Assembly (NCBI GenBank): GCA_014377485.1
Contig: JACMPM010000080.1
Span: 1-35,098, forward strand
Length of the DNA stretch: 35,098 bases
Direction: 5' to 3'
From: Bacteriovorax sp.
GTDB taxonomy: Bacteria > Bdellovibrionota > Bacteriovoracia > Bacteriovoracales > Bacteriovoracaceae
Positions 1 to 35,098 of this stretch are shown here, one piece after another. Positions within the stretch are counted from its first letter, which is position 1. The number at the start of each line of letters is the position of its first letter. The translations under genes were made by a program, and so were the position numbers. Below the pieces are notes generated by a model. The model was not told the DNA's origin and searched no databases. It saw only the letters and a program-made list of their open reading frames with translations.

Positions 1-472
1 AAATAGTTCCGGCAATGGGAGTTCCAAAAATAGAAGCAAACCCAGCGCTCATTCCCACCATTAAAATAATTTTTCGGTTATTGAAATAGGTCCCAAAATA
101 TTTTGAAAATTGATCACTTATTCCTGCACTCATTTGAACTGCAGCTCCTTCACGCCCGACAGAAGCTCCGAACAGATGAGAGAGAACTGCACTTACAAAA
201 ATCATGGGTGCCATTCTACGCGGTATATGTTTTTGAGGGTTATGGATTTCATCTAAAATTAAATTGTTTCCACCATCGACGTCCATTCCAAAGCGATTAT
301 AAAACCAAGCAATCAGCACTCCAGTTACAGGAAGGAAAATGACAATCCACTGGTGAGCACGCCTGAAATCAATAGCCGCGTTCACCGAAACCAGAAAAGT
401 ATAAGAAGCAATGCCGGCCAAAACACCGACTAAGATTGAGAGCAAGGTCCATTTAAATAAAAGTTTTAGCAT
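1..472 (-). CDS. CLC-family chloride channel or Cl-/H+ antiporter, N-terminal part (truncated by window edge)
   Basis: The first 157 codons of a CLC protein can be read from an ATG at 472 leftwards without a stop; the gene runs off the window. CLC proteins move chloride, or exchange it for protons, across the inner membrane. Residues 5-30 form a hydrophobic helix. The reading frame contains GREGAAVQMS, which matches the CLC GREGP signature carrying the gating glutamate, followed later by MSAGFASIFGTPIAG, typical of the next conserved helix. No clear Shine-Dalgarno precedes the start, but a stop lies in frame just upstream (509-511) and no other start codon lies between. It is divergent from the 617 gene. 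Family assignment is firm; transport mode (channel or antiporter) cannot be told from this part. Confidence 0.9.
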   Translation of the reverse strand, partial: MLKLLFKWTLLSILVGVLAGIASYTFLVSVNAAIDFRRAHQWIVIFLPVTGVLIAWFYNRFGMDVDGGNNLILDEIHNPQKHIPRRMAPMIFVSAVLSHLFGASVGREGAAVQMSAGISDQFSKYFGTYFNNRKIILMVGMSAGFASIFGTPIAGTI

Positions 473-571
473 AGATATAGAATACGAGGATTCAGGGGGT
501 TTGTCTCGCTAGTTGCAGATTTTTTGACCTATAAAGTTTACATGCTCCACCAATGGAATCACCTAGCACGA

Positions 572-577
572 TATAAT
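572..577 (+). promoter_or_regulatory. Candidate -10 box upstream of the 617 operon
   Basis: A perfect TATAAT lies about 40 bases before the start codon at 617 in the divergent gap 473-616. No convincing -35 hexamer is seen at the expected distance, so this is only a candidate. Nothing else was recognised in this gap. Confidence 0.3.
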
Positions 578-616
578 TTTATAAATTTTTAAATAAGCTC
601 TAGTTTGAGGCAAATG

Positions 617-1582
617 ATGAAATCTCTAAATAAATTGATAGATCTTCTAACGGCAGCCTATATTTGGGCCTGCCTGACTGTTCACAATACTTGGGGAATC
701 ATAAACGTTTTTAATATCGTTTGGATGAAGCCTATGAAAGGTGGATTACTTAAGGCAGATCATCCAATGGTGACTGGAATTAACCCTGACAATGGTGACA
801 TGATTTGGAAACAAAATATAATTTTTCAATCCGTTAGAAGTGCTGAATTAAAAGATGCTCCAAATGACAACGAAATAGTATGCGATGTTGGAAATCATAT
901 GCGCAAAATGGTTGAAGTTTCGTCTTCTAGTAAGGAGTTTCCCAACGGTAAGCCAGATCGTATGCCGCCTGCAATCAATTATATTCATGGATGTGTTCAT
1001 TATAACGGTGGATTTTTTCTCTTCAACGATTTCAAAGATGCCATTTCTCATTTTAGTAATATTGATTTTCAAAACTCATTTAAGCGTTTCGTGAAAGAAG
1101 AAGGTCGCGAACCAGTAACTATTTTTAGAAATCGTAACTATGACAGAATGGAATATTTAGAATTTGTTTGTTTTTTGCGTACAATCTTTCCTTGGTTTTC
1201 AAATACCAACGGTAATAAAAAAAGAATTGGTTGGGGAAACCCAGCACCATACCCGTCGGTAAATACTATTACTGGTTATTGGATGGATGACACTTACAAA
1301 ATCTATAGTGAAGAAGGTAGACAAAGTGTTTGCAGATCTGCAGTCACAAAACAATATTTTTCTGAAAAAGTTTATGTCGGTAAACGCTTAACAACTAAAT
1401 CCGAAGAGAAATTCCTCGCTCATTTTACCAATGAAAGAGTTATTGCTCGAGGAGAAAAAGGTAATATGTTTTTCGTTGATCTTCGTAAGCTCTCTAGAGG
1501 ATATAAGTTTGATCCTTCAAAAAAATTGCCAAACATTGCAAACCGATTAATGGAAAAGTGTTTCAACACTAGCACTTTATAA
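617..1582 (+). CDS. Uncharacterised protein, 321 aa, first gene of a three-gene unit
   Basis: I do not recognise this family. The start at ATG 617 is chosen because GAGG (607-610) sits six bases upstream; ATG 614 is possible and a TTG at 605 is less likely. Residues about 8-30 are moderately hydrophobic and could be a single membrane helix or an uncleaved signal. The rest is mixed polar with several Trp, Asn and Gly residues and no motif I can name; a few Cys residues are scattered. It ends two bases before the next gene, and the YbhN-type membrane gene follows that, so the three are probably co-transcribed. A role in envelope or lipid chemistry is only suggested by that neighbour. Confidence 0.75.
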   Translation: MKSLNKLIDLLTAAYIWACLTVHNTWGIINVFNIVWMKPMKGGLLKADHPMVTGINPDNGDMIWKQNIIFQSVRSAELKDAPNDNEIVCDVGNHMRKMVEVSSSSKEFPNGKPDRMPPAINYIHGCVHYNGGFFLFNDFKDAISHFSNIDFQNSFKRFVKEEGREPVTIFRNRNYDRMEYLEFVCFLRTIFPWFSNTNGNKKRIGWGNPAPYPSVNTITGYWMDDTYKIYSEEGRQSVCRSAVTKQYFSEKVYVGKRLTTKSEEKFLAHFTNERVIARGEKGNMFFVDLRKLSRGYKFDPSKKLPNIANRLMEKCFNTSTL

Positions 1583-1584
1583 TA

Positions 1585-2208
1585 ATGAAAATTGACCAAG
1601 ACGCAATTATTAACGTTTCCCAAGAAGTTACCAAAAGTGATGGGAGCAATGATGGAATTTGGTTTTTTGGTGATAAGTTAGAAATTGGAAATGAACTTAT
1701 TATTGGTTTCTCTCCGACAAACTACCATTGTTTTATAATTTGTGGAGACCAAGAGTTCCATCCACGCTTTAGCATCAACCCTTGCAAGTACCAGCCTTCA
1801 AGAGTGGACAATGTAAGGGCCGCTCTGTTAATTCGAATTAAAAACATTTCAAAAGAAGATATTTTGAACTTTCAACTATACCTGAGTGCTATGAAAGACA
1901 AACGAACTCCTACCTGCCACCAGGGTTTGTTGAAAGTTCTCAAGAGAGGAATTGGTCTAAAAATACCTAATCAATCCATTTTTTGGACAACACCAAAGTC
2001 TTTCTTAAAAGGAATTTTGGGTAAAGGTTTAGTTGATAAAAATAATAATGAAGTTTTTCTAGAAGTGTACAACACAAGAAATAAATCTCTTAAAGAAATT
2101 TATTTTGATCTTAGTATTATCAGATGGAAATACGCCTGGGTATTCAGTTTAAGTAATATTTATTTTCAAATACTAAAAATAATAAAACCTCAGATACTCG
2201 TGAGATAA
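1585..2208 (+). CDS. Uncharacterised protein, 207 aa, second gene of the three-gene unit
   Basis: Not recognised. The ATG follows the previous stop after two bases, and the next gene starts two bases after this stop, which points to translational coupling even though no good Shine-Dalgarno is seen. The protein has no signal peptide. A stretch RTPTCHQGLLKVL places a Cys at the head of a likely helix, and an earlier NYHCFI segment carries a His; this loosely recalls papain-like Cys-His enzymes but is not enough to assign one. The last 30 residues are rich in aromatic and aliphatic residues and could be membrane-associating. Function unknown. Confidence 0.75.
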   Translation: MKIDQDAIINVSQEVTKSDGSNDGIWFFGDKLEIGNELIIGFSPTNYHCFIICGDQEFHPRFSINPCKYQPSRVDNVRAALLIRIKNISKEDILNFQLYLSAMKDKRTPTCHQGLLKVLKRGIGLKIPNQSIFWTTPKSFLKGILGKGLVDKNNNEVFLEVYNTRNKSLKEIYFDLSIIRWKYAWVFSLSNIYFQILKIIKPQILVR

Positions 2209-2210
2209 AT

Positions 2211-3200
2211 ATGACTGAAAGAACTAAAAAAATTTATCATCGCATACTACTGACACTTTCAGCTGCCCTCTTGATTGGATTTGGATTTTATGTCCATAAG
2301 AACAGCGCTTCATTCGAAAAAATCAAATCTATTAATTTAAGCCTTATTTTTCTTTTAATTAGCATTCATGCACTTAACTATCTTCTGCTAGGGATTACAC
2401 ATTTTTATCCCTTGAGAAAACATAATATCTTTTTAAAATTTAAAGAATGGTATGGCCTATGTACCGTTTCCGAGCTTTTCAATATGCTCTTGCCTGCTAA
2501 AGGTGGAACAGCAATTCGAATGATGTATATTAATGAAAAAAAAGGACTTCCGATTAGAGAATTTCTCTCTATGGGCCTTGCCGTCGTCCTAACTGGTTTT
2601 TCATTACTGGGAATCGTTGGAACTATTTATTGCCACTTTTTCCTTCAAAAACACAATATTGTTTTTGTAGCACTTGAATCGCTTTTCATTGCATTAACCA
2701 TTTCATCTTTTCTTTTGATATTTGCTTCAGAACTACTCTCACGACTTTTTAAGATGGAGCGCAGGTATTCACCTAAGAAATATTTAACTGATAAAAAAAT
2801 TGTTCTAATCTCAATCCTTTGTTACTTGGGAATGTTTATTCTTTACCCCATAAAAATCTATCTTTCATTTAAGGCCATCGGAATACATATTCACTTGATT
2901 GATTCATTTGAAATCAGTTTGATTCTTTTAGCATCCTCTTTCTTTCAAGTTCTTCCTGGAAATATCGGAGTGAAAGAAGTAGCGACTGCTTATATCGCTC
3001 AACAATATGGGATTCAATTTGAGACAGCATTGCTTGCCAGTTTGGTTGACCGTGCCATTTTACTGCTGTTCTTATTTCCTTTCGGCGCTTATTTTTATTG
3101 GGATTTATTATTGGGTGGAAGCCTGCCTAAAATCAACTGGCCTAAAACAGAAGCGTCTTCACGTATTCCTCTAATGAAACGACTGGTAAAGGTTCGCTGA
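2211..3200 (+). CDS. YbhN/UPF0104-type membrane protein (lysylphosphatidylglycerol synthase TM-domain family)
   Basis: A 329-residue polytopic inner-membrane protein with about seven or eight hydrophobic segments. Two stretches are typical of this family: NMLLPAKGGTAIRMMYI in the first half and VLPGNIGVKEVATAY followed by LLASLVDRAILL in the second. Relatives include the flippase half of MprF and the YbhN and AglD-type proteins, which act on lipid or lipid-linked substrates; the substrate here cannot be inferred. It is the last gene of the 617-3200 unit. Its C-terminal tail after the last membrane helix (about 27 residues) is encoded entirely inside the 3' end of the convergent flavoprotein gene, a 106-base overlap, so the tail may be a read-through extension. 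Confidence 0.85.
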   Translation: MTERTKKIYHRILLTLSAALLIGFGFYVHKNSASFEKIKSINLSLIFLLISIHALNYLLLGITHFYPLRKHNIFLKFKEWYGLCTVSELFNMLLPAKGGTAIRMMYINEKKGLPIREFLSMGLAVVLTGFSLLGIVGTIYCHFFLQKHNIVFVALESLFIALTISSFLLIFASELLSRLFKMERRYSPKKYLTDKKIVLISILCYLGMFILYPIKIYLSFKAIGIHIHLIDSFEISLILLASSFFQVLPGNIGVKEVATAYIAQQYGIQFETALLASLVDRAILLLFLFPFGAYFYWDLLLGGSLPKINWPKTEASSRIPLMKRLVKVR

Positions 3201-4129
3201 GTTCCTCGACCTAAGTAATAAAGCCCATCAACAGTAGATGACTCGAAATCATTCCGTAAATGGATTGCCGTTGGCCTGAATCCAGTGGCAAAAATGATGG
3301 CATCTATCTCTTGAATTGTTCCACAGGTAAAATGAACTTTTTTATTTTCAATTTTTACAATATCCCCTAAGACTTTTACATGATTCTTTATCACCATTTT
3401 TGCATTTATATGCATCGGAACTTCTCTTGCTTCTTTAATGCGAATATTAAATTTCTTAATAATTCCTTCATAGAAATTCAGATGTTTTAAAAAATGTTTT
3501 AAAAGAAAAAGAGGTGGACTGAATCGAACTGGACTTCTTACGGAAAGAAACAATTGATGTTTACCAGTCGTCGCTAACTCGCAAAGAAGTTGTCCCGCAG
3601 ACAGACGTTTACCTATCACTAATATTTTATTATGTTGATTTAATTGCGAGCAGTTTTTGTAATCCTTAAAATGCATCATAAATGGAGCATTTCCATTGAT
3701 CTTCAAAAGAGGAATGTAGGGAAAGCTAAAATAACCACGGCAATCCACGACTAAAGCTGCCTTATATTTATCACTATGTGTTCGGACTACAAAATGACTA
3801 TTCTCTTTAGTAATTTCCAAGACATTATTACGAGTTTTAACTTTCAAGTGATGGCTGTTTGAAAAATTTTCAAGATAAAGAGCATAATCTTTAGCTGTGA
3901 GAGTTTTGTTTGAATCAAATAGCTTAAGATCCTCTTCGAGTAAAAAATTAGACTTCCAATAAGATATCAGATGAAGATGGTCTGGCATTTGAGTCCAAGA
4001 AGAACCAACTTTGTCATTTTGTTCTAAAATTAAGTAATCAACATTATGCCTGCTCAGGTAATACCCGAGAATAAGGCCCGCAGGACCTGCTCCGATGATC
4101 ACGACTTTTTGATTGATACTATTTTCCAT
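3095..4129 (-). CDS. FAD/NAD(P)-binding flavoprotein, flavin-containing monooxygenase-like
   Basis: A 344-residue protein with an N-terminal FAD-binding Rossmann motif GAGPAG (residues 13-18), the downstream acidic strand end LILEQ, and the VGSSW segment common in flavin-containing monooxygenases. A second nucleotide-binding stretch VIGKRLSAGQ corresponds to the NADPH motif GxGxSG, here with K and R in place of the first glycines' neighbours. ATGFRP near residue 280 is the usual FMO-family closing motif. The substrate is unknown. It is divergent from the arsenosugar operon and shares a 47-base gap with it; ArsO-type flavoproteins occur in arsenic loci, so a link is possible but unproven. Its 3' end overlaps the YbhN-type gene by 106 bases. 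Confidence 0.85.
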   Translation of the reverse strand: MENSINQKVVIIGAGPAGLILGYYLSRHNVDYLILEQNDKVGSSWTQMPDHLHLISYWKSNFLLEEDLKLFDSNKTLTAKDYALYLENFSNSHHLKVKTRNNVLEITKENSHFVVRTHSDKYKAALVVDCRGYFSFPYIPLLKINGNAPFMMHFKDYKNCSQLNQHNKILVIGKRLSAGQLLCELATTGKHQLFLSVRSPVRFSPPLFLLKHFLKHLNFYEGIIKKFNIRIKEAREVPMHINAKMVIKNHVKVLGDIVKIENKKVHFTCGTIQEIDAIIFATGFRPTAIHLRNDFESSTVDGLYYLGRGTQRTFTSRFIRGIREDASVLGQLILGRLPPNNKSQ

Positions 4130-4162
4130 AGAGTAATTTTAATTCATTCTCAAAAAATATTC

Positions 4163-4170
4163 ATTATAAT
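4163..4170. promoter_or_regulatory. Symmetrical -10 element between two divergent genes
   Basis: ATTATAAT is its own reverse complement, so it gives TATAAT on both strands. On the plus strand TATAAT (4165-4170) ends six bases before the ATG at 4177, which would put the transcript start at or next to the start codon (leaderless mRNA). On the minus strand it lies about 34 bases before the flavoprotein start. Neither start codon has a Shine-Dalgarno. The -35 regions are weak. Confidence 0.4.
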
Positions 4171-4176
4171 AAATTC

Positions 4177-5352
4177 ATGACAATAATTCCCTCAATTGTT
4201 TCCGCACTCATTTCAATCCTTTTATGGCTCTATATGCGCCATAATTTAAAACGCAATCTTGTGAATCTTTTCCAAGTTAGCCATCGATGGCTTTATGGAT
4301 TTGATTTTATTTTTGTTTTTTGTGCTTTTTTTAGATTTATTTATCGATTACAAAATTCATATTTAAATAATTCACCTTTTTATTTTTTAATGAACCTTAG
4401 CTATGTGCTCTTAGGTTTTCTGGGATTAATTACTTTAGTTTTTATTCTTTTAGATCTTAAGCATCTTTTCGATAGTTTTTTTAAAAGAGCCAACCCTGCG
4501 CCTGTAGATCTTGGAAGACGTGAATTCTTTAAAAAAAATTTGGCACTCACAGGAATCGCCACGAGCACTATGATTGCCGGAGCCGGATATGCCAATTCTT
4601 TTGTTCCTCAAGTAATTACAGTCCACATCCCTCTTTCTCTTGAACACAAAAATTTAAATGGCTTAAAGATTGTTCAATTATCAGATATTCATATTGGGCC
4701 AACTTTAAAAAAAGATTTTTGTGAGATGCTTGTGACAAAAGTAAATGCTCTTAAACCCGATTTAATAGCTATTACTGGCGATATGGTTGATGGCAAAGTT
4801 GATTATTTAAAAGACGAATTACTTCCCTTTCTAAATTTTAAATCTCGCCTTGGAACTTTTTATATTACAGGAAACCACGAATATTATTGGTACGCCGACG
4901 AATGGGTTGAATGGGCACGAAATTCTGGAATGACTCCTCTAATAAATAAAAACATTAAACTTTCACATAATAATACAGAATTCTATCTGGCGGGGGTCTC
5001 AGACCAATCAAGTATTAGGCTTGATAAAAAAAATGCAAGTGATCCTGGAAAGGCAGCATTCGGAATTCCAGCTGAAGCGTATAAAGTTTTGCTAGCTCAT
5101 CAACCTAGTGCCTGCTTTAAAGCCTGCAAGGTTGGATTTCATACTCAGCTTTCCGGCCATACGCATGGTGGCCAGGGCTTTCCATGGAATATTATTGTAA
5201 GTCTGGTTCAACCCTATATTCGTGGACTCAATAATCACGAAGGAATGAATGTGTATGTACATAGCGGTACCGGTTTTTGGGGGCCGCCTAATCGCTTTAT
5301 GGTTAATTCGGAAATTGCAGAAATCATATTCACTTCGAAGGGAGAATCCTAA
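4177..5352 (+). CDS. Membrane-anchored calcineurin-like metallophosphatase (YkuE/YaeI type) with internal Tat-like motif
   Basis: A 391-residue protein. Residues 1-95 contain about three hydrophobic helices. Residues 114-120 read RREFFKK, followed by a hydrophobic stretch ending near AGAGYA (about 139), which looks like a twin-arginine export signal placed internally. The rest is a calcineurin-like phosphoesterase with all metal-binding motifs: SDIHIG (D170, H172), GDMVD (201-205), GNHE (232-235), a later His in LLAHQP, and GHTHGGQ (327-333). YkuE of Bacillus is a known Tat substrate. The catalytic domain is therefore probably outside the cytoplasm. It is the first gene of the arsenosugar operon; its TAA overlaps the next ATG (TAATG), so the two are coupled. 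Physiological substrate unknown. Confidence 0.88.
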   Translation: MTIIPSIVSALISILLWLYMRHNLKRNLVNLFQVSHRWLYGFDFIFVFCAFFRFIYRLQNSYLNNSPFYFLMNLSYVLLGFLGLITLVFILLDLKHLFDSFFKRANPAPVDLGRREFFKKNLALTGIATSTMIAGAGYANSFVPQVITVHIPLSLEHKNLNGLKIVQLSDIHIGPTLKKDFCEMLVTKVNALKPDLIAITGDMVDGKVDYLKDELLPFLNFKSRLGTFYITGNHEYYWYADEWVEWARNSGMTPLINKNIKLSHNNTEFYLAGVSDQSSIRLDKKNASDPGKAAFGIPAEAYKVLLAHQPSACFKACKVGFHTQLSGHTHGGQGFPWNIIVSLVQPYIRGLNNHEGMNVYVHSGTGFWGPPNRFMVNSEIAEIIFTSKGES

Positions 5353-6308
5353 TGCTGTCATTTGTTAAAAAACTAGATGAACACCAAATCAATCTCAAAA
5401 GAATTGCAATTGATATTTTACAAATCAATGTTGGTAAACTCTGCAATCAAGCTTGTCACCATTGCCATGTTGAGGCTGGTCCTACCAGAACTGAAATCAT
5501 GACCGAAAAAACGGTTGATCGAATTATTGAATTGATAGCCCAGTCACCGGAACTTAAAACCATCGATCTAACAGGTGGTGCTCCGGAAATAAATCCCTAT
5601 TTTAAAAAACTTGTCATCGCTGCACGTTCAATGAATCTGGAAGTAATTGATAGATGCAATCTTACAATTTTTTATGAAAAAGGTTTTGAAGACATCCCAC
5701 AATTTTTAAAGGATCAAAAAGTTCATGTGATTGCTTCCATGCCTTGTTATACTAAAGACAATGTAGACAAACAAAGAGGCCGTGGAGTTTTTGATAAAAG
5801 TATTGAAGGTTTAAAACTTTTAAACTCTCTGGGTTTTGGAGTGGAAGGGACTGGCTTGATACTGGATTTAGTTTATAACCCCGGCGGAGCCTTTCTTCCT
5901 GGAGATCAAGAAAAACTTGAAAGTGATTATAAACGTGAATTAAAACAATTTTTTAATCTAGAATTTAATCAGCTTTATACAATCACCAATATGCCTATCA
6001 AACGATTTCTGGACGATCTCAACCGCCAGGGAAAATATGCTGAGTATATGGATCTTCTTGTTAATAATTTTAACCCTCATGCTGCCAATTCTGTTATGTG
6101 CAAATCTCTGATCTCGATTGGCTGGGATGGACTAATTTACGACTGTGACTTCAATCAAATGCTCGAGATCCCAGTTGATTCTAAAAAAACTACATTGTGG
6201 GACATTCAAAAAATAGACGTTTTTAAAAATAGAAACATTGCTCTGGCCAATCACTGTTACGGCTGTACTGCTGGTGCAGGAAGTTCGTGCGGTGGAGCTC
6301 TTATTTAG
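5352..6308 (+). CDS. arsS: Arsenosugar biosynthesis radical SAM protein ArsS
   Basis: 318 residues with the radical SAM cysteine triad CNQACHHC (C31, C35, C38) and a Cys-rich C-terminus (C302, C305, C313) ending SSCGGALI, the arrangement of the radical SAM/Cys-rich (ArsS) family. In the known pathway ArsS joins dimethylated arsenic to the 5'-deoxyadenosyl group of SAM, giving the first arsenosugar nucleoside. The start overlaps the previous stop by one base and GGAG lies in the end of the upstream gene. The immediately following arsM and the glycosyltransferase fusion strengthen the assignment. Length is normal for the family and no key residue is missing. Confidence 0.93.
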   Translation: MLSFVKKLDEHQINLKRIAIDILQINVGKLCNQACHHCHVEAGPTRTEIMTEKTVDRIIELIAQSPELKTIDLTGGAPEINPYFKKLVIAARSMNLEVIDRCNLTIFYEKGFEDIPQFLKDQKVHVIASMPCYTKDNVDKQRGRGVFDKSIEGLKLLNSLGFGVEGTGLILDLVYNPGGAFLPGDQEKLESDYKRELKQFFNLEFNQLYTITNMPIKRFLDDLNRQGKYAEYMDLLVNNFNPHAANSVMCKSLISIGWDGLIYDCDFNQMLEIPVDSKKTTLWDIQKIDVFKNRNIALANHCYGCTAGAGSSCGGALI

Positions 6309-6317
6309 GGATAAATT

Positions 6318-7361
6318 ATGGACAGTTTAGACAACATTAAAGAGTATTACGGAAAAGTTCTCCAAACCAACAACGACTTAAAAACTACTGCCTGTTGTAC
6401 AGCTGCGTCTATTCCACTTCACTTAAGAGATATCCTTAAACAAGTTCACGATGAAGTTATGGCCAAATTTTATGGCTGTGGATCACCTATCCCTTTTTTA
6501 GATCTGGAAGGAAAAACAGTATTAGATTTAGGAAGTGGATCAGGAAGAGACGCTTATATTCTTTCTAAATTAGTCGGCCCAAATGGAAAAGTCATTGGTG
6601 TAGATATGACCGATGAGCAATTAACAGTCGCTAGGCGCCATCAAGAGTATCATCAAAAAGCTTTTGGTCATCCGACTTCAAATATTACTTTCGTGAAAGG
6701 TTATATCGAAGATTTAAAAACGGCAAACATTGCAGACAACTCGATCGACCTTGTGGTTTCAAATTGCGTGATCAACTTATCTCCCAATAAGAAAAAAGTT
6801 TTTGAAGAAATATTTCGTGTTTTAAAACCAGGCGGAGAGCTTTATTTTTCGGATGTCTTTTCTGACCGGCGGATACCAAAAAATATTGCCAGCAATAAAG
6901 TCATTCTAGGTGAATGCCTGGGGGGGGCGCTTTACACTGAAGATTTTAGAAGAATTATGCAAGAGGTAGGTTGTTTTGATTTTCGCAGTATGGGGAAAAC
7001 TAAAATAGAAATTACGAATAAAGAAATCGCTAATGAGACTGGGAATATACAATTTTATTCAATCACCATAAGAGCCTTTAAACTTCCTCTTGAAGATCGT
7101 TGTGAAGACTATGGCCAGGTAGCCTATTACTTAGGGTCTATTCCTGAGTGCCCTCACCGGTTTGAGCTGGATGATCATCATTTATTTGAAACCAATAAAC
7201 CGATGCTCGTCTGTAGCAACACTGCAGATATGATTGGAGCCACTCATTATAAAAAACATTTTACAATTATTGGCAATAAAGAAAATCACTTAGGACTATT
7301 TGATTGTGGACCAACAACAGGTGCCAGCGCAGAAGATTGCGTGACCGGTGCTTGCTGCTGA
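6318..7361 (+). CDS. arsM: Arsenite S-adenosylmethionine methyltransferase ArsM
   Basis: 347 residues. The SAM-binding motif DLGSGSGRD lies at 70-78 and the methyltransferase post-motif RVLKPGGELYFSDVF at about 167-181. Cysteines at 26/27, 54, 150 and 200 match in order and closely in spacing the four conserved arsenic-binding cysteines of characterised ArsM enzymes (the last two are exactly 50 apart, as in the algal enzyme). ArsM methylates trivalent arsenic stepwise in the cytoplasm, supplying the dimethyl species for ArsS. The C-terminus has another Cys cluster (CGPTTG...DCVTGACC) that could also bind arsenic. It lies 9 bases after arsS with an AGGGA ribosome site. Confidence 0.93.
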   Translation: MDSLDNIKEYYGKVLQTNNDLKTTACCTAASIPLHLRDILKQVHDEVMAKFYGCGSPIPFLDLEGKTVLDLGSGSGRDAYILSKLVGPNGKVIGVDMTDEQLTVARRHQEYHQKAFGHPTSNITFVKGYIEDLKTANIADNSIDLVVSNCVINLSPNKKKVFEEIFRVLKPGGELYFSDVFSDRRIPKNIASNKVILGECLGGALYTEDFRRIMQEVGCFDFRSMGKTKIEITNKEIANETGNIQFYSITIRAFKLPLEDRCEDYGQVAYYLGSIPECPHRFELDDHHLFETNKPMLVCSNTADMIGATHYKKHFTIIGNKENHLGLFDCGPTTGASAEDCVTGACC

Positions 7362-7362
7362 A

Positions 7363-8709
7363 ATGAATGACTTAAGTATTATAATTCCCGTAAAATCCCA
7401 AGAGGATACATGGCAAGACTTAGTCACAGAACTAATAAGCCACCAAGGTGATTTTGAAATAATTTTAATTGGTCCTGATTTTCAGAATAAAAAATCAGAT
7501 AATCCAAGAGTGCGCTATGAATACTCAAAACTTGGTCGTGCTCGTCAACAAAATCTCGGGGCAAAGATTGCAAAGAAGTCGTTTATTTGGTTTCTGCACG
7601 CCGATTCAAGATTATCTAACCGGTCATTGCAAAAAATCGAAGAGAAGTTAAAAGAAAATCCTGAGGCTATTTATTTCTTTGATTTAAATTTTCTTCCTGA
7701 CGGCCCACGATTAATGATCCTAAATAGTCTTGGAGCTTATTGGCGTTCTCACTTATTAAAGTTGCCATTCGGTGACCAAGGTTTTTTCATGGCGAGAAAA
7801 ACTTTTTTTGCCCTTGGTCTCTTTGATGAAAATGCTTTATATGGTGAAGATCATCTTCTAATTTGGAAAGCTCACCAGAGAAGAATTCAAGTTCTTCCTG
7901 CCTATGCTGAGCTTTTTACCAGTGCGAGAAAATACAAAAACTTTGGATGGGTTACGACAACATCTCGCCATATTATTCTGACTTATAAACAAGCAATTCC
8001 TCAATGGCTGACATATTTGCGCTCAAGAAAGAAAAATAAATTCACCACAGCTATCGCTATTTTTGTAAAAACGCCTGGTGTTTCTCCAGTAAAAAGTCGA
8101 CTAGCTGCAGATATCGGAAAAGAGAAAGCAGAAGAATTTTTTAACTTGTCTCTTAAGGCAACTCAAGCTGTTGTAATAGAAGCCATTAAAAAAGGTGAAG
8201 GAAAGATTGAAGCCTATTGGGCCGTTGCAGAAAAAGACACTCTCCATCATCCTCTCTGGAATAGCTTTAAAACAATTTCTCAAGGCAATGGTGAATTAGG
8301 AGAACGGATAGCAACGGTTTACTCCAAACTTCTAAAAAATCATAAAAAAGTTTTTTTAATTGGAGCTGATCTTCCACATCTTGATTACAAAACGCTTCTT
8401 CGCGCTCAATACAAACTCAATTCATCTTCTGGATTTGTTTTAGGTGAAACAGAGGATGGTGGTTTTTATCTATTTGGAGGCAGAAGCATTATCGAACGCG
8501 CAGTCTGGACATCTATTCCTTATAGTTCAGGGCAAACTTCATTTGAATTAAAGAAAAAACTTGGTGAGAAAAACTTCAATTTTTTAGAAAAAAACTTTGA
8601 TATAGATTATGAAGAAGATTTAATGAAACTTTTAACTATTAGTCTTGAAGATTTGCTTCCGGAGCAAATTGACGTAATCAATTGGTTGCAAGAAAACTTA
8701 GAAACTTAG
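7363..8709 (+). CDS. Bifunctional arsenosugar glycosyltransferase: GT2-like domain fused to DUF2064 nucleotidyl/glycosyltransferase-like domain
   Basis: 448 residues made of two domains that are often separate genes beside arsS/arsM. Residues 1-220 are a family 2 glycosyltransferase of the TIGR04283 type: LSIIIPV at the start, LGRARQQN, FLHADS, LPFGDQGFF and GEDHLLIW. Residues about 225-440 match the DUF2064/TIGR04282 family: AIFVKTPGVSPVKSRLA, GELGERI, VFLIGADLPHL, GETEDGGFYLFGG and DIDYEEDL. Probably they decorate the arsenosugar riboside. The usual Asp-rich end of the second GT2 strand (DGGSTD) is replaced by LIGPDF, so the first domain may have altered nucleotide binding. ATG 7363 is preferred over GTG 7348 because the family begins close to LSIIIPV. 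It starts one base after the arsM stop. Confidence 0.87.
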   Translation: MNDLSIIIPVKSQEDTWQDLVTELISHQGDFEIILIGPDFQNKKSDNPRVRYEYSKLGRARQQNLGAKIAKKSFIWFLHADSRLSNRSLQKIEEKLKENPEAIYFFDLNFLPDGPRLMILNSLGAYWRSHLLKLPFGDQGFFMARKTFFALGLFDENALYGEDHLLIWKAHQRRIQVLPAYAELFTSARKYKNFGWVTTTSRHIILTYKQAIPQWLTYLRSRKKNKFTTAIAIFVKTPGVSPVKSRLAADIGKEKAEEFFNLSLKATQAVVIEAIKKGEGKIEAYWAVAEKDTLHHPLWNSFKTISQGNGELGERIATVYSKLLKNHKKVFLIGADLPHLDYKTLLRAQYKLNSSSGFVLGETEDGGFYLFGGRSIIERAVWTSIPYSSGQTSFELKKKLGEKNFNFLEKNFDIDYEEDLMKLLTISLEDLLPEQIDVINWLQENLET

Positions 8710-10997
8710 GCCATCACTATCGGCGCAAACTTCACCATAAATTTCTTACGAGCACCATCTGAGAAACGAATCATCACTTTTTCATCAGGTCCAGATCCTT
8801 CACTGTCTTCAACTTTTCCTGCGCCATAAAGTGAATGAACAACCTTAGATCCCTTTGGAAACTTCGGTTCATGGAAAGATTGTCGTAATGGTTCTCTCAC
8901 TTGATAAACTACTGCTTCATCATCATATTTTGTTTCTTGTGATTGGTCGTAAGGGTCAAATGTATCGCCATATTTGCTATTTTGTTTCCAGCTCGGATTA
9001 TACTCTTCTTTTCTTGGCGCATTATTGAGCTTCTTCCAAGAATAAAGTTTTTCCGGGATTTCATCGATAAAGCGGCTAGGTCCATTAAACTTCACCTGAC
9101 CAAAAAGCATGCGTCCTTGAGCAAAACAAATATAGAGTTTTATCATAGCCCTCGTCATTGCTACGTAAAAAAGCCGGCGCTCTTCTTCCATCGCATTTTC
9201 ACCGCCATCTACACTTCTATAGCTTGGAAAAACATTTTCTTCCGCGCCAACCACAAATGCATGAGTGAACTCTAAACCTTTAGCACCATGAACTGTCATC
9301 AATGAAACCTCACCCATATTAGGAATAGCGTCAACATCGAATTCTGTGCTGGTATCAAGAGTTATAGTTTCAAGAAATGTTCCGAGTGAAGCAGCGGGGT
9401 TACCGTCTTCAAACTGAGTGAGTGCGTTTAACAGTTCATCTAAGTTTTCTAAACGTGCAAGAGTTTCATAATCTTTATTAGCTTTTAAAAAAGCATAATA
9501 ACCTGATTCATGAAGAACTTTTTCGTAAATAACCGAAGGCTTAATACGATTCTCATCAAGATGACGAAGTTCATTTATCAAAGTCACGAATTCTGAAAGT
9601 GATGATTTAATTTTTGCTGAAAGCTTTATATGAGCAAATTCTTCGCCAGATTTTCTTTGGCTATCTACGATTTGTTCAATAATGTCCCATAATGAAGTAT
9701 TGGCGTTAACGGCTTCCATTTCAAGTTTTCTTAAACTTGTCGCCCCGACTCCCCTTGCAGGTACATTGATAATTCTACTTAATGCCAGCGAGTCTTTAGA
9801 ATTAATAATTAAACGCATGTATGAAAGCATGTCTTTAATTTCTTTTCTTTCATAAAACTTCACACCGCCAATCACGCGGTAATTAATTTTATACTTTCTT
9901 AAAGAGTCTTCAATTAATCGAGCCTGAGCATTCGAGCGGTAAAAGACCGCCATCTCTTTATAAGAAACACCTGCCTTCGATAGCTTGTAGGTCTCTTGAG
10001 CAATGTATTCTGCTTCATCTCTGTCATTAAAACATTCGACAATTTCTATAGCATCGCCTTCTGGATTTTCAGTCCACATATGCTTACCTTTTCTCAAGGT
10101 ATTTTTTTCAATCACACATGAAGCAGCTTCAATAATTGTTTTACTTGATCGGTAGTTCTGTTCTAGTTTTAAAATAGTGACGTCTGGAAATACTTTTTCG
10201 AAATCAAGAATATTTCTAATATCAGCGCCTCGCCAAGAGTAAATGGACTGATCTTCATCTCCCACAACACATATATTTCGGCGTTTTCCACAAAGCATGG
10301 TGATAAGTTCAAATTGAGCGCGGTTTGTATCCTGGTATTCGTCCACTAAAACGTATTGATAACGATTTTGGTAACGGCTTAAAACATCAGGAAATTTTTC
10401 AAAAAGCTGAATGACTGCAGTAATAAGCCCACCGAAATCGACAGCATTTGCACGATGAAGTTCCGATTCGTAGTCTTCAAAATAGCCGAAGTACTCGTCC
10501 CTTGGATCAGCTCCCCCCTCGCTCATAGTCCTACCGGGGTAATAGCCATTATTTTTCAAGGAATCTATATAACTTAAAATTTCGTAAGGATTTATTTCTT
10601 TGGTCGAAATTCCTCTTCTCTCGAGTAGAGCCTTGGCAATTGCTTTTGATTCACCTTCATCATAAATTGTGAAATTTCGAGAAAGCCCCAGAAAATTAGC
10701 CTCTGATCTTAAAGTGCGTGCACAAAAAGCATGAAAGGTTGTAATTTGAAGAGCACCAATATCAATCGTCGCAATCTCATGAGCAATCCGCTCACGCATT
10801 TCACGAGCAGCTTTATTTGAAAAAGTTAAGGCCAGTAATTGATGTGGACTTAAGTTTTTTTCATCTAATAAATAAGTAATTCTTGTGACTAAAGTTTTTG
10901 TTTTTCCAGAGCCTGCACCAGCCAGAATCATTACTGGTCCATCAGTTTGAAGGACAGCTTGTTTCTGTACCGGATTTAGACCATCTAGGCTTACCAT
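8706..10997 (-). CDS. pcrA: UvrD/PcrA superfamily 1A DNA helicase
   Basis: 763 residues, normal for UvrD/PcrA. Motifs in order: Walker A AGAGSGKT (26-33), motif II VDEYQDTN, motif III VGDEDQSIYSWRGAD, motif IV LEQNYRSS, motif V MTVHGAKGLEF and motif VI RRLFYVAMTRA. The C-terminus (FPKGSKVVHSLYGAGKV onward) is the Tudor-like domain by which PcrA/UvrD contacts RNA polymerase. The enzyme is an ATP-driven 3'-5' helicase for nucleotide excision repair and for removing blocked complexes. The start lies 13 bases after glmS on the same strand, so it is probably the last gene of the glmU-glmS-pcrA unit. The stop overlaps the convergent glycosyltransferase gene by four bases. Choice between the names uvrD and pcrA is conventional. 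Confidence 0.95.
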   Translation of the reverse strand: MVSLDGLNPVQKQAVLQTDGPVMILAGAGSGKTKTLVTRITYLLDEKNLSPHQLLALTFSNKAAREMRERIAHEIATIDIGALQITTFHAFCARTLRSEANFLGLSRNFTIYDEGESKAIAKALLERRGISTKEINPYEILSYIDSLKNNGYYPGRTMSEGGADPRDEYFGYFEDYESELHRANAVDFGGLITAVIQLFEKFPDVLSRYQNRYQYVLVDEYQDTNRAQFELITMLCGKRRNICVVGDEDQSIYSWRGADIRNILDFEKVFPDVTILKLEQNYRSSKTIIEAASCVIEKNTLRKGKHMWTENPEGDAIEIVECFNDRDEAEYIAQETYKLSKAGVSYKEMAVFYRSNAQARLIEDSLRKYKINYRVIGGVKFYERKEIKDMLSYMRLIINSKDSLALSRIINVPARGVGATSLRKLEMEAVNANTSLWDIIEQIVDSQRKSGEEFAHIKLSAKIKSSLSEFVTLINELRHLDENRIKPSVIYEKVLHESGYYAFLKANKDYETLARLENLDELLNALTQFEDGNPAASLGTFLETITLDTSTEFDVDAIPNMGEVSLMTVHGAKGLEFTHAFVVGAEENVFPSYRSVDGGENAMEEERRLFYVAMTRAMIKLYICFAQGRMLFGQVKFNGPSRFIDEIPEKLYSWKKLNNAPRKEEYNPSWKQNSKYGDTFDPYDQSQETKYDDEAVVYQVREPLRQSFHEPKFPKGSKVVHSLYGAGKVEDSEGSGPDEKVMIRFSDGARKKFMVKFAPIVMA

Positions 10998-11010
10998 TGC
11001 TTTATATTCT

Positions 11011-12840
11011 CTATTCTACTGTTACAGATTTTGCCAAATTTCTTGGTTTATCAATATCAGTCCCTTTAAACTTCGCCATATAGTAAGCCAATAATTGGTT
11101 AACTACATTTACATATAACGGCGATAATTCTTCCAGGCCATCAAAGTCTAACGGAATATAATAATCGCTCAGTCCCATTATTTCTTCGTTATTACGAGGA
11201 CCGATTCCTACAATAATTCCTTTTCTTGCTTTAATTTCTTGAACATTAGAAACTGTTTTTTCAAACAACTCGGGTCCAACGAGAGCGATGTTAACCATCT
11301 CTTCGTCTATTAATGCAATTGGTCCGTGCTTTAATTCTCCAGCTGCGTAACCTTCAGCGTGAACGTAAGCAATTTCTTTTAACTTCAACGCGCCTTCAAG
11401 GGCGATTGGAAAGTAGACTCCTCTCCCAGTGTAGAAGAATCCTTTTTTATTATAAATCGACTCTGCAACTGTTTTAATAATATCTGATTGAACTAGAAGG
11501 TGATCAATACGTTCAGCAAGTAGAGCAAACTTACCAGTAAGCTTCACTTTTTTTGCATCGTCTTTTAAGTCTCCTGCAATGGCAGCTGACATTAAGCGAC
11601 CGGTAAGAGCTTGTTGAGTAAATGCTTTTGTTGAAGCTACTCCTATTTCAATTCCTGCTCTAATTAAAAGGTTATCGTCACAATCTCTAAAAAGAGTTGA
11701 TCCATCAACATTGACGATTGAAAGAGTTTTGACTCCTGCTTTTTTGCATAGCGATTGAGCCGCTAATGTATCTGCGGTTTCTCCCGATTGTGAAACAAAA
11801 ATTCCGACATCCCCAACTTTTAAAATAGGATTTCTATAACGAAACTCTGAAGCGAGTTCAACATTAGCAGGTATACGATTGATTCCTTCTAAGAAATCAC
11901 GAATAACAAGTCCCGCATAAGCGGCAGTTCCACAAGCTGAGATATAAACATGTTCTGGTTTATACATAGCAATTTTTTCTAAAACTTCACGCCCTTCTCC
12001 TACAAAATAATATTGAGTAAGATTTCGGATAAGACCAGGTTGTTCGTGAATTTCTTTAAGCATGAAATGCTCATACTCACCTTTTTCGCTGACTTCAATC
12101 GACATATCTTGTTTTTTAGAAAGGTATCTAGTGGTTTTTGACAGATCTTTTAGTTCATAAAAGTTCACTAAATTTTTATTGGCTCCAGAGAGATGCACAA
12201 TCACTTCGTCTTCTGGAAAATAAAGCTTATGAACAATTCCTGCAAGTGCATATGGATCAGAGGATACTAAAGCCTCAGATGTTACTTCGTTAATGCCACA
12301 TACTAAGGGTGCGCCTCTTTTGATCGCAAAAATTTCTCCAGTTTTTGGATAAAGAATAACGAAAGCTGAATTTCCATGGATGCGTTTAAATGAAGCAGCA
12401 ATAGCTTCAAGAATCGGCTTACCTTGCTTTAATTCAAACGTAGCTAGTTCTAAAAAAGATTCACTATCAGTTTCGGATTTAAATTTTACTCCATGACCCA
12501 TCAATTCTTTTTTTATCTCATTAGCATTTTCAATTATACCATTATGAATGATTGAGAGAGTTTCATTGAAGTGAGGATGAGCATTTTCATCTGTAACTCC
12601 TCCATGTGTTGCCCAACGAGTATGGCCGATACAAGTGCGAGCAATTACATTTTTGCCTTCTAGCTCAATTTTTAAATTATCGAGCTTTCCTGCTTTTTTA
12701 TAATTTTGAAGATGATTATTTTCATCTAAAAAACTCACTCCTGCAGAATCATATCCGCGATACTCAAGTCGTCTTAAACCTTCGAGTACGATTTGAACTG
12801 AATTTTGAGATGGGCCTATATAACCAACGATTCCACACAT
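11011..12840 (-). CDS. glmS: Glutamine-fructose-6-phosphate aminotransferase (isomerizing)
   Basis: 609 residues. The start MCGIVGYIG gives the N-terminal nucleophile Cys after Met removal. The first half is the class II glutamine amidotransferase domain (GHTRWATHGG, HNGIIEN). The second half holds two SIS sugar-isomerase domains (CGTAAYAG, SQSGETADT, GVASTKAFTQQ) and ends with KPRNLAKSVTVE, the standard GlmS terminus. It makes glucosamine-6-phosphate for peptidoglycan and lipopolysaccharide. AAGG lies a few bases before the start. It follows glmU by 60 bases, with a small hairpin in the gap that might modulate expression. No glmS ribozyme-like sequence was seen. Confidence 0.97.
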   Translation of the reverse strand: MCGIVGYIGPSQNSVQIVLEGLRRLEYRGYDSAGVSFLDENNHLQNYKKAGKLDNLKIELEGKNVIARTCIGHTRWATHGGVTDENAHPHFNETLSIIHNGIIENANEIKKELMGHGVKFKSETDSESFLELATFELKQGKPILEAIAASFKRIHGNSAFVILYPKTGEIFAIKRGAPLVCGINEVTSEALVSSDPYALAGIVHKLYFPEDEVIVHLSGANKNLVNFYELKDLSKTTRYLSKKQDMSIEVSEKGEYEHFMLKEIHEQPGLIRNLTQYYFVGEGREVLEKIAMYKPEHVYISACGTAAYAGLVIRDFLEGINRIPANVELASEFRYRNPILKVGDVGIFVSQSGETADTLAAQSLCKKAGVKTLSIVNVDGSTLFRDCDDNLLIRAGIEIGVASTKAFTQQALTGRLMSAAIAGDLKDDAKKVKLTGKFALLAERIDHLLVQSDIIKTVAESIYNKKGFFYTGRGVYFPIALEGALKLKEIAYVHAEGYAAGELKHGPIALIDEEMVNIALVGPELFEKTVSNVQEIKARKGIIVGIGPRNNEEIMGLSDYYIPLDFDGLEELSPLYVNVVNQLLAYYMAKFKGTDIDKPRNLAKSVTVE

Positions 12841-12865
12841 ACACTTACCTTTTGTGAGCGAATTA

Positions 12866-12886
12866 AAAACCCTAAAATGGGGTTCT
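12866..12886 (-). terminator. Weak hairpin with U-tract between glmU and glmS
   Basis: Read on the minus strand, AGAACCC, a seven-base loop and GGGTTTT form a short stem (three G-C, the rest A-U or G-U) followed by TTTTTAATT. It lies downstream of glmU and in the glmS leader, so it could cause partial termination. The stem is weak. Confidence 0.4.
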
Positions 12887-12900
12887 TATAGATACCATTA

Positions 12901-14301
12901 TTATTTCTTCTTTAAAAACTTTTTTGCCATCCCTTCTTTCGTTGTTTGATGGCCGCGTGATATAGCAAAAGCGCCGTCCGGCATACTTTTACTGATAGTT
13001 GACGAAGATGCTACGAAGCAATCATCTCCGATTTCTACAGGGGCTATGGTTTGAGAATCTGACCCTATAAAACTATTTTTCCCGATCCTGGTGATCTGTT
13101 TATTTAGACCATCAAAATTACAGGTAATAAAGCCACAGCCAATATTTGTTTCTTCACCAATAAAAGCGTCGCCCACATAACTTAAATGTGAAACCTTTAC
13201 GCCGCGATCTAGCACAGATTTTTTGATCTCTACGAAATTCCCAATTTTAGACTCAGGCCCAATATCCGCACCTGGACGCAACCTTGCAAAAGGGCCAGCT
13301 GAAGCCTTAGTGCGAAGGTGGGCTCCTTCTAAAATAGTGTAGGCTAAAACCTTTGCGCCATCGTCAATGATCGAGTTAGTGATTTGTGCTCCCATCTCTA
13401 TAGTGACATTTTTACCAATTATTGTTTTACCGGTGAGAAAAGTATTTGGGTAAATAACAGATCCCATGCCAATTTCAACTTCGCTATCTATATAACAATG
13501 AGAACTATCAATGAAGCGCACGCCATTGTCTCTTAATTCAATTTTTTTCCTTTCTCTAATTGCCCATTCAGCGTCTTCTAATTGTTTAAGAGTATTTACT
13601 CCTAAAAAAATATCTCCATCTGGAAAGCATTGTGCTTTTACATTTAATCCATCTTTAAAAACATCTGTTAAATAAAACTCACCCGATTTATTATTTGAAT
13701 CAATTTTTTTTAAATGCTCAAGGACGTAACTTGTTTTTAAAATATAAAGTCCGGAATTTACCTCTGAAATTTTTCTTATTTCGTCAGTTGCATCTTTTTC
13801 TTCAATGATATGAAAACCTGCAGATCCTCTGACAATCCGGCCATAACCTTTGGGATTTTGTTCAATAAAACTTGCAGCTACTCCATCAAGTTTTTCATTG
13901 GTTAAAAGAGTAAACATTTCAGTTAATTCGTTAGCTGATACTACCGGGGTGTCAGCACAAATGACGAGTGTGTATTGAAACTGTTTTGTAATGTCATTTA
14001 ATTCATTCGAACCAAAGTAAGACCGAAGAGCATCGGCTGTTCCTCTTTGTTCTTCTTGAATTGCAAAAGCAACGTCAGGATAATTCTTTTCTATATAAGG
14101 CCGAACTAATTCACGTTGGTGTCCAATCACAGCCGTGATCTTTCCTTCAATTTTATTCTGACTAAAAAACTTTTTTAATTCTTTAATCGGAAAATCTACT
14201 AATTTTTTATCCAAACATGGAGCCAATGGCTTGGGTACATTTAATTTCAAGCGCTTCCCTTCACCGGCTGCTAAAATAACTGCCCCTATAGACAACTTCA
14301 T
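12901..14301 (-). CDS. glmU: Bifunctional GlmU: glucosamine-1-phosphate acetyltransferase / GlcNAc-1-phosphate uridyltransferase
   Basis: 466 residues when started at ATG 14301, which has AGGGAG eight bases upstream; an open frame continues 24 codons further up but lacks a ribosome site. The N-terminal pyrophosphorylase domain has LAAGEGKRL (10-18; the common form is GxGTRM), QRGTADAL and CADTPVV. The C-terminal left-handed beta-helix has many hexapeptide repeats and KVSHLSYVGD, which contains the catalytic His of the acetyltransferase, then CNFDG. The enzyme makes UDP-GlcNAc from glucosamine-1-phosphate. It is the first gene of the glmU-glmS-pcrA unit, divergent from lon. Confidence 0.95.
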   Translation of the reverse strand: MKLSIGAVILAAGEGKRLKLNVPKPLAPCLDKKLVDFPIKELKKFFSQNKIEGKITAVIGHQRELVRPYIEKNYPDVAFAIQEEQRGTADALRSYFGSNELNDITKQFQYTLVICADTPVVSANELTEMFTLLTNEKLDGVAASFIEQNPKGYGRIVRGSAGFHIIEEKDATDEIRKISEVNSGLYILKTSYVLEHLKKIDSNNKSGEFYLTDVFKDGLNVKAQCFPDGDIFLGVNTLKQLEDAEWAIRERKKIELRDNGVRFIDSSHCYIDSEVEIGMGSVIYPNTFLTGKTIIGKNVTIEMGAQITNSIIDDGAKVLAYTILEGAHLRTKASAGPFARLRPGADIGPESKIGNFVEIKKSVLDRGVKVSHLSYVGDAFIGEETNIGCGFITCNFDGLNKQITRIGKNSFIGSDSQTIAPVEIGDDCFVASSSTISKSMPDGAFAISRGHQTTKEGMAKKFLKKK

Positions 14302-14381
14302 ACTGTAACTCCCTCTAAATCTAGTCAGATATTCCGTATTATTTTCATTTAGAACGCTGATAACTGCAATCAAGTATACCC

Positions 14382-14415
14382 AAAAAAAATGAAGATTTGT
14401 TCACAAATCTCCATT
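14382..14415 (-). terminator. Minus-strand hairpin plus T-run in the glmU leader (possible attenuator)
   Basis: AGATTTGT-TC-ACAAATCT (14393-14410) is a perfect 8-bp inverted repeat, extended by AATG/CATT after one mismatch. On the minus strand it is followed by eight T residues, the layout of an intrinsic terminator. It sits about 80 bases before the glmU start and points towards glmU, so it would stop transcripts that begin in the lon upstream region before they reach glmU. Confidence 0.5.
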
Positions 14416-14459
14416 ATTCCTTAAAGAGTTTCGTTGTAATCCCGATTTAACTAACGAAT

Positions 14460-14473
14460 GCAAATGTATTTGC
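14460..14473. promoter_or_regulatory. Palindrome in the lon upstream region
   Basis: GCAAAT-GT-ATTTGC is a perfect 6-bp inverted repeat 25 bases before the lon start codon. Its position suits an operator or a structured lon leader. No named regulator is inferred. Confidence 0.3.
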
Positions 14474-14498
14474 GAAGGCCAATTTTTGGAGGATAGAT

Positions 14499-16916
14499 AT
14501 GGTAACTAATTACGAGGGTGACAACATAGAACTAAAAGATCATCTCCCTCTCCTGCCAATTAGGGACATAGTGGTTTACCCGTTTATGATTTTACCTTTT
14601 TTTGTAGGACGCGACTCCTCAATTCAAGCTGTAGATCATGCGCTTAACAAATCTGATCGACTCATTCTTCTTGCTAGCCAAAAAGATATGAAGGCAGAAG
14701 CCCCAACTCCGGATGAAATCTACGAGACGGGAACTATTGCAATGATCATGAGAATGAGAAAGTTGCCAGACGGAAGAGTAAAAATTCTTGTACAAGGGCT
14801 CTCGAAAGCTCGCATCACAGAATTTACTCAAGAAGCCCCTTACTTTATGTGTAAGCTGATGAAAGTCTCAGATGTGGCCATTGAAGAAAACAATGTTGCC
14901 GCAAATGCCTTAATGAGAAATATCCGTGAACAACTTGAAAAAGTTATTAACATGGGAAAAATTCTATCCCCTGATATTTTGATGATTTTAGAAGATATCA
15001 AAGATGCGGGAAGACTTGCAGACCTGGTTGCATCAAACCTTAATCTTCATGTTGCAGAAGCACAAACCATACTTGAAACACTTGATCCAATGGAACGCCT
15101 CCATAGAATCAACGATATCCTCTCTCGCGAATTAGAAATTCTAGCAATGCAAAATAAAATTAAAAGCACTGCAAAAGAAGAAATTTCTAAAACTCAAAAA
15201 GAGTATTTCCTTAGAGAGCAAATTAAAGCAATCAAATCAGAACTGGGTGATGAATCCCAAAAAGATCCGGATGATGAATTTGGTGAAATAAAAGAAAAAA
15301 TTAAAAAAGCCAAAATGAGTGAGGAAGCTGAAAAAGAAGCAACCAAACAAATTCTCCGTTTAGAAAAAATGCATCCTGATTCTTCAGAGGCATCAATTCT
15401 TAGAACTTATCTTGAATGGATGTGTGATTTACCTTGGAGTAAATCAAGTCCAGAACATATCGACCTTGATGCTGCACTTGAAATTTTAGATGAAGATCAT
15501 TTTGATCTCTTTAAAGTAAAAGAAAGAATTTTAGAATACCTAGCAGTTAGACAATTAAAAGGACCTGGCATGAAAGGGCCAATCCTTTGTTTCTCTGGAC
15601 CTCCCGGTGTTGGTAAAACTTCTCTTGGTAAATCTATTGCCAAAGCATGCGGAAGAGAATTTGTTCGCATCTCTCTCGGTGGTGTAAAAGATGAAGCTGA
15701 GATCAGAGGTCACCGACGAACTTATGTTGGAGCAATGCCAGGTCGTTTCATCCAAGCTCTTAAGCAAGTAAAAACTAATAACCCGGTTATCCTTTTAGAT
15801 GAAGTAGATAAATTGGGAGGCGACTTCAAAGGTGATCCTTCATCGGCACTTCTTGAAGTTCTAGATCCAGAACAAAATAGTGCTTTTAGAGATCATTACC
15901 TGAATATTCCTTTTGATTTATCAAACGTAATGTTCATTGCAACGGCAAACGTGCTCGACCAAATCCCTGCTCCACTTAGAGACAGGATGGAGATCATCAA
16001 CCTATCTGGCTATACTCAGGAAGAAAAAGTTGCGATCTCGAAAAAATACATCATTCCAAAACAAATGGATGAAAACGGAATCAATGAAAAGCATATTGCT
16101 TTTACTGATGACGGTGTAGCGAGTGTAATAAAAGGCTACACGGCTGAAGCAGGCCTTCGTAATCTTGAAAGAAAAATCGGAGCCATATGTAGAAAAGTAG
16201 CAATGAAAATTGCTAAAGGTGAAGCAGAGCAAACTCACATCATGACAGAGACAGTCTTTAAACTTTTAGGACCTCCTGTTTATACCAAAGATGATGAAAA
16301 AGATTGTGATGAAGTTGGAGTAGCAACAGGTCTGGCATGGACCTCTCACGGTGGTGAAGTTCTTTATATTGAAGCCACAAAGATGAAGGGAAGAGGTTTA
16401 ACTCTTACCGGTCAACTTGGTGACGTCATGAAAGAATCTGCTCAAACTGCGATTGGATACATTAGAAGTCAGGCAGCTGAACTTCATATTGATGAAGAAA
16501 TTTTTGAGAAGCATGAAATACATATCCACCTTCCGGCCGGAGCTACTCCGAAAGACGGACCAAGTGCAGGTATCACGCTTGCGACAACTATTGTTTCTCT
16601 TTTAACTAATACTCCAATCAGCCGCGATGTCGCGATGACAGGGGAAATCACCCTGACTGGTAAAGTTTTACCAATCGGTGGATTAAAAGAAAAAGCACTA
16701 GCTGCAATGAGAATGAATATCAAAACAATCATCATTCCTTGGAAAAATAGAAAAGACCTGGAAGAGATCCCGGAAGAATACAGAGCAAAACTAACTTTCA
16801 TACCGGTTAAAACTATCGATGAAGTTTTGGATGTAGCTCTAGTTGGATGGAAAGAGAAAAAGAAGAAGAAAGCTTACGCTCGAAACAAAGAATCTTTGCC
16901 GCCTGCAGCTGCTTAG
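14499..16916 (+). CDS. lon: ATP-dependent protease La (Lon)
   Basis: 805 residues. The N-terminal LON substrate-binding domain begins at LPLLPIRDIVVYPFM. The AAA+ module has Walker A GPPGVGKT (367-374), the Lon-specific RISLGGVKDEAEIRGHRRTY stretch and Walker B VILLDEVDK. The C-terminal protease domain has the catalytic Ser689 in PKDGPSAG and Lys732 in GGLKEKALAA, 43 residues apart as in the E. coli enzyme. It degrades misfolded and regulatory proteins in the cytoplasm. GGAGGA precedes the ATG by seven bases. The C-terminus has a short Lys-rich then Ala/Pro tail. A strong terminator follows. It is divergent from glmU. Confidence 0.97.
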   Translation: MVTNYEGDNIELKDHLPLLPIRDIVVYPFMILPFFVGRDSSIQAVDHALNKSDRLILLASQKDMKAEAPTPDEIYETGTIAMIMRMRKLPDGRVKILVQGLSKARITEFTQEAPYFMCKLMKVSDVAIEENNVAANALMRNIREQLEKVINMGKILSPDILMILEDIKDAGRLADLVASNLNLHVAEAQTILETLDPMERLHRINDILSRELEILAMQNKIKSTAKEEISKTQKEYFLREQIKAIKSELGDESQKDPDDEFGEIKEKIKKAKMSEEAEKEATKQILRLEKMHPDSSEASILRTYLEWMCDLPWSKSSPEHIDLDAALEILDEDHFDLFKVKERILEYLAVRQLKGPGMKGPILCFSGPPGVGKTSLGKSIAKACGREFVRISLGGVKDEAEIRGHRRTYVGAMPGRFIQALKQVKTNNPVILLDEVDKLGGDFKGDPSSALLEVLDPEQNSAFRDHYLNIPFDLSNVMFIATANVLDQIPAPLRDRMEIINLSGYTQEEKVAISKKYIIPKQMDENGINEKHIAFTDDGVASVIKGYTAEAGLRNLERKIGAICRKVAMKIAKGEAEQTHIMTETVFKLLGPPVYTKDDEKDCDEVGVATGLAWTSHGGEVLYIEATKMKGRGLTLTGQLGDVMKESAQTAIGYIRSQAAELHIDEEIFEKHEIHIHLPAGATPKDGPSAGITLATTIVSLLTNTPISRDVAMTGEITLTGKVLPIGGLKEKALAAMRMNIKTIIIPWKNRKDLEEIPEEYRAKLTFIPVKTIDEVLDVALVGWKEKKKKKAYARNKESLPPAAA

Positions 16917-16944
16917 TATTTGAATAAAATTGTCTAGTAAAAGT

Positions 16945-16979
16945 AAAAACCAACAGTATTGTTGGTTTTTCTTTTTTTG
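16945..16979 (+). terminator. Intrinsic terminator of lon
   Basis: AAAAACCAACA, loop GTAT, TGTTGGTTTTT form an 11-bp perfect stem followed by CTTTTTTTG. The U-tract is on the plus strand, 28 bases after the lon stop; the A-rich 5' arm could also support termination on the other strand. Confidence 0.9.
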
Positions 16980-16982
16980 TTT

Positions 16983-17022
16983 CAGGAAATTGTTATCATA
17001 AGACTAGTAACAAATTTTCCTG
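16983..17022 (+). promoter_or_regulatory. Imperfect inverted repeat just upstream of the receiver gene
   Basis: CAGGAAATTGTTA (16983-16995) and TAACAAATTTTCCTG (17008-17022) pair apart from a two-base bulge, around a 12-base loop. It ends nine bases before the ATG at 17032 and has no following T-run, so it is more likely an operator or a leader hairpin than a terminator. Confidence 0.35.
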
Positions 17023-17031
17023 GATCATTCT

Positions 17032-17439
17032 ATGAAACCACCTCGCAGCCATGACACTCTAAGAATTCTCATTGTAGATGATTCTGATTTCAATCGTCGC
17101 TCTATGTCCGAAATTTTAATTAATGAAGGATACAATGTTGTAGGCCAGGCCGGGTCGGCAGAAGATGCAATTCAGATTGCTCATAATACGAAGGCTAATT
17201 TAATCTTCATCGATGTTGTGATGCCAGACATCTCTGGACTTGAACTCACTAAGCATTTTCAAGAAAAACATGCAGGTGAACGCTATCTTATTATGATGTC
17301 TTCACTTAATATTGAAAGTATTATTATCGAATCAATTTCAAATGGTGCAATTGATTTTCTTCAAAAACCTTTCGAGCGAGAAGACCTCTTGAAAGCTGTC
17401 GAGAAAATTGAAAGGTTAACAGAGAAAGATAGTCACTAA
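17032..17439 (+). CDS. Stand-alone CheY-like response regulator receiver protein
   Basis: 135 residues forming a single receiver domain with no output domain. The acidic pair is D16/D17 (LIVDDS), the phosphoacceptor is D61 (FIDVVMPD), the switch Ser is at S90/S91 (MMSSL) and the conserved Lys is K112 (LQKPF). It therefore has every residue needed for phosphotransfer from a histidine kinase, which is not encoded nearby. Such proteins act through protein contacts, for example at the flagellar switch, but no target can be inferred here. A small exported-protein gene follows after 19 bases, probably in the same transcript. Confidence 0.92.
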   Translation: MKPPRSHDTLRILIVDDSDFNRRSMSEILINEGYNVVGQAGSAEDAIQIAHNTKANLIFIDVVMPDISGLELTKHFQEKHAGERYLIMMSSLNIESIIIESISNGAIDFLQKPFEREDLLKAVEKIERLTEKDSH

Positions 17440-17458
17440 TCGTCAGGAGCTAAAGTAT

Positions 17459-17791
17459 ATGTTTTTAATCCGCTTCGTTTTCTACTTCACGCTTAGCTTT
17501 GCTATTCTTTGCATTCCAATCGGCAGCGGGCGTCACCTGTTTGATAAATTCTATGGCATGGTCACGCCTTATGCAGACAAAGCAGTTCTGACAACCAAGC
17601 AAAAGATGTCGATCACAAAACGTTATTCAAAAAAGCTTTATTCTAATTCTGAGCCTATTGAAAAAGATGAAGTGAAAGTCAAACTCGCTGGGATTCAAAA
17701 AAAACCACATGAATTAAAAAAACATTCAAATGATGATTCGTACACCGACGAAGAGAGAGAAAGACTTCGAAAAGTATTAAGTAACGACTAA
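17459..17791 (+). CDS. Small exported or membrane-anchored basic protein, 110 aa, unknown
   Basis: Not recognised. CAGGAG lies nine bases upstream of the ATG, supporting it as a real gene. Residues 1-22 are a hydrophobic signal or anchor (FVFYFTLSFAILCIP). The remainder is strongly charged and Lys-rich, with KQKMSITKRYSKK, and ends in a DEERERLRKVL stretch likely to be helical. The Cys at about residue 18 is inside the hydrophobic stretch and lacks a clear lipobox. It follows the receiver gene by 19 bases and is closed by the hairpin at 17808. Function unknown. Confidence 0.7.
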   Translation: MFLIRFVFYFTLSFAILCIPIGSGRHLFDKFYGMVTPYADKAVLTTKQKMSITKRYSKKLYSNSEPIEKDEVKVKLAGIQKKPHELKKHSNDDSYTDEERERLRKVLSND

Positions 17792-17807
17792 ATTTAGAAA
17801 TGACATG

Positions 17808-17857
17808 CTCCACATAAAACAAAGCCCATCATTCGATGGGCTTTGTTTTATGTGGAG
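17808..17857. terminator. Bidirectional terminator: 23-bp perfect hairpin with ATTC loop
   Basis: Positions 17808-17830 are the exact reverse complement of 17835-17857, around the four-base loop ATTC. The stem core GCCCATC/GATGGGC is followed on either strand by CTTTGTTTTA, so the same hairpin can stop the plus-strand 17459 gene and the minus-strand 17880 gene. G-U pairs could extend the stem by a few bases on one strand. Confidence 0.88.
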
Positions 17858-17879
17858 TGTGGAGTGGAATTAATTTAAA

Positions 17880-18062
17880 TTATTTGCTGATTGTTTTTAC
17901 GCCTTCTTTTGTTACTTCAGTTTCATCCGCCGCTACAACTTTTGCTTCTCTTTTAGAAGTTTGGCTTGCGTAAGGACATTCACCTTTTTGGTCTTCGCCA
18001 ACTTCTGCTGACATTGCTCTTAAGGTAAAAAATAGAAGAGATGCGATTACTAATGCTTTCAT
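17880..18062 (-). CDS. Small exported protein, 60 aa (paralogue A)
   Basis: A 60-residue precursor with signal peptide MKALVIASLLFFTLRAMSA and predicted cleavage before EVGEDQK. The mature part (about 41 residues) has a single Cys in GECPY. It aligns without gaps over its full length with the 60-residue protein at 18728-18910, sharing the pattern E(V/L)GEDQK(G/S)ECP(Y/F), then SKR(E/D)AK and a terminal ISK. AGGGAG sits six bases before the ATG. A strong sigma-54-type promoter lies at 18107-18126. Family unknown; the conserved charged motif and single Cys are the only handles. It is probably periplasmic or secreted. Confidence 0.8.
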   Translation of the reverse strand: MKALVIASLLFFTLRAMSAEVGEDQKGECPYASQTSKREAKVVAADETEVTKEGVKTISK

Positions 18063-18106
18063 ATATACTCCCTAACGATGTTTTTTAAAGCTTTCTTGTA
18101 ATTAAT

Positions 18107-18126
18107 ATTTGCAGGCATCGTGCCAA
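18107..18126 (-). promoter_or_regulatory. Sigma-54 (-24/-12) promoter for the 17880 gene
   Basis: On the minus strand TTGGCACGATGCCTGCAA matches the sigma-54 consensus YTGGCACGRNNNTTGCW at all fixed positions but one (CTGC for TTGC), with the required ten bases between GG and GC. The predicted transcript start is about 36 bases before the ATG at 18062. Sigma-54 promoters need an enhancer-binding activator. Confidence 0.75.
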
Positions 18127-18175
18127 AAAAGTTGGATGGAATATAAATAACTTAGCCCTGTAAGAAATACATTGT

Positions 18176-18190
18176 GTCTATATTTTCGAC
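18176..18190. promoter_or_regulatory. Degenerate copy of the 15-bp palindrome, possible enhancer site
   Basis: GTCTATATTTTCGAC matches 12 of 15 positions of the palindrome GTCTMAACTTKAGAC found at 18609 and 19031. It lies 50 bases upstream of the -24 box at 18126, a usual distance for a sigma-54 activator site. It also sits inside a larger inverted repeat, GCCCTGT (18155-18161) and ACAGGGC (18189-18195). Confidence 0.35.
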
Positions 18191-18227
18191 AGGGCCGTTG
18201 AAAGAATGGACAGATTTTAACTTTTTA

Positions 18228-18532
18228 TTAGTCTATTGGTAAACTTAAATCAGAAGTCTTAACAATTCCTTGTTGTCCTTTGATCGAAGCTTCGGTGTAT
18301 TCAACATCAACCGATTTATCGGTTGCGAATAACTGTGGAATTGACAATCACTTGAGTCTCATCATCAGTTGGTGCAGTAGGTTGGTTGGCAGGCAAAGCC
18401 TTTGCTTTAAGATCAAGTTGTTAGGAAATCTTTTTCAGCTGTCGAATATAAGCAATCGACTGAGCATCCAGCGAATGCACTTGTGCTTAAAACTGATAAA
18501 GCTAAAAGGACTGTAAATTTCTTCATGTTCAT
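18228..18532 (-). pseudogene. Frameshifted gene for a small exported protein
   Basis: From ATG 18532 (AGGGA upstream; or ATG 18526) the frame gives a good signal peptide, KKFTVLLALSVLSTSAFAG, then CSVDCLYSTAEKD, and stops at 18413. A second frame continues with DLKAKALPANQPTAPTDD and ends near 18320. A third continues with FATDKSVDVEYTEASIKG to the TAA at 18228. Joined, these give one exported protein of about 100 residues, so two frameshifts have probably broken it; sequencing error is the alternative. It is flanked by the two 60-residue paralogues but does not obviously resemble them. A 15-bp palindrome lies 77 bases upstream. The remaining gap to 18063 holds only the promoter elements listed. 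Confidence 0.55.
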
Positions 18533-18608
18533 AAAATTTCCCTAGGTCCATTATTTATTAAAGAAGTATCGTTGTTGTGTTCATTCAAACTAATTCAAAA
18601 CCACACAA

Positions 18609-18623
18609 GTCTCAACTTGAGAC
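18609..18623. promoter_or_regulatory. 15-bp palindrome GTCTCAACTTGAGAC
   Basis: A perfect 7-bp inverted repeat around one base, almost identical to GTCTAAACTTTAGAC at 19031-19045. It lies 77 bases upstream of the frameshifted gene. It is likely a binding site for a dimeric regulator; no intact -24/-12 promoter is seen between it and that gene. Confidence 0.5.
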
Positions 18624-18661
18624 GGTGACGGGGGTAATTTTTCTAGCCTGTAGTCAGCACC

Positions 18662-18695
18662 AATAAGAAAAGCCCCGGACATAGTCGGCGGGGCT
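18662..18695 (-). terminator. Intrinsic terminator of the 18728 gene
   Basis: On the minus strand AGCCCC and GGGGCT close a stem with an inner GAC/GTC-type pairing, followed by TTTTCTTATT. It lies 33 bases after the stop of the 18728-18910 gene. Confidence 0.8.
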
Positions 18696-18727
18696 CTTCA
18701 AAATTATAGAAAATATTTAAGTTTCAA

Positions 18728-18910
18728 TTATTTGCTAATTCCTTTAGTTCCTTCAATTACAGCGTCTGATTCAACTGCTTCAACAGGTTTTGCATCTCTT
18801 TTAGAAGATTGATTCAAAAAAGGACATTCACTTTTTTGGTCTTCTCCAAGCTCAGCTGAAAATACGTTTAAAGAAATTATAGAGATCGTGATTAAGATTA
18901 AAAGTTTCAT
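18728..18910 (-). CDS. Small exported protein, 60 aa (paralogue B)
   Basis: A 60-residue precursor: signal peptide MKLLILITISIISLNVFSA, cleavage before ELGEDQK, then SECPF, SSKRDAK and a terminal GISK. It aligns residue for residue with paralogue A (17880-18062). ATG 18910 is chosen because AAGGGG lies seven bases upstream; an upstream in-frame Met at 18943 lacks a ribosome site and would spoil the signal peptide. A GG-N10-GC sigma-54-type promoter lies at 18943-18960 and a palindrome 71 bases above it. A terminator follows, so the gene is a single transcription unit. Function unknown. Confidence 0.8.
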   Translation of the reverse strand: MKLLILITISIISLNVFSAELGEDQKSECPFLNQSSKRDAKPVEAVESDAVIEGTKGISK

Positions 18911-18942
18911 AAAGTTCCCCTTGTGTTCGTTTATTATAAACA

Positions 18943-18960
18943 ATGCACATGGGATGCCAG
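18943..18960 (-). promoter_or_regulatory. Sigma-54-type promoter for the 18728 gene
   Basis: CTGGCATCCCATGTGCAT on the minus strand keeps TGGCA, the ten-base GG-to-GC spacing and TGCA, though it departs from consensus at several positions. The predicted start is about 24 bases before the ATG. Occurrence before both paralogues makes chance less likely. Confidence 0.55.
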
Positions 18961-19030
18961 TTATGACTTACGGTCTTTTGAGGTGTTGAAAGATTTTTTA
19001 AAAGAATAATGTCGTTAAATTTTACAGACC

Positions 19031-19045
19031 GTCTAAACTTTAGAC
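19031..19045. promoter_or_regulatory. 15-bp palindrome GTCTAAACTTTAGAC
   Basis: A perfect 7-bp inverted repeat around one base, 71 bases upstream of the -24 box at 18960. AGAC half-sites recur at 19026, 19042 and 19052, and ACGGTCT (18970-18976) mirrors AGACCGT (19026-19032). The layout suits an upstream activating site of a sigma-54 enhancer-binding protein. Confidence 0.5.
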
Positions 19046-19047
19046 AT

Positions 19048-19578
19048 CTATAGACACATTTGATTACTTGGCTCTACTTTGCAGAGAAGCTTTATTTCCC
19101 TATTCAAGTTGATATTAGAGGCTTTAATGATTGAGCCCAAGTCGTCTATTTTGGCTTGTAGAGCTTCGGCTTCATCTGTGGACAAATCGGCCATTAGTGA
19201 AGTCAGAACGGACGTAGAAGTCGATATACCCCCAATAAAGGTAGCTATTTTTACAACCTTAACTTCGTTCTTAAAATGATAAGAAGCAATCGCACCGCCA
19301 AGTAGGGTTAAGGCAGTAATTGTATCAGCGACTTTCCTGCTGTTTAAATATATTTTTTTATGGCTGGGAGTTTTTTTAGCTATTTCAAGGGCAGTATTTA
19401 AAACTGAGAGTTGAACATTTAATTCTTTCATTGATTTTTTCAAGATGTAGATACTCTCAAGCCTTTCTGTCATATCTGAATCTACAACTGCAGAAACTCG
19501 AGAAGCGCCAAGCGCCTCAGAAAACACGTTTGTGACGAGCATAGTAATAAACAATAAAAAAGTAACAGTAGTTTTCAT
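19048..19578 (-). CDS. Exported protein with helical and two hydrophobic segments, 176 aa, unknown
   Basis: Not recognised. It starts with signal peptide KTTVTFLLFITMLVTNVFS. Residues about 35-70 (SDMTERLESIYILKKSMKELNVQLSVLN) look like an amphipathic coiled helix. Two hydrophobic stretches follow: about 85-102 (ITALTLLGGAIASYHF) and about 112-130 (IATFIGGISTSTSVLTSLM), which could be a membrane hairpin. A second helical stretch leads to a C-terminus with two Cys (LLCKVEPSNQMCL). The ribosome site is weak and distant. It lies between the small exported-protein island and the Tad operon and shares their strand. Possible roles (periplasmic structural or membrane-inserting protein) are speculation. 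Confidence 0.7.
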   Translation of the reverse strand: MKTTVTFLLFITMLVTNVFSEALGASRVSAVVDSDMTERLESIYILKKSMKELNVQLSVLNTALEIAKKTPSHKKIYLNSRKVADTITALTLLGGAIASYHFKNEVKVVKIATFIGGISTSTSVLTSLMADLSTDEAEALQAKIDDLGSIIKASNINLNREIKLLCKVEPSNQMCL

Positions 19579-19659
19579 TTGGCCATCAACCCTTTTTGTA
19601 GAATTGGCACAATCATAACCGCAATAAAGAAAAAGGATAAAACAGATCTAATAACAATG

Positions 19660-19697
19660 TAAAAAATATCAAGACTGCCTAAAAATTAGACAGTCTT
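19660..19697 (-). terminator. Intrinsic terminator after the Cys-rich gene (end of the Tad unit)
   Basis: AAGACTG, a one-base mismatch, CTAA, loop AAA, TTAG, CAGTCTT form a stem at 19671-19697; on the minus strand it is followed by GATATTTTTTA. It lies 16 bases after the stop at 19713. Confidence 0.8.
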
Positions 19698-19712
19698 AAA
19701 ATATTTTTAAAC

Positions 19713-19979
19713 TTAGTGTCCTACTGTTTTTGTTCCAGTCGCACCAGCAGCGTCTACTGAGTCAGTAGTTGGTTTTGCACCACCAGTACCAACGATTCCT
19801 GCACATTGAGTTTCTTTCTGGCTAGAGGCTGGATCATTACATTTTCCATCCTTTAAAGAGTAAGAAGGGTTCAAGGCTTTACAATCTGCTTCTACTTTAC
19901 ACTCACCACCAAGTGTACATGTTCCAGCGTAAACTGAAGTCATTGCCATCATCATCATAACTGTCATAAAAATTTTCAT
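19713..19979 (-). CDS. Small Cys-rich exported protein, 88 aa
   Basis: Not recognised. AAGGAG precedes two adjacent ATGs; the second (19979) has the better six-base spacing. The signal peptide is Met-rich (KIFMTVMMMMAMTSVYA) with cleavage before GTC. The mature protein has five Cys (TC, GEC, DC, KC, QC) within 45 residues, compatible with a disulphide-stabilised fold, and a Gly/Thr/Ala-rich C-terminal tail ending KTVGH. It follows the Rhs-repeat gene by 40 bases and precedes a terminator, so it is probably the last gene of the Tad-Rhs transcript. Confidence 0.75.
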   Translation of the reverse strand: MKIFMTVMMMMAMTSVYAGTCTLGGECKVEADCKALNPSYSLKDGKCNDPASSQKETQCAGIVGTGGAKPTTDSVDAAGATGTKTVGH

Positions 19980-20019
19980 CATTATCTCCTTCGTCCATCG
20001 ACACTACTGTATCGGTAAA

Positions 20020-21648
20020 TTACATATTTAAATTAACACCTGCGGGCTTAACAATACTTAAAAGGGACTGGAAAGCTTGGGTAACCTGAAGAGCCATCTT
20101 CGCCCCTGCTTTTGATTCTACTTTTTTTATCTCGCCGTAGTTATCGTAAGCAACGTTAATGATCCCAACATTTTCCATTTCGATTTCGACTGGTTTACCC
20201 ATTGAATTGTATTTAAATGAAAGCGTTCGACGTGATTTCTCATCATTCTTTTCCTGGTCGATCATTTTAGTGATCTTACCAGCACGGTCGTAAATCAAGA
20301 GAACCGATTTTCCAGAGCTATTAACGGCCTTAGAAAGATTTCCAGTTTTGTCGTATTGAAAAGTAGTCCAGCCTTCGTTGTTTACAACTTTTGTAATCTT
20401 GTTAATTTTGTCATCATAATCAAGTTGAACGAATTCACCTTTAGTAGATGTTTTCTTAGTAAGAAGTCCTTTAGCATTGTACTCAAAAGTTGTTACGTCT
20501 TTACCGCGAGTAATTTTTAAAGGAAGCGAGCAACATTCAGAGTAGATCGTCTCAGTCTTAATCCCATCGAGCTCAGTTGCAATTCTATAAGTATATTGCT
20601 GACCATCTGGTTTAGATTTAATTTCATATTCATAACGGCTAACTGATTCTGGACCATCAGCAGGTTTTTTAGAAACAGTCGTCCAGTAATGAAGGTCTGG
20701 ATTTTTAGGATTGTTTTCGTATTTATACTTTGTAGACTCTCCGTTTCTCTCAACCACTTCAGTTGCAAAAGAGTTCTTGTCGTACTTAATATGCATCTTA
20801 GAGTTATCAACATAAGTGATAGTTGTTAAATTATGGTTACCATCGTATTCATATTTGTAACTATTTCCACCAACGTCTACACTTTGAATTAAGTTTCCTT
20901 TAGGGTCATAAGTATAATTGGTTTTTTTATCACCTGCAGAAGATGCACTTTTAATTTTTCCATCCGCATACCACTCTAAGAGAATTTGTTTCGCTTGAGT
21001 GTCCTTGATTGCGGTAACTTGATTAGCCTTGTATTCGAACAAGATTGCATATCCATTTTTATCTGTGATTTTTGTAAGTTTTCCGTCGTTATCAAAAAAG
21101 TCTGTGCGCCCATCAGAGTTACTTCTTTTGTATCCATCTTTTTCTTTAACGATTGTTTGGATACCGCGGTCATTTGAATAAAGAGTTGTGCCATCTGCCA
21201 GCTTGGTTTCAACATTGTATTTTTTTGAATAAGCTTGGCGAATTTCAGCATCGTTATTTAATCGAGTAATCAATGCCTGCACAGCTGATTCACTCATTGG
21301 CTCTTTCTTTTTCATTGCTTCAACAATTTTCTTCGAAGCAGATTCAACATTCACAGCTTCTTTCGGTACGAAACGCGTTTGCGCTCCTGAACCGTTTTCA
21401 ATTACAACAACAGATCCGTCAGCCGAAACAACTAACTTCGTTTCATAGAGTGATCCCCAACCAAACCCAAACCAGCCATTTTCAATTGATTTTGCATTGT
21501 ATGTTCTAGTCACTTCTAAGTCATGATCCCCACCGGGAACGATGATATCAGTGTACGTAATATAAAAGTTTCCGTTCTTTAAATTCACCCCTCCGAGAGC
21601 TACCAGCGGTAGCAACAAAAGAGCAATCAGTACTTTTTTTAAATTCAT
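20020..21648 (-). CDS. Exported YD/Rhs-repeat protein without a toxin domain
   Basis: 542 residues. A signal peptide (residues 1-19, NLKKVLIALLLLPLVALG) is followed by VNLKNGNFYITYTDI and HDLEVTRTYNAKS, the start typical of DUF6531/Rhs modules, with GWFGFGWGSLYE next. From about residue 170 to 500 there are tandem YD repeats of the form TDKNGY, FEYKANQVTAIKD, YTYDPKGNLIQSV, YEYDGNHNLTTI and QYDKTGNLSKAV, which build the beta-strand shell of Rhs proteins. No C-terminal toxin or RHS core-ending motif is seen; it ends KPAGVNLNM. It starts 62 bases after tadB with no terminator in between, so it is probably co-transcribed with the Tad genes and may be a surface or secreted partner. Confidence 0.87.
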   Translation of the reverse strand: MNLKKVLIALLLLPLVALGGVNLKNGNFYITYTDIIVPGGDHDLEVTRTYNAKSIENGWFGFGWGSLYETKLVVSADGSVVVIENGSGAQTRFVPKEAVNVESASKKIVEAMKKKEPMSESAVQALITRLNNDAEIRQAYSKKYNVETKLADGTTLYSNDRGIQTIVKEKDGYKRSNSDGRTDFFDNDGKLTKITDKNGYAILFEYKANQVTAIKDTQAKQILLEWYADGKIKSASSAGDKKTNYTYDPKGNLIQSVDVGGNSYKYEYDGNHNLTTITYVDNSKMHIKYDKNSFATEVVERNGESTKYKYENNPKNPDLHYWTTVSKKPADGPESVSRYEYEIKSKPDGQQYTYRIATELDGIKTETIYSECCSLPLKITRGKDVTTFEYNAKGLLTKKTSTKGEFVQLDYDDKINKITKVVNNEGWTTFQYDKTGNLSKAVNSSGKSVLLIYDRAGKITKMIDQEKNDEKSRRTLSFKYNSMGKPVEIEMENVGIINVAYDNYGEIKKVESKAGAKMALQVTQAFQSLLSIVKPAGVNLNM

Positions 21649-21710
21649 AAACCCAAGTCCTTGTTAATAAAAAAATCCATTTAATATTTCGGTCGTTTAT
21701 CTTTTTTACT

Positions 21711-22601
21711 TTAAACCTTTATTTTTACAATTTTCATTATAACGTAAATACCTGCTAAATCGAAAAGAACTGCAAAAAACAGCATGATAAAACCAATTAT
21801 TGTTGTAAATAGTGGAGTCATTGAAGCGGGATCTTGTAGATAATAAATTAGTCCTAAGGCGTACGGCATGGCCCCGATAACCATCCCCTGAAACATTCCA
21901 GATGCAGTAAAAGTATCAATTTTCTGCTGCAATCTTACCCGCTCGCGAATTACGTCAACGATAGTGTCAAAAGTTTCAGCAAGATTACCTCCGGTTTCTC
22001 TTAAAATGTTTATAGATGAGACAAACATATCGTTGTCTTCAGTTGGTACTCTTTTTGCCAAGTTTTCAAAGCATTCTTCCAAGGGTACACCGATGCGATT
22101 TTGTTGAAGGATAATATTAAATTCTTGAGAAATTGGTGCAGGCATTTCATCAACGATCATGCCAAGAGATTGTGGCACTGAGAGCCCGGCGCGAATTCCA
22201 TTGGCAAGCAGTTGAAGGGCGTCCACCATTTGTAGGGAATAGGCTTTGATTCTTTTCTCCACCAAAAAATTAACAATCATCCGAGGAGCCTTAAAACCTA
22301 TGAACGCGAGAATACTTCCTAAAATAGTTCCAATAATCCACGATCCTAAAAATCCAAACAGTAAAAAAATAAAAGAGCCAAGTCCTACAGAAGATCCAAG
22401 TAAAATATAAGTAAGCCGATCTTGGGGAATTTCAATAAAAAGAAATTCCAATTTTTCCATGATGTAAGTTCGAGTTCCATATGTTTGATGTTCAACCCAG
22501 TCAAAAATATTCACCGAGTATTTGTAGCTTAAGGCAAATATTAAAATTCCCACCAAGAAGATGAGTCCTTTTAAGCCAATAAGATCTATAAATATACTCA
22601 T
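21711..22601 (-). CDS. tadB: Tad pilus inner-membrane platform protein TadB (T2SSF family)
   Basis: 296 residues with membrane helices near the N-terminus (about 10-28), around 67-105 and two at the C-terminus (about 235-290). The cytoplasmic T2SSF domain lies at about 130-230 with LQLLANGIRAGLSVPQSL and FVSSINILRETGGNLAETFDTI, characteristic of TadB/GspF-type platform proteins. It supports pilus assembly by the CpaF/TadA ATPase. It follows the ATPase gene by 12 bases. Tad loci normally encode a second copy, TadC, next to tadB; here the next gene is the Rhs-repeat protein instead. Confidence 0.9.
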   Translation of the reverse strand: MSIFIDLIGLKGLIFLVGILIFALSYKYSVNIFDWVEHQTYGTRTYIMEKLEFLFIEIPQDRLTYILLGSSVGLGSFIFLLFGFLGSWIIGTILGSILAFIGFKAPRMIVNFLVEKRIKAYSLQMVDALQLLANGIRAGLSVPQSLGMIVDEMPAPISQEFNIILQQNRIGVPLEECFENLAKRVPTEDNDMFVSSINILRETGGNLAETFDTIVDVIRERVRLQQKIDTFTASGMFQGMVIGAMPYALGLIYYLQDPASMTPLFTTIIGFIMLFFAVLFDLAGIYVIMKIVKIKV

Positions 22602-22613
22602 CTTGCTAGTACC

Positions 22614-24863
22614 CTATTTTTTCACTAGAGGTTTTCCTGGCGGAGTTGAAGCTGGCCCTCCACTTCCAGAAGCAGGTCTTGCTGCACTTGCCGTCGGAGA
22701 TGGTATTGCCGCCGGTGCAGCTGCTGTTACTGCAGCTGGTGTTGCCGTTCCAGGGGGACGATTGCTAAAAATTCCACGTGGAACGTTGAAGCCTTTCTTC
22801 TCAAGCACTTCAATAAATTTGGGAATAAATCCTGTTGCTTGAAACTCGCCTACAATTTTTCCATTTTTATCCATGTCTTTTTGAACGAAGAGAAAAATAT
22901 CCTGCAATATCATCGTGTCACCTTGAAGTCCGCCTACCTCAGTGATGTACATAATTTTTCTACTTCCATCATCCAACCTCGATTGTTGAATAATTAAATG
23001 AACTGCCCCAGCAATCATTTCTTTAATAGCCCGAGCTGAAATAGATGTTCCTGCATATTGAACTAAAGTTTCTAGTCGACCAATACACTCGCGAGGATTA
23101 TTAGAATGGACAGTTGTCATTGAACCATCATGTCCTGTCCCCATCGCTTGAAGCATGTCTAGTGTTTCACCACCGCGACACTCACCAACAACAATTCTAT
23201 CAGGCCGCATACGAAGAGTTTGCTTAACAAGACATCGAATATCGATTGCCCCATCACCTTCTAGCGATGGAGGACGAGTTTCAAGCCTGACAATATGTTC
23301 TTGTGGAAAATTTAATTCTGCAGAATCTTCGCAAGTAATAATACGCTCATTAGATTGAATAAATCCGCCAAGAATATTAATAAGAGTAGTTTTACCGGAG
23401 CCAGTACCGCCAGAGACAATAATATTTCGATGTGCCTCAACAGCAATTCGAAGAAAGTCGGCCATACTTTCAGTCATTGATCCAAACTTAACCGCATCTT
23501 TGTAAGTTAGGCGCTTGTCAGGGAATTTACGAATGGTAATTGTACAACCATCAATTGATGATGGTGGAATGATTGCGTGAACGCGTGAACCATCGCGAAG
23601 ACGAGCATCTACGTATGGAGTCTTTTCATCAATTCGACGTCCGATAGGTGCAACGATTCTTTCAATAACGTTTAAAACCTGGCGATCGTTTGTAAAAGTA
23701 ACATCTGAAAGTTTTAATTTACCGCTTTGTTCATAATAAATCTTATAAGGACCAACGACCATAATCTCTGAGACTGTCTTATCCCGCAAAAGATCTTCTA
23801 GCGGACCAAGGCCCAGGGCTTCATCAATTATTTCTTTTACGATTTGATTCATATCTTCTCTTGAATTGAGCACAGCTTTTGTGTCTTCTTTTCCTAAGAG
23901 ATCAACGACAACTTTTTTAGTCTGCTCTTTTAAAATAATTTGAGCTTTGGGATCGTTCTCATCAGTTTTCTTTAAATCCATCTCTTCAACAAGTGCTTTA
24001 TGGATACGAGACTTTAATTCTGTCCAAGGGGTTTTTCCACCTTTTATCGGAACTCCAGACGCATCTTTAGCTTCTTCTTTTTTTCCGCCGGCGTCTGTTG
24101 GCTTTGTAAGTTTTTCCAACGTTTTTAAAACGTTTTTTTCATTCAATCGTCTAACGGTATCGATTATTCCCTTAGCGAAAGGACTTCCTCTTGCCACTAA
24201 CATGACTGGTTTTTTTTGATTAAGTGCTAAGGTGCAATTCTGATCATCTTTTGCAATTGCAGAGAAGACGGACTTACCCAAAGTTTTTGCAATCACATCA
24301 TTGGTAACAGGATGTCCTTGTTGAGCTTGATTCACAATAAATTGAATCATGTCTTTAGGAAACATCATGGTAACCAGATCAGAATACATACGCTTTGTTT
24401 GATTAAGCGCTAAAATATCCGGGGTCACTACAACTAAAATCAGTGTTGAATATTCAAGTGCCTTAATTGCAAGTGGAGTTAATTCATTTCCAGCATCGAT
24501 TATTGTTACAGGATAAATATTCGTAACGGCCTTTAGAGTTCGCCCGAGTGCTTCAACTTCAATTCCATTTGAAGCTGTAGGATCGCTAGGCATTCCAATA
24601 TAGTAAACATTTTGATTCATACTTACGAATTGTTGAATTGAGTTGGGATCTATTGCACCTTTAAATTCTGCAAGTTCTTTTATGTTCTTCTTTCCCTTCA
24701 TACCTGTAATAAAATCTTGATCACCACTGGCTTTTTGATCGAAATCTAAAAGCAGAGTTTTCACTTTTCCTTCAATGGCATAAGCAAATGCAAGGTTCGC
24801 GGCTACTTGAGATTTACCCAATCCGCCCTTTCCACCAATAATAGAAATTATATGTCCGGCCAT
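22614..24863 (-). CDS. Fusion of CpaE/TadZ (MinD-like) and CpaF/TadA secretion ATPase
   Basis: 749 residues with two ATPases in one chain. Residues 1-255 are MinD/ParA-like: deviant Walker A KGGLGKS (12-18), LLLDFDQ, and IIDAG (121-125), as in CpaE/TadZ, which localises the pilus machine; its usual N-terminal receiver-like domain is absent. A charged linker (255-285) follows. Residues about 285-690 are a CpaF/TadA pilus-assembly ATPase: Walker A GGTGSGKT (485-492), Walker B RIVVGECRGGE and TGHDGSMTTVHSNNP. The last 50 residues are an Ala/Pro/Ser-rich low-complexity tail. AAGGAG lies nine bases upstream of the ATG, inside the end of the secretin gene. The two functions are usually separate adjacent genes. 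Confidence 0.93.
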   Translation of the reverse strand: MAGHIISIIGGKGGLGKSQVAANLAFAYAIEGKVKTLLLDFDQKASGDQDFITGMKGKKNIKELAEFKGAIDPNSIQQFVSMNQNVYYIGMPSDPTASNGIEVEALGRTLKAVTNIYPVTIIDAGNELTPLAIKALEYSTLILVVVTPDILALNQTKRMYSDLVTMMFPKDMIQFIVNQAQQGHPVTNDVIAKTLGKSVFSAIAKDDQNCTLALNQKKPVMLVARGSPFAKGIIDTVRRLNEKNVLKTLEKLTKPTDAGGKKEEAKDASGVPIKGGKTPWTELKSRIHKALVEEMDLKKTDENDPKAQIILKEQTKKVVVDLLGKEDTKAVLNSREDMNQIVKEIIDEALGLGPLEDLLRDKTVSEIMVVGPYKIYYEQSGKLKLSDVTFTNDRQVLNVIERIVAPIGRRIDEKTPYVDARLRDGSRVHAIIPPSSIDGCTITIRKFPDKRLTYKDAVKFGSMTESMADFLRIAVEAHRNIIVSGGTGSGKTTLINILGGFIQSNERIITCEDSAELNFPQEHIVRLETRPPSLEGDGAIDIRCLVKQTLRMRPDRIVVGECRGGETLDMLQAMGTGHDGSMTTVHSNNPRECIGRLETLVQYAGTSISARAIKEMIAGAVHLIIQQSRLDDGSRKIMYITEVGGLQGDTMILQDIFLFVQKDMDKNGKIVGEFQATGFIPKFIEVLEKKGFNVPRGIFSNRPPGTATPAAVTAAAPAAIPSPTASAARPASGSGGPASTPPGKPLVKK

Positions 24864-24865
24864 TT

Positions 24866-26353
24866 TTATCGGCTCCTTTTTCGAAACTTTCTTTCAATAT
24901 CAGAAGCACCAGTTGCTGCTGATTCTATTAATTCTGGAGTTACAAACATTACGAATTGCGTTCGACTGGTTGAATACTTTTTTGATTTTACAAACGAAAA
25001 CAAGGGCGTCCCATCTGTAATCGCAAGTGGGTCGACTTTATCAAAATCAGTTGAAGTGTTATTGGTCACAACCCCCCCGATAACTGCCGATTCTTGAGAC
25101 TTAACAATAATTTGAGTATCAACTGTATTATCGAGCGTCCGAGGTGGAGCATCATTTGAAGCTGAAGAAACATGGATAACTATTTTTAAATTAATTTTTT
25201 CTTCTTGAAGCATGGTCGGAGTGATATTCATATCAAATCCCGCCACGGCAGATCCAGCTTTGGCATTGTCGGCAGTTCCAATTTGGTAAGGTATCGTTGT
25301 TGTTTTTTTAATAGAACCTGCAATGTTTTCTTTAACGACAACCACTCCAGATTCTACAACCCGGGCATGTCCTGCACTTTTAGCCGAGTCTAGTTTGGGA
25401 AAGAGATGTGAGATCGTTGCAGCTAAGGCTCCAGACGAAGACGTCGTTACACCTCCACTATTACTTTTTCCAATACCAATTTCCCCACCTGTTCCGCCAA
25501 TTACTGGTGTCCATTGAAAAGAAAAAAGACGGTCATATCCTTTAGTTAATTCTACAAACTGAGCAGTAATTTTAAATAACTTTGGCAATGGCTCTTGCTT
25601 TGGCTTTGAATTAAAAGTTAAAAGAATTTCATAAGGACGTTTTTTTATCGATTGAACTGCATCGGTTCTTCTCGCTAAGTTTTGAATTTGATCTGGTAAA
25701 TAAGCGTTAACAATTTGTTCAACTCTTTTAATATCTTCTTCTGAACCGACAACACCTTCTATCCAAAAACTTCCATTCACAACTCTCACGGTAACATCTT
25801 TAAAATTACTTTTTTGAATTTCTTCTTGCATTTTTCTAGCAATAATTAATTGCGTCTGCGGAGAAAGTTCTACCAATCTTAAAACGTCCGGGTATTTATC
25901 TAAAATAACAACGACTTTACCAATATCGCTGGGAACAACAATTTGTCCGCCGACATATACGGCATCACCCTTTATACCAATTTCCAATCCCTCAACGTCA
26001 TTTAATAATTCTTTTAATTGAACAACTACTTTAGATTGATCAGACGCTGTAACTTTTACCAAATAACGAGCACGAATATCACCGGCAGTATCTCGCAATG
26101 TTAAAGTTGTCTCTCCGGCCTTTAAACCTGTCAGAAGAACTTGTTTTTTCGATGGAACAATTTGGTAACTAGCAAGATTTTCATTTGCCAGCTTAACTAC
26201 GCTATTGGGAACAAAGTCTAGTTTGATAATTTTTTCTAAACCAACAACAACATCAACTTCTTTTAAAGCTTCGTCCTTACTAACATCATCTTGAGCAATC
26301 AAGCTCAAGCTGAGAAGGCAAAAGATAATTAAAGAGCAAAACTTATTGAGCAT
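24866..26353 (-). CDS. cpaC: Tad pilus outer-membrane secretin CpaC/RcpA
   Basis: 495 residues from ATG 26353, which overlaps the end of cpaB by 11 bases; an upstream extension is open but disrupts the signal peptide. Signal peptide LNKFCSLIIFCLLSLSLIA. Residues about 33-100 match the pilus-formation N-terminal domain (VGLEKIIKLDF, LTGLKAGETTLTLRD). Residues about 165-225 form a BON-type domain (VRVVNGSFWIEGVV). The C-terminal half is the secretin pore domain, with FDMNITPTML and the closing VIGGVVTNNTS, PLFSFVKSKK, FVMFVTPELI. It forms the gated ring through which the Flp pilus crosses the outer membrane. Confidence 0.92.
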   Translation of the reverse strand: MLNKFCSLIIFCLLSLSLIAQDDVSKDEALKEVDVVVGLEKIIKLDFVPNSVVKLANENLASYQIVPSKKQVLLTGLKAGETTLTLRDTAGDIRARYLVKVTASDQSKVVVQLKELLNDVEGLEIGIKGDAVYVGGQIVVPSDIGKVVVILDKYPDVLRLVELSPQTQLIIARKMQEEIQKSNFKDVTVRVVNGSFWIEGVVGSEEDIKRVEQIVNAYLPDQIQNLARRTDAVQSIKKRPYEILLTFNSKPKQEPLPKLFKITAQFVELTKGYDRLFSFQWTPVIGGTGGEIGIGKSNSGGVTTSSSGALAATISHLFPKLDSAKSAGHARVVESGVVVVKENIAGSIKKTTTIPYQIGTADNAKAGSAVAGFDMNITPTMLQEEKINLKIVIHVSSASNDAPPRTLDNTVDTQIIVKSQESAVIGGVVTNNTSTDFDKVDPLAITDGTPLFSFVKSKKYSTSRTQFVMFVTPELIESAATGASDIERKFRKRSR

Positions 26354-27170
26354 TATTTTTATTCTCTTTAGTGTATTTATCATTGAAGAAAATTTTCGCT
26401 TCTGAAGCATCTTCTCCAAGTACATCGTAAATCTGTGTTGCTTTCAATCGTACTGGCTCTTTATCAGCATTATTTCTAAGTGCTAGAGATAGTGTTCCGT
26501 TTCCGTAGGCTTGAATAAATGAAAGCTTTTGAACATCATAAGGATCGAGCTCAAGCGTGATTGTATTGTAAGAAGTGTATGTATTTAAATTCATCGTACG
26601 AATAACTTTTGGCGTCTCAACACCGTAGATAGGAATAGAATTAGTCATACTCATCCCAGTTGAGAGAACTAAAACGTCTTGCAGAATGGTTCTTGTTTTT
26701 TGTAAATCTTTTCTTGCACCTTGTGAAATATCGATTGCAGCAAGAACATCAACTCTGTCCCCTGGCTTAATCAATCTTCCTACGGCATCTCTCTCCGTAA
26801 TATTAATTGCAACAGCACGTTTACCAACTGAAACCTGTCTCGATAAACCCGTTTTAATTCCGGGATAAGTAACTCTTGGTTTTGTAATCTGCTCGCCTTT
26901 AATAATTGGAACAGTCGCGATTGTATTTTCTAAATCTTTTACAGATTTAAAATGTCCTGGTGCTAGAAAATTTTCTGGAACAGTTTTTACTTCAATTTTT
27001 GAATCGTCTATTAAATCTAATTCTTGAATATCTACTTTTGCGACGATGACAGAACTTTGAGTTCCGTAGTCCTTAATCATTGCTGCTCTTTGATCTTCGA
27101 TATATGTGTAGACCATCATCATGGCAAAACCTGCAATAATGAGTGCCAGAGTCAGAGCGCGTGTGTTCAT
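26343..27170 (-). CDS. cpaB: Tad pilus assembly protein CpaB/RcpC
   Basis: 275 residues starting at ATG 27170 (AGG-type ribosome site upstream; a TTG nine bases earlier is less likely). One N-terminal membrane helix (TLALIIAGFAMMMVYTYI). A SAF domain follows (IVAKVDIQELDLIDDSKIEVKTVPENF), then the RcpC/CpaB core with VGKRAVAINITERDAVGRLI and GDRVDVLAAI. CpaB proteins sit in the periplasm and support the secretin and pilus passage. The gene overlaps cpaC by 11 bases and follows a 72-base gap after the pilin-like 27250 gene, where no clear terminator is seen. Confidence 0.9.
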   Translation of the reverse strand: MNTRALTLALIIAGFAMMMVYTYIEDQRAAMIKDYGTQSSVIVAKVDIQELDLIDDSKIEVKTVPENFLAPGHFKSVKDLENTIATVPIIKGEQITKPRVTYPGIKTGLSRQVSVGKRAVAINITERDAVGRLIKPGDRVDVLAAIDISQGARKDLQKTRTILQDVLVLSTGMSMTNSIPIYGVETPKVIRTMNLNTYTSYNTITLELDPYDVQKLSFIQAYGNGTLSLALRNNADKEPVRLKATQIYDVLGEDASEAKIFFNDKYTKENKNNAQ

Positions 27171-27249
27171 TTTTTCCAACCTATTTAAATAACTAGCTTT
27201 TAAATTCTAGCAAACTTTGGTCATTTTTTACGGAGGGGAAGATTTTGCA

Positions 27250-27771
27250 CTAGTGCCCCATTGTGCAACTAACAGTCAGAGCTTGAACGTGTGGATCGAT
27301 ATCGTAATAGCCTTTATCATCTAGAGGTGTTTGGGTGTAATTATAATAAGGCCCGCATACACCGTAAAAGGTAAAAAGTCGGATAAACCTGCTCGAGAGC
27401 TCAACTTCAGATTTACCACCGCATGTTTCAGTCGAATCATTTTTCAATAGAGATGAAAATTGAAAACAGGGAGCAACTGAAATTTTTCCAGCTAAATGAT
27501 CTTTCCATCCGAGTGAATTGAAACCAACTCTCGTAATACTCTCTTCCTTATATTTTCTAAGATCGACCAAAGGAACGATATATGAGTTTCCTTTTACTAA
27601 AGTATAGAAGTATCCCCTAACTGCTTTTTGTTGGTTAATTGAACCGCTGATAGAATTCCCGGCAGTGTAGTAAATAGTGTAGAGAAACATTAGGAAAGGT
27701 AAAAATAAAATCATCTCAAAAAGAGCTTGTCCTTTTTGATTGAGAATTTTTTGATAGTCATTTTTTTTCAT
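27250..27771 (-). CDS. TadE/TadF-like pseudopilin, 173 aa
   Basis: A short cytoplasmic leader ends in KGQALFEM, the G-Q-x-x-x-E prepilin-type motif, followed by a hydrophobic helix (ILFLPFLMFLYTIYYT). The remaining periplasmic part has four Cys (APCFQF, ETCGG, GVCGP, VSCTM) and aromatic residues. This is the plan of the TadE/TadF minor pseudopilins, though the periplasmic sequence is not one I can match. It starts two bases after the preceding TadE-like gene and belongs to the same unit. Glu is followed by Met rather than Tyr or Phe. Confidence 0.75.
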   Translation of the reverse strand: MKKNDYQKILNQKGQALFEMILFLPFLMFLYTIYYTAGNSISGSINQQKAVRGYFYTLVKGNSYIVPLVDLRKYKEESITRVGFNSLGWKDHLAGKISVAPCFQFSSLLKNDSTETCGGKSEVELSSRFIRLFTFYGVCGPYYNYTQTPLDDKGYYDIDPHVQALTVSCTMGH

Positions 27772-27773
27772 TT

Positions 27774-28301
27774 TTACCCACCGTTATCATCCAAGGTCGC
27801 TTGAGTTTCACAGCCACCTTGAGTTACTGCTTTTATGGCATAGCAAATCTGACTAACCGATTCTGCACGTGTTGGCTCCCTACCTAAAAAAGATTCTGAG
27901 CGAAAGACCACTTGATCTTTTCCACCGACAAATCCCAGTGAAAAAGCTTGGTTAAATTCTACCCATATGCCGACAAATACAGAGAAGGCGACTTTGTCCG
28001 GACTATTTTCATTTTTTGCTTCTAATACTACGTTGGGAGTAATTAATCCTTCCGGAAGATTTTTTCTAAAGACTTCTTTTGCGACTTCAAATGCTCGAGA
28101 ATCTCCTGCACCTGGACTCCCATACTGTTCAGCATCTCCAACTAAATAAGCCCGTGAGGCCATAAAAGTCGCATGGTGAACCATATAACCATTGGTGTAG
28201 TTAAGGGCCATTTTTAGAAATAGAAAAATGAATCCGACAGCGGCGGTAAAGGTCAAAATAAACTCAATTGTCGATTGGCCTTTATTATTTTTTTGTTTCA
28301 T
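27774..28301 (-). CDS. TadE-family pseudopilin, 175 aa
   Basis: NNKGQSTIEFILTF gives the G-Q-x-x-x-E-F cleavage-type motif and the start of a transmembrane helix (to about residue 30), as in TadE proteins. The following ALNYTNGYMVHHATFMASRAYLVG stretch is also TadE-like (a helix of A and R residues after the membrane segment). Two Cys lie near the C-terminus (QICYAI, GGCETQ). Minor pseudopilins of this type are processed by the CpaA/TadV peptidase and help initiate Flp pili. The ATG overlaps the preceding stop (ATGA), indicating translational coupling. Confidence 0.82.
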   Translation of the reverse strand: MKQKNNKGQSTIEFILTFTAAVGFIFLFLKMALNYTNGYMVHHATFMASRAYLVGDAEQYGSPGAGDSRAFEVAKEVFRKNLPEGLITPNVVLEAKNENSPDKVAFSVFVGIWVEFNQAFSLGFVGGKDQVVFRSESFLGREPTRAESVSQICYAIKAVTQGGCETQATLDDNGG

Positions 28302-28630
28302 GGAGGATAAGCCTCAGTACCCGAAAAGAAATGACTGCTATTATCAGCGGCATTATAATAAGTATCGTGTTTATTATTTGTGTAATCAAAATCCATTTTT
28401 TCTTCGTACGAAACTTCTTTTTTATAATCTAAACCATAACGGTAAGAATAACTTATTCCTCTTTTCATAACGGCAAACATACCGTCTTTGCCGGCAAGAA
28501 AGCTTTTGAATCTTTTATTATTATAAAAAGTATAACTAAGAGAACTTATAACTGCTAAAAGCAGAATATATTCCACAGCAGTTTGCCCAAGATTGTTTCT
28601 TAGTAACCTAAGATTGAATGATTTTGCCAT
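28298..28630 (-). CDS. Short pilin-like protein of the Tad locus, 110 aa
   Basis: The motif LGQTAVEYILLLAVI matches the Flp signature G/xxxxEY followed by a hydrophobic helix, but the protein extends about 70 residues further with a charged, Tyr-rich tail (YSYRYGLDYKKE, DTYYNAADN), unlike a standard Flp pilin. It may be a minor pilin. Start ATG 28630 gives a short leader; ATG 28645 is the alternative. Either start lies inside the 3' end of the prepilin peptidase gene (overlap 31 or 46 bases). The stop overlaps the next start by four bases. Confidence 0.75.
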   Translation of the reverse strand: MAKSFNLRLLRNNLGQTAVEYILLLAVISSLSYTFYNNKRFKSFLAGKDGMFAVMKRGISYSYRYGLDYKKEVSYEEKMDFDYTNNKHDTYYNAADNSSHFFSGTEAYPP

Positions 28631-29109
28631 CCGAACCACATCCATGCGATAAAGATTACTGGTGCGTAAGTAAATTTTTTTCCAAAAATTTTCCTAATTC
28701 CTTTCACATCACCAATTCTTACTAATAATACAATTTTATCGAAATTTTTGAGAGCATTAAATAATAAAAGTGAACTCCCGACGATCACCGTCGTGTATAA
28801 GAGATATAAGAAAACCATATCTTGAAATTCAAAAGGTATTAAAAGATAGAGCGAAGAAAGATATTTCGAATCTCCTCCTCCCATAATATTCAACGCAAAT
28901 AATGCAAAACCTACCAGGAGAAATGCAACGGGAAAGAGCATTACGCTGAAGCTCCAGACGTAAAGTTTGGGGTAGACAATTGTGAGTAGGGAAAAAAAGG
29001 CGAAATTGATGAGTAGCCATACGTTCGAAATTTTTCTTGTTTTGAAATCTACGTAAGCGACAACTAACAACTGGATGGAAAGAAAAATAAACACCATCAT
29101 TGGCATCAT
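28600..29109 (-). CDS. cpaA: Prepilin peptidase CpaA/TadV (A24 family)
   Basis: 169 residues with about five membrane helices. The two catalytic aspartates of A24 prepilin peptidases are present: D21 in YVDFKTRKISN and D80 in MGGGDSKYL (the GxGDxK motif). There is no N-terminal methylase domain, as usual for Tad loci. It cleaves the leaders of Flp and the TadE-like pseudopilins in the inner membrane. AGGGA precedes the start; several Met codons lie at the N-terminus (29109, 29106, 29100). The first ATG overlaps the stop of the preceding pilin-like gene by four bases. Confidence 0.9.
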   Translation of the reverse strand: MMPMMVFIFLSIQLLVVAYVDFKTRKISNVWLLINFAFFSLLTIVYPKLYVWSFSVMLFPVAFLLVGFALFALNIMGGGDSKYLSSLYLLIPFEFQDMVFLYLLYTTVIVGSSLLLFNALKNFDKIVLLVRIGDVKGIRKIFGKKFTYAPVIFIAWMWFGWQNHSILGY

Positions 29110-29333
29110 TTTTTTGTTCCCTGATTACTGTATCCAGTGAAGAAGCATTCTTTTGCGCATACACCAACCGTGAATTGTTCAGTTAGTTCATAACCCATAA
29201 AGCCCACAGAACTTAATAGAGTTTTGCCTAGCCCCTTCACCATGCTGATTGTAATGAAGGTCATAAAGCTAAATATTAGAAGGTATTCAATGAGAGCCTG
29301 CCCTTTGTCTCTCATTTTTATTTTAATTGTCAT
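29106..29333 (-). CDS. Short Flp-like pilin or pseudopilin, 75 aa
   Basis: MRDKGQALIEYLLIFSFM carries the Flp/TadE G-Q-x-x-x-E-Y motif and a hydrophobic helix. The C-terminal part includes two Cys (GVCAKECFF) absent from the main Flp protein. The start at 29333 gives a 10-residue basic leader before the Gly; Met7 (29315) would leave only a few leader residues. No clear Shine-Dalgarno is visible. Its stop overlaps cpaA. It is separated from flp by about 100 bases in which only a weak AT-rich near-palindrome (AGTTTT/AAACCT) was seen, which might cause partial termination. Confidence 0.75.
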   Translation of the reverse strand: MTIKIKMRDKGQALIEYLLIFSFMTFITISMVKGLGKTLLSSVGFMGYELTEQFTVGVCAKECFFTGYSNQGTKK

Positions 29334-29434
29334 GATTTAAAGATTAGAGATTGAAGCTATTGGCGCAATAGGAGGCAAACAATGCCGTAGCACTATTTGT
29401 GTAGATGGTAGTTACGACGAAAGGTTTTTTAAAA

Positions 29435-29623
29435 CTATTCTGTCTGAATACCGTCGACCATCTTATCTGCTTTACCAAAAACGGCTTGAGTTAAACCATC
29501 GAGCTTCGAGCCCGCAGTAGTTTTAAACTTAAAAACGATCATCGCGACAACCGCGACAAGCAGAATATACTCTGTAGACGTCTGCCCACTCTCGTCTTTC
29601 AAATAGGCTATTACCTTTTTCAT
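29435..29623 (-). CDS. flp: Flp-family type IVb pilin
   Basis: 62 residues: basic leader KKVIAYLKDES, cleavage motif GQTSTEY (G/xxxxEY), hydrophobic helix ILLVAVVAMIVFKF and a short polar tail rich in Lys and Asp. This is the size and plan of the major Flp pilin assembled by Tad machines into adhesive bundles. AGGAGAAGGA lies just upstream of the ATG, a strong ribosome site fitting high expression. It is the first gene of the Tad operon, with its promoter region in 29624-29835, divergent from the 6S-like RNA. Confidence 0.92.
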   Translation of the reverse strand: MKKVIAYLKDESGQTSTEYILLVAVVAMIVFKFKTTAGSKLDGLTQAVFGKADKMVDGIQTE

Positions 29624-29694
29624 ATTGTCCTTCTCCTCATGCAGATACTCGCTGGTTAACTTCTCGGTAATCTTCAGCGAAATCTTTAATCCTT

Positions 29695-29740
29695 TACTTA
29701 ATCATTTTACCATGACACTCAACTTTTCAAGTCTACATGA
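29695..29740 (-). promoter_or_regulatory. Candidate promoter region of the Tad operon
   Basis: On the minus strand TTGAAA and TAAAAT occur 15 bases apart in front of flp, a slightly short spacing for a housekeeping promoter. A run of eight T/A bases lies further upstream. No -24/-12 element is seen here. This is a weak call. Confidence 0.25.
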
Positions 29741-29823
29741 TTGGAATAGAGCTTTTTTTTAGACAACCCTTAGATATTACGAGGTAGGTAAAAACTTTCC
29801 TAGAGAACTAAACACCTCAGGTG

Positions 29824-29829
29824 TATAAT
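29824..29829 (+). promoter_or_regulatory. -10 box of the 6S-like RNA gene
   Basis: A perfect TATAAT lies seven to eight bases before the predicted RNA start at about 29836. A matching -35 hexamer is not obvious. Placement immediately before a structured RNA supports use. Confidence 0.55.
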
Positions 29830-29835
29830 GAAAGT

Positions 29836-30029
29836 GAGTCTAGGAGTTGGCATTAAGTTGGTTCCTCTATAAAGATATTATCGGGAGCGGTCCCTGGTCA
29901 CGGTGTGCAAGCTCATATTAAACCCTCTGGGTTTTTTAAGTGAGAAGCCTGAAGTGACTACTAACTGCGGCCACCTATTTCAAAAATGGGCGGAACCTGA
30001 GAGTAAGTCCAAAACCTAGGCTCTTTTTA
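29836..30029 (+). ncRNA. ssrS: 6S RNA (SsrS)-like regulator of RNA polymerase
   Basis: A non-coding stretch of about 190 nt with a perfect -10 box upstream and CTCTTTTT at its end. The ends pair: GTCTAGG (29839-29845) with CCTAGGC (30015-30021); further in, TTGG with CCAA and GGTTCC (29860-29865) with GGAACC (29992-29997). The middle has a long terminal hairpin (CTCATATTAAACCC against GGGTTTTTTAAGTGAG) and a small hairpin on the 3' side (CCTATTT/AAATGGG). Local sequences GATATT, GAGAAGCCT and AACTGCG occur in the same order as in E. coli 6S RNA. 6S RNA mimics an open promoter and binds the housekeeping RNA polymerase in stationary phase. Assignment rests on length, fold and these short matches; a covariance search was not possible. 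Confidence 0.72.
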
Positions 30030-31478
30030 AATTCTTTCAGCCAGAAAATAATTCACCCTAGAGCTTACAACTTTCCATTCTAAAGATTTTTCGATTTCAA
30101 TAATTATTTTTTTTGAATCGTTTGATTTAACCAGTAAAATAAAACCAAATTGATATTTATTAAGAATTTTTTTCCAGTCGTTACCTACAGAAAAGACTGT
30201 GTGCAACTCCCTAAAGGCATCATCAGAAAAAATAATATTTCTAGCATCAATAAATATTTTATTGGGTAACCTAAGTGAGATATAACCACCAGTTTGCAAG
30301 TCATTCATTATCGGCTTTTTAACTCCACTTTTTAAAATAATTTGAATTTCTTCTTCGGGCAGCAATTCTTTTAAACTGTAGCGAGCTGGATTTAAATTAC
30401 CAATAAAGTCTGGTCTGTAAAATGGATTAAGACACGCACACAAACAAAACAAAAGTGCCGCAACAACTAAATTAAAAAATGAAGATTGCACTTTTGGGAA
30501 ATAATTTTTTGGCTCATTGACCATCATCATTGGAACTATTAAAAAAAAGGTCCAAACGATATCTCTTATTGAGAGAAGTCCCATCATTGTCAAAAAGAAA
30601 TATGGTGAAATAAAAAGCCTATAGTTTCTATTTTTTATTTCCTTAAAGAAAATATATAAAAAAAACAAAAGCCACAAAAAATAAAGCGACGAATGAAAAA
30701 TGTCATTAAAATGAAAGGGAGAAAGCCATTCATCAAACTTTCTCAAATTAGAAATTGTAGCTGTTTGTAGAGCGTAGGAAAATATTTGAAATCCAAATGG
30801 GTTGAACGTTAGGGCTGCACAGGTTGCCGCAATGGCCACGCTAAAGCTTTTATAATCGAGGGATTTTTTACCAGTCCATTTTTCAACAATAACGGATGAT
30901 ATTATTTTCCAAGCTAGCATTAGTATGACCAAGAGTGCCGAAGCATGAATATTTATCCATAAAATAGTAATGCCAACAAGCTTTAGGATATTTTTAATAC
31001 TTAACTGAGTATTCTGATCAATTAAAGTAAAAGCAAAAAGAAACGGAAGAATAGCGACAAGTGCTGGCCTGTCTACATAGATAAAAGAGCTTCCCAAGAA
31101 AAAAATTAAAATTAAAACTAGGTTTTTCGAATGCCACCGATTTGGAATTTTTAATATATACCTGCGGTAAATTAAAAATAAATAAAGGAACAACACCGAT
31201 TTATGAAAAAGGCTTAGAAAAGAAATTCCCCATTTTCCAGAGTTTAAATAAATCAATCCATATAGCCAGGAAATCCCCCACGATGGATAAATCATTTTAC
31301 TCGTGGGAAGAATACTGAAAGTGTCATAGATGGGAATACTTCCTGTTTTGATTCCCTGGACTCCAAGAGCTGTCCATATTGCCAAGTCACTGGTCGATAC
31401 CGGAAGCGAGAGAAAATAAAGAAGTGGAAGCAGAAAAAAAAATGCTGTGTAGAGAAAATCTCTCGAAAATAATTTCAT
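30027..31478 (-). CDS. Polytopic membrane protein, putative GT-C-like glycosyltransferase or related
   Basis: 483 residues from ATG 31478. About ten hydrophobic segments span residues 8 to 375, for example TAFFFLLPLLYFLSL and NLVLILIFFLGSSFIYV. The soluble C-terminal part (about 395-483) has NDLQTGGYISLRLPNKIFIDAR followed by a conserved-looking KKILNKYQFGFILL, a pattern seen after the membrane region in large predicted GT-C-type membrane proteins. No catalytic motif was identified, so the activity is open. TATAAT occurs 10 bases before the ATG with no ribosome site, so a short or leaderless mRNA is possible; TTG 31529 is an alternative start. Its 3' end touches the end of the 6S-like RNA. 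Confidence 0.75.
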   Translation of the reverse strand: MKLFSRDFLYTAFFFLLPLLYFLSLPVSTSDLAIWTALGVQGIKTGSIPIYDTFSILPTSKMIYPSWGISWLYGLIYLNSGKWGISFLSLFHKSVLFLYLFLIYRRYILKIPNRWHSKNLVLILIFFLGSSFIYVDRPALVAILPFLFAFTLIDQNTQLSIKNILKLVGITILWINIHASALLVILMLAWKIISSVIVEKWTGKKSLDYKSFSVAIAATCAALTFNPFGFQIFSYALQTATISNLRKFDEWLSPFHFNDIFHSSLYFLWLLFFLYIFFKEIKNRNYRLFISPYFFLTMMGLLSIRDIVWTFFLIVPMMMVNEPKNYFPKVQSSFFNLVVAALLFCLCACLNPFYRPDFIGNLNPARYSLKELLPEEEIQIILKSGVKKPIMNDLQTGGYISLRLPNKIFIDARNIIFSDDAFRELHTVFSVGNDWKKILNKYQFGFILLVKSNDSKKIIIEIEKSLEWKVVSSRVNYFLAERI

Positions 31479-31562
31479 TAAATAATTATAGCTGGAATTT
31501 TCCCCAATGAGCCAAAAAATTAGCTTCAATTTTTAAGCCCTTGACAGTTTAACCCTCTGCCC

Positions 31563-31582
31563 CGATCATTTTTATATGATCG
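31563..31582 (+). promoter_or_regulatory. Inverted repeat spanning the start codon of the 31576 gene
   Basis: CGATCAT, loop TTTTAT, ATGATCG form a perfect 7-bp repeat whose right arm is the start codon itself. There is no Shine-Dalgarno. TTGACA (31541-31546) lies upstream as a possible -35, but no good -10 is at the right distance. The hairpin could mask the start. Confidence 0.35.
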
Positions 31583-32112
31583 AACAAAATCCAACATTTC
31601 AGCCATTAAATTACGCTTGGATCGAAGGCCTTGCCTTAGACGAAATCAATATGGATGAGTCGGGTATTGTTAATATCAATGGCCATTTGAATCCTGAACT
31701 TTTATTAGAAGAGTCTTCGATTGCTTTCATGAATGATCTTCGCGATCGCTTTGAAGCCTATACTGCAAAGTTTAATGAACAACGGGCCCGTAATCATTCT
31801 AATGCGACTATAAAACTTTTTAAAATTTCAAACACTGTAAATGACTTTATGTTGTTTCGAAATTCACTTCGCTTAATTTTCGCTCGCAAATCTTACGATG
31901 TAATTTCAATTGGCTTTCTCGCCAATGGAAAAGATATTTACGGTGCACGCTTGAGTTTCAATGATCAGTTTGGTTCAACCAATATACATGAAGTGCGCGC
32001 GCACATGGGACCATTTAACAAAATCACATGGCGTTTTAATAATGAAGTTGTAGATGTGGATGCGCTTGTACGTCATTATTTAACAGAATTTATTGTCAAT
32101 TCTGCTCGCTAA
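31576..32112 (+). CDS. Uncharacterised cytosolic protein, 178 aa
   Basis: Not recognised. No signal peptide or membrane helix. The first 50 residues are acidic (LALDEINMDESGIVNING, ELLLEESSIAF). A central basic helical stretch (DLRDRFEAYTAKFNEQRARN) precedes a mixed alpha/beta-looking part with KLFKISNTVNDFMLFRNSLRLIFARKSYDVISIGF and a C-terminal HYLTEFIV. The pattern is of a compact globular protein. The stop overlaps the convergent RmlD-like gene by four bases. The start lies in an inverted repeat, which is unusual. Confidence 0.75.
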   Translation: MIEQNPTFQPLNYAWIEGLALDEINMDESGIVNINGHLNPELLLEESSIAFMNDLRDRFEAYTAKFNEQRARNHSNATIKLFKISNTVNDFMLFRNSLRLIFARKSYDVISIGFLANGKDIYGARLSFNDQFGSTNIHEVRAHMGPFNKITWRFNNEVVDVDALVRHYLTEFIVNSAR

Positions 32113-33107
32113 ATAAAGGAGATCCCATCACCTTTATTGGTTATGGACTTGCTTACATGCTTTAATCCATGAAATCTTTTGTAGGTAAATTCTATCGATT
32201 CTCTAATCGTCGGCATTTTAATTTTAAGAAGACCTTCGATATTTAAAATATCTAATTTAAAATAAAGATGTTCTTCCAATTTTTCAAGATTCGCACCTTT
32301 CGCTATTGGAAAAGGCCATTTGCCTTTATTGACCAATCCATCCGACTCATTAAATATTTCGCAGTATAATTTTGAAAATTCATAGTAGGTCATTGTATCC
32401 TGCGAACAAAAATGAACCAAGCGGTTTGAAACGTTTTTATCGATACACATTTTAAGAATCATACCCAGATAATAAATATCTAAATGACCTTGATGAACAA
32501 AATCATCATAAATAACATTTTGATTATTTTTTATATTTTTTTGCAACAACTCAAAAAAAGTATTTCGAAGTGGTGTCACTCCTCTGCCGTAAAGTTTACT
32601 GCACCTGAAGATCAAATAATTGAGTGAAGATTTTTGCAAATAAAATTCAGAAGAAGCCTGAGCCTTTCCGTATTGAGTGATAACATCCGGGTTATCCATT
32701 TCGTTATAATTTTTATTAGCACCGGCAAATACGAATTGAGATGAAAAATAAACAATCCGGGCCCCATAGCGTGGAGCTAATTCTGCTACATTAAATAATC
32801 CCGCTGAATTGAGTGCATCGCAAACATTTGGCTTTTCTGCACAATCTTTGAGAGAAACCAATCCTGCACAATACAAAACAAAATCTGGCTTAAAAGCATA
32901 AAGCACTAATTGAACTTCTTCTTTGTTAAGCACATCGCAAGGCAGAGTTAAAATCCCAGGAAGTGGATGATTTTTTCGATGATAAGTTCCAACGACTCGG
33001 TAATCTTTTCTGAAAAATTCTGCGAGATTTGATCCGACGAAAGAATTCACTCCAATGATTAGGACTGTCTTTCTTTTATCGGCAGATGTAGTGTGGTCGG
33101 TTGCCAT
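32109..33107 (-). CDS. RmlD-like NAD(P)-dependent sugar-nucleotide reductase/epimerase
   Basis: 332 residues from ATG 33107 (GAGGGA seven bases upstream; an open frame continues 20 codons further). An SDR-extended fold: the Rossmann motif GVNSFVGSNL (19-28) has Ser instead of the usual middle Gly. DFVLYCAGLVSLKDCA, VYFSSQFVFAG and YGKAQASSE (the YxxxK catalytic pair) follow in the order of RmlD/dTDP-4-dehydrorhamnose reductases, then LIFRCSKLYG. The likely role is reduction or epimerisation of a nucleotide sugar for surface glycans, or possibly flagellin modification given the neighbouring flagellin genes. The substrate cannot be deduced. Confidence 0.85.
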   Translation of the reverse strand: MATDHTTSADKRKTVLIIGVNSFVGSNLAEFFRKDYRVVGTYHRKNHPLPGILTLPCDVLNKEEVQLVLYAFKPDFVLYCAGLVSLKDCAEKPNVCDALNSAGLFNVAELAPRYGARIVYFSSQFVFAGANKNYNEMDNPDVITQYGKAQASSEFYLQKSSLNYLIFRCSKLYGRGVTPLRNTFFELLQKNIKNNQNVIYDDFVHQGHLDIYYLGMILKMCIDKNVSNRLVHFCSQDTMTYYEFSKLYCEIFNESDGLVNKGKWPFPIAKGANLEKLEEHLYFKLDILNIEGLLKIKMPTIRESIEFTYKRFHGLKHVSKSITNKGDGISFI

Positions 33108-33126
33108 ATTAATTCCCTCAGAGATT

Positions 33127-33174
33127 ATTATAAAACGAAAAGAGGAAAGTTGCTCCATTCGGAGCAACTTTCCT
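33127..33174 (-). terminator. Intrinsic terminator of the 33179 flagellin gene
   Basis: GGAAAGTTGCTCC, loop ATTC, GGAGCAACTTTCC form a perfect 13-bp stem (14 with the outer A-T), and the minus strand continues TCTTTTCGTTTTA. It begins five bases after the flagellin stop. Confidence 0.9.
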
Positions 33175-33178
33175 TGAA

Positions 33179-34015
33179 TTAACCTTGTAGTAGTTTAAGA
33201 GCTGAGTTCGGGGACTGATTCGCTTGCGATAACACTGAAACTCCGGCCTGTAGAAGAATATTATTCTTTGCCAGTTCTGCAGTTTCAGAAGCTACATCCA
33301 CATCTCTAATTCTCGAGTTGGCAGCAGATAAATTTTCATCGCTGACTTCAAGATTGTTAGTGACCGACTGTAACCTATTCTGAAGGGCTCCAAAGTTTGC
33401 TCTCGTTCCGTTGATGTGCACTAAAGCGTCATCAAGTTTTTTAAGCGAAGCTTGTGCTCCTTCTTTCGTAGACACCCCATCCACCGCCAAGCCTAGTGCT
33501 TCTAAGGATGCGTCCGCTCCTGCTCCGTCGTAGTGAAGTCTATCGAGGAGAGGATCATTTTTTATACCAACCTGAAATTCGAGTTTTCCGCCTGTACCAT
33601 CGAGAAGTTTTATTCCGTTAAATTCTGTAGATTTTGAAATTCTATCTATCTCTTCTTTGAGATTTTGAAATTCAATATCCGAGAATCCCCTCTCTGTAGT
33701 TCCCACTGTATCTGAAGCGGCCTGGACTGAAAGTTCTCTAAGTCTGATAATCATACTCGAGATCTCGTTCATCCCACCTTCTGCCACTTGTAACATTGAG
33801 ATAGCGTCGCCAGCATTTCTTTTGGCTTGTCTCATTCCTCTAATGCTTGCTTTTAAGTTTTCACTTATTGCTAATCCCGCTGCATCGTCACCGGCCCTAG
33901 TTATACGTTCACCAGAAGATAACTTTCTTAGGTTATCATTTTGTGCTCTGGAATTGATTCCTAAAGATCTCTGTGCTGATAGCGACGGAATATTTGTATT
34001 TATTCTTAAACCCAT
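33179..34015 (-). CDS. Flagellin (paralogue 1)
   Basis: 278 residues from ATG 34015, with AAAGGAG eight bases upstream. The N-terminal D0/D1 region has GLRINTNIPSLSAQR, KLSSGERITRAGDDAAGLAISE and the C-terminal region ANFGALQNRLQS, NLSAANSRIRDVD and a closing ALKLLQG. The variable D2/D3 region is almost absent, so this is a minimal flagellin. It is exported by the flagellar type III apparatus and polymerises into the filament. It lies downstream of a second flagellin on the same strand with a 200-base gap containing an inverted repeat, so it probably has its own promoter. A terminator follows. Confidence 0.96.
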   Translation of the reverse strand: MGLRINTNIPSLSAQRSLGINSRAQNDNLRKLSSGERITRAGDDAAGLAISENLKASIRGMRQAKRNAGDAISMLQVAEGGMNEISSMIIRLRELSVQAASDTVGTTERGFSDIEFQNLKEEIDRISKSTEFNGIKLLDGTGGKLEFQVGIKNDPLLDRLHYDGAGADASLEALGLAVDGVSTKEGAQASLKKLDDALVHINGTRANFGALQNRLQSVTNNLEVSDENLSAANSRIRDVDVASETAELAKNNILLQAGVSVLSQANQSPNSALKLLQG

Positions 34016-34052
34016 TTTTAATCTCCTTTCATACAAACCTTCCTGGTAATAC

Positions 34053-34071
34053 TTCGAACATCTTGTTCGAA
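34053..34071. promoter_or_regulatory. Inverted repeat upstream of the 33179 flagellin gene
   Basis: TTCGAACA, loop TCT, TGTTCGAA form a perfect 8-bp repeat about 40 bases before the start codon. On the minus strand a TAAA lies about 15 bases upstream of the CGAACA half, loosely like a sigma-28 promoter (TAAA-N15-GCCGATAA), but the -10 match is only partial. No other element was recognised in the 34016-34215 gap. Confidence 0.4.
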
Positions 34072-34215
34072 AAAATTGTTGTTTTTTTAAAATTCACTTC
34101 GTAATACAATTCAAATAACAGCTCTAATCATCTACTACAATGTTAGGTCTCTTCATTCGATCTATTTAATTCAGCATCATCCACGCTTGCAGGCATGTTT
34201 GAGGCTCTTCGCTTA

Positions 34216-35064
34216 TTAGCGTTGAGCAGCTGCCTGGATTAAAGCTAGTGCCGAGTTAGTACTTGAGTTAGCTTGCGAAAGCACACTCGTACCAGCTTGC
34301 ATTAAAATGTTTTGTTTCGTTAATTCTGCAGTTTCTGCAGCGACATCTGTATCTCTTACACGAGAGTTTGCAGAAGATAAGTTTTCAATACTTACTTGAA
34401 TATTGTTAACTGTTGACTGCAATCTGTTTTGTAGAGCACCGAAGTCTGCTCTAATACCTGATACTGAAATGATCGCTTGATCAATTGAAGTAAGAGAGTT
34501 CTGAGCTGAAATTTTATCAGATACAGAAGCTAAATTTAATCCAAGTGCAGCAACATTAACGTCAGCTGAAGATGCATCAAATGTTAATCTGTCTGAGATA
34601 GGATCGTTACGAGTACCAATTTGAATATCAAACACTGCACCAGTCCCGTTCAGTAATGGTACGCGGTTAAATTCTGTAGAGTTTGCGATACGATCAACTT
34701 CCGAAGTTAACTGTTCAAATTCCACGTTAAGGAATTTTCTTTCTGTACCACCGATAGTATCAGAAGCTGCTTGGACTGATAGTTCGCGAAGTCTGATAAG
34801 GATGTTTGAAACTTCCCCTAACGCCCCTTCCGCGATTTGAACTAATGAAATACCATCTTCAGCATTTCTTTCAGCTTGGCCCAGACCTTTGATCTGTGCT
34901 TTTAAATTTTCTGAGATTGCGAGACCGGCAGCATCGTCACCAGCTCTGTTGATTCTTTGTCCTGAAGAAAGTTTCTCCAAAGACTTGTTCATCGAAATTC
35001 TAGTTGAACCTAGATTTCTTTGTGCGTTTAAAGACGCAACGTTCGTGTTAATTCGAAGTCCCAT
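34216..35064 (-). CDS. Flagellin (paralogue 2)
   Basis: 282 residues from ATG 35064, with AAGGAGG five to six bases upstream; an in-frame extension to the window edge has no ribosome site. It shares GLRINTNVASLNAQR, KLSSGQRINRAGDDAAGLAISE, FGALQNRLQS and NLSSANSRVRDTD with paralogue 1, and ends ALALIQAAAQR. The central variable part is again very short. Like its neighbour it forms the flagellar filament core; multiple flagellin genes are common in Bdellovibrio-type bacteria. The promoter region lies at or beyond the window end. No clear terminator follows it. Confidence 0.96.
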   Translation of the reverse strand: MGLRINTNVASLNAQRNLGSTRISMNKSLEKLSSGQRINRAGDDAAGLAISENLKAQIKGLGQAERNAEDGISLVQIAEGALGEVSNILIRLRELSVQAASDTIGGTERKFLNVEFEQLTSEVDRIANSTEFNRVPLLNGTGAVFDIQIGTRNDPISDRLTFDASSADVNVAALGLNLASVSDKISAQNSLTSIDQAIISVSGIRADFGALQNRLQSTVNNIQVSIENLSSANSRVRDTDVAAETAELTKQNILMQAGTSVLSQANSSTNSALALIQAAAQR

Positions 35065-35098
35065 ACATCCTCCTTGATTTCTGGTCTGAAAGAACATC

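Follow-up and report, generated by a model that had tools for sequence, protein, structure and literature searches.

What does an exported Rhs-repeat protein without a toxin do at the end of a Tad pilus operon, and what are the small exported proteins encoded behind it? We addressed these questions for a 35,098-nt stretch of Bacteriovorax DNA (hereafter, the window), in which an flp/tad cluster is followed by a gene for an exported, toxin-less Rhs protein, a gene for an exported Cys-rich protein, and a terminator, and we compared the locus across about 100 genomes. All genes and motifs of the locus given below by window coordinates lie on the minus strand, in keeping with the one-strand run of closely spaced genes described in the first-pass annotation.

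The operon opens with flp1 (29435-29623), a conserved first gene whose 62-residue pilin is recognized by position and Flp-like sequence. It continues with a second flp-like pilin of 75 residues (29106-29333; sequence and synteny), the tadV prepilin peptidase (28600-29109; Pfam Peptidase_A24, 2e-8), and a third pilin-like protein with a class III signal (28298-28645; weak Pfam match and synteny). TadE-like (27774-28301) and TadF-like (27250-27771) minor pilins, both assigned by a pilin-type N-terminus and synteny, precede rcpC/cpaB (26343-27179; NCBIfam pilus_cpaB, 1.7e-48, over the cut-off) and the rcpA secretin gene (24866-26425; Pfam Secretin, 5e-18); the start codons of the latter two are uncertain. 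A tadZ-tadA fusion (22614-24863), which joins a ParA/MinD-like domain (Pfam CbiA, 1e-12) to the TadA ATPase (T2SSE, 5e-57) and is conserved among relatives in the locus comparison, is followed by tadB (21711-22601; Pfam T2SSF, 5e-17). The type IVb set is complete for Flp, prepilin peptidase, RcpC, RcpA, TadZ/A, and TadB, with TadZ and TadA as one fused protein, and the earlier assignment of a Tad machine holds, its RcpC/CpaB, secretin, TadA-type ATPase, T2SSF protein, and prepilin peptidase all being named by Pfam or NCBIfam. The position of TadC beside TadB is taken by the Rhs gene, and another single-domain T2SSF protein is encoded on a separate contig (C58) of the same genome; in Bdellovibrio bacteriovorus HD100, TadC (Bd0470) is likewise encoded away from the TAD locus (PMC6561027).

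The Rhs gene (20020-21648) encodes a 542-residue exported protein with Pfam RHS repeats and DUF6531 and without a toxin domain. It is the orthologue of Bd0109 (33% identity over 555 columns, 2e-102). The family profile finds a single match per genome in Bdellovibrio (about 1e-190), and the family is present in 342 of 369 sampled genomes, or 228 of 235 of good quality. In loci sampled from the whole phylum, tadB lies immediately 5′ of an Rhs gene of about 540 codons in 65 of 70 cases; given this frequency and the breadth of the family, the linkage is not due to chance. Because the protein is a Bd0109 orthologue and its gene adjoins tadB so consistently, the identification of the cluster as the Bacteriovorax version of the hit ("host-interaction")/TAD locus of predatory Bdellovibrionota, and not as a new assembly, is well supported. 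The first-pass annotation overlooked this name, under which the locus has already been described (Bd0108/Bd0109; PMC3818213, PMC4267844). Its central observation, that Tad genes are linked to those for a small Cys protein and an exported Rhs shell lacking a toxin, is confirmed by the conservation of this linkage. Its suggestion of a Kil-like role in prey killing survives as a relation to predation, Kil-like systems being known in Bdellovibrionales (PMC8460266). Rfam searches of the window and of the HD100 locus returned no family.

Structure prediction of the Rhs protein alone, a check that had been proposed at the outset, gave a model with a pLDDT of 88.6 and an Rhs-core fold (Z of 28 against Rhs cores of type VI secretion systems over about 415 residues), which suggests a shell of the Rhs-core type but only about half as large as usual. 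Low-Z matches of the model to LptD and OspA were taken as common beta arrangements. The protein carries a predicted Sec-type signal peptide and no pilin or prepilin signal, which argues against the tip adhesin proposed earlier. None of 53 Rhs sequences contains DPxG(L/W/F/M), the autoprotease motif by which Rhs toxins are released, and the C-terminus, a helix followed by PAGVNLN-stop, is conserved across Rhs sequences where a variable toxin end would lie. In view of these two features the proposed effector carrier is not supported, and a cut-down toxin, also considered, was rejected.

No terminator lies in the 62-nt gap between tadB and the Rhs gene, as had been noted. The best intrinsic terminator, with a 14-pair stem, lies directly 3′ of the Cys-rich gene (19669-19699) and closes the Rhs/Cys-rich unit. 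A FliA (sigma-28)-like promoter motif, TAAAGATTTCGCTGAAGATTACCGAGA, is found upstream of flp1 (29662-29688), and HD100 has such a motif, TAAAGAGAATCCCAAAATTATCCGATA, at the equivalent place. A further conserved FliA-like motif, TAAAGTAAAAAAGATAAACGACCGAAA, is predicted in the tadB-Rhs gap (21687-21713); it recurs at this junction in 15 of 31 loci of the window's family and at none of the family's other internal junctions, against a background of 0.025 per kb-strand. The transcript that starts at flp may thus not be the sole route to Rhs expression. Of the two observations that the first-pass annotation had named as speaking against a joint unit, a separate Rhs promoter and a lack of conserved linkage, the former is present as a prediction and the latter is contradicted by the 65 of 70 loci. 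In B. bacteriovorus, the Bd0109/Bd0108 region is co-transcribed with the tad genes (PMC3818213, PMC4267844). Across the window's own genome the FliA-like pattern is only weakly enriched (31 versus 19 in the control), and in a strict motif scan the flagellin gene at 34036 had no match ahead of it. Since scans of the window for sigma-70 promoters and terminators gave counts no higher than in shuffled sequence, the analysis relies on the conserved motifs and on the one strong terminator alone.

The Cys-rich gene (19713-19982) begins 37 nt after the Rhs stop codon and encodes an exported 89-residue protein with five Cys residues and a tail predicted to be disordered (low-confidence model, pLDDT 55.6). 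By its signal peptide and position it corresponds to Bd0108. Comparison with Bd0108 detected no homology (hhalign probability 0.9%), and profile comparison linked it neither to Bd0108 nor to the single-Cys class described below; homology is therefore not claimed, and the protein is designated a positional counterpart only. Small exported ORFs lie within 250 nt downstream of the Rhs gene in 84 of 107 genomes, compared with one in antisense and none in shuffled controls. That Rhs is followed by small exported proteins throughout the phylum is new here. Their equivalence between genera would rest on position, promoter type, signal peptide, and Cys, and not on sequence homology. Beyond the terminator, the window encodes an exported 176-residue protein (19048-19578) that belongs to no Pfam family and occurs in only some members of the genus.

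A second class of small exported ORFs lies further downstream of Rhs. Its members are about 60 residues long, have a single Cys in 101 of 105 cases, and match their profiles strongly at the hit locus only in the genomes searched. The window contains two copies, each encoding 60 residues (18728-18910 and 17880-18062), and each preceded by a sigma-54-like promoter motif (TGGCATCCCATGTGCA, 18944-18959, and TGGCACGATGCCTGCA, 18110-18125, respectively). In its strict form, the motif (GG-N10-GC, of the TGGCAY-N6-TGCA type) precedes 87 of the 105 later ORFs but only 3 of the 84 first ORFs, and is absent upstream of Rhs and the flp/tad genes; the relaxed form raises the count for the later ORFs to about 100. 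It occurs 100 times in sense orientation and 3 times in antisense, with its GC element 29-78 nt (mostly 36-64 nt) before the ATG, and rpoN was found in all five genomes checked. The class is thus probably sigma-54-dependent, judging from a promoter motif at a set distance. Between Bdellovibrio and Bacteriovorax, no sequence homology is detectable among the single-Cys proteins.

The HD100 locus was recognized from the Bd0108 residues N32, D36, A52, C56, C59, R81, K84, and Q101 and from the map positions of the published primers. Its single-Cys ORF of 66 residues (96483-96683) lies inside the published hit-locus small RNA (96455-96716), with both RT-PCR primers within the ORF, and a sigma-54-like element is found at 96743-96758 on the minus strand. 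In the literature the transcript is called a small non-coding RNA, and its level rises in bd0108 mutants (PMC3818213). Between HD100 and genome G157, 12 of 13 differences in the ORF fall at codon position 3 (p 3e-8), and between genomes G156 and G163 all 15 differences are synonymous (p 1e-10). From this pattern, it is well supported that the ORF evolves as a protein-coding gene under purifying selection at the protein level. The published RNA appears to be the mRNA of the HD100 single-Cys member, the strand of the RNA being left unsettled by two-primer RT-PCR; the mapping of the published "F" primer to the plus strand counts against the mRNA reading. That the transcript is instead a regulatory RNA, possibly with a dual function and with the ORF secondary, would accord with its published description and its rise in bd0108 mutants. 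We consider this very unlikely: substitutions between close species are nearly all synonymous; the reading frame, signal peptide, Shine-Dalgarno sequence, and sigma-54 promoter are all conserved, unlike the RNA sequence itself; and no Rfam family matches.

In B. bacteriovorus, Bd0109 binds Bd0108, the pair regulates pili and growth with attendant pilus phenotypes, and deletion of bd0109 failed (PMC3818213, PMC4267844); mutation leading to prey-independent growth and altered piliation is known for this species only (PMC3818213), as is binding between the two kinds of protein. The explanation of the whole that we favor, to which we give an even chance, is that the hit/TAD locus pairs the Rhs half-shell with phase-specific small exported ligands as a regulator of pili and growth. 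In the mechanism that we infer, FliA would drive the flp/tad operon and, in the window's family, the Rhs/Cys-rich unit during attack phase. The periplasmic half-shell would then bind the disordered mature part of its small neighbor, as measured for Bd0109 and Bd0108, and this binding would set pilus extrusion or retraction and gate growth. The sigma-54 class would be made under other circumstances, either following prey contact or during growth, and might serve as a second ligand, or as an output, of the Rhs switch, with the published small RNA as the mRNA of its HD100 member. Somewhat short of an even chance, in our estimate, is the more specific proposal that the hit locus has a third component throughout the phylum, hitherto overlooked: an exported single-Cys protein under sigma-54 control, encoded by the transcript that was reported as non-coding, which acts with Rhs and the Bd0108-type protein as the growth-phase side of the switch. 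Several points count against the favored explanation: the pilus effect in the literature is on type IVa pili, whereas the linked genes are those of type IVb (Tad) pili; the FliA-like motif is only weakly enriched in the genome; and the small proteins show no detectable homology between the two genera.

The small exported proteins could also be unrelated to Rhs, as phase-regulated envelope peptides that merely share its neighborhood. The sigma-54 class comes with a promoter of its own and, in the window, lies beyond the terminator; elsewhere in the genome, too, sigma-54-like sites are found ahead of genes for exported proteins. The restriction of strong single-Cys profile matches to the hit locus in the genomes searched, the phylum-wide conservation of position, and the measured binding of Bd0108 to Bd0109 (PMC4267844) make such independence rather unlikely. 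Less probable still is that Rhs belongs to the structure of the Tad pilus or is carried at its tip, as an adhesin or effector carrier, with the Cys-rich protein as a passenger. The conserved linkage to tadB and the Rhs-core fold would fit such a role, as would the exchangeable, disulfide-rich tip complexes of Kil-type Tad pili (PMC12075869), but Rhs lacks a toxin domain, the autoprotease motif, and a prepilin signal, and Kil tips consist of TadEFG-type minor pilins, which are separately present here (27250-28301). Moreover, in B. bacteriovorus the Rhs gene could not be deleted even where growth was prey-independent (PMC3818213), whereas host-independent strains survive an flp knockout (PMC5430801).

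The regulatory reading bears on a decades-old question, the restriction of Bdellovibrio growth to prey and its release by hit-locus mutations. If the regulated "RNA" is an exported, sigma-54-controlled protein, the model of a small-RNA pathway would give way to one of a protein circuit around an Rhs shell. The Bd0108-type arrangement had been regarded as unique to Bdellovibrio; with the survey, its range widens to most of the phylum.

The closest known system, the B. bacteriovorus hit locus (Bd0108-Bd0109) with its TAD operon bd0110-bd0119, shares with the window the gene order, the exported Bd0109-type Rhs followed by a small exported Cys protein, a FliA-like promoter ahead of flp1, and, further downstream, an exported single-Cys ORF preceded by a sigma-54-like promoter. 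The window differs in having three flp genes and tadV, as published for Bacteriovorax, a predicted FliA-like promoter for Rhs itself, a Cys-rich protein without detectable Bd0108 homology, two single-Cys copies, and the exported 176-residue protein. Halobacteriovorax marinus BMS_0182 (neighbors BMS_0183/0184; PMC4267844) belongs to the same family, with 65% identity in Rhs, two small signal-peptide neighbors, and a sigma-54-like promoter on the second; its first small protein has one Cys, whereas that of the window has five. The Tad-like Kil system of Myxococcus xanthus, also from a contact-dependent predator, has a Tad-type machine with minor pilins, but the text of PMC8460266 mentions no Rhs gene for Kil, and a killing role for the window locus would be hypothetical. 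Rhs toxins and the BC shells of Tc toxins have the same YD-repeat shell fold, from which the window protein is set apart by its roughly half size, its Sec-type signal peptide, and a conserved helix and PAGVNLN end in place of an autoprotease motif and a variable toxin C-terminus.

The minus-strand genes from 29623 to 19713 of the window follow in the order flp1, a second flp-like gene, tadV, a third pilin-like gene, tadE-like and tadF-like genes, rcpC, the secretin gene rcpA, a tadZ-tadA fusion, tadB, the Rhs-repeat gene (20020-21648) and a small Cys-rich gene (19713-19982), and the sole strong terminator (19699-19669) lies past the last of these. This gene order, the lone terminator and the domains of the Rhs protein confirm the one-strand cluster described in the first-pass annotation. 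The Rhs protein aligns over its full length with Bd0109 (33% identity, 2e-102), and an Rhs profile search of B. bacteriovorus HD100 returns a single match. Published primers fall on the expected genes of HD100, the small protein adjoining its Rhs protein carries every residue named in PMC4267844, and B. exovorus JSS has two Rhs copies, as described for B. exovorus in the same paper. The cluster is the hit/TAD locus, and the finding as first annotated is an already known locus. Transcribed together with tad genes, Bd0108 and Bd0109 of B. bacteriovorus bind each other and influence piliation and prey-independent growth; a Bd0109 deletion was not obtained (PMC3818213, PMC4267844). The TAD operon belongs to the attack phase, is under FliA control and is required for prey invasion (PMC5430801).

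The Rhs family was found in 342 of 369 sampled genomes of the phylum, and in 228 of the 235 of good quality; close relatives are, by name, Bacteriovorax sp. and Bacteriovoracaceae metagenome assemblies, and one genome compared (G015) we take to be Halobacteriovorax marinus SJ. The tadB gene lies immediately 5′ of the Rhs gene in 65/70 loci across the phylum, the exceptions being two second copies (L052, L060) and three genomes of one family, f9 (L063, L067, L074). At a further locus (L058, genome G037, 7125-9878) the tadZA frame is extended, at 917 aa, and a separate tadB was not found, which suggests a TadZ-TadA-TadB fusion.

Predicted FliA-like motifs are located 5′ of flp1 (29662-29688) and in the tadB-Rhs gap (21687-21713), where the match overlaps the tadB stop. 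Within the window's family the motif occurs at 15/31 tadB-Rhs junctions and at flp1 in 8/26 loci, and at none of the other junctions, against a background of 0.025 per kb and strand. Because the motif is only weakly enriched over the whole genome, an Rhs promoter in this family is, like that of flp1, a prediction. The first-pass annotation had set its co-encoded unit against a separate Rhs promoter and unconserved linkage; such a promoter is now predicted, and the linkage stands. The Bdellovibrio gap is about 30 nt and lacks the motif, consistent with published read-through. A third FliA-like motif (14422-14447, plus strand) directly precedes the Lon protease gene (14499-16916). The Tad cluster is preceded by two flagellin genes (33179-34036 and 34216-35097, minus strand); the genome has nine flagellin matches.

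Small exported ORFs (45-135 aa, with a Shine-Dalgarno sequence and signal peptide) were sought in 107 regions downstream of Rhs. In 84 regions such an ORF begins no more than 250 nt past the Rhs stop (antisense, 1; shuffled sequence, 0), and 71 regions have one at 250-1300 nt (antisense, 16). The first-position proteins, among them Bd0108 itself, vary in Cys number; 101/105 of the later ones carry a single Cys in their mature part. Beyond the signal peptide, hydrophobic residues are scarce and polar ones abundant in both kinds, and a disordered tail is predicted for the window's Cys-rich protein. A profile of the window-type single-Cys protein matches its own genome strongly at its two copies in the window only, and the Bdellovibrio profile, too, keeps to the hit locus apart from a weak second match retained in both strains (G154:C1:407448-407612 in HD100, and G157:C1:3362761-3362925). 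Between the Cys-rich and single-Cys genes, the window encodes an exported protein of 176 aa that has no known family (19048-19578, minus strand), present in some genus members only. The phylum-wide arrangement of small exported proteins after Rhs appears to be new in the available sources.

The later genes are preceded, mostly 36-64 nt before the start, by a sigma-54-type motif, TGGCAY-N6-TGCA (GG-N10-GC), in 87/105 cases by strict and about 100/105 by relaxed matching. It occurs at 3/84 first-position genes and was not found upstream of Rhs and flp/tad genes; 100 copies are sense versus 3 antisense, and shuffling gives about 1 per 107 regions. Twelve motifs had no called ORF, and 11 of these precede another small single-Cys ORF that was missed by the signal-peptide rule or ran off the end of the stretch; the motif therefore predicts the gene. 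Pattern matches for the window's two copies lie at 18944-18959 and 18110-18125, and sigma-54 itself is encoded in all five genomes checked. Across the window's genome, TTGGCAY-N6-TGCA occurs at 16 sites versus 2 for the reversed control, many preceding exported-protein genes (contigs behind L209, L211, L212, L218, L220, L222 and L223). These putative sigma-54 promoters appear to be new in the available sources.

The HD100 member of the later class (96483-96683, minus strand; AAGGAGAG before ATG; sigma-54 pattern match at 96743-96758) lies within a 'small non-coding RNA' at 96455-96716 that is elevated in bd0108 mutants (PMC3818213). Twelve of the 13 differences that separate HD100 from its closest relative here fall at codon position 3, with one nonsynonymous (p 3e-8), and all 15 between the G156 and G163 ORFs are synonymous (p 1e-10); by this substitution pattern it is a protein-coding gene. 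Both published RT-PCR primers lie inside the ORF, and the RNA may be its mRNA, conditional on transcript strand, to which the primers are blind. The reverse primer for bd0108 complementation (PMC3818213) ends within the ORF start, so the construct appears to have held a truncated piece of it. The literature searched (subscription papers and the current RefSeq annotation lay outside) yielded no other paper on this RNA and no link between Bd0108 and sigma-54; reading the RNA as coding appears new in these sources.

The 542-aa Rhs protein comprises a signal peptide, DUF6531 and RHS repeats. Its AlphaFold model, built from 53 relatives (mean pLDDT 88.6), resembles T6SS-effector Rhs cores, with Z 28 over about 415 residues. 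None of the 53 sequences contains DPxG(L/W/F/M), the autoprotease motif, and at the C-terminus a conserved helix leads to a terminal PAGVNLN. The toxin-less, signal-peptide-bearing shell first proposed is upheld, and its suggested role as an effector carrier is not supported: the protein is no effector but an exported half-shell that lacks a toxin. Bd0109 binds disordered Bd0108 with a Kd of 45 μM (PMC4267844), and bd0108 mutations alter piliation and growth (PMC3818213). The half-shell could act in the periplasm as the receptor of several exported, disordered proteins, the first-position ones coming from the attack-phase unit and those of the sigma-54 class being made under another condition, as the rise of the published RNA in bd0108 mutants suggests. 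Speculatively, competition or exchange of small proteins on the half-shell would let pilus state inform the growth decision. The arrangement of small proteins, the putative sigma-54 promoters and the coding interpretation of the RNA can all be tested directly. The Rhs model also matches teneurins and Tc shells; compared with these and with T6SS Rhs cores, the window's protein is about half as large.
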